From Pseudomonas sp. KU43P (lineage in GTDB: Bacteria; Pseudomonadota; Gammaproteobacteria; Pseudomonadales; Pseudomonadaceae), in NCBI RefSeq assembly GCF_033095865.1, contig NZ_AP019365.1, positions 3,879,501 to 3,943,500 of the forward strand: a DNA stretch of 64,000 nt, read 5' to 3'. Under the pieces are notes generated by a model. That model ran no database searches and was not told where the DNA came from. It saw nothing but the letters and a program-made list of their open reading frames with translations. Position numbers and translations under genes: made by a program. How positions within the stretch are numbered: position 1 is the first letter of the stretch; every line of letters starts with the position of its first letter. Below are positions 1-64,000 of the stretch, piece by piece.

Positions 1-516
1 GCCGGCTGCGCCGGGTCGAGCGACGAGCACCGCTCGCCCCCCACCACCCAGCAGGTCGACCTGCAACGGTACCAGGGCACCTGGTACGAACTGGCACGCC
101 TGCCGATGTTCTTCCAGCGCAACTGCGTGCAGTCCGAAGCGCACTATGGTTTGCGCGAGGACGGGCGCATCGACGTGACCAACCGCTGCAAGGAAAAGGA
201 CGGTCAGTGGAACGAGGCCAAGGGGATCGCCGAAGCCCAGCAGCCAGGCAAGACCGACAAGCTCTGGGTGCGCTTCGACAACTGGTTCAGCCGCCTGGCG
301 CCCGGCTTGACCAAAGGCGAGTACTGGGTGCTGTACCACGACAAGGACTACCGCGTGGCGCTGGTCGGCCACCCGAACCGCGAGTACCTGTGGCTGCTGT
401 CGCGCACGCCGGCGATCACCGACCAGGCCCGCGAAGAACTGCTGGCCATCGCCCACAAGCAGGGCTACGACACCAGCAAGCTGATCTGGCGCCAGGATGA
501 CCTCGCCAAGCCCTGA
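1..516 (+). CDS. Lipocalin family lipoprotein (Blc-like), 5' end missing
   Basis: The frame is open from base 1, so the start lies before the window. The visible product begins AGC, which fits the end of a lipobox whose Cys would be lipidated. The lipocalin signature G-T-W-Y-E follows, then a Blc-type core (LPMFFQRNC, GEYWVL, YLWLLSRTP). Blc proteins are outer-membrane lipoproteins thought to bind fatty acids or lysophospholipids in envelope maintenance. It runs in the same direction as ribonuclease Z, 45 bases upstream of it. The family call is firm; the ligand is unknown. Confidence 0.88.
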   Translation, partial: AGCAGSSDEHRSPPTTQQVDLQRYQGTWYELARLPMFFQRNCVQSEAHYGLREDGRIDVTNRCKEKDGQWNEAKGIAEAQQPGKTDKLWVRFDNWFSRLAPGLTKGEYWVLYHDKDYRVALVGHPNREYLWLLSRTPAITDQAREELLAIAHKQGYDTSKLIWRQDDLAKP

Positions 517-561
517 CAACCGGGCTACTGTGTAGCCCCCCGCAACTTCTGGAGCCCGGCT

Positions 562-1518
562 TTGGACCTGCAATTTCTGGGCACCTCGGCCGGGGTGCCG
601 ACCAAGGCGCGCAACGTCAGCGCCACCGCCGTCATCGAAGCCAGTGGCAGCCACTGGTACCTGGTGGATTGCGGCGAAGGCACCCAGCACCGGCTGCTGC
701 ACACCTCGCTGTCGGTGCGCGACTTGCGCGCCATCTTCATCACCCATGTGCACGGCGACCACTGCTTCGGCCTGCCCGGCCTGCTGGCCAGTGCCGGCAT
801 GAACGGGCGCACCCATGCGCTGGACCTGATCCTCCCCGCCGCACTGCATGATTGGCTACGCCTGGGCCTGGCGGCGAGCGACACCTACCTGCCCTTCGAG
901 CTGCGCCTGTTCGCCGTCGAGACATTCGATGGGTGGTGCAGTGACACGGTCAGGGTCGACCGCGTGTCCCTGTCCCACCGGGTGCCAAGCGTGGGTTTCG
1001 TGTTCAGCGAGATCAACCCGCAGCCGCGCCTGGATGTGGAGCGCCTGGACGCTGCAGGCATCCCGCGCGGGCCGCTGTGGGGCGCCCTGGCCAAGGGCGA
1101 AGTCGTGGAGCATGCCGGCCAGGTGCTGCGGGGCCAGGATTACCTGCGTGCGTCTCGGCCGGCGCGGCGGGTGATCGTCTGTGGCGACAACGACAACCCC
1201 GAGCTGTTGGCCGAGGTGGCAAGCGATGTGGACGTGCTGGTGCATGAAGCGACCTTCACCCAGGCGATCATCGAGCGCACCGGCACCACCTTTGGCCACA
1301 GCAGCGCCGCGGCCGTGGCGCGCTTCGCCGAAGCGGCCGGCGTGCGCAACCTGGTGCTGACCCACTTCAGCGCCCGCTACCAACCCGACCCACGGCGCAG
1401 CCCATGCATCGAGGAGGTGCGCGTGGAAGCCCAGGCCCACTACCACGGCCACTTGACCCTGGCCCAGGACCTGCAGCGCTATCACATCGGCCGGGACGGG
1501 TGCCTGCAACCGGCCTGA
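562..1518 (+). CDS. rnz: Ribonuclease Z
   Basis: This 318-aa metallo-beta-lactamase-fold endonuclease is of the short RNase Z/ElaC type, which removes 3' trailers from tRNA precursors. The zinc motif HVHGDH is near residues 63-68, further ligand regions follow (CGDNDN, HEATF), and a C-terminal LTHFSARY motif is present. The chosen start is TTG at 562, preceded by GGAG seven bases upstream; no ATG further in fits the conserved N-terminus ([12 protein letters not shown]). It follows the lipocalin gene closely and may share its transcript. Confidence 0.93.
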
Positions 1519-1543
1519 CCAGGCACCCTGATCGCCTTTCGCG

Positions 1544-2827
1544 CTACGCCGCCAGGCGCCCGCTGGCGATCGCCTCCGAGGCCGCCAGCATCGCCCGCAG
1601 CAACACCGCGCAACCTGCTGCCAGGTCCTGCGGCGTGGCGTTCTCGATCTCGTTGTGGCTGATGCCGTTCTCGCACGGCACGAAGATCATCCCCGCCGGG
1701 CCCAGCTCGGCCAGGAAAATCGCGTCATGCCCTGCCCCGCTGACGATGTCCATGTGCGGCAAGCCCAGGGTGCGCGCCGAATCGCGCACGGCGTCGACAC
1801 AACTATGGTCGAAGTACAGCGCCGGGAAGTCGGCCGTGGGAACCAGTTCATGGGTGAGGCCGTGCTTGGCACAGGTGGCCTCGATCACCGCGCGCACGTC
1901 GGCGATCATCGAATCCAGCCGTTCGCCTTCCAGGTGACGGAAATCCAGGGTCATGCGCACCTCGCCCGGGATCACGTTGCGCGAACCGGGGTAGGCCTGC
2001 AGGCAACCGACGGTGCCGCAGGCATGCGGCTGGTGGCCGAGTGCGGCCTTGTTGACGGCCTCGACCACCGCGGCGGCGCCGACCAGGGCGTCCTTGCGCA
2101 GGTGCATCGGCGTCGGGCCGGCGTGGGCTTCGACGCCACGCAGGGTCAGGTCGAACCACTTCTGGCCCAGGGCGCCCAGCACCACGCCGATGGTCTTGGC
2201 CTGGTCCTCGAGAATCGGGCCTTGCTCGATATGTGCTTCGAAATACGCCCCGACCGGGTGGCCGAGCACTGCGCGCTGGCCGGCGTAGCCGATCGCGTTC
2301 AGCGCTTCGCCCACGCTCACGCCCTGGGCGTCACGCTTGGCCAGGGTGTCTTCCAGGGTGAACTTGCCGGCGAACACGCCCGAACCCATCATGCACGGCG
2401 GGAAGCGCGAGCCTTCTTCGTTGGTCCACACCACCACTTCCAGCGGCGCTTCGGTCTCGATGCCGAGGTCGTTGAGGGTGCGGATGACTTCAAGGCCTGC
2501 CATCACGCCGAAGCAGCCGTCGAACTTGCCGCCGGTGGGTTGGGTGTCGATGTGGCTGCCGGTCATCACCGGTGGCAGCTTGGGGTTGCGCCCCGGGCGA
2601 CGGGCGAAGATGTTGCCGACACCGTCAATGCTGACGGTGCAGCCCGCGGCCTCGCACCAGTCGACGAACAGGTCGCGGGCCTGGCGGTCGAGGTCGGTCA
2701 GGGCCAGGCGGCATACACCCCCCTTGACGGTGGCGCCGAGGCGCGCCAGGTCCATCAGCGACTGCCACAGACGGGCGCTGTCGACGTGGTGGTCGGTGGA
2801 TTGCAGGACACTCTGGGCTGGGGTCAT
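1544..2827 (-). CDS. M20-family amidohydrolase (N-carbamoyl-beta-alanine / N-carbamoyl amino acid hydrolase)
   Basis: The 427-aa product belongs to the HyuC/AllC branch of M20 metallopeptidases. Metal-binding segments are visible: TGSHIDTQPTGGKFDG, NEEGSRF and IEQGP, with a C-terminal SGAGHDA. The ATG is preceded by GAGGAG. It lies in the same direction as the pyrimidine transporter and opposite the dihydropyrimidinase, so the most likely role is the last step of reductive pyrimidine catabolism, opening N-carbamoyl-beta-alanine (ureidopropionate) to beta-alanine, CO2 and ammonia. Allantoate amidohydrolase activity cannot be excluded from sequence, but no purine genes are nearby. Confidence 0.88.
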   Translation of the reverse strand: MTPAQSVLQSTDHHVDSARLWQSLMDLARLGATVKGGVCRLALTDLDRQARDLFVDWCEAAGCTVSIDGVGNIFARRPGRNPKLPPVMTGSHIDTQPTGGKFDGCFGVMAGLEVIRTLNDLGIETEAPLEVVVWTNEEGSRFPPCMMGSGVFAGKFTLEDTLAKRDAQGVSVGEALNAIGYAGQRAVLGHPVGAYFEAHIEQGPILEDQAKTIGVVLGALGQKWFDLTLRGVEAHAGPTPMHLRKDALVGAAAVVEAVNKAALGHQPHACGTVGCLQAYPGSRNVIPGEVRMTLDFRHLEGERLDSMIADVRAVIEATCAKHGLTHELVPTADFPALYFDHSCVDAVRDSARTLGLPHMDIVSGAGHDAIFLAELGPAGMIFVPCENGISHNEIENATPQDLAAGCAVLLRAMLAASEAIASGRLAA

Positions 2828-2882
2828 CGGGGTTTCTCCTCAGGCGTTTTTGTTATCTGCATTCGAGTTGAGTGTTGCGCTA

Positions 2883-2967
2883 TCAGGCCCTATCGCCGGC
2901 AAGCCGGCCCCCACAGGTACTGCGCATGAAGATCCCTGTGGGAGCCTGCTTGCCGGCGATGAGGCCA
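2883..2967. repeat. REP pair (inverted, GCCGGCAAGCCGGC type)
   Basis: Two REP units face each other in the gap between the transporter stop and the amidohydrolase start: a left unit with CGCCGGCAAGCCGG and a right unit with GCTTGCCGGCGATG. This is the usual BIME arrangement of P. putida and could form an mRNA hairpin between the two genes. Confidence 0.9.
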
Positions 2968-2975
2968 GCGCGGTA

Positions 2976-4466
2976 TCAGGGCAGCGGCTTGGCCAACCGC
3001 GCCGGCCCACGCACCGCCACCCCGCCCAGCGCGTAATACAACGCACCACCGAGCAACGATCCGGTAAACCAGCCGTAGTCGTAGAACCAGCTGAAACTGC
3101 TGTTGCCGATGGCCATCACGGTCAACCCCACCGGCACGGCGAAGGCGGCAAACCCTGCCCAGTTCCAGGCCGGGTACACGTCGTCACGGTACAGCCCGGC
3201 CAAGTCCAGCTTCTGCCGACGAATCAGGAAGTAGTCCACCACCATGATCCCGGCAATCGGCCCCAGCAGGCTGGAATAACCCAGCAGCCAGTTGGAATAG
3301 ACACTTTCAAGGCTCAGGTCGGAAACGATCCAGCCAAGCTTCTTGAGCAGCTCGTGGCTCATCAGGGCCAGGCCGATGAAGCCGGTCAGCCACACCGCAC
3401 GGCTACGCCCGATCAGGCGCGGGGCGATGTTCTGGAAGTCGTTGGTCGGCGACACGATGTTGGCCGCGGTGTTGGTCGACAGCGTGGCGATCACGATCAG
3501 CGCCATGGCCAGTGCCACCCAGCCTGGGCTCTGGATCTTGCCGATCAGGCTCACCGGATCCGACACCGTTTCACCCACCAGCGAGGCCGAAGCGGCGGTC
3601 ATCACCACCCCCAGCGAGGCGAACAGGAACATGGTCAGCGGCAGGCCGAAGACCTGCCCGAGAATCTGGTCCTTCTGGCTTTTGGCGTACCGGCTGAAGT
3701 CGGGGATGTTCAGCGACAACGTGGCCCAGAAGCCGACCATCGCCGTGAGCCCCGCGCAGAAGTAGCTCACCACGCTCGCCCCTTCCGGGCGTTTGGGCGG
3801 CTGGGCCAGCAGCTCGGTCATCGACATGTGCGGCAAGGCCCAGAACAGCAGGCCGAAGCCCACCGCCACCAGCAGCGGCGCCGACAGCGTTTCGAGCCAT
3901 TTGATCGACTCCGCGCCCCGCAGCACTACCCACAGGTTCAGGGCCCAGAACATCATGAAACCGATCACCTCGCCGGTGCCGCCCAGGGCTTTCCAGTCCG
4001 GGAAGATCGAGCCCAGGAACAGGTGAATGGCCAGCCCGCCGAACATGGTCTGGATGCCGAACCAGCCACAGGCGACCACGGCACGGATCAGGCACGGCAC
4101 GTTCGAGCCGAGGATGCCGAACGAGGAGCGCAGCAGCACCGGGAAGGGAATGCCGTATTTGGTGCCAGGGAAGGCATTGAGCGTCAGCGGGATCAGCACG
4201 ATGAGGTTGGCCAGCAGGATCGCCAGTAGCGCCTCGCCCACGCTCAGGCCGAAGTACGCCGTGAGCACACCGCCCAGGGTGTAGGTGGGCACGCAGATGG
4301 ACATGCCCACCCATAGGGCGGTGATGTGCCATTTGTTCCAGGTGCGCTGGTGCACCTTGGTCGGTGCGATGTCGTGGTTGTAGCGCGGGCTGTCGAGCAC
4401 GTCACTGCCCGCCGACAGCTCGAACAGGCCTGCCTGCTCGATCACTTCCGATCTGCTCTGTTGCAT
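2976..4466 (-). CDS. NCS1-family nucleobase:cation symporter (probable pyrimidine transporter)
   Basis: This is a polytopic inner-membrane protein of 496 aa with about 12 hydrophobic segments. Family features include the N-terminal SPRYNHDIAPT region, the KYGIPFPVLLRSSFG loop and a C-terminal run with GPIAGIMVVDYFLIRR. The frame is open further upstream, but ATG 4466 has GGAGAAG eight bases before it, so the shorter form is preferred over ATG 4502 or 4547. It probably imports uracil, thymine or hydantoin-like substrates for the adjacent catabolic enzymes and is likely co-transcribed with the downstream amidohydrolase. Confidence 0.9.
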   Translation of the reverse strand: MQQSRSEVIEQAGLFELSAGSDVLDSPRYNHDIAPTKVHQRTWNKWHITALWVGMSICVPTYTLGGVLTAYFGLSVGEALLAILLANLIVLIPLTLNAFPGTKYGIPFPVLLRSSFGILGSNVPCLIRAVVACGWFGIQTMFGGLAIHLFLGSIFPDWKALGGTGEVIGFMMFWALNLWVVLRGAESIKWLETLSAPLLVAVGFGLLFWALPHMSMTELLAQPPKRPEGASVVSYFCAGLTAMVGFWATLSLNIPDFSRYAKSQKDQILGQVFGLPLTMFLFASLGVVMTAASASLVGETVSDPVSLIGKIQSPGWVALAMALIVIATLSTNTAANIVSPTNDFQNIAPRLIGRSRAVWLTGFIGLALMSHELLKKLGWIVSDLSLESVYSNWLLGYSSLLGPIAGIMVVDYFLIRRQKLDLAGLYRDDVYPAWNWAGFAAFAVPVGLTVMAIGNSSFSWFYDYGWFTGSLLGGALYYALGGVAVRGPARLAKPLP

Positions 4467-6524
<2,058 letters not shown>

Positions 6525-6615
6525 GGCCATCGCCGGCAAGCCAGCTCCCACAGGGATAGCACTGCGCTCAAGGACATCGCTGTCCCTGTGTGGGAGCCGG
6601 CTTGCCGGCGATTGG
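6525..6615. repeat. REP pair between hydA and preT
   Basis: Inverted REP units (CGCCGGCAAGCCAGC and GGCTTGCCGGCGATTG) sit directly after the dihydropyrimidinase stop. They may lower or separate translation of the downstream dehydrogenase genes. Confidence 0.9.
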
Positions 6616-6667
6616 GGCGCACAGCGCCCCACCCCAAGCCCCATATAAAAAAAGAGAGGCTACAACC

Positions 6668-8035
6668 GTGATCGACGCCCTGAACCACTTGCCGCGCCCC
6701 CGCGCCGGCAACGACGCGCTGGCCGAGCAATTCAGCGACCTCGCCCCGCCCCTCACCGCCCGCCAGGCCGCGGTGGAAAGCGCCCGTTGCCTGTACTGCT
6801 ACGACGCCCCCTGCGTGAACGCTTGCCCGAGCGAAATCGACATCCCCTCGTTCATCCACCGCATCAGCGACGAAAACCTGCAAGGCGCCGCCGAGCGCAT
6901 TCTCTCGGCCAACATCCTCGGTGGTAGTTGTGCCCGCGTGTGCCCCACCGAGATCCTTTGCCAGCAGGCCTGCGTGCGCAACAACGCCCAGGAATGCGCC
7001 CCGGTGCTGATCGGCCAGTTGCAGCGCTATGCCCTGGACAACGCCGGTTTCACCGAACACCCGTTCCAGCGCTCGCCCGCCACCGGCAAGCGCATCGCGG
7101 TGGTCGGTGCCGGCCCGGCCGGGTTGTCCTGCGCCCATCGCCTGGCCATGCACGGCCATGACGTGGTGGTGTTCGAGGCCAGTGAAAAAGCCGGCGGCCT
7201 CAACGAATACGGCATCGCCCGCTACAAGCTGGTGGATGACTTCGCCCAGCGCGAGGTGGACTTCCTGCTGGGCATCGGCGGCATCGAAATCCGTCACGGC
7301 CAGCGCCTGGGCGACAACCTCGGCCTTGCCGAGTTGCGCGACCAGTACGACGCGGTGTTCCTCGGCCTGGGCCTGAATGCCGTGCGCCAGCTCGGCCTTG
7401 CCGACGAACAAGCGCCGGGCCTGCTCGCCGCCACCGACTACATTCGCGAGCTGCGCCAGGCCGACGACCTCACGCAATTGCCCCTGGCCGACCGCTGCCT
7501 GGTCATCGGCGCGGGTAACACCGCCATCGACATGGCCGTGCAGATGAGCCGCCTGGGCGCGCGTGACGTCAACCTGGTGTACCGCCGCGGCCACGCCGAC
7601 ATGGGCGCCACCGGCCACGAGCAGGACATCGCCAAGGCCAACCAGGTACGCCTGCACACCTGGGCCCGCCCCGACGCAGTGCTGCTGGACGAAGGCGGCA
7701 AGGTGCGCGGCATGCGCTTCGCCCGCACGGCACTTGCCGACGGCCGCCTGCGCGACACCGGGGAAACCTTCGAACTGGCCGCCGACGCGATCTTCAAGGC
7801 CATCGGCCAACGCTTCGACGAGCAGAGCTTGAGCGACCCCACGGCCGCGCAACTGGCCCGCGACGGCGAGCGCATCCGCGTCGACGCCAGCCTGCGTACC
7901 AGCCTGGCGGGCGTGTACGCCGGGGGTGACTGCACCAGCCTGGGCCAGGATCTCACCGTTCAAGCCGTGCAACATGGCAAGCTGGCCGCCGAAGCCATCC
8001 ATGCCCAACTCATGCTCAATGTGGAGGCAGCGTAA
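6668..8035 (+). CDS. preT: NAD-dependent dihydropyrimidine dehydrogenase, PreT subunit
   Basis: The 455-aa flavoprotein resembles the small subunit of glutamate synthase. Cysteines near residues 41-60 (CLYCYDAPCVNACP) and a second set (CARVCPTEILC) bind Fe-S clusters, GAGPAGLSC near residue 145 binds FAD, and GAGNTAID binds NAD(P). With PreA it reduces uracil and thymine to the dihydro compounds. The start is GTG 6668 with GAGAGG before it. The stop overlaps the preA start by one base (TAATG), so the subunits are translationally coupled. Confidence 0.93.
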   Translation: MIDALNHLPRPRAGNDALAEQFSDLAPPLTARQAAVESARCLYCYDAPCVNACPSEIDIPSFIHRISDENLQGAAERILSANILGGSCARVCPTEILCQQACVRNNAQECAPVLIGQLQRYALDNAGFTEHPFQRSPATGKRIAVVGAGPAGLSCAHRLAMHGHDVVVFEASEKAGGLNEYGIARYKLVDDFAQREVDFLLGIGGIEIRHGQRLGDNLGLAELRDQYDAVFLGLGLNAVRQLGLADEQAPGLLAATDYIRELRQADDLTQLPLADRCLVIGAGNTAIDMAVQMSRLGARDVNLVYRRGHADMGATGHEQDIAKANQVRLHTWARPDAVLLDEGGKVRGMRFARTALADGRLRDTGETFELAADAIFKAIGQRFDEQSLSDPTAAQLARDGERIRVDASLRTSLAGVYAGGDCTSLGQDLTVQAVQHGKLAAEAIHAQLMLNVEAA

Positions 8036-9309
8036 TGGCCGACTTGTCTATCGTATTCGCCGGCATCAAGGCGCCCAACCCATTCTGGCTGGCCTCCGCG
8101 CCGCCGACCGACAAAGCCTACAACGTGGTCCGCGCCTTCGAGGCGGGCTGGGGTGGCGTGGTCTGGAAAACCCTCGGCGAAGACCCGGCCGCGGTCAACG
8201 TGTCGTCGCGCTACTCGGCGCACTACGGCGCCAATCGGCAGGTGCAGGGCATCAATAACATCGAGCTGATCACCGACCGCTCGCTGGAGATCAACCTGCG
8301 TGAAATCACTCAGGTGAAGAAGGACTGGCCCGACCGGGCGCTGATCGTGTCGCTGATGGTGCCGTGCGTCGAGGAATCGTGGAAGTTCATCCTGCCACTG
8401 GTGGAGACCACCGGTGCCGATGGCATCGAACTGAACTTCGGCTGCCCCCATGGCATGCCCGAGCGCGGCATGGGCGCGGCGGTGGGCCAGGTGCCGGAGT
8501 ACGTGGAAATGGTCACCCGCTGGTGCAAGCTGCATTGCAGCCTGCCGGTGATCGTCAAGCTCACGCCCAACATCACCGACATCCGCCAGTCGGCCCGTGC
8601 GGCGCATCGTGGCGGAGCGGATGCGGTGTCGCTGATCAACACCATCAACTCGATCACCAGCGTCGACCTCGACCGCATGGTCGCCCACCCGATCGTCGGC
8701 GATCAGAGTACCCACGGTGGCTACTGCGGCTCGGCGGTAAAACCCATCGCCCTGAACATGGTCGCCGAGATCGCTCGTGACCCGGAAACCCGTGGCCTGC
8801 CCATCTGCGGCATCGGCGGGATCGGCAACTGGCGCGATGCTGCCGAGTTCATCGCGCTGGGCAGTGGCGCGGTGCAGGTGTGCACGGCGGCGATGCTGCA
8901 TGGCTTTCGCATCGTCGAAGACATGAAGGATGGCCTGGCGCGCTGGATGGACCAGCACGGGCACCGCAACCTGGAGGCCTTCCAGGGGCAGGCGGTGGCG
9001 CATACCACCGACTGGAAGTACCTGGACATCAACTACAAGTCGGTGGCGCAGATCGACCAGGCGGCGTGCATTGGTTGCGGGCGTTGCCATATTGCCTGCG
9101 AGGACACGTCGCACCAGGCCATTGCCAGCACGCTGAAGGCGGACGGGACCCATGCCTATAGCGTGATCGAGGACGAGTGTGTGGGCTGCAACCTGTGCCA
9201 GATCACCTGCCCGGTGGAGAACTGCATCGAGATGGTGGCCCAGGATACCGGGAAGCCTTATCTGAACTGGACGCAGGATCCGCGTAATCCCTACCGCGAA
9301 GCGAGCTGA
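8035..9309 (+). CDS. preA: NAD-dependent dihydropyrimidine dehydrogenase, PreA subunit
   Basis: The 424-aa catalytic subunit has an FMN-binding dihydroorotate-dehydrogenase-like barrel (FWLASAPPTDKAY, NFGCPHGM, ICGIGGIGNW) and a C-terminal 2x[4Fe-4S] ferredoxin domain (CIGCGRCHIAC and CVGCNLCQITCPVENC). It reduces uracil/thymine with electrons passed through PreT. It overlaps preT by one base. The arrangement hydA-preT-preA with the transporter and amidohydrolase gives a complete reductive pyrimidine route. Confidence 0.95.
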   Translation: MADLSIVFAGIKAPNPFWLASAPPTDKAYNVVRAFEAGWGGVVWKTLGEDPAAVNVSSRYSAHYGANRQVQGINNIELITDRSLEINLREITQVKKDWPDRALIVSLMVPCVEESWKFILPLVETTGADGIELNFGCPHGMPERGMGAAVGQVPEYVEMVTRWCKLHCSLPVIVKLTPNITDIRQSARAAHRGGADAVSLINTINSITSVDLDRMVAHPIVGDQSTHGGYCGSAVKPIALNMVAEIARDPETRGLPICGIGGIGNWRDAAEFIALGSGAVQVCTAAMLHGFRIVEDMKDGLARWMDQHGHRNLEAFQGQAVAHTTDWKYLDINYKSVAQIDQAACIGCGRCHIACEDTSHQAIASTLKADGTHAYSVIEDECVGCNLCQITCPVENCIEMVAQDTGKPYLNWTQDPRNPYREAS

Positions 9310-9322
9310 GGCAGTACCGGCC

Positions 9323-9533
9323 TCATCGCCGGCAAGCCGGCTCCCACAAGGTTCAGCGCAGCCCTGTAGGAGCCGGCTTGCCGGCGATTGGGCTGCAACG
9401 CAGCCCTGTAGGAGCCGGCTTGCCGGCGATTGGGCTGCAACGCAGCCCTGTGGGAGCCGGCTTGCCGGCGATTGGGCTGCAGCGCAGCCCTGTGGGAGCC
9501 GGCTTGCCGGCGATTGGGCTGCAACGCAGCCCT
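9323..9533. repeat. REP unit followed by four tandem 42-bp REP-containing units
   Basis: One REP unit (about 9323-9355) is followed by four head-to-tail copies of a 42-bp unit at 9361-9402, 9403-9444, 9445-9486 and 9487-9528. Each has the core GAGCCGGCTTGCCGGCGATTG. The copies differ only at a few bases (TAGG or TGGG; CAAC or CAGC). A partial fifth unit runs into the stop codon of the convergent rutR gene. Because 42 is a multiple of three, the array also gives a spurious repetitive open frame. Confidence 0.93.
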
Positions 9534-10152
9534 AAGGCTCCAACCCGATCCCCCGCAGGATCACGCTGGTCACCGTCTGCACCGCCCGCTCGAACGCAGG
9601 ATCCGATAGCGCGTCACCGCCGTTGAGCACTGCGACCTGATAGCCAAAGTCGGCATAGTGCTGGGTCGATGCCCAGATCATGTATAACAACGCCGAAGGC
9701 TCCACCGGCAGAATCCGCCCCTCCTCCACCCAGCGCCGAATCTTGTCTTCCTTGAGCTTGGCCCAGGGCACCAGGCTTTCATCCAGGCTCACGCCCAGCA
9801 CCGGCGCGCCATGCAGCATCTCTTCGGCCCAGATCTTCGAGCCCAGCGGGCGTGACCGGGAGTGGCCCATCTTGGCGCGGATGTAACTGGTCAGCACCAC
9901 CCGCGGGTCATCGAAGTTCTCGAAGCACAGGGCGTCCTGCTTCCACACATCCAGCAGGTCCTGCAGCACCGCGCGGAACAGGTCGTCCTTGGTGCTGAAG
10001 TAGTAATGCAGATTGGAACGCGGCAGCTCGGCCTGCTCGGCGATATCGCCCATGGAGGTGGCACCGAAACCCTTTTCGGCAAACACCTTTTCGGCGGCCT
10101 GCAGAATCTTCTCTACATTGCGCCGACGAATCTCGATCTTGTGGTTGGCCAT
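9532..10152 (-). CDS. rutR: TetR-family regulator, RutR-like
   Basis: The 206-aa product has an N-terminal helix-turn-helix (AAEKVFAEKGFGATSMGDIA, LPRSNLHYYFSTKDDL) and the C-terminal domain of the RutR/YcdC group, including the stretch MIWASTQHYADF typical of RutR. ATG 10152 gives the usual RutR start; the frame is open further upstream. E. coli RutR binds uracil and controls pyrimidine use, and the location next to preTA supports the same role here. Candidate operators lie at 4826-4883. The stop codon lies in the last partial unit of the tandem REP array. Confidence 0.85.
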   Translation of the reverse strand: MANHKIEIRRRNVEKILQAAEKVFAEKGFGATSMGDIAEQAELPRSNLHYYFSTKDDLFRAVLQDLLDVWKQDALCFENFDDPRVVLTSYIRAKMGHSRSRPLGSKIWAEEMLHGAPVLGVSLDESLVPWAKLKEDKIRRWVEEGRILPVEPSALLYMIWASTQHYADFGYQVAVLNGGDALSDPAFERAVQTVTSVILRGIGLEP

Positions 10153-10320
10153 GGCCTGTCCAAAACGCCTGAAACCTGTCAAGGCTAACAGCTTTGCAAC
10201 GCCGCGGACCTGATATTTTTGCCAGTTGCGCACGCTCCGGCCCAGCCCCGACACTCAGTGCACCGCGCCAGCCTGCACGCAGGCCGACGAGGCTTCGCCC
10301 CCCACTGTAAGGATGATCTG

Positions 10321-10593
10321 ATGAACAAAAAGCAACTGATCAATGACATCGCCAAGCGGGCCGAGATGACCCGTGTCGAAGCGGGATTTGTGCTCAACGA
10401 GTTTCTTGATGCCGTTGCCAGCGCGCTAATCGCTGGCGAAAGGATCTCCCTGGTAGGCTTCGGCCAGTTCACCGTGAACCACGTGCCCAAACGGCAGGGG
10501 CGCAACCCTCAGACCGGCAAGAAGATCACGATTGCCGCGCGCAACAAACCGGTGTTCAAACCCGGCAAAAAGTTGAAAGAAGCGGTCCGGTAA
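10321..10593 (+). CDS. HU-family DNA-binding protein
   Basis: The 90-aa protein has the HU/IHF fold: N-terminal helices MNKKQLINDIAKRAEMT, the GFGQF turn, the arm region RQGRNPQTGKKI and a C-terminal FKPGKKLKEAV. HU bends and compacts DNA. The ATG has AAGGATGATCTG upstream. P. putida encodes more than one HU gene; this looks like an additional paralogue, and I cannot say which symbol applies. It is divergent from rutR. Confidence 0.9.
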   Translation: MNKKQLINDIAKRAEMTRVEAGFVLNEFLDAVASALIAGERISLVGFGQFTVNHVPKRQGRNPQTGKKITIAARNKPVFKPGKKLKEAVR

Positions 10594-10597
10594 GCCC

Positions 10598-12394
10598 TTA
10601 CCCGCTGCTCGCCCGATCCCGCGCCGGGCACTGCGCCCGGTGCAGGTTCAACGCCGTGTTGATGATGCCGATGTGGCTGAACGCCTGCGGATAATTACCC
10701 AGCATGCGCTGCCCGGCCGGGTCGTACTGCTCGGCCAGCAGGCCCAGGTCATTGCACAGCCCGGTCAGCATCTCGTACAGCGCCTGCGCCTGCTGCTGGC
10801 GCCCCAGCAACACGTAGACATCGGCCAACCAGAACGAACACACCAGGAACGTGCCCTCCCCCGGCGTGAGCCCGTCACTGCAACTGTCGCTGTCGTAGCG
10901 CAACAGCAAGCCGTTCTTCAGCAAGCGTTGCTCGATCTGCTCCAAAGTGCGCAAAAAGCGCGGGTCCTGCGCCGGCAGGAAGCCGGTCAGGGCAATTTGC
11001 AGCAGGCTCGCATCCAGCTCGCTCGAACCGTAAGCCTGGACGAAAAAGGCCCCGCTGGCGTCCAGCCCCTGAGCGCAGACCTCACGGTGGATCTCGTCGG
11101 CCACCTGGCGGTAATGGCGGCCGCGCTCGCGGTCTTCCTCGGTGGTGTCGGCCAGCCCCGCCGCACGGTCGAAGGCGACCCAGGCCATGACTTTGGAGTG
11201 CACGAAATGCTGGCGACCACCGCGCACTTCCCACAGACCTTCGTCCGGCTCGCGCCAGATGCTTTCCACATAGGGCAGGATCAGCCGGGCGATCGCGGCG
11301 CTGCGCGGCAGGCGTGGCAGGCCGCCTTTGATTGCCTGGGTCATGGCGTCGGCCAATTCACCGTAGATGTCCAGCTGCCGCTGCTGCGAAGCGGCGTTGC
11401 CGACCCGCACCGGTTGCGAGTGTTCGTAGCCCGCCAGCCACGGCAAGGTGTATTCCTGCAGGTCGCGCTCCCCTGCCAGGCCGTACATGATCTGCATCTG
11501 CTCGGGGTTGCCCGCCACCGAACGCAGCAGCCACTCGCGCCAGGCCTGGGCTTCGTCGAAGTAGCCCAGGTTCATGAACGCCAGCAGGGTCATGGTGGCG
11601 TCGCGCAGCCAGCAAAAGCGGTAGTCCCAGTTGCGCTCGCCGCCTACGCGCTCGGGCAGCGAGGTGGTGACCGCCGCGACGATACCGCCGGTGGGGGCGT
11701 AGGTCATGGCTTTCAGGGTCAGCAACGAACGCCGCACCAGGTCGGTGTATGGACCGACGTCCGGGCAGCGGGCAGCGAACGCCTGCCAGTGGTCAATGGT
11801 ATGCGCCAGGGCCTGGTCGATGTCGCAATCCGGTTGCACTGGCAGGTGCGAGGGCTGGTGGCGCAGGCTGAACACGTGGCGCTCGCCCACACCAACGCGA
11901 AAGCGCGCGACCGTGTGGTGGTCGCGGGCGTGGGACGGCACGCTGCTGCACAGGATCAGCCGGTCGGGCCCGGCCACGGCGCTGAGGGTCAAGGGGTCGA
12001 GTTTTTCTACCCAGGGGACGCTGCGGCCGTAATCGAAGCGCATCACCAGGTCCATTTCGAAACAGGTTTCGCCGGACAGGCCCTCGACGATACGCACCAC
12101 CGAGTTGACGTCATCCAACGGCATGAAATCGAGCACACGGGCGCGGCCGCTGGCGGTGACCCAGAGGGTCTCCAGTACCAGGGTGTCATCGAGGTAGCTG
12201 CGGCTGCTGTGCTCGACCGGGTCGCTGGGGGCCAGGCGCCAGCGGCCGTTTTCCTCGTTGCCCAGCAGCGCGGCGAACACCGCGGGGGCGTCGAAGCGCG
12301 GCAGGCACAGCCAGTCCAGGGAGCCGTCGCGGCTGATCAGGGCGGCGCTGCGGCAGTTACCGAGCAGGGCGTAATCTTCGATATGGGCGGGCAT
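10598..12394 (-). CDS. Glycoside hydrolase family 15 protein (glucoamylase/trehalase-like)
   Basis: The 598-aa cytoplasmic protein has the N-terminal IEDYALLGNCRSAALI segment and a GH15 catalytic core with NWDYRFCWLRDA and later GLWEVRGGRQHFVHSK, matching bacterial GH15 trehalase/glucoamylase-like enzymes. AGGAG precedes the ATG. It lies downstream of zwf in the same direction with a REP pair between, suggesting a gnd-zwf-GH15 unit that could feed glucose into the oxidative pentose phosphate branch. The actual substrate (trehalose, maltooligosaccharide or glucan) is not decided by sequence. Confidence 0.88.
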   Translation of the reverse strand: MPAHIEDYALLGNCRSAALISRDGSLDWLCLPRFDAPAVFAALLGNEENGRWRLAPSDPVEHSSRSYLDDTLVLETLWVTASGRARVLDFMPLDDVNSVVRIVEGLSGETCFEMDLVMRFDYGRSVPWVEKLDPLTLSAVAGPDRLILCSSVPSHARDHHTVARFRVGVGERHVFSLRHQPSHLPVQPDCDIDQALAHTIDHWQAFAARCPDVGPYTDLVRRSLLTLKAMTYAPTGGIVAAVTTSLPERVGGERNWDYRFCWLRDATMTLLAFMNLGYFDEAQAWREWLLRSVAGNPEQMQIMYGLAGERDLQEYTLPWLAGYEHSQPVRVGNAASQQRQLDIYGELADAMTQAIKGGLPRLPRSAAIARLILPYVESIWREPDEGLWEVRGGRQHFVHSKVMAWVAFDRAAGLADTTEEDRERGRHYRQVADEIHREVCAQGLDASGAFFVQAYGSSELDASLLQIALTGFLPAQDPRFLRTLEQIEQRLLKNGLLLRYDSDSCSDGLTPGEGTFLVCSFWLADVYVLLGRQQQAQALYEMLTGLCNDLGLLAEQYDPAGQRMLGNYPQAFSHIGIINTALNLHRAQCPARDRASSG

Positions 12395-12423
12395 CGGGTC
12401 TCCTGTTTGTTGTGTGCCTGCAA

Positions 12424-12502
12424 TGGCCCTATCGCCGGCAAGCCGGCGCCCATAAGGGCCGCAGAGGACCCTGTGGGAGCCGGCTTGCCGGCGATGAGGC
12501 CG
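12424..12502. repeat. REP pair between zwf and the GH15 gene
   Basis: Inverted REP units (CGCCGGCAAGCCGGCG and GAGCCGGCTTGCCGGCGATG) lie in the 114-base gap downstream of zwf. Confidence 0.9.
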
Positions 12503-12508
12503 GTACAG

Positions 12509-14010
<1,502 letters not shown>

Positions 14011-14014
<4 letters not shown>

Positions 14015-14994
14015 GCGTCTTTCTTCTCGACATGGCCACCGAAGCCCAGGCGCATGGCCGAGAGGATCTTGTCGCCATAGGTGCCCTGCTGCTGGCGCGA
14101 GCGGAAGCGTGCAAACAATGCACTGGACAGCACCGGTACCGGCACGGCCTGTTCGACGGCGGCGTCGATGGTCCAGCGGCCTTCGCCACTGTCGGACACC
14201 GAGCCACTGAACTTGGCCAGCTGCGGGTCGGCCACCAGGGCATCGGCGGTAAGGTCGAGCAACCAGGAGGTGACCACGCTGCCGCGGCGCCACACCTCGG
14301 CGATCTCTGCCACGTTGAGGTCGAAGCGCTGGTCTTCGGGCAGCTCCGTACCGCCTTTGCTGCGCAACAGGTCGAAGCCCTCGGCATAGGCCTGCATCAG
14401 GCCGTACTCGATACCGTTGTGCACCATCTTCACATAGTGCCCGGCGCCGGGCGGGCCGGCATGAATATAACCATGCTCGGCGCGCTGGTGCTCACCGGTG
14501 AGGCCTTGGGTGCGGGGGATATCGCCAACGCCCGGTGCCAGCGACTTGAACAGCGGTTCCAGGCGCTCGAACACGTCCTTCTCGCCGCCGATCATCATGC
14601 AGTAGCCGCGCTCCAGGCCCCAGACGCCGCCGGAAGTGCCGACATCCAGGTAATGCAGCCCGCGCCCGGCCAGTTCGCTCGCCCGGCGCATGTCGTCCTT
14701 GTAGAAGGTGTTGCCGCCGTCGATGATCGCATCGCCCGGCTCCAGCAGCTCGGCCAGTTGCGCGATGGTCTGCTCGGTGGGCTCGCCCGCCGGCAGCATC
14801 ACCCACACCGCACGCGGCGCCTTCAGCTTCTGTACCAGCGCACCCAGGTCGTGGGCACCCTGGGCGCCCTCGCCCTCCAATGCCACGATGGCCTCACGGT
14901 TGCGGTCGTTGACCACCGTGCGGTGGCCGGCGCGCATCAGGCGCCTTGCGATATTGCCGCCCATGCGGCCCAGCCCGACGATTCCCAGTTGCAT
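14011..14994 (-). CDS. gnd: 6-phosphogluconate dehydrogenase (decarboxylating), short form
   Basis: The 327-aa protein has an N-terminal Rossmann motif ([14 protein letters not shown]), a substrate-binding [12 protein letters not shown] and [14 protein letters not shown]. At about 330 aa it is the short type often NAD-dependent, not the 470-aa E. coli type. It converts 6-phosphogluconate to ribulose-5-phosphate and CO2. It is first in the gnd-zwf pair, whose genes overlap by four bases. The GAACGA-type region upstream (14995-15198) should hold the promoter, but I cannot place it with confidence. Confidence 0.93.
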
Positions 14995-15198
14995 GAGCCG
15001 ATGCTCCCCTTTCTAGAATGGATGACAACGCAGTTCAGCTTCACAGATTAGTCCAGCGTGCGGCCCAGGGGTTCAGCGACGAACGGCGAGACAACGTCAA
15101 ACAAAAAAGTTCCCAAGGGCAGCGAAAGAATTCAGAATGCGCGCCGCATGAAGCGACTACGCTTTAACTGTCACCAGCCAAAACTGCGAGGTGTATTC

Positions 15199-15366
15199 AT
15201 GGGTACCTTGATGCCTGCCACCCCAACCCAGACACTTTACGTCTCCGTGCGCCGTGATGAGCTGCGTAAGTTGAAGGACGAACGCGACCAGTTGCGCCAA
15301 CAGGTCGCTCAGTTGCACATGCTGCTGGAACAGGCGCGTTCCGGCGACAAATCCGTCAGCTTCTGA
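15199..15366 (+). CDS. Small coiled-coil-like hypothetical protein (55 aa)
   Basis: The product is 55 residues. Its second half is charged and helical (RRDELRKLKDERDQLRQQVA, then LHMLLEQA), with heptad-like leucines that suggest a short coiled coil. The start ATG 15199 has GAGG ten bases upstream; the open frame extends to 15058 but lacks a ribosome site. Function is not recognised. A hairpin (GTGGGGGCG / CGCTCCCAC, 15378-15400) follows the stop. Confidence 0.65.
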   Translation: MGTLMPATPTQTLYVSVRRDELRKLKDERDQLRQQVAQLHMLLEQARSGDKSVSF

Positions 15367-15518
15367 CGCCTTTCTGGCGTGGGGGCGTCATCGCTCCCAC
15401 CCTGCACGTTATACAAACACCGCTCTGCCCAAGGGATCTCCGATAGTTCCGTGCCGGGGCGCTTTATACAGTAGCCACCGTCAAGGGCCCGCACAGGTGC
15501 CCGCACCACGGAGCTACC

Positions 15519-15977
15519 ATGAACCTCGCGAAACACTGCCTGCCCTTGGCCTTGCTCGGCCTCGCCATGCTACCCCTGCACGCTGCCGCCCAAAGTTGCC
15601 AGACCGTTACCGAACAGCAAGCCCTGGCCCTGTTCGAAACGTGGAATGACAGCCTCAGGAGTGGCGACCCAAAGCAGGTTGCCCAGCTCTACCAGCACGA
15701 CGCTTTGCTGTTGCCCACGGTGTCGAAGCAGCCACGCCTGACCCAGCAGGAACGTATCGACTATTTCGAGCACTTCCTGGCTGATGAACCCAGCGGCACG
15801 CTCGACAGCCACCACTTTCAAGCCGCCTGCAACACGGCTACTTTGGCGGGTCTATATACCTTCGAATTCGCAGGGAGTGGCAAGCGGGTTGCGGCGCGTT
15901 ACAGCTTTACCTATGGCTGGGATGGCCAGCAATGGCTGATCAGGCACCACCACTCTTCGCTATTGCCTTCGAGTTGA
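15519..15977 (+). CDS. Secreted SnoaL-like / DUF4440 (CaMKII-association-domain-like) protein
   Basis: The 152-aa protein has a clear signal peptide (to about AAAQS) and an NTF2-like fold pattern: ALALFETWNDSL, VAQLYQHDALLLPT, a central VAARYSFTYGWDGQQWLI strand and HHHSSLLP at the end. Proteins of this type are annotated SgcJ/EcaC-like and most have no proven activity. Position suggests no operon partners. It is probably periplasmic. Confidence 0.78.
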   Translation: MNLAKHCLPLALLGLAMLPLHAAAQSCQTVTEQQALALFETWNDSLRSGDPKQVAQLYQHDALLLPTVSKQPRLTQQERIDYFEHFLADEPSGTLDSHHFQAACNTATLAGLYTFEFAGSGKRVAARYSFTYGWDGQQWLIRHHHSSLLPSS

Positions 15978-16023
15978 ACGAGGGGAATTCGGGGGTGCAT
16001 GCCGGGAGTTTTTTGTCGGTTTG

Positions 16024-16111
16024 GAGATCGAGCGCCGCCCGCGCGGCGCATCGCGGATGAATCCGCTCCTACATTTATTGCAACGTACCTATTTCTGATA
16101 GGCCATGGTCG
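16024..16111. repeat. REP-like element, GCGGATGAATCCGC type
   Basis: A single copy of a second repeat family has the cores CGCCGCCCGCGCGGCG and CGCGGATGAATCCGCTCC and ends at GGCCATGG. It matches the two inverted copies at 45463-45550 and 45600-45687 over about 88 bases. It is unrelated in sequence to the common GCCGGCAAGCCGGC REPs. Confidence 0.85.
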
Positions 16112-16615
16112 CCGGCCTTGTCTGTACGGCGCGATATCGTAGCGCCCCGTATCGGAGCAACACCTGGACCTAACTGCTGCAAAATGATGCACAACTGCGC
16201 GGCTCATTTACTCCATTTTCACCCCCACTCACATCCCGTCACACACGCCAACGTTTGCGTCTAGCCCGCGTCATAACGAAAGTGACCAGTGGGTCACCTT
16301 TTTATCTCCAGCTCTCCTACACTGGGTTTTCGGCCCGCCATTTGCTCAGGGAAGATGCGACAGAAAAAAGTCGAACTTTTGCAAACAGTGGCGGGTCAGC
16401 AACATAAGTAGGCCATGGCAAAGGGACTCCCCTCGCCAAAGCTGACCCACCCCAATGAGATCACTCGCCTTCGGCCGGAATGCCGATCGCGCCGTGCCTG
16501 TGCGCACGACCCTGGGGCAAGGACCGCACTACGAAGATACGAACCAGAGACCACCAACACGAAATAAGAGCAACGGGTGCCAGCACCCGGCCACAACATA
16601 GGGACGGAGAGAAGT
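16112..16615. promoter_or_regulatory. Long leader/promoter region upstream of glgA
   Basis: About 500 bases show no credible gene. A palindrome GTGACC-AGTG-GGTCAC at 16282-16297 is followed by CTTTTT and could be an operator or a weak terminator. The glgA ribosome site GGACGGAGAGAAG ends at 16614. Confidence 0.4.
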
Positions 16616-18175
16616 ATGATCAGTGCCGCTGTCGAACCTCACGTAGATTCATTCAACCCGGAAAACCGCGAACCCCTCACCCCGGACTTCGCCACGACAG
16701 CTAAGGCACCCGGCGCCCAGCGCCAGAACAACCCCAACAAACGCAAGATTCTGTTCGTCACCTCGGAAATCGCCGATCTGGTGAAAACCGGCGGCCTCGG
16801 CGACGTCTCCGCCGCGCTGCCACGGGCACTGGCGCACCTGCATGATGTACGGGTACTGATTCCCGGCTACCGCCAGGTGATGGAAAGCGACAACCCCATT
16901 CATATCGTCGGCGAACTCGGTGGCCACGCTGCCCTGCCGCCGTGCAAGATCGGCCGCATGGACATGGCCGACGGCCTGGTCATCTATGTACTCATCTGCC
17001 CCGAGCTGTACCAGCGCGACGGCACACCCTATGGTGCCAACAACGGTCGCGACTGGCCCGACAACCACATCCGTTTCGCCCGCCTGGGCCTGGCGGCCGC
17101 CGAGATTGCCGCCGGCGAAGGCAGGATCCACTGGAAGCCCGAAGTGGTGCACGCCCATGACTGGCCTGCTGGCCTGGCCCCGGCCTACATGCACTGGCGC
17201 GGGCTGAACACACCGACCCTGTTCACCATCCACAACCTGGCCTACCAGGGCGTGTACAGCCGTGCCTGCAGCCCGGAGTTGGCAATCCCCGATCATGCCA
17301 TGCAGCAGGAAGGCATGGAGTTCTACGGCAAGTTGTCGTTCCTCAAGGCCGGCCTTGCCTACTCCAGCCATATCACCACGGTCAGCGCCACCTACGCCCG
17401 TGAGATCACCACCCCGGAATTCGGCTGCGGCCTGCACGGCTTCCTCGCCAGCAAGGCCCAGCAAGGGCTGCTCGGCGGCATTCCCAACGGCATCGACGAA
17501 AGCTGGGACTCGGCCACCGACACCCACCTGCAGCACAACTTCAGCATCAATGACTGGGATGGCAAGGCGCGCAACGCCGAAGCCGTACGCCAGCTATTCG
17601 AGCTCGAACCGTCCACCGGGCCGCTGTTCGCTGTGGTTTCGCGCCTGGTCTACCAGAAGGGCCTGGACCTGACGCTGGGGGTTGCCGACTACATCGTCGA
17701 ACAAGGCGGCCAGATCGCGATCATCGGCCGCGGCGAGCCGGAAGAAGAACAGGCCATGCGCGAACTGGCGCTGCGCCACCCGGGCCGCATCGGCGTGCGC
17801 ATCGGTTTCAACGAGACCGACGCACGGCGCATGTTCGCCGGCAGCGACTTCCTGCTCATGCCGTCACGCTACGAGCCGTGCGGCCTGAGCCAGATGTACG
17901 CACAACGTTTCGGTTCGTTGCCGGTGGCGCGCAACACCGGCGGCCTGGCCGACACCATCGAGAATGGCGTCACGGGCTTTCTGTTCGACGAATCGACGGT
18001 GGAAAGCTACCGCGAGGCGTTGAGCCGGGCCTTCTATGTCTACGGCAAGAAGAACCTGCTCAACGCCATGCGCTGCCTGTCCATGACCCAGCCGTTCAAC
18101 TGGTGCCAGGCGGTCGAACCCTATGCCCGCCTCTACGAGGACCTGGTCAAGCAGGCACAGTTCAGCCACTACTGA
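16616..18175 (+). CDS. glgA: Glycogen synthase (GT5)
   Basis: The 519-aa glycosyltransferase has the family opening KILFVTSEIADLVKTGGLGD (nucleotide-sugar binding KTGGL), a central VHAHDWPAGL and the C-terminal SRYEPCGLSQMYAQRFG. It extends alpha-1,4-glucan from a nucleotide-glucose donor. The start ATG 16616 has GGAGAGAAG upstream. It heads the glgA-treZ-malQ-treY set. No glgC (ADP-glucose pyrophosphorylase) is present in the window, so the donor must be made elsewhere or be different. Confidence 0.95.
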   Translation: MISAAVEPHVDSFNPENREPLTPDFATTAKAPGAQRQNNPNKRKILFVTSEIADLVKTGGLGDVSAALPRALAHLHDVRVLIPGYRQVMESDNPIHIVGELGGHAALPPCKIGRMDMADGLVIYVLICPELYQRDGTPYGANNGRDWPDNHIRFARLGLAAAEIAAGEGRIHWKPEVVHAHDWPAGLAPAYMHWRGLNTPTLFTIHNLAYQGVYSRACSPELAIPDHAMQQEGMEFYGKLSFLKAGLAYSSHITTVSATYAREITTPEFGCGLHGFLASKAQQGLLGGIPNGIDESWDSATDTHLQHNFSINDWDGKARNAEAVRQLFELEPSTGPLFAVVSRLVYQKGLDLTLGVADYIVEQGGQIAIIGRGEPEEEQAMRELALRHPGRIGVRIGFNETDARRMFAGSDFLLMPSRYEPCGLSQMYAQRFGSLPVARNTGGLADTIENGVTGFLFDESTVESYREALSRAFYVYGKKNLLNAMRCLSMTQPFNWCQAVEPYARLYEDLVKQAQFSHY

Positions 18176-18188
18176 GCAGGAGTCGAAG

Positions 18189-19931
18189 ATGCACAGGCAT
18201 GGCGCACACCTGCTGGACGCCACGTCGGCGCGCTTCGCCCTCTGGGCACCTGACGCGCGCAGCGTGAGCTTGGAACTGGAGCAGCAGCCGGCGATTGCGC
18301 TGCTGCCCGACGACAATGGCTGGTTCACCGGTGTGGCGGCGTGCCAGGCCGGTGACCGCTACCACTACCGCATCGACGGCCAGCTGCAGGTGGCCGACCC
18401 CGCGTCGCGCTACCAGCCCGAAGGGGTACAGGGGCCGAGCCAGGTGGTCGACACTCAGGCCTACGCCTGGCAACACCCCTGGCAGGGCCGGCCCTGGCAC
18501 GAAGCGGTGATCCAGGAATTGCACGTCGGCGTGCTGCAAGGCTACGACGGCGTAGCCCGGCAACTGCCACGCCTGGCCGAGCTGGGCATCAGCGCCATCG
18601 AGCTGATGCCCATCGGGCAGTTCCCTGGCGAACGCAATTGGGGCTACGACGGCGTGCTGCCGTATGCACCGCAGCACAACTACGGCAGCCCCGAGCAGTT
18701 GTGCGCGCTGATCGACAAGGCCCATGGCCAGGGCCTGATGGTGTTGGTGGATGTGGTCTACAACCATTTCGGCCCGGACGGCAACTACCTGCACCAGTAC
18801 GCCAGCCCGTTCTTTCGCGAGGACCGGCAGACGCCCTGGGGCGCGGCCATCGATTTTCGCCGCCCCGAAGTGCGCGAGTTCTTCATCCAGAACGCTCTGA
18901 TGTGGCTGTGCGAATACCGCTGCGACGGCCTGCGCCTGGATGCCGTGCACGCCATCGACGCGCCCGATTTTCTTGTCGAACTGGCGCAACGGGTACGCGC
19001 CGCCGTGGAGCCTGGGCGGCACGTCTGGCTGGTGCTGGAGAACGAGCACAACCAGGCCTCGTTGCTGGAACAAGGCTTCGACGCGCAATGGAACGACGAC
19101 GGCCACAACGCCTTGCACGTGCTGCTGACCGGTGAAACCGAAGGCTATTACGCCGACTACCAGCAGCGGCCGATCGACAAGCTGGCCCGCTGCCTGGCCG
19201 AAGGCTTCGTGTTCCAGGGCCAGGCCAACCGCCACGGCACGCCACGCGGCGAACCCAGCGGCCACCTTGAACCCAGCTCATTCGTGCTGTTCCTGCAGAA
19301 CCACGACCAGATCGGCAACCGTGCCCTGGGCGAGCGCCTTACCCGCCTGTGCCCGCCCCCGGCCCTGCGTGCCGCGACCAGCCTGTTGCTGCTGGCGCCG
19401 ATGATCCCGCTGCTGTTCATGGGTGACGACGACGGCAGTTGCCGGCCGTTCCTGTTCTTCACCGACTTCCACGACGAACTGGCCGATGCCGTGCGCGAAG
19501 GCCGCCGCGGCGAGTTCGCCCACTTCAACGCATTCGCCGACCCCGCCCAGCGCGAGCGCATCCCCGACCCCAACGCCGAGCAGACCTTCGAGGCCTCGCG
19601 GCCACAACGCCAGGAAGTGATCGCCGGCTGGCATGGCCTCTACCAGCAGCTACTCGCGCTGCGCCGCATCCATGTGATCCCGCACTTGCCCGGCAGCCGT
19701 GCATTGGGTGCCGACGTGCTGGGCGACAAGGCCCTGACCGCACGCTGGCGCCTGGGCGACGGCAACACCCTGCGCATCGACCTGAACCTGGCGGCCACGC
19801 CCCAGGCCGTCGAATTGCCCGCCGCCGAACAGCGCTTGTTCGACAGCAGCGACACCTCGCACCCGGACACCGCACTGTCGGCCTACAGCTGCGTGGTCAG
19901 CCTGCTTGCACCTGGCCAGGAGAGCCCATGA
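18189..19931 (+). CDS. treZ: Malto-oligosyltrehalose trehalohydrolase
   Basis: The 580-aa GH13 enzyme has an N-terminal CBM48-like domain (ARFALWAPDARSVSLELE) and a catalytic barrel with ELHVGV, DVVYNHFGPDGNYL, the nucleophile region DGLRLDAVHAI and NHDQIGNR. It releases trehalose from the end of maltooligosyltrehalose made by TreY. The ATG has AGGAG ten bases upstream, and the stop overlaps malQ (ATGA). Confidence 0.94.
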   Translation: MHRHGAHLLDATSARFALWAPDARSVSLELEQQPAIALLPDDNGWFTGVAACQAGDRYHYRIDGQLQVADPASRYQPEGVQGPSQVVDTQAYAWQHPWQGRPWHEAVIQELHVGVLQGYDGVARQLPRLAELGISAIELMPIGQFPGERNWGYDGVLPYAPQHNYGSPEQLCALIDKAHGQGLMVLVDVVYNHFGPDGNYLHQYASPFFREDRQTPWGAAIDFRRPEVREFFIQNALMWLCEYRCDGLRLDAVHAIDAPDFLVELAQRVRAAVEPGRHVWLVLENEHNQASLLEQGFDAQWNDDGHNALHVLLTGETEGYYADYQQRPIDKLARCLAEGFVFQGQANRHGTPRGEPSGHLEPSSFVLFLQNHDQIGNRALGERLTRLCPPPALRAATSLLLLAPMIPLLFMGDDDGSCRPFLFFTDFHDELADAVREGRRGEFAHFNAFADPAQRERIPDPNAEQTFEASRPQRQEVIAGWHGLYQQLLALRRIHVIPHLPGSRALGADVLGDKALTARWRLGDGNTLRIDLNLAATPQAVELPAAEQRLFDSSDTSHPDTALSAYSCVVSLLAPGQESP

Positions 19932-21997
19932 GCGAAACCGCCCTGCACCGCCTGGCCGCCCGCGTAGGCCTTGCCCGCGACTGGATCGATGCCAACAACC
20001 GGCCGCAACAGGTCACCGACGACGTGATGCGCAAGGTCCTCGAAGGCCTGGGCCACCCGGCCGCCGACGACCGCGACGTGCACGGCAGTCTGCAAGCGGT
20101 GGAAGCCGCCGAGGACAGCCAGCACCTGCCGCCCATGCTGACCGCCGACGCTGGCCAGCCGCTGCCTCTGGCGCACTACTTCCTGCCCGCCAGTAGCGCG
20201 CGTTGCACGCTGGAAGATGGCAGCCAGCGCAGCATCGCCCTCGACACCGAGGCGCGTCTGCCCGGCGAGCTGCCGGTCGGCTATCACCAGGTGGAGATCG
20301 AAGACCGCACCTTCACCCTGGCCGTTGCCCCTGCACGCTGCCACAGCCTGGAGGACGCCGTGCAAGAGCCGCCGCCACGCTGCTGGGGCATCGCCGTGCA
20401 GCTCTACAGCCTGCGCCGCAACGGCGACGGCGGCTTTGGCGACTGCCTGGCGCTGGAACAACTGGCACGCAGCGCCGCCGAGCGCGGTGCCGATGCACTG
20501 GCCATCAGCCCGATCCATGCCTTGTCGGCAGTCGATCAACTGCACTACAGCCCCTATTCACCCTCCAGTCGCCTGCTGCTCAACACCCTGTATGCCAGCC
20601 CCGCCGCCCTGCTCGGCGAGCGCGCCGTGCGCATGGCCATCGAAGCCTGCGGCCTGGAACAGACCCTCGAAGACCTGGAGCAGCGCCCGCTGGTCGACTG
20701 GCCGCGCGCCGCCAATGCCCGGCTGAACCTGCTCGAAGCGCTGTACCAGGACTTCAGCCAAGGCGACCATCCGTTGCGCAAAGATTTCGACAGCTACCGC
20801 GCCGCCGCAGGCGAAGCCCTGGAGCACCATTGCCGCTTCGAGGTGCTGCAGGCGCAAGCCGTCGACCATGGCCTGGGCGGCGACTGGCGCAACTGGCCCA
20901 GCGCCTGGCACGACCCCTACCACCCCGAAGTCGAAGCCTTCGCCAATGCCTACCCGGCCAAGGTCGAGTTCCACGCCTTCTGCCAGTGGCTCACCGAACG
21001 CAGCCTGCAACGCGCCCAGGAGGCTGCACGCAGCAATGGCATGGCGGTCGGCCTGATCGCCGACCTGGCGGTGGGCGCCGACGGTGCCGGTAGCCAGGCC
21101 TGGAGCCGCCAGGACGAACTGCTGGCCAACCTCAAGGTCGGCGCACCACCCGACATTCTCAACCGTTCTGGGCAGGATTGGGGCATCTGCGCCTTCTCCC
21201 CGGAAGGGCTCAAGCGCAATGGCTACCGCGCCTTCATCGAAATGCTGCGGGCCAACCTGGCGCACGCGGGCGGCCTGCGCATCGACCATGTGATGGGCCT
21301 GCGCCGGCTGTGGCTGATCCCGCAGGGCTGCAAGCCCAGCGAGGGCGCCTACCTGCACTACCCGCTGCAGGATCTGCTGCGCCTGCTGGCCCTGGAGTCC
21401 CAGCGGCATCAGGCGATCATCCTCGGCGAAGACCTGGGCACGGTGCCCGAAGGCCTGCGCGAGGCACTGGCCGACAAGGCCGTGCTGGGCATGCGCGTGC
21501 TGCCCTTCGAGCAGACCCAGCCTGGGCATTTCAAGCCGATTCTCGACTGGCCTGACAACGCCCTGGCCACCACCGGCACCCACGACCTGGCGCCCCTGGC
21601 CGGCTGGTTGCAAAGCCGCGACATCGACTGGAGCCAGCGCCTGAAGCTGATCGACGCCACCACCGAACTGCACTGGCGCCACGAACGGCAAAAGGAGCGC
21701 GAAGGCCTGCGCCGCACCCTGGAGGCCAACTACGGCCCGCAAGCGGACAACGACGCTCTGATCGATACCGCCATCCGTTACGTCGGCCACACCCGCGCCC
21801 CGCTGGTACTGATCCCACTGGAAGACCTGCTGGGCAGCGATGAACAGCCCAACCTGCCCGGCACCACCGAAGGCCACCCCAACTGGCGCCGACGCTTCGC
21901 GGCCCCCGTGAACGAGCTGCTCGACGATCAAGATGCCGCACGCCGCCTGGAACTGCTGGCCCAGGCCCGCGAACAAGCCTGGGAGCGTGACCGATGA
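19928..21997 (+). CDS. malQ: 4-alpha-glucanotransferase (GH77)
   Basis: The 689-aa enzyme has GH77 signatures: YSPYSPSSRLLLNTLY, the nucleophile region LRIDHVMGLRRLW, HQAIILGEDLGTVPEGLR and TGTHDLAPLAGW. It transfers maltooligosaccharides between glucans. The start overlaps the treZ stop (ATGA) and its own stop overlaps treY, so treZ, malQ and treY are translationally coupled. Confidence 0.95.
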   Translation: MSETALHRLAARVGLARDWIDANNRPQQVTDDVMRKVLEGLGHPAADDRDVHGSLQAVEAAEDSQHLPPMLTADAGQPLPLAHYFLPASSARCTLEDGSQRSIALDTEARLPGELPVGYHQVEIEDRTFTLAVAPARCHSLEDAVQEPPPRCWGIAVQLYSLRRNGDGGFGDCLALEQLARSAAERGADALAISPIHALSAVDQLHYSPYSPSSRLLLNTLYASPAALLGERAVRMAIEACGLEQTLEDLEQRPLVDWPRAANARLNLLEALYQDFSQGDHPLRKDFDSYRAAAGEALEHHCRFEVLQAQAVDHGLGGDWRNWPSAWHDPYHPEVEAFANAYPAKVEFHAFCQWLTERSLQRAQEAARSNGMAVGLIADLAVGADGAGSQAWSRQDELLANLKVGAPPDILNRSGQDWGICAFSPEGLKRNGYRAFIEMLRANLAHAGGLRIDHVMGLRRLWLIPQGCKPSEGAYLHYPLQDLLRLLALESQRHQAIILGEDLGTVPEGLREALADKAVLGMRVLPFEQTQPGHFKPILDWPDNALATTGTHDLAPLAGWLQSRDIDWSQRLKLIDATTELHWRHERQKEREGLRRTLEANYGPQADNDALIDTAIRYVGHTRAPLVLIPLEDLLGSDEQPNLPGTTEGHPNWRRRFAAPVNELLDDQDAARRLELLAQAREQAWERDR

Positions 21998-24768
21998 AGC
22001 CGTTGACCGCGACTCTGCGCCTGCAATTTCACAGTGACTTCACCCTCGACCATGCCGTGCCGCTGGTGCCTTACTTCGCCCAGCTCGGCATCAGCCACCT
22101 GTATGCCTCGCCTATCCTCAAAGCCCGCGCCGGCTCACGCCACGGCTACGACGTGGTCGACCCGACCCGGGTCAACCCGGAGCTGGGCGGCGAGGCCGCG
22201 CTGGAGCGCCTGGTGGCCGCGTTGCGCCAGCACGGCATGGGGCTGATCCTCGACACGGTTTCCAACCACATGGCCGTGGGCGGCGCCGACAACCCCTGGT
22301 GGCAAAGCCTGCTGGCCTGGGGCCGGCGCAGCCCCTATGCCGAGTTCTTCGACATCCAGTGGCATTCCAGCGACCCGCTGCTGGCGGGCCAGTTGCTGCT
22401 GCCGTTTCTCGCCAACGACTATGGTCTGGTGCTGAAGAACGGCGAGATGCCGCTGCAGTTCGATGCCCAGCACGGCGTGCTGCAGGTCGCCCACCACGAC
22501 CACCGCTTCCCGATCTGCCCGGTCGATTACGGCTGGATACTGTCCCTGAGCCCGGAGCCTGCCCTGCAAGCATTGGCCGAACACTTCACCGCCCTGAGCG
22601 ACAATGCCGCGCCCTTGGCCGCCGCCCAGCCGCTGCACGCCGAGCTGGCGCGCCTGGTCGCCGAAGGCGCCGACCTCGAATCGGCCCTGGTGGCCTTCGA
22701 CAGCCGCTGCGAAAACGGCTTCAAGCGCCTGCACCTGCTGCTGGAACGCCAGACCTACCGCCTGGCCAGCTGGCGTACCGCCGCCGACGACATCAATTGG
22801 CGACGCTTCTTCGACATCAATGAACTGGGCGGCCTGCGGGTGGAGCGTGCGGTGGTGTTCGAGGCTACCCACGCCAAGCTGTTCGAGCTGGTCGAGCGCG
22901 GCCTGGTGGACGGCCTGCGCATCGACCATATCGACGGCCTGGCCGACCCGCGTGGCTACTGCCGCAAGCTGCGGCGCCGGGTCAACGGGCTGCTCGCCCG
23001 GAGGCCGGTGTCGGCAGCCGTGGAACACTTCCCCATCTATGTGGAAAAGATCCTGGGCAGCGGCGAACACTTGCACCGCGACTGGCTCACCGACGGCACC
23101 ACCGGCTACGAGTTCATGAACCAGGTGTCACTGTTGCAGCACGACCCGGCCGGCGAAGCACCGCTGACCGAGCTCTGGGGAACGTTCAGCGAGCGCCCGG
23201 AATTTGCCGAGGAAGTGCGCCAGGCCCGCCACCTGGTGCTCAATGCCAGCCTGGCCGGCGACTGCGAATCGGTGGCCCTGGCGCTGCTGCAGGTGGCTCG
23301 CGACGACCTGATGACCCGCGACCTGACCCTGGGCGCGATTCGCCGGGCGCTGCAAGCACTGGTCGCGCATTACCCGGTGTACCGCACCTACTTCAACGCC
23401 TGCGGCCGCCCGGCCGAGGACGAGAAGTTCTTCCAGCAGGCCTTGGCCAATGCCCGCCAGGACCTCGCCGAAGCCGACTGGCCGCTGCTCGACCAACTGG
23501 CGCACTGGCTAGGTGGCCAGCCCTGGCGCCAGCTACCGCCCGGCCGCCCGCGCAAGCACCTGCGCCATGCCTGCGTGCGCTTCCAGCAGCTCACTGCCCC
23601 CAGCGCCGCCAAGGCGGTCGAAGATACCGCCTTCTACCGTTCGGCACGGCTGCTGTCGCGCAACGATGTCGGCTTCGAGGCCGAACGGTTCAGTGCCGGC
23701 CCCGATTACTTCCACAACGAAGCCCAGCGCCGCCTGCGCGACTTCCCCGACAACCTGCTGGCCACCGCCACCCACGACCACAAGCGCGGCGAAGACACCC
23801 GCGCGCGCCTGGCGGTGCTGAGTGAACGCGGGCCCTGGCTGGCCAGCCGGATGGAGCACTGGCGCGAACTGTCGGCGCCCCTTCGCGAGCAACTGGACGA
23901 TGGCCCGGCGCCGAGCCCCGGCGACGAGATGCTGTTGCTGCAGACCCTGCTCGGCAGCTGGCCGCTGGACTTGGATTTGAACGACTCCGGCGCCCTGCAG
24001 CGCTACGCCGAGCGCATCCGCCAGTGGCAGCAGAAGGCCCTGCGCGAGGCCAAGCTGCGCAGTAGCTGGAATGCGCCGAACGAGGCCTACGAAGCGGCCT
24101 GCGCCGCTTACGTCGATGGCCTGCTGCAAGGCCGCGAGAACCAGCAGCTACGCCAGTCGCTGGCCGATGCCGCGCACCTCATTGCCTGCCCCGGTGCGCT
24201 CAACGGGTTGGTGCAGGCGCTGCTGCGCATGACCGTGCCGGGCGTGCCCGACCTCTACCAAGGCAACGAATACTGGGATTTCAGCCTGGTCGACCCGGAC
24301 AACCGCCTGCCTGTGGACTACGCTTGCAGGCGTCGCACCCTGGACGACGCCTGCGCGCCCGCCGAGCTGCTCGCGCACTGGCGTGACGGCCGTATCAAGC
24401 AGGCCCTGGTGGCCCGGGTGCTGGACTGCCGCCTGGCCCACGCCGAGCTGTTCCGACGCGGGGCCTACCTGCCGCTGACGGTGCAAGGGCGGCATGCCGA
24501 CAAGGTGCTGGCGTTCGCCCGCCTGGGTGAAGGCCAGCGCGCCATCGTCATCGCCCCACGCCTGGCCAGTGGCCTGTTGGGGGGTGCTGCAACACCGTTG
24601 ATCCCGGCGCAGAACTGGGACGACACCCGGGTGATCTTGCCGTTTGCCTTGTCGCCTGCCAACTCGACGGGACTTTTCTCCACTGCTGCGGTCAGCCCTT
24701 CAAAGGAACTGATGTTGCGCGCGGTACTGGCGGAGTTTCCGGTCAATCTGTTGATACAACAATCTTGA
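21994..24768 (+). CDS. treY: Malto-oligosyltrehalose synthase
   Basis: The 924-aa GH13 enzyme has the TreY opening TATLRLQFHSDFTLDHAVPL, SHLYASPILKARAGSRHGYD, the DTVSNHMAV region, LRIDHIDGLADPRGYC and TATHDHKRGEDTRARL. It isomerises the reducing end of a maltooligosaccharide to an alpha,alpha-1,1 link for TreZ to cut. It overlaps malQ by four bases. Confidence 0.95.
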   Translation: MKPLTATLRLQFHSDFTLDHAVPLVPYFAQLGISHLYASPILKARAGSRHGYDVVDPTRVNPELGGEAALERLVAALRQHGMGLILDTVSNHMAVGGADNPWWQSLLAWGRRSPYAEFFDIQWHSSDPLLAGQLLLPFLANDYGLVLKNGEMPLQFDAQHGVLQVAHHDHRFPICPVDYGWILSLSPEPALQALAEHFTALSDNAAPLAAAQPLHAELARLVAEGADLESALVAFDSRCENGFKRLHLLLERQTYRLASWRTAADDINWRRFFDINELGGLRVERAVVFEATHAKLFELVERGLVDGLRIDHIDGLADPRGYCRKLRRRVNGLLARRPVSAAVEHFPIYVEKILGSGEHLHRDWLTDGTTGYEFMNQVSLLQHDPAGEAPLTELWGTFSERPEFAEEVRQARHLVLNASLAGDCESVALALLQVARDDLMTRDLTLGAIRRALQALVAHYPVYRTYFNACGRPAEDEKFFQQALANARQDLAEADWPLLDQLAHWLGGQPWRQLPPGRPRKHLRHACVRFQQLTAPSAAKAVEDTAFYRSARLLSRNDVGFEAERFSAGPDYFHNEAQRRLRDFPDNLLATATHDHKRGEDTRARLAVLSERGPWLASRMEHWRELSAPLREQLDDGPAPSPGDEMLLLQTLLGSWPLDLDLNDSGALQRYAERIRQWQQKALREAKLRSSWNAPNEAYEAACAAYVDGLLQGRENQQLRQSLADAAHLIACPGALNGLVQALLRMTVPGVPDLYQGNEYWDFSLVDPDNRLPVDYACRRRTLDDACAPAELLAHWRDGRIKQALVARVLDCRLAHAELFRRGAYLPLTVQGRHADKVLAFARLGEGQRAIVIAPRLASGLLGGAATPLIPAQNWDDTRVILPFALSPANSTGLFSTAAVSPSKELMLRAVLAEFPVNLLIQQS

Positions 24769-24782
24769 GCATCAGGAGCGTC

Positions 24783-25049
24783 ATGATGAGTGTCGATGAA
24801 AAACGTATTCGCGAATTCGCCTACCAGATCTGGGAGTCGGAGGGTAAGCCTGCCGGCCAGGAAGACCGCCATTGGGACATGGCGCGCAAGCTGGCCGAAG
24901 CCGAGGCGCTAGCGCCGAAGGCGGCGCCGCGCAAGAAAGCGGCTGCCAAGCCGAAAGCGCCTGCCGAGCCCAAGACGGCAGCGTTGCCGGGGGGCAAGCC
25001 GGCCGTTGCCAAGAAGCCACGGGCGGTGAAGAAGCCTACTGCCGGCTGA
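24783..25049 (+). CDS. DUF2934 protein with Lys/Ala/Pro-rich tail
   Basis: The 88-aa protein has a DUF2934-type N-terminus (RIREFAYQIWESEGKPAGQ, then DHWDMA-like segment with W) and a low-complexity tail of Ala, Lys and Pro (APRKKAAAKPKAPAEPK). The start ATG 24783 (or 24786) has AGGAG before it. It follows treY by 14 bases and so is probably in the same transcript. The basic tail suggests nucleic-acid or polyanion contact, but function is unknown. Confidence 0.75.
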   Translation: MMSVDEKRIREFAYQIWESEGKPAGQEDRHWDMARKLAEAEALAPKAAPRKKAAAKPKAPAEPKTAALPGGKPAVAKKPRAVKKPTAG

Positions 25050-25058
25050 GCATGGCCC

Positions 25059-25136
25059 GGCCCTATCGCCGGCAAGCCGGCTCCCACAAGGATGCAGCGC
25101 TGTTCCTGGGGAAGCTGGCTTGTCGGCGATAGGCCC
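25059..25136. repeat. REP pair before glgX
   Basis: Inverted REP units (CGCCGGCAAGCCGGC and a degenerate GCTGGCTTGTCGGCGATAG) lie between the DUF2934 gene and glgX. Confidence 0.88.
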
Positions 25137-25175
25137 CACTGACACCCCACTCCCCCCGGCCAATCGAGGACTGCC

Positions 25176-27329
25176 ATGAGCCCCCGCACCCCGAAGAAAA
25201 CCCGCTCCGTCGCCCCGTCGCGCATCCGTGAAGGCATGCCCTTCCCACTCGGCGCCACCTGGGACGGCCTGGGTGTCAACTTCGCCCTCTTCTCGGCCAA
25301 CGCCACCAAAGTCGAGCTGTGCCTGTTCGACGATACCGGCGAGCATGAAATCGAGCGCATCGAGCTGCCCGAATACACCGACGAGATCTACCACGGCTAC
25401 CTACCCGACGCGCACCCGGGGCAAATCTACGGCTACCGCGTGCACGGCCCCTACGAGCCGCAGAACGGCCACCGCTTCAACCCCAACAAGTTGCTGATCG
25501 ATCCCTACGCCAAGCAGCTGGTCGGCAGCCTGAAATGGTCCGAAGCGCTGTTCGGCTACACCATCGGCCACCCCGACGGCGACCTGTCGTTCGATGAGCG
25601 CGACAGCGCGCCCTTCGTGCCCAAATGCAAGGTGATCGACCCAGCCTTCACCTGGGGCCGCGACCAGCGCGTACAGATCCCCTGGGAACGCACCATTCTC
25701 TACGAGGCCCATGCCCGCGGCATCAGCATGCGCCACCCTGCGGTGCCCGAAGAACTGCGTGGCACCTTCGCGGGGCTGGCCAACGACGAGCTGCTCAAGC
25801 ACATCAAAGACCTGGGCGTGTCGAGCATCGAGCTGCTGCCGATCCATGCTTTCGTCAACGACCAGCACCTGCTCGACAAGGGTCTGAACAATTACTGGGG
25901 CTACAACAGCATCGCCTTCTTCGCCCCGCACCCACGCTACCTGGCCAGCGGCAAGATCGCCGAGTTCAAGGAGATGGTCGCCCACCTGCACGATGCCGGC
26001 CTGGAGGTGATACTCGACGTGGTCTACAACCACACCGCCGAAGGCAACGAACGTGGCCCGACCCTGTCGATGCGCGGCATCGACAACGCCTCTTACTACC
26101 GCCTGATGCCCGACGACAAGCGCTTCTACATCAACGATTCGGGCACCGGCAACACCCTCGACCTCAGCCACCCGTGCGTGCTGCAACTGGTTACCGATTC
26201 GCTGCGCTACTGGGCCGGCGAAATGCACGTGGACGGTTTCCGCTTCGACCTGGCGACCATCCTCGGCCGCTATCACGATGGCTACAGCGAACGCCATGGT
26301 TTCCTCGTCGCCTGCCGCCAGGACCCGATGCTCAGCCAGGTCAAACTCATCGCAGAGCCCTGGGACTGCGGCCCGGGCGGCTACCAGGTGGGCAACTTCG
26401 CCCCAGGCTGGGCGGAGTGGAACGACCGGTTCCGCGACACCGTGCGCGCCTTCTGGAAAGGCGACGAGGGCCAGCTGGCCGACTTCGCCTCGCGCATGAC
26501 CGCCTCGGGCGACATGTTCAACAACCGGGGCCGCCGCCCCTATGCCTCGGTCAACTTCGTCACTGCCCACGATGGCTTCACCCTGCGCGACCTGGTGTCG
26601 TACAACAGCAAGCACAACGAAGACAACGACGAGAACAACCAGGACGGCACCGACAACAACCTCTCGTGGAACTGCGGCGTCGAAGGCCCCACCGACGACC
26701 CCGAGATCAACGCCTTGCGCATGCGCCAGATGCGCAACTACTTCGCCACCCTGCTGCTGGCCCAGGGCACGCCGATGATCGTCGCAGGTGACGAGTTCAG
26801 CCGCACCCAGCATGGCAACAACAATGCCTATTGCCAGGACAGCGAGATCGGCTGGATCAACTGGGACCTGGACCAGAACGGCAAGGAGCTGCTGGCCTTC
26901 GTCAAGCGCCTGACCCGCCTGCGCCTGGCCTACCCGGTGCTGCGCCGCTCGCGCTTTCTGGTCGGCGACTACAACGAGGCGATCGGGGTCAAGGACGTGA
27001 CCTGGCTGGCGCCGGACGGCAGCGAGATGACAGTGGAACAGTGGGAGGATCCACACGGCCGGTGCCTGGGCATGCTGATCGACGGGCGCGCACAGGTCAG
27101 CGGCATTGCCCGACCGGGGTCGGAGGCGACCATGCTGCTGATCGTCAACGCGCACCATGATGTGGTGCCGTTCCAGTTGCCGACCGTGCCGGAGGGTGAC
27201 TACTGGAGCTGCCTGGTCGACACAGACCGGCCGGAGATGCGCAAACCGCAGCATCTGCAGTTTGACAGCACCTTCGAGGTCAAGGGGCGGTCGTTCCTGC
27301 TGATGGTGTTGCAGCGTGAGGAAGACTGA
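25176..27329 (+). CDS. glgX: Glycogen debranching enzyme GlgX
   Basis: The 717-aa GH13_11 isoamylase-type enzyme has a CBM48-like N-terminus (PFPLGATWDGLGVNFALFS), LEVILDVVYNHTAEGNE, VDGFRFDLATILGR, AEPWDCGPGGYQVG and NFVTAHDGFTLRDLV. It cuts alpha-1,6 branches, probably to supply linear chains to TreY and MalQ. The start is ATG 25176. The REP pair separates it from the upstream genes in the same direction. Confidence 0.95.
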   Translation: MSPRTPKKTRSVAPSRIREGMPFPLGATWDGLGVNFALFSANATKVELCLFDDTGEHEIERIELPEYTDEIYHGYLPDAHPGQIYGYRVHGPYEPQNGHRFNPNKLLIDPYAKQLVGSLKWSEALFGYTIGHPDGDLSFDERDSAPFVPKCKVIDPAFTWGRDQRVQIPWERTILYEAHARGISMRHPAVPEELRGTFAGLANDELLKHIKDLGVSSIELLPIHAFVNDQHLLDKGLNNYWGYNSIAFFAPHPRYLASGKIAEFKEMVAHLHDAGLEVILDVVYNHTAEGNERGPTLSMRGIDNASYYRLMPDDKRFYINDSGTGNTLDLSHPCVLQLVTDSLRYWAGEMHVDGFRFDLATILGRYHDGYSERHGFLVACRQDPMLSQVKLIAEPWDCGPGGYQVGNFAPGWAEWNDRFRDTVRAFWKGDEGQLADFASRMTASGDMFNNRGRRPYASVNFVTAHDGFTLRDLVSYNSKHNEDNDENNQDGTDNNLSWNCGVEGPTDDPEINALRMRQMRNYFATLLLAQGTPMIVAGDEFSRTQHGNNNAYCQDSEIGWINWDLDQNGKELLAFVKRLTRLRLAYPVLRRSRFLVGDYNEAIGVKDVTWLAPDGSEMTVEQWEDPHGRCLGMLIDGRAQVSGIARPGSEATMLLIVNAHHDVVPFQLPTVPEGDYWSCLVDTDRPEMRKPQHLQFDSTFEVKGRSFLLMVLQREED

Positions 27330-27375
27330 ACCCCGGGTGCCTTCGCCTGTCCGAACGTTATCTGTGGCCTGTACC

Positions 27376-27470
27376 GGCCCTATCGCCGGCAAGCCGGCTC
27401 CCGCAGGTCCAGCATAGGTCTTGAGCACTGTGGGGTAGCTGTGGGAGCCGGCTTGCCGGCGATAGGGCCG
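27376..27470. repeat. REP pair after glgX
   Basis: Inverted REP units with ATCGCCGGCAAGCCGG and GAGCCGGCTTGCCGGCGATA lie between glgX and the following gene. Confidence 0.9.
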
Positions 27471-27500
27471 CTAAGGACCAACCGCGACCAAGGAGCCACC

Positions 27501-28295
27501 GTGAACCCCGAAGCCGGACGTCCAGGTTTCGCCAGCGTCAACCAGACCGCAGCCGTGAATCGGCTGCGGGTACTGACGGTCAACACGCACAAGGGTTTCA
27601 CGGCTTTCAACCGGCGCTTCATCCTGCCTGAACTGCGCGAGGCGGTGCGCAGTACCCAGGCCGATCTCGTGTTCCTCCAGGAAGTGCTCGGCAGCCACGA
27701 CCGGCATGCCGCGCGCTACCCCGGATGGCCGCAGACCTCGCAGTACGAATTTCTCGCCGACAGCATGTGGAGCGACTTTGCCTACGGCCGCAACGCCGTC
27801 TACCCCGACGGCCACCACGGCAACGCGCTGCTGTCGAAATACCCGATCATCGAGCACCGCAACCTCGACGTGTCGATCACCGGCCCCGAGCGGCGCGGCC
27901 TGCTGCACTGCGTGCTTGATGTGCCTGGGCGTCACCAGGTGCACGCCATCTGCGTGCACCTGTCGTTGCTCGAGAGCCACCGGCAACAGCAACTGCAACT
28001 GTTGCGCAAGCTGCTCGACGGGTTGCCCAAGGATGACCCGGTGATCATCGCCGGCGACTTCAACGACTGGAAGCTGCGGGGCAACCGTACCCTGCGCCTG
28101 CAACGCGATCTGCACGAAGCATTCGAGCGGCACCATGGATTGCTCGCGCGCACGTATCCGGCGCGCCTGCCATTGCTGGCCCTGGACCGCATCTACCTGC
28201 GCAACGCCCAGAGCCATGCGCCCAGAATTCTCGGCCACAAACCCTGGACCCATCTCTCCGACCATCTGCCTCTGGCCGTGGAAGTCAGGTTGTAG
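27501..28295 (+). CDS. Endonuclease/exonuclease/phosphatase-fold protein
   Basis: The 264-aa protein has the EEP-fold pattern: LRVLTVNTHKGF, the metal-ligand LVFLQEVLG, NALLSKYPI, VIIAGDFNDW and the C-terminal SDHLPLAVEV. The start is GTG 27501 with AAGGAG six bases upstream; a longer frame from 27441 runs through the REP. No signal peptide is seen. The substrate (nucleic acid, phospholipid or phosphoester) is not predictable. It sits inside the glucan cluster with no obvious link to it. Confidence 0.85.
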   Translation: MNPEAGRPGFASVNQTAAVNRLRVLTVNTHKGFTAFNRRFILPELREAVRSTQADLVFLQEVLGSHDRHAARYPGWPQTSQYEFLADSMWSDFAYGRNAVYPDGHHGNALLSKYPIIEHRNLDVSITGPERRGLLHCVLDVPGRHQVHAICVHLSLLESHRQQQLQLLRKLLDGLPKDDPVIIAGDFNDWKLRGNRTLRLQRDLHEAFERHHGLLARTYPARLPLLALDRIYLRNAQSHAPRILGHKPWTHLSDHLPLAVEVRL

Positions 28296-28615
28296 CAATC
28301 ATTCGGCATAGCCGCGCAGCGGCAAATAACGAACCCCACTATCCAGTAGCTGTTTTTCAGCCAAATCAAAGGGTTGATGCCTTTCACACAACCTGTACGC
28401 TGGCTTAACACATTCTTGACGCAACCCCTCGCCTCACCTTAGCTGAACTATTACCTAGTCGTAGAAAACTCGCGCCGGGCCTCTAGCTCGCGCCTTCGTG
28501 CGCGTCCGCGAAAGCTGGCGTGATGGTTTGGGTCGCCCTCTGTTTTTGCCGTACAGCTCGTGACAACCGGCCAGGTCCTTGGGCTGTACAACAAAAAAAC
28601 CAGAGGAGATCCGCC
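28296..28615. other. Intergenic gap upstream of the beta-barrel gene
   Basis: About 320 bases hold no convincing gene or repeat. The right end carries the ribosome site AGAGGAG for the next gene. A promoter is expected but I see no clear one. Confidence 0.4.
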
Positions 28616-29692
28616 ATGAAAAGAACCTCGAACCCTTTGCGTTTCGATCGTATTTTCTACGCGGTTTCCACGTCGATGCTTCTGGCAACCCCGGTGGAAA
28701 CCTTCGCCTTCGACCTGCAGGACGACCCGACGTCCCCGGGTTTTCTGCAACAACCGGCGATGCCACAACTGTCGCTCGACCCTGTCACGGCCAGCGGCCT
28801 GAGCCTGGGCACGCTGACAGCATTCACTGACACGATGACCCAGCGCCATGGCCAAGCGTCGCCCGACCCGATGGCCAGCCAATGGACCCAGTTCTTCCCG
28901 TCCACCACACGCCCAGGCGCGCAGCCACCCGAGCAGCTGGAAGCCCCCAGCCAGCAACTGATGATCGGCCCGGACCTGTTCGTGCGTGAAACCGCCGGTG
29001 GCAATGTGCACCGTGCGGGGATCTTCGTTGGCCATAACAACCTGCAAAGCAGCCTCAACGGCACCCGTCCGTTGCTCGGCGACAAGCAACGCAACGCGGT
29101 CAACCTCAGCGGCGAGAGCCTGGGCGTGTACTGGAGCATGACCCACGAGCAGGGTTGGCACCTCGATGCCGTGGCCATGGGCTCGCGCATCGATGTGATG
29201 GGCCGCGGCGACAGTGGCCAGCGCCTGGACGACAGCGGTCATGCCATGACCTTTTCGGTGGAAGGCGGCATCCCGATTCGCCTGGGCGGCAGCTGGGTGA
29301 TCGAGCCGCAGGCGCAGTTGATCAACCAGCAGTTCTTCCCCGGAAACCAGGTGCAGGAAGAAACCCTGCGAGCTTTCGACAGCCAACCTACCTGGAGCGG
29401 CCGGGTCGGCGCCAAGTTGTCCGGGCGCTACGAAGTGCGTGGCATGCCGATCGAACCCTATGTGCGGACCAACGTGTGGCATGACTTCAGCAACGCTGAA
29501 GAAGTCAAGCTGGACCAGGTCGACAAGATCTCCAGCTCGCGCTATTCGACCACGGTGGAATTGGGGTTGGGCCTGGTGGCGCGGGTGACGCCTACGGTGG
29601 CGTTGTTCGTGAGTGCCGATTACAGCAGTGATGTGGATGACAATGACCTGAACGGGTTGATCGGCAGCCTGGGGGTGCGGATGCGCTGGTAG
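28616..29692 (+). CDS. Autotransporter-type outer-membrane beta-barrel protein
   Basis: The 358-aa protein has a signal peptide ending near TFAFD, a short Pro/Gln-rich linker, and a C-terminal domain of alternating strands typical of autotransporter barrels (GNVHRAGIFVGHNN, GVYWSMTHEQGWHLD, YEVRGMPIEPYVRTNVWHDF) ending in RMRW, an aromatic C-terminus as in barrel proteins. The passenger is almost absent (about 110 residues before the barrel), unlike classic autotransporters. The start ATG 28616 has GAGGAG. Confidence 0.8.
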   Translation: MKRTSNPLRFDRIFYAVSTSMLLATPVETFAFDLQDDPTSPGFLQQPAMPQLSLDPVTASGLSLGTLTAFTDTMTQRHGQASPDPMASQWTQFFPSTTRPGAQPPEQLEAPSQQLMIGPDLFVRETAGGNVHRAGIFVGHNNLQSSLNGTRPLLGDKQRNAVNLSGESLGVYWSMTHEQGWHLDAVAMGSRIDVMGRGDSGQRLDDSGHAMTFSVEGGIPIRLGGSWVIEPQAQLINQQFFPGNQVQEETLRAFDSQPTWSGRVGAKLSGRYEVRGMPIEPYVRTNVWHDFSNAEEVKLDQVDKISSSRYSTTVELGLGLVARVTPTVALFVSADYSSDVDDNDLNGLIGSLGVRMRW

Positions 29693-29696
29693 GCTG

Positions 29697-29842
29697 CGGC
29701 CCTATCGCCGGCAAGCCGGCTCCCACAGGTACCCCACCGAACCTGAGCACTGTGGGGTACTTGTGGGAGCCGGTTCGCCGGCGATAGGGCCAGCACACTC
29801 ATGCGGTACTTGTGGGAGCCGGCTCGCCGGCGATAGGGCCAG
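29697..29842. repeat. Three REP units between the barrel gene and glgB
   Basis: One unit reads CGCCGGCAAGCCGGC and two read in the opposite orientation with GGTTCGCCGGCG and GGCTCGCCGGCG. They lie between convergent genes and could act as a bidirectional transcription barrier. Confidence 0.9.
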
Positions 29843-29855
29843 CAGACTCACCCCA

Positions 29856-32066
29856 TCAGGCCGGCTTCATCACCAGCACCCCAAGCGGCGGCAGGTTCAA
29901 GGCCAACGACAACGGCTGCCCATGGCTGGCGACATCTTCGCTCTCCACCGCCCCCAGGTTGCCCACGTTCGACCCTGCATACAGCTCGGCATCACTGTTA
30001 AGCAACTCCTGCCAACGCTCGCCGAACGGCACCCCGATCCGATACCCCTCACGTGGCACCGGCGTGAAGTTGGCCACCACCAGCAACGGCTCGCCCTGGC
30101 TGCTCCAGCGCAACCAGGCATACACGCTGTTGCGTGCGTCATCGCCGATCAGCCACTGGAAGCCCTGGGGCTGGCAGTCCTGCTCGTGCAGCGCCGGCAG
30201 GTCGCGATACAGCCGGTTGAGGTCACCGACCAGGCGCTGCACACCCTGGTGCTCGGGGTACTGCAGCAGGTACCAGTCCAACTGGTGGTCATGGTTCCAC
30301 TCGCGCCACTGGCCGAACTCGCAGCCCATGAACAGCAGCTTCTTGCCCGGGTGGGTCCACATGAAGGCCAGGTAGGCACGCAGGTTGGCGAATTTCTGCC
30401 AGCGGTCACCGGGCATCTTGTCGATCAGCGAGTGCTTGCCGTGCACCACTTCGTCGTGGGAGATCGGCAGGATGAAGTGTTCGGAATAGGCATAGATCAG
30501 GCCGAAACTCATCTCGTTGTGGTGATGAGCACGGTGCACCGGGTCGTTCTGGATGTAGTGCAGGGTGTCATGCATCCAGCCCATGTTCCACTTGTAGGCA
30601 AAGCCCAGACCGCCCTGCTGGGTCGGCTGGCTGACGCCCGGCCAGGCGGTGGATTCCTCGGCGATGATCAGCGCACCCGGCGCCTCGACGGCGGCCACGC
30701 CGTTGAGGTGGCGGATGAAGTCGATGGCTTCGAGGTTTTCGCGCCCGCCATGGCGGTTGGGCACCCACTCACCGGCCTTGCGCGAATAGTCGCGGTACAG
30801 CATCGAAGCCACCGCATCGACGCGCAAACCGTCGATGTGGAAGTGCTTGAGCCAGTGCAACGCCGAGGCCAGCATGAAGCCGCGCACCTCGTTGCGGCCC
30901 AGGTTGTAGATCAGCGTGTTCCAGTCCTGGTGAAAGCCTTCGAGGGGGTTGTCGTACTCGTACAGCGCGGTGCCATCGAAGCGTGCCAGGCCATGTTCGT
31001 CGGTGGGGAAATGCGCTGGCACCCAGTCGAGGATCACGCCGATACCGCCCTGGTGGCAGGCGTCGATGAAGGCTGCGAAGTCTTCCGGGGTGCCGTAGCG
31101 CGAGGTCGGTGCGAACATCGACAACGGCTGGTAACCCCACGAGCCACCGAACGGATGCTCCATGATCGGCATCAGCTCGATATGGGTGAAGTTGAGCTGT
31201 TGCACATAGGGCACCAGGCGCTCGGCCAATTCACGCCAGTTGTAGAAGCGCGACACTTCGCCCAAGTCGTCCAGCTCGCACTGCCAGGAGCCGGGATGCA
31301 GCTCGTAGATCGACAGCGGCGCGCTGTAGGCATGACGCTGTGCACGGTGCTCCATCCAATGGTGGTCGTGCCATTCGTGGCTCAAGGCGCCCGCCACCTT
31401 CGACGCGGTACTCGGTGGCAACTCGGTGGCGCGAGCCAGAGGGTCGGCCTTCAGTGGCAGGATGCCCTCCTTGCCCAGCACCTCGTACTTGTAGGTTTCG
31501 CCCACATTCAGGCGCGGCACGAACAGCTCCCACACCCCGGCACTGTGGCGCAGGCGCATGGGGTGGCGGCGGCCGTCCCAGTTGTTGAAGTCGCCCACCA
31601 CCGATACCCGCCGGGCGTTCGGTGCCCACACCGAGAAGCACACGCCCTGGATGCCATCGACCTCGATCGGCTGAGCACCAAAGCGCCCGGACAGGTCGCG
31701 GTGGTTCCCTTCTGCGAACAGGTACAGGTCCATGTCGCCCAGTTGCGGGCCGAAGCTGTAAGGGTCTTCGGTGACCTGCTCGCCACCGGCCCAGCCGATC
31801 TGCAACAGGTACGCCTGCGCCTCATCAAGGTGCGCGGTGAACAATCCGGGCAGGCTGCCCTGCGCCATTTCGGCCAACACCCGACCGTCATGCCGGGCCA
31901 CTACTCGCGCATTCAAGGCACCGGGCAGGAAGGCACGGACCCAACTGCCACCCGCACCATCGCCATGGGGGCCCAGTACTGCGAACGGATCGGCGTGCTC
32001 GGCGCGGGCAAGGGCATCGAGCTCCCGCTGCCGAAGGCCACCGTTGTCACGCGTGCTTGCATTCAT
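29856..32066 (-). CDS. glgB: 1,4-alpha-glucan branching enzyme
   Basis: The 736-aa GH13 enzyme has an N-terminal CBM48 domain pair, [44 protein letters not shown], the nucleophile region [26 protein letters not shown] and [13 protein letters not shown]. It creates alpha-1,6 branches in the glucan made by GlgE or GlgA. Its ATG directly abuts the treS stop (TAG-ATG), so the two are coupled. Confidence 0.96.
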
Positions 32067-35384
<3,318 letters not shown>

Positions 35385-35409
35385 GTGCGACTCCTTTCAA
35401 TTCTGCGGG

Positions 35410-35528
35410 GCTGCTTTGCAGCCCATCGCCGGCAAGCCGGCTCCCACAGGTTCAGTGCAGATTTCACGAATAGCGCCTGGCCCCCTCAGTGGGTGTGGGA
35501 GCCGGCTTGCCGGCGATGGGCTGCGCAG
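35410..35528. repeat. REP pair with outer inverted repeat between glgE and treS
   Basis: Two REP units face each other and are themselves flanked by short outer arms (CTGCTTTGCAGCC, and GGGCTGCGCAGC after the second), so the whole segment can fold as one long hairpin. Confidence 0.88.
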
Positions 35529-35535
35529 CGAGCCC

Positions 35536-37554
35536 CTACCTCGCCTTCTCGATACGCCAGATACCGAAGGGCTGGTGCCACGGCTCGATGCGCATCCACT
35601 GGGTCTTGCCATGCCAGGTCCAGCGGTGACCGTTCATCAGGTCTTCACCCAAGGTGTCGGCATCGTCACCCAGGCCCAGCTCCCACAATGGCAGCTCGAA
35701 GCTCGCCTCCTGCGCGTTGTGCGGGTCGAGGCTGATCGCCACGAGGATGTAGTTGTCGCGCTCGGGGGTGCGTTTGCCGAAGTACAGGATGTTGTCGTTC
35801 CAGCAGTTGAAGAACGCCACGCCCAGGTGGGTCTGCAGGGCGCGGTTCTGCCGGCGGATGCGGTTGAGCTGGGCGATCTCGGCGATGATGTTGCCGGGCT
35901 CGGTGAAGTCGCGCGGACGGATCTCGTATTTTTCCGAGTCCATGTACTCTTCCTTGCCCGGCAGCGGCGTGGCTTCGCACAGCTCGAAGCCCGAATACAT
36001 GCCCCACAGGCCCGAGCCCATGGTCGCGAGGGCTGCGCGGATGAGAAAGCCAGCGCGGCCCGAGGTGTGCAGGAAGAACGGGTTGATATCGGGCGTGTTG
36101 ACGAAGAAGTTCGGCCGGTAGCACTGACTCCACGGTGGCTGATTGAGTTCTTCGAAATACTCGCGCAGCTCCTGCTTGGTGTTACGCCAGGTGAAGTAGG
36201 TGTAGCTCTGGGCGTAACCCACCTTGCCCAGGCGCGCCATCATGGCCGGCTTGGTGAAGGCTTCGGCGAGAAAGAGCACCTCGGGGTACTGGCTACGTAC
36301 ATTGGCGATCAGCCATTGCCAGAACGGCAGCGGCTTGGTGTGCGGGTTGTCGACGCGGAAGGTCTTCACACCCTCCTCCACCCAGCCGATTACCACATCG
36401 CGCAGCGCCAGCCACAGTGAGGGCACGGCATCGGCGGCGTAGAAATCGACGTTGACGATGTCCTGGTACTTTTTCGGCGGGTTCTCGGCGTAGCGGATGG
36501 TGCCGTCGGGGCGCCAGCTGAACCAGCCGGGGTGCTCCTTGAGCCAGGGGTGATCCTGAGAGCACTGGATGGCGAAGTCCAGGGCGATTTCCAGGCCATG
36601 CTCGGCGGCGGCGGCTACCAGGCTGCGGAAGTCCTCGCGCGTGCCCAATTGCGGGTGGATGGCATCGTGGCCACCTTCGGGGCTGCCGATGGCGTAGGGG
36701 CTGCCAGGGTCGCCGGGCTCAGCGCGCAGGGCGTTGTTGCGGCCCTTGCGAAACTGCGTGCCGATCGGGTGGATCGGCGGGAAGTACAGCACGTCGAAAC
36801 CCATGTCGCGGATCATCGGCAGGCGTTCGTGCACGTCGTTGAAGGTGCCGTGGCGCTCGGGGCTGTCGGTGATCGAACGAGGGAACAGCTCGTACCAGCT
36901 GGCGAACTGCGCCGCCGGGCGGTCGACATCCAGCGGAAACTCGACACTGCGGGTGAGGTAGCTGCGGTGCTCGGCCTCGACCATCAGGCGCGTGGCCTCC
37001 CCACCCAGCAACAGCGCCACCTGCTCGTCGACCGGCAAGCCGAGCAGGCGCGCCTGCAGGGCCTCGATCTCTTCGCGCAGCACCCCTTCGCTGCGCGCTG
37101 CGCCCTGGCCCAGCAGCAGCCTGCCCTCCTCCAATTCGAGCTTGACCTCGACCCCGGCGTGGTACTTCTTCTCCAGGTCGTGGCAATAGGTGGCGAACGG
37201 GTCGATCCAGGCTTCGATGCTGAACAGGTGCGGGCCCAGTTCGAGGGGGGTGAATTCGGCCAGCCACAGGTCGTTGCCCGGCGAATGCATTGGCACGCAG
37301 TGCCAGCGGCGGCTGTTGGCTTGGCGCCAGTTGAGCATCACCGCAAGGCGGTCGTGGCCGTCGCTGTAGACCTTGCTGCTGACCGCCACCGGCTGGCCGC
37401 TGATGGCCTTGGCGGCGAACATGCCGCCATCGAGCGCGGGCTGGGTGTCCTCGACCACGATGCGCGGCGCGAGCAGCGCCTGGGACAGGCTCACGGCCTG
37501 ATCCGGGTGGTCGTTCGCCATGGGCACGCTTTCGAAGGGCTCGTTTCGTGACAT
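35536..37554 (-). CDS. glgE: Alpha-1,4-glucan:maltose-1-phosphate maltosyltransferase
   Basis: The 672-aa GH13_3 enzyme has an N-terminal domain (VAVSSKVYSDGHDRLAVMLN), DVLYFPPIHPIGTQFRKGRN, FRVDNPHTKPLPFWQW (nucleophile D) and LFLAEAFTKPAMM. It adds maltosyl units from maltose-1-phosphate to alpha-glucan. The start ATG 37554 has GGGAG and AAGG upstream; an ATG at 37521 is a possible alternative. It lies upstream of treS and glgB in the same direction. Confidence 0.95.
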   Translation of the reverse strand: MSRNEPFESVPMANDHPDQAVSLSQALLAPRIVVEDTQPALDGGMFAAKAISGQPVAVSSKVYSDGHDRLAVMLNWRQANSRRWHCVPMHSPGNDLWLAEFTPLELGPHLFSIEAWIDPFATYCHDLEKKYHAGVEVKLELEEGRLLLGQGAARSEGVLREEIEALQARLLGLPVDEQVALLLGGEATRLMVEAEHRSYLTRSVEFPLDVDRPAAQFASWYELFPRSITDSPERHGTFNDVHERLPMIRDMGFDVLYFPPIHPIGTQFRKGRNNALRAEPGDPGSPYAIGSPEGGHDAIHPQLGTREDFRSLVAAAAEHGLEIALDFAIQCSQDHPWLKEHPGWFSWRPDGTIRYAENPPKKYQDIVNVDFYAADAVPSLWLALRDVVIGWVEEGVKTFRVDNPHTKPLPFWQWLIANVRSQYPEVLFLAEAFTKPAMMARLGKVGYAQSYTYFTWRNTKQELREYFEELNQPPWSQCYRPNFFVNTPDINPFFLHTSGRAGFLIRAALATMGSGLWGMYSGFELCEATPLPGKEEYMDSEKYEIRPRDFTEPGNIIAEIAQLNRIRRQNRALQTHLGVAFFNCWNDNILYFGKRTPERDNYILVAISLDPHNAQEASFELPLWELGLGDDADTLGEDLMNGHRWTWHGKTQWMRIEPWHQPFGIWRIEKAR

Positions 37555-37698
37555 CGGACCTTGCTCCCTTAGGCTGGTGGCGGTAAGGGTTCAGAGCCGA
37601 GCGCGGGCGTGGGGGTTCAAAAAAATTGAGCGAATGGCAGCAGCCCGAAGTCGAAGCCTGCACTACCTCTTCACATCCACCACACGCAAGGTCAGGCC

Positions 37699-37860
37699 AT
37701 GAACATTCCCATTCCACCGGAAACACCAGATCCCAACATCGACGACCCCAGCCTGCCGCCGCCCGTGCCGGAAGAAGACCCGGACGAGCTGCCGATCAAG
37801 CCGACCGTACCGCCGACGGTGGGGGACCCACCGAGTGATGAGCCACCGGTGAAGGTCTAA
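37699..37860 (+). CDS. Small acidic proline-rich protein (53 aa)
   Basis: The 53-residue product begins MNIPIPPETPDPNIDDP and ends EPPVKV, with close to 40 percent proline and many Asp/Glu. The ATG has AGG close upstream (AAGGTCAGGCC). No hydrophobic segment or Cys is present, so it is probably cytoplasmic and unfolded. Function is unknown. It is divergent from glgE. The clean start, in-frame stop and biased composition favour a real gene, but no homology test was possible. Confidence 0.6.
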   Translation: MNIPIPPETPDPNIDDPSLPPPVPEEDPDELPIKPTVPPTVGDPPSDEPPVKV

Positions 37861-37890
37861 GAGTAGACAAGGATTTTGTGTAGGTTTTAC

Positions 37891-37968
37891 TGGCCCTATC
37901 GCCGGCAAGCCGGCTCCCACAGATATTCCACTGAGGCTGTGGGGGTCGGCTTGCCGGCGATGGGGCCT
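37891..37968. repeat. REP pair between convergent genes
   Basis: Inverted REP units lie between the proline-rich gene and the stop of the acyl-CoA ligase gene. Confidence 0.9.
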
Positions 37969-37973
37969 TGAGG

Positions 37974-39647
37974 TCATTGCGCAGACAGTTCCTCCACACT
38001 GATCTCACGCATGCGAAATTTCTGCACCTTGCCGGTCACCGTCATCGGGAATTCATCAACAAAGCGGTAATGCCGCGGCACCTTGAAGTGCGCGATGCGT
38101 GCCTTGCACCAGGCCTGCAGCTCTTCAGCGCTGGCAACATGCCCGGGATGCAGCTTGATCCACGCCACCACTTCTTCGCCGTACTTGCTGCACGGTATGC
38201 CGATCACCTGCGCATCGGCCACGGCCGGGTGGGTGTAGAAGAATTCCTCCAATTCACGCGGGTAGATGTTCTCACCCCCGCGAATGATCATGTCCTTGTT
38301 GCGCCCAACGATACGCACATAGCCGTGCTCATCCATCACCGCCAGGTCACCCGAATGCATCCAGCCAGCAGGGTCGATGGCGTCTGCCGTGGCCTGGGGG
38401 TTGTTCCAGTACCCGAGCATCACGCTGTAGCCGCGGGTACACAGCTCGCCGATCTCGCCGCGGGCGACGATGCAGCCGTCGGCGTCCACCAGCTTGGTTT
38501 CCAGCTGCGGGTGGGTGCGCCCGACCGTGGTCACGCGCAGTTCCAGGTCGTCGTCCGGGCCGGTCTGCAGCGATACCGGGCTGGTTTCGGTCATGCCATA
38601 GGCGATCTGTACTTCGGCCATGTGCATCTGGTCGATCACCCGGCGCATCACCTCGATCGGGCAGGTGGCGCCGGCCATGATGCCGCTGCGCAGGGTGGAA
38701 AGGTCGAGCTGGGTGCGCGAGGGGTGGTCGAGCATGGCGATGAACATGGTCGGCACGCCATAGAGGATGCTGGCGCGCTCTTCAGCCACGGCCTTGAGGG
38801 TCAGCTCGGCATCGAAGGCGTCGTTGGGGTAGACCATGGTGCTGCCGTGGGTGATGCAACCGAGGTTGGCCATGACCATGCCGAAGCAGTGGTACAGCGG
38901 CACCGGGATCACCATGCGGTCGGCGTGGGTCAGCCCCAGGCTTTCACCGACCATGAAACCGTTGTTGAGAATGTTGTAGTGACTGAGCGTGGCCCCTTTG
39001 GGTGCGCCAGTGGTGCCTGAGGTGTACTGGATATTCACCGGCTGGTCGAACTGCAGGCTGGCTTGGCGGGCCTGATACGCCTCGTCGCTGGTCTGCCCTG
39101 CCCGTTCGGCCAGCGCCTGCCAGGGCAGGAAACCACTTGGCGGGGTGGCCGCCAGGCTCACCACGCCACGCAGGTCAGGCAGGCATTCGCAGGCCAGCTC
39201 ACCCGGCGCGGCGCTGGCCAGTTCCGCTACCAGCTGCTGAACCATGGCGTGGTAATCGGAGGTCTTGAAGGCATCGGCGCAGACCAGCCAGCGGCAACCG
39301 GACTGGCGCAGCACGTACTCCAGCTCACCGACGCGATAGGCCGGGTTGATGTTGACCAGGATCGCACCGACTTTGGCGCTGGCCAGTTGCAGGATGCACC
39401 ACTGGGCGCAGTTGGGCGCCCAGATGCCGACGCGGTCACCGGTAGCCACGCCCAGCGCCATCAGCGCGCGGGCATGGAGGTCGACCTGTTCGGCCAGTTC
39501 TAGCCAGGTGTAACGAACGCCCTGGTGGCGCACCACCAGTGCTTCGCCATCGGTGCAGCGGGCCACGGTGGCATCGAAGGCCTGACCGATGGTCAGGGTC
39601 AGCAAAGGGTGGTCTTGGCGACCGCGGGTGTAGCTGGGTTGACTCAT
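37974..39647 (-). CDS. AMP-binding acyl-CoA synthetase
   Basis: The 557-aa adenylate-forming enzyme has the P-loop-like [26 protein letters not shown], and the C-terminal [20 protein letters not shown] with a catalytic-type lysine in the last segment (TGKVQKF). It activates a carboxylic acid to its CoA thioester. Start ATG 39647 has AAGAAGGGA upstream. It is divergent from the liu operon across shared LiuR-like sites, so the acid is probably short or branched, such as isovalerate or methylcrotonate; that is inference. Confidence 0.9.
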
Positions 39648-39711
39648 GGGTGTCCCTTCTTGTGGTTGTTCTGGGCACGGCTGAAGCAAGCGCCAATTAC
39701 TCTGGCGCAGA

Positions 39712-39728
39712 TTTACGTTTACGTAAAG
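39712..39728. promoter_or_regulatory. LiuR-like operator, site 1
   Basis: TTTACGTTTACGTAAA is a near-palindrome differing by one base from site 2. It matches the motif type described for the MerR-family regulator LiuR, which controls leucine/isovalerate degradation in many proteobacteria. It is nearer the acyl-CoA ligase gene. Confidence 0.75.
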
Positions 39729-39761
39729 GTGATGATCCGATTGACACTGACCAAAGGCAGG

Positions 39762-39778
39762 TTTACGTTAACGTAAAG
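39762..39778. promoter_or_regulatory. LiuR-like operator, site 2
   Basis: TTTACGTTAACGTAAA is a perfect 16-bp palindrome exactly 50 bp from site 1 and on the ivd side. Two sites in a divergent promoter suggest separate control of each direction. No liuR gene lies in the window. Confidence 0.8.
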
Positions 39779-39868
39779 GTGATCAACCACACCTGCTCCC
39801 TCGGGGTTCGGCGGCGAATCCATGAGCTACGGTGTTTCCTTATTTCAAGAACAAGAAGGTGCCCCCGC

Positions 39869-41032
39869 ATGCATTACCCAACCCTGAACTTCGCCCTGGG
39901 CGAAACCATCGACATGCTCCGCGACCAGGTGCGCACCTTCGTTGCCGCCGAACTGGCGCCACGTGCCGCGCAGATCGACCACGACAACCTGTTCCCCGCC
40001 GACATGTGGCGCAAGTTCGGCGACATGGGCCTGCTCGGCATCACCGTGTCGGAAGAGTACGGCGGTGCCGGCCTGGGCTACCTGGCCCACGTGGTGTCGA
40101 TGGAAGAAATCAGCCGCGGCTCGGCCTCCGTGGCCCTGTCCTACGGCGCCCACTCCAACCTGTGCGTCAACCAGATCAACCGCAACGGCACCCACGAGCA
40201 GAAGCTCAAGTACCTGCCCAAGCTGATCAGCGGCGAGCACATCGGCGCCCTGGCCATGAGCGAGCCCAACGCCGGCTCCGACGTGGTGTCGATGAAGCTG
40301 CGCGCCGAGAAACGCGGCGATCACTATGTGCTCAACGGCAGCAAGACCTGGATCACCAACGGCCCCGACGCCAACACCTACGTGATCTACGCCAAGACCG
40401 ACCTGGACAAGGGCGCCCACGGCATCACCGCCTTCATCGTCGAGCGCGACTGGAAAGGCTTCAGCCGCAGCAACAAGTTCGACAAGCTGGGCATGCGTGG
40501 CTCCAACACCTGCGAGCTGTTCTTCGACGGTGTCGAAGTGCCTGAAGAAAACATCCTCGGCCAGCTCAACGGTGGCGTGCGGGTGCTGATGAGCGGCCTG
40601 GACTACGAGCGCGTGGTGCTCTCCGGCGGCCCGACCGGCATCATGCAAAGCTGCATGGACCTGGTGGTGCCCTACATCCATGACCGCAAGCAGTTCGGCC
40701 AGAGCATCGGCGAGTTCCAGCTGATCCAGGGCAAGATCGCCGACATGTACACCCAGCTCAACGCCAGCCGCGCCTACCTGTATGCCGTGGCCCAGGCCTG
40801 CGACCGTGGCGAGACCACCCGCAAAGACGCCGCCGGGGTGATCCTCTACACCGCCGAACGCGCCACCCAGATGGCCCTGGAAGCCATCCAGATTCTCGGC
40901 GGCAACGGTTACATCAACGAATTCCCGGCCGGCCGCCTGCTGCGCGATGCCAAGCTGTACGAAATCGGCGCCGGCACCAGCGAAATTCGCCGGATGCTGA
41001 TCGGCCGCGAACTGTTCAACGAAACCCGCTGA
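39869..41032 (+). CDS. liuA: Isovaleryl-CoA dehydrogenase
   Basis: The 387-aa flavoprotein of the acyl-CoA dehydrogenase family has [36 protein letters not shown], and the catalytic Glu region in [20 protein letters not shown] with [20 protein letters not shown]. It oxidises isovaleryl-CoA to 3-methylcrotonyl-CoA. The start ATG 39869 has AAGAAGG upstream. It is first in the leucine operon, 19 bases before liuB. Confidence 0.95.
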
Positions 41033-41051
41033 GCACAGGGGACGGGCGCAT

Positions 41052-42659
<1,608 letters not shown>

Positions 42660-42662
42660 CCC

Positions 42663-43478
42663 ATGAGCGATTTCAGCACTATTGAAGTGACTCGCGACCC
42701 GCGCGGCTTCGCCACCTTGTGGCTGAGCCGCGAGGACAAGAACAACGCCTTCAACGCGCAGATGATCCACGAGCTGATCAAAGCCCTCGACCAGCTGGCC
42801 GAAGACACCAGTCTGCGTTTTCTGCTGCTGCGCGGCCGTGGCCGGCACTTCAGCGCCGGGGCAGACCTGGCATGGATGCAGCAGTCGGCGCAACTGGACT
42901 TCAACAGCAACCTGGACGACGCCCATGAACTGGGCGAGCTGATGTATGCCCTGCACCGCCTCAAGGCACCGACCCTGGCCGTGGTGCAAGGCGCAGCCTT
43001 TGGCGGTGCACTGGGGCTGATCAGCTGCTGCGACATGGCCATCGGCGCCGACGATGCACAACTGTGCCTGTCGGAAGTGCGCATCGGCCTGGCGCCAGCG
43101 GTGATCAGCCCGTTCGTGGTCAAGGCCATCGGCGAGCGCGCCGCCCGCCGCTACGCCCTCACCGCCGAACGATTTAGCGGCGTGCGTGCCCGTGAACTGG
43201 GCCTTCTGGCCGAGGTGTACCCAGCGAGCGAACTGCAGGCACAGGTCGAAGCCTGGGTCGACAACCTGTTGCTGAACAGCCCGCAAGCGCTGCGCGCCAC
43301 CAAAGACCTGCTGCGCGAAGTGGACGACGGCGAGCTCAGCCCGGCCCTGCGCCGCTACTGCGAAAACACCATCGCCCGCATCCGCGTCAGCGCCGAAGGC
43401 CAGGAAGGCTTGAACGCCTTCCTGGAAAAACGCCGCCCCGCCTGGCAAACCGAGCACAAGAAGGAGCCGCGCCCATGA
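42663..43478 (+). CDS. liuC: Methylglutaconyl-CoA hydratase
   Basis: The 271-aa crotonase-fold enzyme has the oxyanion-hole segments HFSAGADLAWMQ and VQGAAFGGALGLISCCD. It hydrates 3-methylglutaconyl-CoA to HMG-CoA. It overlaps liuD by four bases (ATGA). HMG-CoA lyase (liuE) is not found downstream in this window. Confidence 0.94.
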   Translation: MSDFSTIEVTRDPRGFATLWLSREDKNNAFNAQMIHELIKALDQLAEDTSLRFLLLRGRGRHFSAGADLAWMQQSAQLDFNSNLDDAHELGELMYALHRLKAPTLAVVQGAAFGGALGLISCCDMAIGADDAQLCLSEVRIGLAPAVISPFVVKAIGERAARRYALTAERFSGVRARELGLLAEVYPASELQAQVEAWVDNLLLNSPQALRATKDLLREVDDGELSPALRRYCENTIARIRVSAEGQEGLNAFLEKRRPAWQTEHKKEPRP

Positions 43479-45427
43479 GCCGCCCCACCCTCACCACCCT
43501 GCTGGTCGCCAACCGCGGCGAAATCGCCTGCCGGGTCATGCGCACCGCCAAGGCCATGGGCCTGACCACCGTGGCCGTGCACAGTGCCACCGACCGTGAC
43601 GCACGGCACAGCCGCGAAGCGGATATTCGCGTCGACCTGGGCGGCAGCAAGGCCGCCGAGAGCTACCTGGTAGTCGAAAAACTGCTGGCCGCAGCCAAAG
43701 CCAGCGGTGCCCAGGCGATCCACCCCGGTTATGGCTTTCTTTCGGAGAACGCGGGTTTTGCCCGCGCCATCGAAGAAGCCGGGCTGATCTTCCTCGGCCC
43801 GCCGGCCAGCGCCATCGACGCGATGGGCAGCAAATCGGCGGCCAAGGCGCTGATGGAAGCTGCCGGTGTACCGCTGGTGCCGGGCTACCACGGCGAAGCC
43901 CAGGACCTGGAAACCTTCCGCGCCGCAGCCGAGCGCATCGGCTACCCGGTGCTGCTCAAGGCCAGTGCAGGCGGGGGCGGCAAGGGCATGAAGGTGGTCG
44001 AGGAGGAAAGCCAGTTGGCCGACGCCCTGGCCTCGGCCCAGCGCGAGGCAAAGGCCTCGTTCGGCGATGCGCGCATGCTGGTGGAAAAGTATGTGCTCAA
44101 GCCCCGCCACGTGGAAATCCAGGTGTTCGCCGACCAGCACGGCAACTGCCTGTACCTCAACGAACGTGACTGCTCGATCCAGCGGCGTCACCAGAAGGTG
44201 GTCGAGGAAGCCCCGGCCCCAGGCCTGTCTCCGGAGCTGCGCCAGGCCATGGGTGAAGCCGCGGTACGGGCTGCCCAGGCCATCGGCTACGTCGGCGCCG
44301 GCACCGTGGAATTCCTGCTCGATGCCCGTGGCGAGTTCTTCTTCATGGAGATGAATACCCGCCTGCAGGTGGAGCATCCGGTCACCGAGGCCATCACCGG
44401 CCTCGACCTGGTGGCCTGGCAGATCCGCGTGGCCTGCGGCGAACCGCTGCCGATCACCCAGGCGCAGGTGCCCTTGATCGGCCATGCCATCGAAGTGCGG
44501 CTGTATGCCGAAGACCCGGCCAACGAATTCCTGCCGGCCACCGGCACCCTGGCGCTGTACCGCGAATCGGCGCCGGGCGAAGGGCGCCGGGTGGACAGTG
44601 GCGTCAGCGAGGGCGACGTGGTGTCGCCGTTCTACGACCCGATGCTGGGCAAGCTGATCGCCTGGGGCGAGAACCGCGAGCAGGCCCGCCTGCGCTTGCT
44701 GGCGATGCTCGACGAGTTCGCCATTGGCGGGCTGAAGACCAACATCGCCTTCCTGCGCCGCATTCTCGCGCACCCCGCATTTGCTGCGGCCGAACTGGAT
44801 ACCGGGTTCATACCGCGTCATCAGGAGGTGTTGCTGCCGGCGCCGAAGGCTTTGCCAGCGAGCTTCTGGGAAGCGGCCGCCGAGGCCTGGTTGCAAGGCC
44901 AGGCCGCCCATGAGCGTGCCGATGACCGGCATTCACCGTGGGCGCCACGCACCGGCCTGCGTCTGGGCATGCCTACACGCAGCACCCTGCACCTGCAAAG
45001 CGGCGGCGAATGCCAGGCCGTGGCATTGGAGCGCAGCGCCGCCTCGACCTGGCACCTGGATGGCGAGCAGCTTGGGCATGATGAAGGTGGCGTACGCCGC
45101 CGGCATCTGGCGGTACGCCGGGGCGGCACGCTGTACTTGCGCTGGGACGGCGAGGTGCATGCCGTCGAGGCCTTCGACCCGATCGCCGAGGCCGAAGCCA
45201 GCCACAGCCATCAAGGCGGTTTGGGCGCCCCCATGAATGGCAGCATCGTGCGCGTGCTGGTGGAGCCCGGGCAGGAGGTGGAAGTGGGTACGGCGCTGGT
45301 GGTGCTGGAGGCCATGAAGATGGAGCACAGCATCCGTGCGCCGCACAGCGGGACGGTGAAGGCGTTGTTCTGCCAGGAAGGGGATATGGTCAGCGAAGGG
45401 ACGGTGCTGGTCGAGTTGGTGGAGTGA
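43475..45427 (+). CDS. liuD: Methylcrotonyl-CoA carboxylase, biotin carboxylase/carrier (alpha) subunit
   Basis: The 650-aa protein has an N-terminal biotin carboxylase domain (LLVANRGEIACRVMRTAKAM, KASAGGGGKGMKVV, MNTRLQVEHPVTEAITGLDL), a linker and a C-terminal biotinyl domain with EAMKMEH, whose Lys carries biotin. It works with LiuB. It is the last gene of the liuABCD set; the inverted REP-like pair follows. Confidence 0.95.
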   Translation: MSRPTLTTLLVANRGEIACRVMRTAKAMGLTTVAVHSATDRDARHSREADIRVDLGGSKAAESYLVVEKLLAAAKASGAQAIHPGYGFLSENAGFARAIEEAGLIFLGPPASAIDAMGSKSAAKALMEAAGVPLVPGYHGEAQDLETFRAAAERIGYPVLLKASAGGGGKGMKVVEEESQLADALASAQREAKASFGDARMLVEKYVLKPRHVEIQVFADQHGNCLYLNERDCSIQRRHQKVVEEAPAPGLSPELRQAMGEAAVRAAQAIGYVGAGTVEFLLDARGEFFFMEMNTRLQVEHPVTEAITGLDLVAWQIRVACGEPLPITQAQVPLIGHAIEVRLYAEDPANEFLPATGTLALYRESAPGEGRRVDSGVSEGDVVSPFYDPMLGKLIAWGENREQARLRLLAMLDEFAIGGLKTNIAFLRRILAHPAFAAAELDTGFIPRHQEVLLPAPKALPASFWEAAAEAWLQGQAAHERADDRHSPWAPRTGLRLGMPTRSTLHLQSGGECQAVALERSAASTWHLDGEQLGHDEGGVRRRHLAVRRGGTLYLRWDGEVHAVEAFDPIAEAEASHSHQGGLGAPMNGSIVRVLVEPGQEVEVGTALVVLEAMKMEHSIRAPHSGTVKALFCQEGDMVSEGTVLVELVE

Positions 45428-45462
45428 TCTAGGGTGCTCGCCTGAGCGTTTTTGGCGTCTTT

Positions 45463-45687
45463 GAGATCGCGCGCCGCCCGCGCGGCGCATCGCGGATAAA
45501 TCCGCTCCTACATTTGTTGCAACGTGCCTATGTCTGATAGGCCATGGTTGCCTGCTTTGTGAGTCCGACGCGATATCTCGGTGAGCGCTGAAAAGCGGAC
45601 AACCATGGCCTGACAGGCCGAGGCACGTTGCAACAAATGTAGGAGCGGATTTATCCGCGATGCGCCGCGCGGGCGGCGCTCGATCTC
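45463..45687. repeat. 88-nt inverted pair of REP-like elements
   Basis: Left arm 45463-45550 and right arm 45600-45687 are reverse complements with only a few mismatches, separated by 49 bases. The arms contain CGCCGCCCGCGCGGCG and GCGGATAAATCCGC. Each arm equals the single copy at 16024-16111. The structure can form a very long hairpin or cruciform after liuD. Confidence 0.9.
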
Positions 45688-45758
45688 ACGGCCACCCACA
45701 CTTCCTCGCCGTACCCCTTCCAGCCATTACGCAATCGCTACCGCAAACAGCCGCGATA

Positions 45759-46424
45759 TCAAAAGGCCCCGTGCACCCGCACAACCACCCCTAGAAACTC
45801 GCAACCCTCCTCACACACCAGCGCCGGATAGGTGCTGTTCAGCGCTTTCAGATATCGCTGCCCACCCTCTTCGGCCAGCTCGCGCAAAATCGCCGTCTTG
45901 CCAGGCTGGCACGCTATCACCAGGCGCCCCGGCTCAGCCTCCAGCCCCGGATCGACCAGAATGCGCATGCCCTGGGGCACGCTGCGGCCACTGGCCGAAC
46001 TCATCGCATCGTTCTCCACCGTCAGCCAGAACGCCTTGCCCTGGGCCAGGTATTCGGTCTGCTCGTACACGGTGCCCTCTTCCGGCGCCGCGTCGGCCAG
46101 AGCATCCCAGTCACGCAACGGGTAACGAAAACACACGATGTATTGCATCAGGTCGATATCGTCCTCGTCTTCATCGAGCACGTAGCGCCCCTTGTCCTCA
46201 CCCACCTGGCCAAGGACGCGAAGCTGCAGGCTGACGTGATAATGGGGCATGCCCAACTCGACGAACACACGGTTCATCGAATCGACCTTGGGCTGACGCC
46301 GCTTGTTCACCCAATGCCCCACGCTGCCCTGGGACACCCCGACACGTTCGGCGAGCTGTTCCTGGGAGATATCGAGCTCCTCCATCCGGTCTCGGACGAG
46401 GGCAATCCATTTATCCATATTCAT
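45759..46424 (-). CDS. XRE-family regulator with degenerate S24/LexA-like domain
   Basis: From ATG 46424 the product is 221 aa; ATG 46418 or 46466 are alternatives, none with a strong ribosome site. The helix-turn-helix is at the N-terminus (ISQEQLAERVGVSQGSVGHW). The C-terminal half aligns with S24 repressors (VPQGMRILVDPG, YLKALNSTYP). At the expected catalytic Ser (usually DSM) there is DAM, and at the expected Lys (usually FKxL) there is LREL, so self-cleavage is unlikely. It is divergent from a DUF3077 gene. The role may be a prophage-type or stress repressor controlled in another way. Confidence 0.85.
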   Translation of the reverse strand: MNMDKWIALVRDRMEELDISQEQLAERVGVSQGSVGHWVNKRRQPKVDSMNRVFVELGMPHYHVSLQLRVLGQVGEDKGRYVLDEDEDDIDLMQYIVCFRYPLRDWDALADAAPEEGTVYEQTEYLAQGKAFWLTVENDAMSSASGRSVPQGMRILVDPGLEAEPGRLVIACQPGKTAILRELAEEGGQRYLKALNSTYPALVCEEGCEFLGVVVRVHGAF

Positions 46425-46466
46425 CGCTGGCACGATACGGACTGCCTTCTGGCGCTCAATAAACAT

Positions 46467-46554
46467 TCAGTATTATTTAACGAAATGCTTTCAAATACCT
46501 TAAGTATTAGACTCACGCAGGAGCTTTTCCCTATTGGCATGCGCAGGTATCAGG
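46467..46554. promoter_or_regulatory. Divergent promoter/operator region of the XRE regulator
   Basis: The AT-rich gap holds AATACCTTAAGTATT (an inverted repeat AATAC-5-GTATT, about 46494-46508) and a related AGTATTATTTAACG further left. These are reasonable operator candidates for the adjacent repressor. Confidence 0.45.
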
Positions 46555-46866
46555 ATGAAACCAACGAAAAACGACGTAACAGATCTCGACAGCGAAGCCG
46601 CCCGCCGCGCCCTCGACTATTACCTCAATCCAAGCCCCACCCGCCCCAGCGAGCACAACCAGATCTGGACCCTGCATGAAGGGGTCAGCAGCGAACAGGC
46701 GCAGGCACACGCCATCTCCCTGCTGCGCTGCGCGGCCGCCACAGCCCACGAAACTGCCATTCACCAGGAAGGCAGCACCCGCGAGCTGATCTTCGCGCTC
46801 ATGCACATGATGGACATGGCCAGGGCCCTGTTGGAGCACCCGCGCCCCGTAAACAGCGGCTTGTAG
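46555..46866 (+). CDS. DUF3077 family protein
   Basis: The 103-aa protein has the DUF3077 pattern: HEGVSSEQAQAHAISLLRCA, then AHETAI and ELIFALMHMMDMARALLE. The family is small, largely confined to pseudomonads and often sits next to XRE regulators; function is not known. The chosen ATG is 46555. A perfect hairpin (TCCGGTAAA / TTTACCGGA) at 46938-46959 lies between it and the small RNA promoter. Confidence 0.78.
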   Translation: MKPTKNDVTDLDSEAARRALDYYLNPSPTRPSEHNQIWTLHEGVSSEQAQAHAISLLRCAAATAHETAIHQEGSTRELIFALMHMMDMARALLEHPRPVNSGL

Positions 46867-46974
46867 GGGAGGAAGGAAGGGAGAAACGTGATAGTTGGGC
46901 GAAAGCAGGGGCGCCGATTGCCAGGAAAAGGAAGCGCTCCGGTAAAACTTTTTACCGGATAAGTGAAAATTCAT

Positions 46975-47002
46975 TTGACTGGCAAATGATAACGATTATT
47001 AT
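46975..47002 (+). promoter_or_regulatory. Fur-box promoter of the PrrF-type small RNA
   Basis: A -35 TTGACT (46975-46980) and a -10 TATTAT (46997-47002) are 16 bp apart. The spacer is covered by GCAAATGATAACGATTATT (46982-47000), which matches 14 of 19 positions of the Fur consensus. Iron-bound Fur would therefore block the promoter. Confidence 0.85.
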
Positions 47003-47008
47003 TGCACT

Positions 47009-47120
47009 CAGCTGATCGCGAGATCTGCTGGATAACCTGGAGCTTAGGTCGCTCTCAGATTATCTCCTCATCAGGCTAATCACGGTTTTTGACCCGGCTT
47101 TTTGCCGGGTCATTTTTTTT
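47009..47120 (+). ncRNA. prrF: PrrF-type iron-responsive small RNA
   Basis: About 110 nt downstream of the Fur-controlled promoter carry the conserved PrrF segments CGCGAGATC, CCTGGAGCTTAGGTCGCTC and CTCATCAGGCTAATCACGG. The RNA ends in a strong terminator, GACCCGGC-TTTTT-GCCGGGTC-A followed by eight T (47091-47120). PrrF RNAs accumulate when iron is low and repress mRNAs of iron-containing proteins. Whether this is PrrF1 or PrrF2 cannot be told; only one copy is in the window. Confidence 0.9.
47091..47120 (+). terminator. Terminator of the PrrF-type RNA
   Basis: A perfect 8-bp stem (GACCCGGC / GCCGGGTC) with a TTTTT loop is followed by A and eight T. Confidence 0.92.
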
Positions 47121-47301
47121 GGCTCTTCAGGCTAATGAAGATCGTTGATGGCCGCCATGATAGCAAAAGTGTGTCAGAGCGTGAACGCTCATTACAAAAC
47201 TTTGCGGAATCAGCACTTGAGAATCAATCTCGTTTCACCTACTCTGGTTCCGCATCAAGGACGATGCCCCCACCCCTACCCTCTTGAGCAAGGAGCTGTC
47301 C

Positions 47302-47817
47302 ATGAGCCGCCTGCTGCTGCCCCTTGAGCACCCTACGCCCACTGCCGAGCACGATGCCGAACGCGCACTGCTGCATGGCCTCAAGCGCTTGCCACGGCGT
47401 GTACAGCAAGTGTTCCTGCTCAATCGACTCGATAACCTCGACTTCGCCAACATCGCCGCACGCCTCGAGCTGCCCTTGCTGAGCATCGAGCGGCACATGA
47501 ATCAGGCCCTGCAAACCACCCGCCCTCGCGCAGATGCGCTGGCCGACGTTGCCGCGCAATGGTATGTGCGCCTGCAAAGCCCGGAGGCTACTTCCTGCGA
47601 GCGCATCGATTTCCGCCGTTGGCTGGATGCCAACCCGGCGCACCTGCAGGCATTCCATGACACTGAACTGCGCTGGCGCAGCCTGCTCGCACCGGCGCGT
47701 GAGCTGGGACAGGATGGCTGGTACCGGCAAGGGCGTGCGGCGATTTCGTTGGGTGGGTGTTCGGTTGCTGTCGGGCTGGGTGTGGCTGCGTTTTTACTGT
47801 TTGGTTACTGGGTTTGA
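47302..47817 (+). CDS. Sigma-region-4 / FecR-N-terminal (DUF4880) fusion with C-terminal membrane helix
   Basis: The 171-aa product joins three parts. Residues about 18-66 look like region 4 of an ECF sigma factor (LPRRVQQVFLLNRLDNLDFA, then LSIERHMNQAL). Residues about 85-135 match the N-terminal DUF4880 segment of FecR anti-sigma regulators (WYVRLQSPEATSCERIDFRR, WLDANPAHLQAF). A C-terminal hydrophobic helix ends FLLFGYWV. No sigma region 2 and no FecR periplasmic domain are present. The start ATG 47302 has AAGGAG. It is immediately downstream of the PrrF RNA, so an iron link is plausible. Confidence 0.8.
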   Translation: MSRLLLPLEHPTPTAEHDAERALLHGLKRLPRRVQQVFLLNRLDNLDFANIAARLELPLLSIERHMNQALQTTRPRADALADVAAQWYVRLQSPEATSCERIDFRRWLDANPAHLQAFHDTELRWRSLLAPARELGQDGWYRQGRAAISLGGCSVAVGLGVAAFLLFGYWV

Positions 47818-47848
47818 CATTGATGGTCGGCTGCTGTGAAAGATTTCA

Positions 47849-48057
47849 GTACGGCTGCAAAGCCCCGAGGTGACCTCCTGCGAACGCATCGATTTTCGCC
47901 GCTGGCTGGATGCTGACCCTGCACACCTGCAGGCACTCCATGACACCGAGTTGCGCTGGCGCAGCCTGCTTGCACCGGCCCGTGAACTGGGGCGCGATAG
48001 CTGGTATCGGCAAGGGCGTGCGGCGATTTCGTTGGGTGGGTGTTCGGTTGCGGGTGG
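47849..48057 (+). pseudogene. Partial tandem duplicate of the DUF4880 segment
   Basis: About 205 bases repeat 47566-47767 at roughly 85-90 percent identity, offset by 283 bases. The copy starts at the VRLQSPE motif, has a TGA a few codons upstream and no start or ribosome site, then diverges after SLGGCSVA. It is a fragment. Confidence 0.85.
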
Positions 48058-48158
48058 GTTTGACTATAGTTTCGCTGATTGCGCTTTATGTTAGTGCTTG
48101 AGCGCTATTGCTCTATAGCCTTACTCCACGTCACTGATCATTGCTCAATCACCGACGC

Positions 48159-48723
48159 TTAGTTAATAGCATCCGGTGCATTTACAGCGCAACGAACCGT
48201 TTTATCCAGAAGATATGCCTTGGCCTTGCCCAACATTCCGCTATGCCTCATAGCACTAGGGCTAGCATATCTGCGCTGAACGTTAACACCGCCGCCCCAC
48301 AAAGGTTGTGCCTGACTATTCCCACGCAACACCTTCGCATATTCATAATTCGTTTTTTCATCTTTGTACATCGGAATTTCTGGACCTTGAGGATCTAGAT
48401 ACACAGACCGTCGATAATATTCCGGATCATACCAATCTTTAACCCATTCATAGCCATCATCCGACATTGAGTACAAGCCAAGTGGATTGGGGGGATAACA
48501 ATTAACTGGCATGGGAGTTATATCTGTTGTCGTTAACCCCATGCTGATTGAAAATTCTTCCCTATCGTCCAAACTTGAAATATTAACCCCCCTCACTCTA
48601 AGCCCTCCATTTTCATCCGCCTCCCTAGTAAATCTGTAAGTCCCATCATCCGTCGCCACCATAAAAAATTTGCCCCTACTTCGGGCAGCATATTCCCACT
48701 GAGCCTCTGTCGGGAGCGCAAAT
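48159..48723 (-). pseudogene. SUMF1-family lipoprotein gene, 3' half (split by insertion)
   Basis: This encodes the C-terminal part of a formylglycine-generating-enzyme-like (SUMF1/FGE-sulfatase) domain: FALPTEAQWEYAARSRG, NPLGLYSMSDDGYEWVKDWY, and a final KTVRCAV. The 5' half is at 59880-60358. Joining the halves after removing the insertion and one target copy gives 1044 bases, 347 codons plus stop, with the join reading ITDLPFALPTEAQW. The apparent longer frame into the element end is artificial. Confidence 0.93.
48719..48723. repeat. Target-site duplication, left copy (CAAAT)
   Basis: CAAAT flanks the element on the left; the same five bases flank it at 59875-59879. The length fits IS21-family insertions, which often duplicate 4-8 bp. 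Confidence 0.88.
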
Positions 48724-48793
48724 TGAGTAATTGCATGGACTTGACCACCCATTTGCATTCGACTTGACCAGCCATTTGCATCGGATGTGACCA
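48724..48793. repeat. Left end of the IS21-type element with internal repeats
   Basis: After the terminal 12 bases, two copies of CTTGACCA-N-CCATTTGCAT and a shorter TGTGACCA follow at about 22-bp spacing. IS21-family ends typically carry several such transposase-binding repeats. Confidence 0.85.
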
Positions 48794-48849
48794 GCGCACG
48801 GGTACGTCTTGACCGGCAGAAATCGACCCAAAGCTGCCTTACGCGGCAG

Positions 48850-49260
48850 CTAGTGCCCATGCTTATGTTTATGTTTATGATTGTGTTTGTGGCTATGGCC
48901 ATCATCGTTGGCCAAACTGTTGCCAACTGCACCTCCCGCCGCCCCTCCGAGTCCTGCGCCGATCAAGCCACCAGTAGAACCGCCAACGCTGCTTCCAATC
49001 ACTTGACCGCCCACAGCCCCAAGCCCTCCTCCAATAGCTGACTCTGTCTTGTTGCCGTGTTTGGCTGTCATTGCGCCACCGGCTGCACCACCGATACCTG
49101 CGCCGATTGCGGCACCTGTGCTGCCACCTACGGCCTGGCCTGCAACACTTCCGAGGGCTCCGCCAAGCCCTCCGCCAATAGCCGTATTCGTTGTTTCATC
49201 GGCGAAAGCGTAAAGAGATGCAAAAAGACTAAACGCAACGACACACAATGACTTACGCAT
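48850..49260 (-). CDS. Secreted glycine-zipper protein with His-rich tail
   Basis: The 136-aa protein has a signal peptide (cleavage near YAFA-DE), then two blocks of glycine-zipper repeats (AIGGGLGGALGSVAGQAVGG, AAIGAGIGGAAGGAM and a second similar set). It ends in a tail of about 14 residues alternating His and Lys (after DDGHSH). Glycine zippers in envelope proteins associate with membranes or form pores; the His tail may bind metal. The start ATG 49260 has GGAGG upstream. It lies near the left end of the element, divergent from the sulfatase gene. Confidence 0.82.
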   Translation of the reverse strand: MRKSLCVVAFSLFASLYAFADETTNTAIGGGLGGALGSVAGQAVGGSTGAAIGAGIGGAAGGAMTAKHGNKTESAIGGGLGAVGGQVIGSSVGGSTGGLIGAGLGGAAGGAVGNSLANDDGHSHKHNHKHKHKHGH

Positions 49261-49577
49261 CGGACAGACCTCCGAAAATTCATGAGAGAAGTAAAGTCTG
49301 TGGCGCCGATATGATCGGGTCAAGGTGTAGCCGGTCGCGCCTTAATCTCGATCAATCAATTGACGAAAAAGTCTCCGTCTGTCCAGCAATTATCTGCCTA
49401 GTTAAGCGTTCTGTTCACCTTCAAGGCAGCTGTGGGAGAGGGCTCGCCCGCTGATGGGGGCGCTGCTCATCGCGATTTGGACTAATTCAAATTCCTAGCT
49501 AGCCTGTCTAAGCAGCACGAATCTTTCGCTGGCAGTTGCCGAACCGGTACAGCGCGTCCATTCAAAAGGAGCTTGTA
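49261..49577. promoter_or_regulatory. Divergent region upstream of the alkyl-sulfatase gene, with a foreign-type REP
   Basis: The 317 bases carry promoters for both directions, not precisely placed. At 49430-49460, CTGTGGGAGAGGGCTCGCCC followed by GCTGATGG resembles the REP type of other pseudomonads (GGGCTTGCCCGC core), not the host type in this window. The sulfatase ribosome site AAAAGGAG ends near 49570. Confidence 0.5.
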
Positions 49578-51602
49578 ATGACATTATTCGCGAAACCGTT
49601 CAGCACCTACGGCCGCTCTGTGTCGGCGGGCAGACTCTGGAAACTCAGTTCGACTTTCTTCCTGGCGAGCGCTATTGCCATGGCATCGCAGGCCTGGGCG
49701 GAAGAAAAGGCCAAACCAGCCACAGATGCAACGAAGGCGGCTAACGACGCGCTTCTAAAGGAGCTGCCATTCAACGACAAGACTTCTTTCGAGCTGGCCC
49801 ACAAGGGCTTTATCGCCCCTTTGCCTGCGGAGCCGATCAAGGGCCCCTCCGGCAACATGATCTGGGACCCGGCTAAATATGGTTTCATCAAGGAAGGTAC
49901 AACAGCACCGGCCTCCACCAACCCGAGCTTGTGGCGGCAGTCGCAGCTGATCAATATTTCCGGCCTGTTCGAGGTCACCGACGGTCTTTACCAGGTGCGC
50001 AACTACGACCTGTCAAACATGACCATCGTCGAGGGCAAGGAAGGCATCACCATCATGGACCCGTTGATCTCCTCGGAGACCGCCAAGGCGGCCCTGGAGC
50101 TGTATTTCAAACACCGGCCGAAGAAGCCGGTGGTCGCGGTGATCTACACCCACAGCCACGTCGACCATTATGGCGGGGTGCGCGGCGTGGTAAACGAGGA
50201 CGACGTCAAAGCCGGCAAGGTCAAAATCTACGCGCCCAAAGGCTTCCTCGAACATGCTGTGGCCGAGAACGTCATGGCCGGTACCGCGATGAGCCGTCGT
50301 GCTAGCTATATGTACGGCAACCTGCTACCGCCAAGTGAAACCGGTCAGCTGGGTGCAGGCTTGGGGACCACCACCTCCGCCGGTACCGTGACCCTGATCC
50401 CGCCGACCGACATCATCGAAAAGACCGGTGAGAAGCACGTGATCGACGGCCTGACATACGAGTTCCTCTACGCTCCGGGCAGCGAAGCGCCGGCGGAGAT
50501 GCTCTTTTACATCAAGGAGAAAAAAGCCCTCAACACCGCCGAAGACTCTACCCATACCCTGCACAACACTTACTCGCTGCGTGGCGCGAAGATTCGCGAA
50601 CCGCTGCCGTGGTCCAAGTACCTCAACGAAACCTTGAAGCTGTGGGGTGATGACGTACAGGTGATGTACGCCATGCACCATTGGCCGGTCTGGGGCAACA
50701 AGGAAGTAAAAGAACAGCTGTCGTCGCAACGCGACATGTACCGCTACATCAACGACGAAACCCTGCGCTTGGCCAACAAGGGTTACACCATGACCGAGAT
50801 CGCCGAGCAGGTAAAACTGCCGCCTTCGATTGCCAACCGCTTCTCCAACCGAGGCTACTACGGTTCGTTAAACCACAACGTCAAGGCCACCTACGTGCTG
50901 CACCTGGGCTGGTTCATCGGTAACCCCGCCACCTTGTGGGAGCTGCCCCCGGATGAACAAGCCAAGCGCTACGTCGACATGATGGGCGGTGCCGACGCTG
51001 TGCTGAAAAAGGCCAAGGAATACTACGACAAGGGTGACTATCGCTGGGTGGCTGAAGTGGTCAACCATGTGGTCTTCGCCGACCCGAGCAATCAGGCGGC
51101 CAAGAACCTGCAAGCCGACACGCTGGAGCAGCTGGGCTACCAGGCCGAGAGTGGCCCATGGCGCAACTTCTACCTCACCGGTGCGCAAGAACTGCGTAAT
51201 GGAGTGCAGAAACTGCCGACACCGGACACCGCCAGCCCCGACACCGTCAAGGCGATGGACCTGGACCTGTTCTTCGACTTCCTGGCCATGCGTCTGAAAG
51301 GGCCTGAGGTGGGCGACAAGCACATCACCTTGAACCTGGACTTCACTGACCTGAAACAGAAGTACACACTGGAAATGGTCAACGGTGTACTCAACCACAC
51401 CGAAGGCATGCAAGCCAAAGACGCCGACGCGACCATCACCCTGACCCGCGACACTTTGAACAACATCATGCTCAAGCAGACCACGCTCAAGGACGCAGTC
51501 AGTAAAGGCGACGTGAAGGTCAACGGCAACGAGGGCAAGCTTGAGGAGTTGATGAGCTACATGGACAACTTCGACTTCTGGTTCCCGATCGTCACACCTT
51601 AA
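49578..51602 (+). CDS. sdsA: Secreted linear/primary alkyl sulfatase (SdsA-type)
   Basis: The 674-aa product has a signal peptide ending near SQAWAE and a metallo-beta-lactamase-type catalytic domain with the zinc motif THSHVDHYGG. A helical dimerisation domain follows, then a C-terminal SCP2-like domain (LNLDFTDLKQKYTLEMVNGV). Such enzymes hydrolyse alkyl sulfates such as SDS to alcohol and sulfate. ATG 49578 has AAAAGGAG eight bases upstream. It is the first of four genes and is followed by a terminator, so the next genes may have their own promoter or be partly read through. No LysR regulator of the SdsB type is seen. Confidence 0.92.
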   Translation: MTLFAKPFSTYGRSVSAGRLWKLSSTFFLASAIAMASQAWAEEKAKPATDATKAANDALLKELPFNDKTSFELAHKGFIAPLPAEPIKGPSGNMIWDPAKYGFIKEGTTAPASTNPSLWRQSQLINISGLFEVTDGLYQVRNYDLSNMTIVEGKEGITIMDPLISSETAKAALELYFKHRPKKPVVAVIYTHSHVDHYGGVRGVVNEDDVKAGKVKIYAPKGFLEHAVAENVMAGTAMSRRASYMYGNLLPPSETGQLGAGLGTTTSAGTVTLIPPTDIIEKTGEKHVIDGLTYEFLYAPGSEAPAEMLFYIKEKKALNTAEDSTHTLHNTYSLRGAKIREPLPWSKYLNETLKLWGDDVQVMYAMHHWPVWGNKEVKEQLSSQRDMYRYINDETLRLANKGYTMTEIAEQVKLPPSIANRFSNRGYYGSLNHNVKATYVLHLGWFIGNPATLWELPPDEQAKRYVDMMGGADAVLKKAKEYYDKGDYRWVAEVVNHVVFADPSNQAAKNLQADTLEQLGYQAESGPWRNFYLTGAQELRNGVQKLPTPDTASPDTVKAMDLDLFFDFLAMRLKGPEVGDKHITLNLDFTDLKQKYTLEMVNGVLNHTEGMQAKDADATITLTRDTLNNIMLKQTTLKDAVSKGDVKVNGNEGKLEELMSYMDNFDFWFPIVTP

Positions 51603-51630
51603 ATGCTCCCTTGACGCAGCTGTGCGTCAG

Positions 51631-51666
51631 GCAGGGCACCGAATAATCGGTGTCCTGCTCTTTTTT
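51631..51666 (+). terminator. Rho-independent terminator after the alkyl-sulfatase gene
   Basis: The stem GCAGGGCACCGA / TCGGTGTCCTGC (one G-U pair) has an ATAA loop and is followed by TCTTTTTT. Confidence 0.88.
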
Positions 51667-51686
51667 AAAGTGTGGAGTAAGGGACT

Positions 51687-52988
51687 ATGACCACGACATT
51701 TCCAGTCAAGCTTGCTAAAAGGTTGGTGCCCGCAACACTGCTTTATTTGTCGCTTCACAGCAGCAATGTGCTGGCCGGCGGCATCTTCATCTATGAAGCC
51801 GGACAGGAAAGCAACGGTTTGGCCAACGCCGGCTCGGCGGCGCTAGCTATGGATCCCAGTGTGCTGATGAGTAACCCCGCCGGCATCGCTCTGCTACCCG
51901 GCACGCAGATCAGCGCCAATGCACAGGTGATCTTCGGAGACATTGGCTTCTCCCGCAGCAGTAACAACCAGTTTGATGGCAACGAAGGCGGCAACGCCTT
52001 GCAGTATTTGCCGGGGGCTAGCCTTTTCATCAGCCATCAAATCGATGAGCGCTCGGCCATCGGTTTCGGTATGTACGGCAACTTCGGTCTGGCCCTGGAC
52101 TATGACGATGACTGGACTGGGCGCTATTTCACCCAAGAGGCAGCAGTAATCGGGGTGTCATTTCAGCCGACATTTGCCTACAGGTTTAGCGACGATCTCT
52201 CTCTAGGCATCGGCCCGCGCATGATGCTCGGTTATTACCGAACCGAGATGGCCATCGACAACAGCCTGTTGGGGCTGGTTGACCGCCCGGACGGCCAGCT
52301 TGAGTACAAGGACACCGACTTCGGCATGGGTGTGAACTTGGGCCTGATGTACCAGCTTAATCCGCGCACGCGCTTGGGCTTTGCCTACACCAGCAAGGTG
52401 AAGTTGGAGTTCGAGGACAGCCCGCACGTCAGCGACATAAACAACCCGATCATCAACGCTGCACTGAACCGCTTGGCCGTGGATACCCTGGAACTGGACA
52501 TGAACGTTCCGCAGACTGCGACCTTCAGCGTGGCCTACCAACTCGATGATCAGTGGACCCTGCTGAGCAGTCTGGACTGGCAGGATTGGAGCGAATTCGG
52601 CGATATAGGCGTGGAGGTGGACGCCAACGCCGCAGACGTCAGCCGCACGGTCGACCGCCAATACAAGGACACCTGGCATGCCTCGGTCGGCGCTCAGTAC
52701 CAGATGAGCAAACAACTGCGTTGGAGCTTCGGCGTGGGCTACGACAGTTCGGCTGTCGATGACAAGGATCGCACTGTCGACAACCCGATGGGGGAAGCCT
52801 GGCGCTTCGCGACCGGGGTGAACTATCAGGTTGAGGAAGGCTTCGACTTGCACATGGCCTACACCTTGGTCTGGCTTGGCGACATGGACGTAGAGCAGAC
52901 CAAAGCGCGCTCCGGCAACTCCCTGTCGGGCAGTTATGACAATGCCGCCCTACACATCGTTGGCGGAGGCGCGACATGGCGCTTCTAA
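51687..52988 (+). CDS. OmpP1/FadL-family outer-membrane channel
   Basis: The 433-aa protein has a signal peptide (to about VLAGG), the FadL hatch/N-terminal pattern GLANAGSAALAMDPSVLMSN (the NPAG segment follows) and a beta-barrel ending ATWRF. FadL-type channels take up hydrophobic molecules such as fatty acids. Next to an alkyl sulfatase it may import the released alcohol or the surfactant. GGAGTAAGG precedes the ATG. Confidence 0.9.
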   Translation: MTTTFPVKLAKRLVPATLLYLSLHSSNVLAGGIFIYEAGQESNGLANAGSAALAMDPSVLMSNPAGIALLPGTQISANAQVIFGDIGFSRSSNNQFDGNEGGNALQYLPGASLFISHQIDERSAIGFGMYGNFGLALDYDDDWTGRYFTQEAAVIGVSFQPTFAYRFSDDLSLGIGPRMMLGYYRTEMAIDNSLLGLVDRPDGQLEYKDTDFGMGVNLGLMYQLNPRTRLGFAYTSKVKLEFEDSPHVSDINNPIINAALNRLAVDTLELDMNVPQTATFSVAYQLDDQWTLLSSLDWQDWSEFGDIGVEVDANAADVSRTVDRQYKDTWHASVGAQYQMSKQLRWSFGVGYDSSAVDDKDRTVDNPMGEAWRFATGVNYQVEEGFDLHMAYTLVWLGDMDVEQTKARSGNSLSGSYDNAALHIVGGGATWRF

Positions 52989-53032
52989 ATGATTGTGTGC
53001 TGAATACCATATAAAGCAAAAGGAGAAGCGGT

Positions 53033-53701
53033 ATGAAGAGCAAATCGTTGGTTGCAACAGTGTGCCTCGCATCACTGCTGCTGCATGGCTGCGCAAGCAA
53101 GTACGTCGAGCCGGACCAGTATTCGGGCTTTCTGAAAGACTACAGCAAACTCAAGGAGGACAAATCGTCATCGGGCGCGGCGGTCATGCGATGGATCAAA
53201 CCAGGAATTGATACCAACCAGTTCAGCAGTGTGTATGTCGAGCCCAGCCAGTTCTATCCCAAGCCACAGCCAACTGAAAAGATCCCGCAACAGACGCTGA
53301 CAGGGATCACCCAGTACTACGATCAGGCGTTGAAAACCCAGTTCTCCAAAGCCCTGCCTTTGGCCACCAGCCCAGGACCGGGGGTGCTGGTGGTGCGCCC
53401 GGCAATCACTGGGGTAAGCGCCAAGACCAAGGGCCTACGTCCTTATGAAGTGATTCCGATTGCGCTGGTTGCTGCGGGCATCAGCACGGCCACCGGTATC
53501 CGCGACCAGGACACCAGCGTTGCGACCGAGGCTGCATTCATTGATGGTCGCTCCAATGAAGTCGTCGCCGAGGTGGTACGCAAAGGCGCCGGTACCGACC
53601 TTGAAAACTCCTCGCAAGTGATGCAGGCGAAGGATGCTCGCGTGGTGCTTGATGGTTGGGCGAGAGACATGGTTAATGCATTCCAGGCGCTGAAGAAATA
53701 A
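53033..53701 (+). CDS. DUF3313 family lipoprotein
   Basis: The 222-aa protein has a lipoprotein signal (lipobox LLHGC, Cys near residue 20). The mature part shows the DUF3313 pattern: FLKDYSKLKEDKS, YVEPSQFYPKPQ, and VLVVRPAITGVSAKTKGLRP. Its role is unknown. The ATG follows AAAAGGAGAAG. It begins 44 bases after the FadL-like gene. Confidence 0.86.
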   Translation: MKSKSLVATVCLASLLLHGCASKYVEPDQYSGFLKDYSKLKEDKSSSGAAVMRWIKPGIDTNQFSSVYVEPSQFYPKPQPTEKIPQQTLTGITQYYDQALKTQFSKALPLATSPGPGVLVVRPAITGVSAKTKGLRPYEVIPIALVAAGISTATGIRDQDTSVATEAAFIDGRSNEVVAEVVRKGAGTDLENSSQVMQAKDARVVLDGWARDMVNAFQALKK

Positions 53702-53708
53702 CTCTTAT

Positions 53709-53741
53709 GTCCTCCTGGTGTGCTGGCCGCGGCAGGAGGAC
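53709..53741. other. Intergenic hairpin
   Basis: Arms GTCCTCCTG and CAGGAGGAC pair perfectly, with a GC-rich loop. There is no T tract, so it may be an mRNA processing or pausing structure and not a terminator. Confidence 0.45.
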
Positions 53742-53796
53742 TTAGAGGCTTTGAGTAGATTTCAAGTGAGAGGCTTCACTTACTGGAGGGGCGACA

Positions 53797-54327
53797 ATGA
53801 ATACCGTGTTGCTAAAGCTCAAACATGAATTCATGAAGGTGCTTCCCCCGACCCTATTCTTTTTTGTGATCCTGCACATCGTGGCGCTGATTCGTGCACT
53901 GATGATCAAGGGCTCAGGGGTCGAGTTGCCTGTTTCAGCTTCCGTGCTGATCGCGTCCATGGTCCTTGGCAAGTCAGTACTCGTTGCTGACATGCTGCCG
54001 TTCATCAATCGATTTCCCGACAAGCCGCTGATCTGGAACGTCGCCTGGAAAACCGCAATGTATGCCTTGGTAGCCCTGATCGTTCACTATCTGGAGCGAC
54101 TGTACGATTACTGGAAAGAGTCGCCCGGGTTTGTGGATGCCAATGCTTTGTTATGGTCGTCGATGAACTGGCCGCGCTTCTGGGCGATTCAGATCCTGTT
54201 GATCACCCTGATCTTCATGTACTGCGTCATCGCAGAGTTGGCACGAGTAATTGGTCGTGATCGACTGAAAGTGATGTTCATCGGCCCACTGCCGCCAAAA
54301 ACTGCGGAACCCACGGAAGGTGCCTGA
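53797..54327 (+). CDS. Hypothetical integral membrane protein
   Basis: The 176-aa protein has about four hydrophobic segments (VLPPTLFFFVILHIVALIRA, ASVLIASMVLGKSVLVADML, MYALVALIVHYLERL and IQILLITLIFMYCVIAELAR). It ends with a charged tail containing LPPKTAEPTEGA. The ATG has GGAGGGG upstream. No catalytic motif is recognised. It is the last gene of the sulfatase module. Confidence 0.75.
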   Translation: MNTVLLKLKHEFMKVLPPTLFFFVILHIVALIRALMIKGSGVELPVSASVLIASMVLGKSVLVADMLPFINRFPDKPLIWNVAWKTAMYALVALIVHYLERLYDYWKESPGFVDANALLWSSMNWPRFWAIQILLITLIFMYCVIAELARVIGRDRLKVMFIGPLPPKTAEPTEGA

Positions 54328-54534
54328 GGGGCAGACACTGGTTCAGGTGGATTCTTTGGGTCATGCTCGAACGTCCGCAAGGGTCGAAGGCGGTCATTCG
54401 CGACTGGCCGCTGTCGACCCATAGCAGGCACTCACGAGGTTGGCCTGATGGCTCAATCTGATGGCGGCTCGCCTGGGATTGGCCGTTGCGCTCCACTTTG
54501 GCGGGTAGCAAGACATAGCGCAATTCTCAAGTTA

Positions 54535-54786
54535 TTAATCTTTGACGGAGCAGTCCACCCGTAAGAAGGGGAAAAGCTCGTTTGGATCACTGCATTCACC
54601 GTTCAACTGCTCACAGGCGGCTTCTGCGAGCGACCTCATGAAATAACTCGGCTTCAATCGTAATTTTTCCTGATTGTCGTAAATATCGAAGCCACCGGAC
54701 ACGGTAGTTGCATAGTACCGAGAACCAGACTGGAAGCATTCTTTGTCGACCGGCACAGCCGGAACGATAACGAATCTCTTTTGCAT
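54535..54786 (-). CDS. Small hypothetical protein (83 aa)
   Basis: Starting at ATG 54786, which has GGGAGG upstream, the product is 83 aa. It begins MQKRFVIVPAVP, contains YYATTVSGGFDIYDNQ and RSLAEAACEQLNG, and ends with VDCSVKD. No signal peptide or known domain is recognised. The longer frame to 54852 has no ribosome site. Confidence 0.6.
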   Translation of the reverse strand: MQKRFVIVPAVPVDKECFQSGSRYYATTVSGGFDIYDNQEKLRLKPSYFMRSLAEAACEQLNGECSDPNELFPFLRVDCSVKD

Positions 54787-54871
54787 GGCTCGTACCTCCC
54801 CAGGCAGATCACTTAGTAATAGCCTCTGATTGAAAGGCGCCAGATGACTCATCGAGACGAATCAGTGACGT

Positions 54872-55104
54872 TTGGTGTCCGCGAGGTTTCACTATCACAA
54901 TAGGTGGCGCCGGATAAGGTGCGGGTTTGTCTATGATCGTGCGGGAGCCGGGGCCGTCAAGGCTTTGATATCATTGACGATCTGCGCCGGTTCCCTTGGC
55001 AACAGACACTTCAAAATGATCTCCAGCGGTCTATCTAACCGCTCTACCTTGAGGGCGGCACATTGGTATGGTTGGCCTACAGGGCTACGGCTATCAGTTC
55101 CCGC
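54872..55104. other. Unresolved stretch between small hypothetical gene and IS1182 remnant
   Basis: No gene can be supported. The minus strand has a short open run (VERLDRPLEIILKCLLPREP then AQIVNDIKAL) that looks protein-like but lacks a start; it may be another transposon fragment. Confidence 0.3.
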
Positions 55105-55249
55105 GCGCGAAGCGGAGCGCGCTCAGGTCGAGTTCGTCGACGAAGACGTCGACCACGCGCACTGGGTTTTCATCGGTAACGTATTCGTCCAGGCACTCAG
55201 GCAGCAGTGTAACTTGCGTCCGAGCCTAGCCCTCGATGAATCGCTTCAT
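55105..55249 (-). pseudogene. Remnant of an IS1182-type transposase N-terminus
   Basis: On the minus strand ATG 55249 begins MKRFIEG, then TAG, then RTQVTLLPECLDEYVTDENP, VRVVDVFVDELDL. This is the opening of IS1182-family transposases (usually MKRFIEGEDRTQVTLLP). The match ends after about 48 codons. The in-frame stop and truncation make it a fossil inside the larger element. Confidence 0.7.
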
Positions 55250-55433
55250 GATTGCCCCCACCACGATCTCTACGATCAGAAGGTTAGACAATCGCAGGCG
55301 TTCTCACACAGCCTGGACCGAGAGCTGCCGGCCCCTCATTCTTGGGCTTAGGATATCCCCAATGCCCCAATAGTCGAGGAGAGTGGCTGCTTGAGCTATC
55401 GTATTCAGACCGTCTCAGCTTTAAGGCCATCTG

Positions 55434-55643
55434 ATGAGGATCGACAAGACAACGCAACTGATCAGCACCCGCAGTGAAGAAAACGCAAACCTGCTACTCC
55501 GGGCCGGATCGACGCTGTTACTCGTAGCTGACCGCCAGGAAGATGCTCATCAGTGGCTGCATTACCAATTCGGGTGGCAGCGCACGGGTGAACCTCCTGA
55601 GATCACGTTTACCGGCGTCGAGGGTGGCCCCGATCCATTCTGA
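55434..55643 (+). CDS. Small hypothetical protein (69 aa)
   Basis: The 69-residue product begins MRIDKTTQLISTRSEENANL, continues LLRAGSTLLLVADRQEDAHQ and ends GGPDPF. AAGG lies eight bases before the ATG. The sequence has normal composition and codon phase and could be a pseudomonad orphan. No known domain is recognised. Confidence 0.5.
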   Translation: MRIDKTTQLISTRSEENANLLLRAGSTLLLVADRQEDAHQWLHYQFGWQRTGEPPEITFTGVEGGPDPF

Positions 55644-55723
55644 CAGCGTCGCGTCAGTGGCGTTGGCAACCCAAAATGCTTGAGCCCTCATGGAAAGCGG
55701 AAAAAGTGCTCTGAATTCAAACG

Positions 55724-55784
55724 ATTGCATTGCACTTGACCACCTGTTTGCATTCGACGTGACCAATTGCATTCGTGGTGACCA
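55724..55784. repeat. Internal, diverged copy of the IS21-type left end
   Basis: ATTGCAT is followed by CACTTGACCACCTGTTTGCA and two further TGACCA...TTGCAT units, in the same orientation as the outer left end but clearly diverged. It lies directly downstream of istB, where the natural left end of the insertion sequence would be. Confidence 0.75.
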
Positions 55785-55806
55785 TCCTTGGCGCGAGGCA
55801 GATCCT

Positions 55807-56553
55807 TCAAGCGCGGCGGCGGCTTTTTACCCTACGCATTGATTCACCCTTCAACTCGATGACGTGGGATTTGTGAACGATCCTGTCGAGAATCGCGTCC
55901 GCGATTGTGGGGTCGGAAAACAAGTCATACCATTTTTCCTTCGGATACTGGCTAGTGATCAGCAATGAACCGTTTTGTGACTGCTGATCGATGACGTCTA
56001 GTAGAAAAGGGCCGAGCTGGGCATCGATACCGCCAATGCCCAAGTCATCAATGATCAGCAGCTCGGCGCGAATCAATTGCCGGCGTAGCTTCGGCATGGT
56101 GTGGTCAGCGTAAGACAGGGAGATTTCTTCGAAGAGCTTGGTCGCGGTGCGATAAAGCGTGGGTCGCCCAAGTCGGCAGGCTTGGTTCGCCAAGGCACAA
56201 GCCAGCCAGGTTTTTCCGGTGCCGGTCGCCCCTGTGATGATCACGTTTTGGTGGCGTGTCAGCCAGTCGCACTCTCCGAGAGACATCACGGTATTTCGGT
56301 CTAGACCACGGGATGCTTTGAATTCAATCGTGTCCATTGTGGCCTCGCTTTCACGAAGCCTTGCAGCTTTCAACAAACGCGCAATCTTCCTGCTTTCTCG
56401 TTCGCTGTTTTCGGCGTCAACCATCAATCCGAGCCTTGTGTCGAACGCCTCTTTCAACAATGCCGGGGTTTCCAGCTGACGCTCGTAAGCCACTGCCATG
56501 CCGTGCAGCCCAAGGCTCAGCAAATTCTGAACAGTGTTGAATACTGGTTTCAT
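55807..56553 (-). CDS. istB: IS21-family helper ATPase IstB
   Basis: The 248-aa AAA+ protein related to DnaC has Walker A ITGATGTGKTWLA and Walker B LLIIDDLG. IstB regulates IstA transposase and target choice. Its start overlaps the istA stop by four bases (ATGA), as usual in this family. The length is normal and no stops interrupt it, so the element may still be active. Confidence 0.95.
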   Translation of the reverse strand: MKPVFNTVQNLLSLGLHGMAVAYERQLETPALLKEAFDTRLGLMVDAENSERESRKIARLLKAARLRESEATMDTIEFKASRGLDRNTVMSLGECDWLTRHQNVIITGATGTGKTWLACALANQACRLGRPTLYRTATKLFEEISLSYADHTMPKLRRQLIRAELLIIDDLGIGGIDAQLGPFLLDVIDQQSQNGSLLITSQYPKEKWYDLFSDPTIADAILDRIVHKSHVIELKGESMRRVKSRRRA

Positions 56554-58100
56554 AGCGGCTCATCTCCTTGTGTGGCGTAATATTCCGCGCCACGAATGTT
56601 GGCGTGTTCGACCAAGGGGGCGGATCGTTGGAAGCTGGGCCGCAGATCGGACTCGTTACGAATGATTGCCCGCAGGCGCTCTGAACTTAGGATTTTCAGG
56701 CTATTGGCATACGCGCAGGCTGATTCCAGCCGGGAGGGTGAGATGTCCCCCTTGCGGACATCTCGCTTCAAGCCTATGACTGCCTTCATGCCAGTCGCAA
56801 AGTCTCGGCGCAGAGTGAGATTGTCTTTCACGTACCGCAACGTCTCCTGGCCTATAGTTTCAGCCCAAGCCATCAGTGCGTCTGGTTGCGAGTCTTGGAA
56901 CTGGCTGTGGTTAGGGGCCAGGTGTTCATTCAGGGTGCTAGTTCCACGATTCCGGCTGAGCTTGTGAGTGCTGATGACGCGGCGTTGGTAGACAATATCG
57001 AGCCAATCGTCACGCATACGAAGATCGACGAGCAGGTTCGCAAAGTGGTAAGGGACTGAGTAGCTGTGCTGTTCAAACTCGACGTGGTAGTCAGCGCCCA
57101 CGCGAACCTGATAGACCCACTGACTGTAGCTGTACCGCTGGTCGGGAAGAGGGCCAAGCGCGGGGTAGTCCAGTTCAAGATAACGGCTGGCCCTACTCTT
57201 GGGGTACGTCCTAGTGACGCGGTTGTTGAGCTGATCGACCCAGAATTCGATCTGCTCATTCAGCTCTTGCAACGAGAAAAATGTCCTCGCCCTCAGCCTT
57301 GCGAGCACAAACCGCTGCACGATCTGGACAGCAATTTCACCTAGCGATTTGTCCTTGGGTTTGCGAGGCCTAGCAGGAAATATCTGAAATCCGTAGTGCT
57401 CGGAGAGCTCGGAGTAAGCACGGTTCAGAACGACCTGATCCCGAGTGTTTTTCGTGATCGCCGATTTCAAATTGTCGGGGACAATGAAGCGTGGAACCCC
57501 GTCAAAATACTCAAGCGCCAGCACGTTACACCTGAGCCAGTTGGGTGTCGTCTGATTGTCCACTGCCGTGGCGAATATGTAGCCGGAAGCTCCTAGCGTG
57601 GCTACGAATACCTGAGCCTGGGCAATTTCTCCTGTGTCCGGGTTTGTCACAGGCATAGTCCGTCCGCAGAAGTCCACGAAGCACTTGTCACCGGGAAGGT
57701 GGATCTGCCTCATGCTTAGCTTTTGTTTATTCAGCCACTCACGATAAACCCTCGTAAATTGGGCGTATGAGGGGCCATCTGGCTCCGTTTCCCGAAACTC
57801 TTGCCAAAGCAATTCAAGGGTGATGTCAGGCAGTTTCAGCTGTTCGTGAATGGCGACCCAAGGGGGGTACACTTTTCTCTGCGCTGTGGGCCTGGGCTGA
57901 GTATGTAGGCATTCCGCAAGCGCTTTATCGTCGAGATGTCGCAGCTGTTCCCAAGTTTGTCCGCACAGCGTCAACTGATCGCGAATCGTGCGAACGGTAT
58001 TATGGGAAACCTTAGCCAGGCGACCGATTGATCTGTTCGACAAACTGGCGTCGCAAGCGAGACGCAGTACCTCGCGCTGCGTTTGTACTGGCAGCCTCAT
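56550..58100 (-). CDS. istA: IS21-family transposase IstA
   Basis: From ATG 58100 (GAGGAGGACAC before it) the product is 516 aa. It has an N-terminal helix-turn-helix (LSNRSIGRLAKVSHNTVRTI) and an rve DDE core with CFVDFCGRTM, FIVPDNLKSA and the Glu in DKSLGEIAVQ. It cuts and joins the element ends. The frame continues upstream to 58244 without a start signal. The gene is intact. Confidence 0.95.
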   Translation of the reverse strand: MRLPVQTQREVLRLACDASLSNRSIGRLAKVSHNTVRTIRDQLTLCGQTWEQLRHLDDKALAECLHTQPRPTAQRKVYPPWVAIHEQLKLPDITLELLWQEFRETEPDGPSYAQFTRVYREWLNKQKLSMRQIHLPGDKCFVDFCGRTMPVTNPDTGEIAQAQVFVATLGASGYIFATAVDNQTTPNWLRCNVLALEYFDGVPRFIVPDNLKSAITKNTRDQVVLNRAYSELSEHYGFQIFPARPRKPKDKSLGEIAVQIVQRFVLARLRARTFFSLQELNEQIEFWVDQLNNRVTRTYPKSRASRYLELDYPALGPLPDQRYSYSQWVYQVRVGADYHVEFEQHSYSVPYHFANLLVDLRMRDDWLDIVYQRRVISTHKLSRNRGTSTLNEHLAPNHSQFQDSQPDALMAWAETIGQETLRYVKDNLTLRRDFATGMKAVIGLKRDVRKGDISPSRLESACAYANSLKILSSERLRAIIRNESDLRPSFQRSAPLVEHANIRGAEYYATQGDEPL

Positions 58101-58241
58101 GTGTCCTCCTCGCGACAGGCGTGCCAAAGCCTCACCGGTCGCACCGTGTGAATATTGCAGACAAACGGAAGGTGGCCGACTTGACGTCGAACGCGAGGGA
58201 ACACAGAATGGTGGTGCGTAGGGCTCAAAACCTAACACCAT

Positions 58242-58276
58242 CAAAAAAGCCTAGGGCTCCACCCCTGGGCTTTTTT
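58242..58276. terminator. Bidirectional terminator upstream of istA
   Basis: AAAAAAGCCTAGGGC-(TCCA)-CCCCTGGGCTTTTTT forms a strong GC stem with A and T tracts on both sides. It lies between the 87-aa ORF (58340-58603) and istA and would limit read-through into the transposase from outside. Confidence 0.82.
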
Positions 58277-58339
58277 GTGTCCCAACTCTACCGGCTAACT
58301 CTTAGCCTGGGCTCATTGTGAAACTCCTATCTGTTTGAT

Positions 58340-58603
58340 TTACACGGCTTGCTGTCTAGCGCAGCGTTGCGTGGCTATCCAGCAGGCGACTTCTTTGGAC
58401 AGGGCGAAAAAGCCTCGACGATTGGGCACTTCAAAAAGCGGAACTTCGATAGTTCCACGCTGCTTGGCTTTTCGGAACGCGTCATACGAGGCGTATCCCA
58501 ACTCTCTCCACAGCGCACTGCCACCCACCATCAGGCCATATCGATCTTTGAGATCAAGCTCTAGTTCGGATGCCAGGTTGTGGATTTCAAGAGGCTCGCG
58601 CAT
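58340..58603 (-). CDS. Small putative DNA-binding protein (87 aa)
   Basis: The 87-residue product has LKDRYGLMVGGSALWRELGY, ASYDAFRKAKQRG and RRGFFALSKEVACWIATQR, a layout like small winged-helix/excisionase-like regulators (a helix-turn-helix reading LGY-S-AFR). No strong ribosome site is seen before ATG 58603. It may control the divergent gene at 58716 or the transposition genes. The assignment is by pattern only. Confidence 0.55.
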   Translation of the reverse strand: MREPLEIHNLASELELDLKDRYGLMVGGSALWRELGYASYDAFRKAKQRGTIEVPLFEVPNRRGFFALSKEVACWIATQRCARQQAV

Positions 58604-58715
58604 CGCACTTAATGTCCGGTTTGGTCACAGCTAATAGTAATAAACCACGTTCTTGCACTCCAGCCGTAAGGCGCCTACATTTTTTACGGTACAAACATCA
58701 GCTGGAAATTTGTAA

Positions 58716-59756
58716 GTGTCTGACTTCAAACGAATTGCGAAAATTTACTCGGATTTCGCAGATAACGTGCGCGAACAAATACCGGAAAATACAAACCCCC
58801 GCAGTAACACTGTGGAAATGCTCGCCGTGGGCTATTGGTTCGAGGGGCTGAGGCAGCGGACAGGTCTCAAAACGGCCTACGCGCTTGAACAGTATTTCGA
58901 AGAGGATTCGTTTCGAAGGAACAGCAATGGGACTATTCGGCATTACCGAAGCAAGTGGTCAAGGTACGAACAAAAAATGGTATCGCCCAAGGCCAATACC
59001 TTGGCTAAGGTCGAGCTTCAGGCACCGGGATCTTCTCGCGATCTGAATCATCCGCTATGGACACTGCTCAAGCTGAGGATCAAGCGAGAGGACGTCGACT
59101 TCGACCAGTTTTTTGGAACGTTGAATGCCGAAGTACAGGGTGTGTTGTTCCGAACCGCCAGCGACATGGCGTGGGGCATTTTACAGCGCGAATCGGTCAC
59201 TCAAAACCTGCTCGAAAAGCTTGAGCGCAGGGCGAGCTTAGATAGCCTCGCGGCGGTGGTAGCCATAGTGATGGAAGCAGATCAGATGGGCCGTCGTGCC
59301 CTTGCTATCAAAGCAGCAGATTCGTTGCACAAAGTGCTCTTAATGCTCGCCATGGAGCTACAAGCACGTGGGGTCGCAGTGGGCTTGATTGACTGGCTAG
59401 TCCTCAATGTGCTCCCCCTTGGTGTGCCTGCACACTTAGAGGTTTGGATGACTAGCACTGACTACATTCACGCGTCAGCCCATCTGAACACCATGGTCTT
59501 CCAGCATCCGGAACGACGCGGAAAGAGCCTTCCCTGGAAGCTACGCACCAGACTGATGTGCAAGCTTCTGGCCGGCGATATGGGAGTGGACGTAATGCAC
59601 GCTATGCGTCCGCAGTTCGCTCTGCGAGCCGACATCGGCGAAATCGCAAGCGATTTAGTGAACGAGTTCAACAAGACGTCAGCACTCAGAGTCTGGGGCT
59701 GGATGTGCATCATTGATGGCACGCCTCAGGTGGTGCCGCCCACATCGCTTTTATAG
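58716..59756 (+). CDS. Unrecognised protein next to IS21 genes (346 aa)
   Basis: From GTG 58716 the product is 346 aa, soluble and largely helical. Segments include MLAVGYWFEGLRQRTGLKTA, HYRSKWSRYEQKMVSP, VVAIVMEADQMGRRALAIKA and DLVNEFNKTSALRVWGWMC. No catalytic motif is recognised. The ribosome site is weak (GGAAATTTG). It lies between istA and the right end of the element, so it travels with the insertion sequence. It could be a regulator or an accessory protein of transposition. Confidence 0.6.
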   Translation: MSDFKRIAKIYSDFADNVREQIPENTNPRSNTVEMLAVGYWFEGLRQRTGLKTAYALEQYFEEDSFRRNSNGTIRHYRSKWSRYEQKMVSPKANTLAKVELQAPGSSRDLNHPLWTLLKLRIKREDVDFDQFFGTLNAEVQGVLFRTASDMAWGILQRESVTQNLLEKLERRASLDSLAAVVAIVMEADQMGRRALAIKAADSLHKVLLMLAMELQARGVAVGLIDWLVLNVLPLGVPAHLEVWMTSTDYIHASAHLNTMVFQHPERRGKSLPWKLRTRLMCKLLAGDMGVDVMHAMRPQFALRADIGEIASDLVNEFNKTSALRVWGWMCIIDGTPQVVPPTSLL

Positions 59757-59780
59757 CTCTCCGTTACTGCGTACCTTGAG

Positions 59781-59874
59781 TGGTCACATCCAATGCAAAT
59801 GGCTGGTCAAGTCGAATGCAAATGGGTGGTCAAGTGCGATGCAAACGCTTGGTCAATTCAGGTGCAATTTCCCA
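59781..59874. repeat. Right end of the IS21-type element with internal repeats
   Basis: Read inward on the minus strand, the end starts TGGGAAATTGCACC and is followed by four TGACCA...TTGCAT-type units at about 22-bp spacing, one more than the left end. Two units are identical over 20 bases to the left end. Confidence 0.85.
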
Positions 59875-59879
59875 CAAAT
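59875..59879. repeat. Target-site duplication, right copy (CAAAT)
   Basis: Identical to 48719-48723; the host sequence GGCAAATCGG continues beyond it. Confidence 0.88.
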
Positions 59880-60358
59880 GGCAAATCGGTAATAGCTGCA
59901 AGCCAGGCGCAGTACTTTTCAGCCTCATACCAATCCAAATGAGCCGGCGTGATAGGAAGGCGATTGAAATCATCCCAATACTTTGTGGCGCCAACATATG
60001 GTCTAAGCGTTAGTCCGTTGTATTTCAAATACAACCCAAACGACTCATTATCAACCTTGTATTTTTGAATTGAAAAATTTGACAATTCAACTTCATGCAA
60101 AGGCTTGCTATCACTATTGGCATCATAGGGTAAACGCTCCGGACCAAACCTCACGCCGTAGTCCCCCATCCAAAATTTTCCTCCCGTCACGAAAACCAAG
60201 TCCCCCTTGACCTTTGAAACAAAGGTGTCCAGTTCATCGACATTCGCCGTCGCTTGCTCTGCCTCAGGTGCCCTATCCGCTGGCTTGCATGCACTCAGAA
60301 GATTAAACCCCAGAGATATCACAAACACTCTTACGCTTATAATTACAGACGCTCTCAT
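59880..60358 (-). pseudogene. SUMF1-family lipoprotein gene, 5' half (split by insertion)
   Basis: The start ATG 60358 has GGAGGG four to five bases before it. The signal ends in the lipobox LLSAC. The mature part has the SUMF1 opening LVFVTGGKFWMGDYG, LHEVELSNFSIQKYKV and WYEAEKYCAWLAAI, and breaks at ITDLPF where the element enters. The 3' half is at 48159-48723. As it stands, translation would run into the element end for about five more residues and stop. Confidence 0.93.
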
Positions 60359-60666
60359 ACCACCCTCCAAGCGAGATGATCACGACCATTTAGAACATAA
60401 TAATAAGTATTATTCATCGCCATCGCGTACCCCCGCGCCGGCCTCAACTTGAGTCGACTCTTTATCGCAATCAATTCACGTCTCGCCCTATAAAGATCTT
60501 CATCTCGATTGAAGCCAATGCGTAGAAAGCCCACCAAAAACCGTTGCTGGCGTTCAGATACAGACCGTTCATTGTCATCGCCTGCCATGCTTTCGCAATT
60601 GACTTTTGGCTTGTGCCCGCGAAAGAGACAGCCTACTGATGTCAGATTATTTTGTCTGTCGGACAC
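60355..60666 (-). CDS. Hypothetical protein overlapping the SUMF1 lipoprotein start
   Basis: The product is 103 aa from GTG 60666, or about 77 aa from ATG 60588. It is basic and helical (RQQRFLVGFLRIGFNRDEDL, YRARRELIAIKSRLKL) and ends NNTYYYVLNGRDHLAWRVV. Its TGA overlaps the lipoprotein ATG, which suggests translational coupling with the now-split gene. It has no ribosome site of quality and could be the 3' remnant of a longer gene. Function is unknown. Confidence 0.5.
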   Translation of the reverse strand: MSDRQNNLTSVGCLFRGHKPKVNCESMAGDDNERSVSERQQRFLVGFLRIGFNRDEDLYRARRELIAIKSRLKLRPARGYAMAMNNTYYYVLNGRDHLAWRVV

Positions 60667-60873
60667 GTCTAAAAATTCTCAACCAGCGCATCCAGGCACA
60701 AGTAGAGGATCGTCATGCGATAAATTTCAATCACACAAAGTGTTTACAAAAGCTTGTAGGAAACAGACTACAGAATCATACCTCAGACTTTAACTTACAC
60801 AAACAAAACAGGTGTACTATTCACGAGGTGATATTGAGGGCTCATGCGTCTGAAAGCATCCGCATGCTGAGGA
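60667..60873. other. AT-rich gap between SagB-type gene and hypothetical gene
   Basis: There is no supported gene. It holds only very short frames and no clear terminator. Confidence 0.4.
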
Positions 60874-61890
60874 TCAACCACAAGCCACCCACTGGGTGTA
60901 CAACACCCCCACAACAAAATGAACTTGCTCGCGATCGCTATTCAACCCTAACAAAGGTTCTATATCCTTTTCACAGAGTGCACCTGTCAACCAAGTACCC
61001 AACCCAAAAGAAGCACTCATAATCTGAAACGTCTGCGCAATATGCCCAACCTCCAACAAGGCATTACGATAAGCGCGTGAATGCTCATGTTTCCACCACA
61101 GCTTATCAACCCTGGACGTAAAGAAAACACCCACCGGAACAGCATCGGCAAAGTGCTGCCCTGACAGCAGTCGCCCTACCGGAGGTGTCTTTGAAGAGGT
61201 TAGAATCAACTGATGATTAAAAGGATTGTAGTAATACAACCCTACCTCTAACCCTTCAACATTTCTGACCAGAACATAACCTTCAGTTGAATTCAGGCCG
61301 CCACCAGACGGGCTGCAGCGTCGTTTTCTAAGCGCATCCGGCAAACCACCTGATTCAGGAATCTGACGTTCCTCCACAAACCCGAGCGTGTATTCTAGAA
61401 TCTGGGCGAGCATTTCCAGACCCAGTGGAATATTAAGAAATTCTCTGGCAGTCGAGCGAGCCAGCAACACTTGTTCAACTGGGCCCCTCCGATGCTGGCG
61501 GGGCAAAGTAATGCCTTCTTTACAGAAGCTCACTGCAGTTTCTATTGGCACCTCCTTACTCCACACTTCTTCGCAGTGCGCCAAGTAAGATTTCGCCCAC
61601 TCCCCCTCATTTTCAGGACTGTCGTCAAAGGGGATATTTTTCGTACCAAAGTGGTAAATCCTAGACAGGATGTCACGCCCCCAGACTGCTGACTCTTCGC
61701 CTCCGACCCCCACTATTCCGGCTCGCACCAAGTCCTTATCAAGCGGATTTTCTAGATCCAAACAACACTCATTAGCCGCCAGGGAAACCAAGCGGTGTGC
61801 GTGAGCCAGAGACAACTCATACTGCTTATGCCTTTGAAAGGCCTCACACACCAGAGATGAACCAACAACAATAAAAAAAACAATTTTCAC
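60874..61890 (-). CDS. SagB-type flavin (nitroreductase-fold) dehydrogenase
   Basis: The 338-aa product has a C-terminal SagB/ThcOx-type nitroreductase domain: LLARSTAREFLNIPL, SPSGGGLNSTEGYVLVRNVE, GLEVGLYYYNPFNHQL, and FGLGTWLTGAL near the end. Before it is an N-terminal extension with SRIYHFGTKNIPFD, the equivalent of the YH-type motif of SagB proteins. Such enzymes use FMN and often oxidise residues in ribosomal peptides. The listed start is GTG 61890; GGAGG is 12 bases before it. An eight-T run follows the start. The gene is AT-rich compared with its neighbours. Confidence 0.85.
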   Translation of the reverse strand: MKIVFFIVVGSSLVCEAFQRHKQYELSLAHAHRLVSLAANECCLDLENPLDKDLVRAGIVGVGGEESAVWGRDILSRIYHFGTKNIPFDDSPENEGEWAKSYLAHCEEVWSKEVPIETAVSFCKEGITLPRQHRRGPVEQVLLARSTAREFLNIPLGLEMLAQILEYTLGFVEERQIPESGGLPDALRKRRCSPSGGGLNSTEGYVLVRNVEGLEVGLYYYNPFNHQLILTSSKTPPVGRLLSGQHFADAVPVGVFFTSRVDKLWWKHEHSRAYRNALLEVGHIAQTFQIMSASFGLGTWLTGALCEKDIEPLLGLNSDREQVHFVVGVLYTQWVACG

Positions 61891-61958
61891 TGATCACAGA
61901 CACCTCCAGCATAGCCAAGCATAGGCCGGCACTGTGCTTGGCACTAACTACCGAACGT

Positions 61959-62027
61959 TTACTTGGCCTTCACAACCAGATGAGCCAAATTGGCCAGTTT
62001 TTTCGACTCCATTTTCACTTCTTTCAT
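61959..62027 (-). CDS. Candidate precursor peptide, 22 residues
   Basis: ATG 62027 is preceded by GGAGAAG with ideal spacing and the frame ends at TAA 61959. The peptide begins MKEVKMESKK, ends LVVKAK, and has six Lys, one Ser, one Asn and one His but no Cys or Thr. It sits 68 bases upstream of the SagB-type gene in the same direction. By analogy with tiny precursor genes of modified peptides it may be the enzyme's substrate; a leader peptide or spurious frame are the alternatives. Confidence 0.6.
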   Translation of the reverse strand: MKEVKMESKKLANLAHLVVKAK

Positions 62028-62368
62028 TTTTGCTTCTCCATTGAATGCCGCATCATTGCGAAACTTCTGATGGTAGCCATTAAAACAAGGTGCACAAGCT
62101 TAGAAGTTGAATGAAAACTCCCCGGGATTTGTAGGAATTTTTGACTTACCTCACTTAATTAGTCACAACCTATCTTTCCGCTAAGCATCCGCAACCTCAA
62201 GACTGCGCTCTGTATCCATTATTTAGCGGAGCCGGCAGTAATCAGGCACTGTCTCTGATAACAGGAATGTTTTTCTAGCCGAGCAAGCACGGCTTTCGTA
62301 CTCCAACACACCCGCAATCCCTCAAGCGGTGTACAGTACCTCCACAACAAATCCCAAGGAGCCCGCCA
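62028..62368. other. Gap between the peptide gene and the carboxypeptidase gene
   Basis: About 340 AT-rich bases should hold the promoter of the peptide/SagB-type unit (leftward) and that of the carboxypeptidase gene (rightward). The ribosome site AAGGAG for the latter is near 62357. I see no confident -35/-10 pair. Confidence 0.4.
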
Positions 62369-63517
62369 ATGACCGTGACGCTGTCCCCCCTGCAGATCGA
62401 CTGTGATTTCGACTCCGGCAACATCCAGGTCCTGGACGCCAGCAACCCTTCCCAGGTTCACCTGGCGATTCGCCCGGACACCCACAGCGGCCACTTCCAG
62501 TGGTTTCACTTCAAGGTCAGCGGCCTCACCCCCGGCAAGGTCCACCGCTTCAGCCTGGACAATGCCAGCGAGTCTTCCTACAAGAACGCCTGGAGCGGCT
62601 ACAACGCCGTGGCCTCCTACGACCAGAACACCTGGTTCCGCGTCCCCAGCCAGTTCGATGGCAAAGCCCTGTCGTTTGAAATCAAAGCCGAGCAGGAGCA
62701 GGTCTGGTTCGCCTATTTCGAACCCTACCCGCGCGCGCGCCACAATCAGCTGATCGAGCGTGCGAAGCAGATTCCGGGTGTCGAACTGCTGGCCATCGGG
62801 CGCAGCGTGCAAGGACGGGATATTCCGCTGCTGCGCGCCGGCGACGGTGCGGTGGGCAAGCGCAAGCTGTGGCTGATTGCTCAGCAACACCCGGGCGAAC
62901 ACATGGCCGAGTGGTTCATGGAAGGTGTAATCAACCGGCTGCAGGGCAATGATGCGACGGTGCAGGCGCTGCTGGCGAAAGCCGATCTGTATCTGATCCC
63001 CAACATGAACCCGGATGGCGCCTTCCTCGGGCACCTACGCACCAACTTCAAGGGCAAGGACCTCAACCGGGCCTGGCAGGATGCCAGTATCGAGGCGAGC
63101 CCCGAGGTGTTCTTTGCCCAGGCGCAGATGAAGCAGTACGGCGTGGATGCGTTCATCGATGTGCATGGGGATGAGGAAATCCCCCATGTGTTCACGGCGG
63201 CTTGCGAGGGTAACCCAGGGTATACGCCGCGGCTGGCCAAACTGGAGGAGCAGTTCCGCAGCACGTTGTGCAGCGTGACGGCGGACTTCCAGACGAAGTA
63301 TGGCTATACCCGCGATCTGCCGGGGCAGGCCAACACGACGCTGGCATGCAATGCGGTGGGGATGGCGTATGACTGCCTGTCGCTGACCCTGGAGATGCCG
63401 TTCAAGGACCATGACGATGCGCCCAACCCGGTTACCGGGTGGTCGGGCGAGCGGTCGAGGATGTTGGCAGGGGCGGTGCTGGAAACGCTTTTGAAGGTGG
63501 TTGACGATTTGCGTTGA
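62369..63517 (+). CDS. M14-family zinc carboxypeptidase (cytosolic CCP-like)
   Basis: The 382-aa protein has an N-terminal beta-sandwich domain (HFQWFHFKVSGLTPGKVHRF) typical of the cytosolic carboxypeptidase (AGTPBP/CCP) branch of M14. The catalytic domain follows, with the zinc motif QQHPGEHMAEW, LIPNMNPDGAF, DLNRAW and VDAFIDVHGDEEIP; the catalytic Glu is in LSLTLEMPFKDHD. No signal peptide is present, so it is cytoplasmic. The bacterial substrate is unknown. The ATG follows AAGGAG. Confidence 0.88.
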   Translation: MTVTLSPLQIDCDFDSGNIQVLDASNPSQVHLAIRPDTHSGHFQWFHFKVSGLTPGKVHRFSLDNASESSYKNAWSGYNAVASYDQNTWFRVPSQFDGKALSFEIKAEQEQVWFAYFEPYPRARHNQLIERAKQIPGVELLAIGRSVQGRDIPLLRAGDGAVGKRKLWLIAQQHPGEHMAEWFMEGVINRLQGNDATVQALLAKADLYLIPNMNPDGAFLGHLRTNFKGKDLNRAWQDASIEASPEVFFAQAQMKQYGVDAFIDVHGDEEIPHVFTAACEGNPGYTPRLAKLEEQFRSTLCSVTADFQTKYGYTRDLPGQANTTLACNAVGMAYDCLSLTLEMPFKDHDDAPNPVTGWSGERSRMLAGAVLETLLKVVDDLR

Positions 63518-63522
63518 AGCTA

Positions 63523-63620
63523 CTGGCCTCATCGCCGGCAAGCCGGCTCCCACAGGTACAGCGCAGGTCTTGAAGGTTGCGCTTTTTCTGTGGAGCCGGC
63601 TTGCCGGCGATGAGGCCAGC
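63523..63620. repeat. REP pair between convergent genes
   Basis: Inverted REP units of the common type lie after the carboxypeptidase stop. They mark the return to host-type intergenic sequence to the right of the accessory region. Confidence 0.9.
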
Positions 63621-63633
63621 ACTGGATACGGCC

Positions 63634-64000
63634 TCAGAACTGCACATCCAGTATCACGGTATCGGTATAGGTCGCCGCCGGTGGCGTGGCCTGGTCTGTA
63701 TAGACTTTGGCGTTGTAATTGAACACCTGGCTGCCAGTCCCCGTCCCCGCCCCGGGGTTCACATCGGCATCGCTGCTGGCGCGGCGTGTCGTGCTGACAG
63801 AGCCCCAGCGAGTAGCACCGGCGCTCTTGAAGATGTCGTAAGCCAGGTAATTGCCGGCGCTGGATTTCATCCTGCGTCGCCCGCCCGAAACATTCAGCCC
63901 GTCATCCAAACCCACCGTGTAGGCGCTGCCCTTGGTGCACGACAGGCTCACGCTCTGGTTCACCGTTCCGAACCCGGCCACCACCGGCGCGCTGCCGAAA
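63634..64000 (-). CDS. Spore coat U (SCPU) domain protein, 5' part outside the window
   Basis: The frame is open to the last base, so the N-terminus lies beyond it. The visible product is the C-terminal part of an SCPU domain: FGTVNQSVSLSCTKGSAYTV, NYLAYDIFKS and a final YTDTVILDVQF, typical of pilin-like secreted proteins assembled by a chaperone/usher system. It is about 121 residues here. Family assignment rests on these motifs. Confidence 0.8.
   Translation of the reverse strand, partial: FGSAPVVAGFGTVNQSVSLSCTKGSAYTVGLDDGLNVSGGRRRMKSSAGNYLAYDIFKSAGATRWGSVSTTRRASSDADVNPGAGTGTGSQVFNYNAKVYTDQATPPAATYTDTVILDVQF

Follow-up and report, generated by a model that had tools for sequence, protein, structure and literature searches.

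A gene for a SUMF1-type lipoprotein in Pseudomonas sp. KU43P is cut in two by an 11-kb mobile element. This locus raises the questions of what kind of element it is, what moves it and how it came by the genes it carries. The window denotes the whole stretch of DNA analysed (64,000 nucleotides), and all positions below refer to it unless stated otherwise.

Insertion site and element ends

The interrupted gene and the boundaries of the element comprise the following features:

48159..48723, minus strand: host gene, C-terminal part, SUMF1/FGE domain (Pfam PF03781)
48719..48723: CAAAT, left copy of the target-site repeat
48724..48834, plus strand: L end, ~75–115 bp, with the terminus TGAGTAATTGCA and two repeats at 48738 and 48761 (repeat scan)
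55733..55753, plus strand: internal repeat, located between sORF and istB, which keeps the motif but has no terminal TG
59779..59874, minus strand: R end, with the terminus TGGGAAATTGCA and repeats at 59839, 59816 and 59793
59875..59879: CAAAT, right copy of the target-site repeat
59880..60358, minus strand: host gene, N-terminal part (Pfam PF03781)

The first-pass annotation had proposed that an IS21-type transposon split the lipoprotein gene, and the analysis bore this out: the element occupies 48724–59874 (11,151 bp) between two copies of CAAAT. Its removal restored the reading frame, as had been stated. The flanks plus one CAAAT gave 1044 bases with one terminal stop and 347 codons, and the joined gene reads ITDLPFALPTEAQW across the junction. 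The claimed match of the termini also held, since TGAGTAATTGCA and TGGGAAATTGCA agreed at 10 of 12 positions and the element is bounded by TG..CA; the multiple repeats reported at both ends were recovered with a spacing of 23 bp, two on the left and three on the right. Compact IS21 controls likewise had TG..CA termini with several spaced repeats per end. The internal copy at 55733 is an addition to that annotation, which had not singled it out.

Uninterrupted homologues of the host gene (344–394 aa) were present in genomes G050, G065, G420 and G235, and one homologue in G050 has ITDLPFALPTEAQWEYAARSRG at the point matching the insertion junction. An empty allele of the exact CAAAT site was sought in genomes of the genus, and none was found. 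Among 57 genomes, the host gene matched only in its own genome and in two others at 30–37% identity, with no close orthologue. The search with its N-terminal half took in 398 genomes of the genus including its own, and 5 of the 397 others matched at E ≤ 1e-20 (45–54% identical). In the relative G278 the whole stretch was absent, with ~130 bp there vs. 14.5 kb in the window. No relative among those examined had this 11-kb stretch lacking matching ends.

Transposase genes and conserved core

The conserved core spans 55.43–59.87 kb and consists of the R end, the internal repeat and the following genes, of which the sORF is usually present:

55434..55643, plus strand: sORF, 69 aa, present in 10 of the 12 delimited units
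55807..56553, minus strand: istB, helper ATPase (NCBIfam NF038214 above cut-off; PDB 8q3w, E 8e-27; GATGTGKT)
56550..58100, minus strand: istA, IS21 transposase (NCBIfam NF033546 above cut-off; PDB 8q4d, E 1.5e-20)
58340..58603, minus strand: p87, conserved accessory gene without family match
58716..59756, plus strand: p346, conserved accessory gene without family match, divergent from p87 and istA

The aligned DDE residues of IstA were D147, D213 and E259 (520-residue frame), and the Walker A motif was present in IstB, whose gene overlaps the 3′ end of istA. Both proteins matched the solved IS5376 proteins. The KU43P genome has one copy of istA. All 12 delimited units contained istA, istB, p87 and p346.

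The sequence evidence indicates that the element is very probably a unit transposon driven by the IS21-type transposase pair. The earlier IS21-type assignment is upheld by IstA/IstB, by multi-repeat ends as in the IS21 of the genus, and by related units with direct repeats and empty sites. A different class of genomic island or integrative element (tyrosine recombinase or Tn7-like), with istAB as mere cargo, could be imagined from genome G138, in which the p346/p87 pair adjoins genes that match tyrosine-recombinase models below the cut-offs, without istA. This is hardly credible for the window unit, as istAB and the spaced repeats were constant across units of different cargo, and no TnsA, TniQ or integrase was detected among the proteins scanned in the unit.

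Cargo of the window unit

Five genes lie between the L end and the core, within a stretch that has a counterpart elsewhere in the same genome:

48823..54420, plus strand: stretch 93.25% identical to ~801.1–806.7 kb of the same genome (G000:C1)
48850..49323, minus strand: glycine-zipper protein (Pfam PF13488, PF13441)
49536..51602, plus strand: alkylsulfatase (Pfam Alkyl_sulf_dimr, Alkyl_sulf_C, Lactamase_B), which we take to be SdsA1-like
51687..52988, plus strand: FadL/TodX-type outer-membrane transporter (Pfam PF03349)
53033..53701, plus strand: DUF3313 protein (Pfam PF11769)
53797..54327, plus strand: 176-aa protein without family match

The first-pass annotation had estimated about 7 kb of passenger genes. 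Cargo is indeed present; the core at 55.43–59.87 kb holds more than istAB, and therefore the passenger DNA proper is ~48.83–55.43 kb. The 176-aa protein is also encoded at a second locus of the KU43P genome (97% identical). There were no transposon ends at the second alkylsulfatase locus. In the window, the shared stretch starts immediately within the L end and has a REP-like repeat at its right border. The donor of the cargo is uncertain.

Related units in other Pseudomonas

The conserved core and the short L end recurred in other Pseudomonas with different cargo, and thus the window unit belongs to a family and is not a lone case. The units ranged from 8.7 to 25.2 kb, and two deletion derivatives were 7.2 and 8.1 kb. 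Gabija, ApeA-type, arsenic and fluoride genes were among the cargo. The L end of the window unit was common to other units over 76–126 bp, and in units with near-identical cores the identity was lost ~100–115 bp inside the L end. Two P. gingeri genomes contained the same 21,887-bp unit (100% identity), at different sites and with different repeats. Similarly, the P. mandelii chromosome and plasmid pD4A46 shared 10.7 kb of core and cargo (99.75%) at different sites.

The cargo can be on either side of the core. P. khavaziana and P. mandelii shared cargo blocks in inverted order, as did P. gingeri and P. graminis, and a Mutator-type transposase was located within the P. gingeri cargo.

Direct repeats and empty sites

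Matching direct repeats of 5–7 bp (5 bp in the window unit) flanked 14 of 17 candidate end pairs, several of these 14 units being close relatives and the boundaries having first been chosen by a scan that permitted several TG/CA choices. The three pairs without a direct repeat were those of P. graminis, L172 and L186. A control was built from 15 pairs (the 12 delimited units plus L165, L166 and L187), and the L172 and L186 pairs were tested separately from it. True flank pairs shared 5–7 bp in 14 of 15 cases, and none of 210 mixed pairs shared at least 4 bp; the direct repeats therefore exceed chance. The counts leave out the P. poae and Irchel 3E13 units, whose ends were at contig edges or duplicated, as well as units L188, L189 and L190 and the outer ends of Rms149. 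For the ES4326 plasmid unit, repeats of 6 and 8 bp were both compatible with the sequence.

Empty sites with a single repeat were found for three units: in pCAR1 and pND6-1 for the pD4A46 unit, in pPAL8-03 and a KBS0707 plasmid for the ES4326 plasmid unit, and in P. gingeri A8002 for the G9001 unit. The site of the A8002 unit had only partial matches in G9001 (67–82%).

These data bear on whether the locus is instead a compact IS21 (55.4–59.9 kb) beside unrelated DNA, the far left end and its CAAAT being a coincidence or an old second insertion. The repeat copy at 55733 stands directly beside istB, where a compact element would end, and solo ends occur elsewhere, e.g., near 4,049 kb of the KU43P genome. 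However, the internal copy had no terminal TG in the units inspected, the outer ends were flanked by direct repeats in 14 of the 17 pairs, and all three empty sites correspond to the unit as a whole. A compact element is very improbable here, with the pCAR1 empty site and the two P. gingeri insertions weighing strongly against it. In the units inspected, the internal repeat kept the motif without the terminal TG and is therefore probably not cleavable; it may be a regulatory site or the remnant of an earlier end.

Movement of the unit and entry of the cargo

For a unit transposon moved by IstA and IstB, we infer that IstA would bind the spaced repeats and bring the two distant ends, R and L, together, and that IstA with IstB would insert the whole unit into targets of low specificity. 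The L end is very short, and therefore new DNA can end up between it and the core. This would account for how DNA resembling the alkylsulfatase locus of the host was turned into cargo.

The cargo might equally well have entered by a route other than IstA-driven capture, namely by insertion or exchange into an existing unit of core plus ends through homologous or illegitimate recombination or other mobile elements. We give this route an even chance. The inverted cargo blocks in both species pairs, the Mutator-type transposase in P. gingeri, the position of cargo on either side of the core and the REP-like repeat at the right border are consistent with such entry. Against it, both the captured stretch in the window and the difference between related units start directly inside the L end. 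Entry by recombination conflicts only with capture in one step and not with how the unit moves.

The p346/p87 pair

The p346/p87 pair adjoined istAB in 11 of 13 plasmids read. No match to the p346 fold was obtained at E ≤ 0.001 in PDB or viral libraries. An Rgg/ComR-type regulator with a related DNA-binding fold was a candidate considered for p346. Among 25 other IS21 loci (L013–L037), 24 were without a p346 match and L028 had one weak match. The IstA tree, from which L187 was omitted owing to its split istA, did not yield a single origin of the p346 association and needed three changes of the p346 label. L189 and L190 formed long branches. L191 was placed among the p346-bearing rows, and no p346 was found in the 16 kb read there; L013–L015 also fell among these rows and carried another divergent gene (303–344 aa).

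Our guess is that p346/p87 regulate or assist transposition. We tentatively raise the broader idea, on balance doubtful, that large cargo transposons descended from IS21 machinery form a widespread class in beta- and gammaproteobacteria, and that the conserved p346/p87 pair would be a new transposition accessory within them that selects targets or keeps the inner end silent so that the distant one is used. Its role would resemble that of Tn7 selectors, with unrelated proteins.

If unit transposons as large as 25 kb are made by IS21 machinery, a share of istAB annotations would mark one edge of unrecognised cargo elements, through which phage-defence, catabolic, metal and fluoride genes would pass from chromosomes to conjugative plasmids and back. 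The cargo of this family spans detergent use, metal and fluoride resistance, and phage defence. The units would also offer a second AAA+-controlled system beside Tn7 for asking how a transposase bridges distant ends, and p346 and p87 are two conserved proteins for testing.

Comparison with known systems

Members of IS21, a model family for how an AAA+ helper controls transposition, are regarded as compact insertion sequences. Ordinary IS21 elements are near 2.5 kb in size and bear no cargo, and the standard size of 2–3 kb given in the first-pass annotation agreed with the compact copies of the genus, which measured 2,575–2,649 bp in four genomes. According to PMC3281130, the IS21 elements ISPve1 and ISPkr1 of Paracoccus are 2469–2503 bp with 7–8 bp repeats. 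The window unit resembles this family (IS5376, the compact Pseudomonas copies, ISPve1 and ISPkr1) in the IstA DDE residues, IstB, the spaced end repeats and the short direct repeats, whereas units of its type are 3 to 10 times longer and add cargo, p346, p87, the sORF and the internal repeat. A strict insertion sequence carries only its own transposition genes, and the window unit falls outside that definition since it contains cargo.

Tn7-like transposons, as presented in PMC8649781, are similar to the present family in their large unit, variable cargo including defence systems, AAA+ helper and ends with several binding repeats. The window unit differs in that its transposase and helper are IstA/IstB, with no TnsA or TniQ among the ORFs scanned. 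Tn7-like transposons and the present family bear a further resemblance beyond these features.

Composite or paired-IS segments also combine IS21 machinery with carried genes. In pJBCL41, two ISPst3 copies enclose one such segment of 16.8 kb (PMC6713103). A composite transposon has two full IS copies flanking the cargo, whereas the window unit has one istAB copy and, on the left, nothing but a short L end that encodes no transposase.

Rms149 of P. aeruginosa, reportedly described by Haines in 2005, where a unit of this type may already have been noted, has p346, p87, istA and istB in the same order as the window unit. As in the window unit, an end adjoins istB and other genes lie beyond p346; the two differ in sequence, with 61% identity for IstA and 44% for p346.

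Insertion Site and Anatomy of the Unit

The genome from which the window was taken comprised 5.87 Mb in one contig. A unit of 11,151 bp with CAAAT on either side separated the two pieces of a SUMF1/FGE-domain lipoprotein gene, which were identified by ORF and domain reading:

60358–59880, minus strand, piece of the lipoprotein gene
59874–48724, the unit
48723–48159, minus strand, piece of the lipoprotein gene

When the flanks were joined with one CAAAT, 347 codons plus a stop resulted, with ITDLPFALPTEAQW at the join, and an uninterrupted homologue in another Pseudomonas genome (G050) had identical residues at this position. The first-pass annotation had proposed that removal of an IS21-type transposon restores the frame of this gene exactly; its coordinates and frame claim, the unit length, the CAAAT copies and the 347 codons plus stop were all right on rechecking.

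Copies of a terminal repeat, spaced 23 bp apart, numbered two at the left end and three at the right end. The composition of the unit was as follows:

Core, from right to left: p346 (346 aa), p87 (87 aa), istA, istB, one internal repeat, 69-aa ORF
Cargo: glycine-zipper protein, alkylsulfatase, FadL-type transporter, DUF3313 protein, 176-aa protein

IstA and IstB scored above the NCBIfam IS21 cut-offs and matched the solved IS5376 proteins, and the DDE and Walker A residues were present. The internal repeat retained the motif and lacked TG at the position where the outer ends have it.

Several other features were observed in this region. The whole stretch of 47819–62321 (lipoprotein gene, SagB-type dehydrogenase and transposon) was missing in the Pseudomonas genome G278, which had ~130 bp instead. 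The repeat at 45430–45720 occurred in dozens of copies on both strands of G278 (76–93% identity) and is perhaps a REP- or MITE-like element. By eye, the last part of a gene at 47284–47817 seemed to be duplicated just downstream, with a diverged second copy (47560–47760 vs. 47850–48050).

Distribution of the Family

IS21-like IstA was found at E ≤ 1e-50 in 46 of 298 genus genomes, and five of these carried IstA of the window's type (at least 68% identical): the source genome itself (G000), G037, G070, G115, and G136, in which it was split over contigs. A fragment of this type (82% identical) was present in G143. The GTDB contig scan yielded 12 Pseudomonas loci (a single P. poae strain accounting for two) and one distant locus; the plasmid collection contributed two further units. 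The outer-end pattern matched in 11 of 12 genomes and served to locate far ends, and the reversed control gave no match in the 12.

Twelve units, including that of the window, were delimited (8,708–25,161 bp). The genes istA, istB, p87, and p346 existed in all of them and the 69-aa ORF in ten, and the internal repeat was clear in 11 and weak in P. schmalbachii. Another unit (11,547 bp) was found in plasmid pNY8709-IMP. Two shorter units, in G235 (8,055 bp) and G139 (7,169 bp), had both ends, a direct repeat and part of p346, and the DNA between their ends matched neither istA nor istB; they thus look like deletion derivatives.

In a P. frederiksbergensis plasmid (L186), ends with seven and eight repeats (5265–5403 and 20324–20485), compared with the usual two to four, enclosed Hcp, VgrG, and RHS genes, and an IS5 element interrupted p346. 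Near 4,049,010–4,049,090 of the source genome (L041:9012–9078) there was a solo end that carried the left end's inner sequence along with three repeats; in the 38 kb examined, it had no partner. More solo ends were seen at loci L167, L168, L110, and L047.

Evidence for Mobility of the Whole Unit

Direct repeats were found at 14 of 17 candidate end pairs (5 bp in nine, 6 bp in four, and 7 bp in one), that of the ES4326 plasmid unit being readable as 6 or 8 bp; none was found at the pairs of P. graminis, L172, and L186. In a control that combined the left flank of one unit with the right flank of another, not one of the 210 combinations had 4 or more bp in common. An identical stretch of 21,887 bp (100%) existed in two P. 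gingeri genomes, with copies of GGGCC around one and CGCCT around the other. Strain A8002 was empty at the site of the second of these units (G9001), with a single CGCCT, a left flank of 84% identity over 600 bp, and a right-flank match limited to 35 bp at 97%. Plasmids pCAR1 and pND6-1 were empty at the pD4A46 site (single GGAACC; flanks 97.8–99.5% over 600 bp), as were pPAL8-03 and the KBS0707 plasmid at the ES4326 plasmid site (single CTAAGC; flanks 92.5–99.1% over 217–442 bp). The direct repeats, the identical P. gingeri units at different sites and the single-repeat empty sites indicated that the whole unit moves.

Cargo Genes and Their Possible Origin

In most units the cargo lay between the left end and the core. 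The exceptions were P. schmalbachii and pNY8709-IMP, with cargo between p346 and the right end, and P. viridiflava, where it flanked the core on either side. The cargo was assigned from a scan of selected proteins.

Cargo of other units
P. gingeri: Gabija GajA (E 6e-246) and GajB (E 8e-211), pair matching candidate system PDC-M71, CrcB, CLC channel, enolase, pyrophosphatase
pD4A46: ApeA-type HEPN protein, matches to PDC-S73 and PDC-S46
P. mandelii: PDC-S73 and PDC-S46 matches in common with pD4A46 (99.75% DNA identity); beyond these, asparagine synthase, M20 peptidase, transporters
P. viridiflava: GajA/GajB-like pair, ArsB, other arsenic-type genes
ICMP 561: ArsB, NicO, HupE, sulfatase
P. graminis: fluoride-type block (by DNA similarity to P. 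gingeri), CydAB, SLAC1, molybdopterin oxidoreductase, cytochrome oxidase
P. agarici: QueH, MTHFR, MesX, cobalamin-independent methionine synthase, CbtA
P. schmalbachii: ArsR-type regulator, SBF-family transporter, GAPDH
ES4326 plasmid: CAP12-type TIR protein by Pfam, below the cut-off of the NCBIfam Cap12 models

Units with near-identical cores shared the left end for ~100–115 bp and then diverged immediately, and more distant pairs had 69–113 bp of it in common. The window's cargo aligned over 5,601 columns, at 93.25% identity, with a second alkylsulfatase locus of the source genome (799–815 kb, L042), where the end scan found no transposon ends. Among the 298 genomes, this second copy and G278 were the nearest relatives of the cargo, tied at 94%. 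The cargo looks like a captured host stretch, of uncertain donor. The second locus has itself undergone recent exchange, since it was 100% identical to G278:C6 (L169) over 19,001 bp, whereas identity to G278 was 89–90% in the DNA flanking the window's insertion region on either side.

Accessory Genes p346 and p87

Neither p346 nor p87 had a Pfam or NCBIfam match at E ≤ 0.001. At the same threshold p346 had 72 relatives, and those with species names belonged to Pseudomonas. It was found in 12 of the 298 genus genomes, several times as a fragment, including all five with full window-type IstA, and in 17 plasmid-collection records, whose hosts also included Citrobacter, Serratia, Xanthomonas, Acinetobacter, Comamonas, Azospira, and Thauera. 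Both istA and istB adjoined p346 in 11 of the 13 records inspected, and were not beside it in those of Serratia and Acinetobacter; an additional P. aeruginosa plasmid outside these 13 also had them beside p346. In G138 (L163, 9542–16614), p346/p87 relatives without istA stood beside a run of genes matching tyrosine-recombinase models below the cut-off, so the association of the pair extends beyond IS21 chemistry. The AlphaFold model of p346 was confident (mean pLDDT 90), and no clear relative was found in the PDB. Residues 32–112 weakly resembled the DNA-binding domain found in Rgg/ComR-type regulators, a hint that p346 might bind DNA.

Comparison with Known IS21 Elements

In four genus genomes, other IS21 elements occurred in several copies, which had 2,575–2,649 bp in common. 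These ordinary elements also carried spaced repeats at both ends, so the multi-repeat ends of the window's family are ordinary; in contrast, its size, cargo, p346/p87 and internal repeat are not. Another IS21 group (L158, L159, and L013) had a different divergent gene (303–344 aa) upstream of istA, without any NCBIfam match, and at least 4.6 kb of it was 99.98% identical between two genomes.

No recognised description of IS21 units with such cargo was found in the literature searched; ISfinder and the description of Rms149 lay outside this scope, and an earlier description is possible. Two IS21 elements are reported to flank cytochrome P460 genes (PMC8649781), and a 16.8-kb segment is reported between two ISPst3 copies (PMC6713103); both cases represent paired IS copies. 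The IS21-type cargo transposon of the first-pass annotation was real and reached further than had been claimed, being one of a family. Judged from its sequence, the window's unit is best described as a unit transposon that carries cargo and has IS21 machinery, and its family has been active recently. The unit appears to work like an IS21 element, yet its cargo genes place it outside the insertion sequences in the strict sense.
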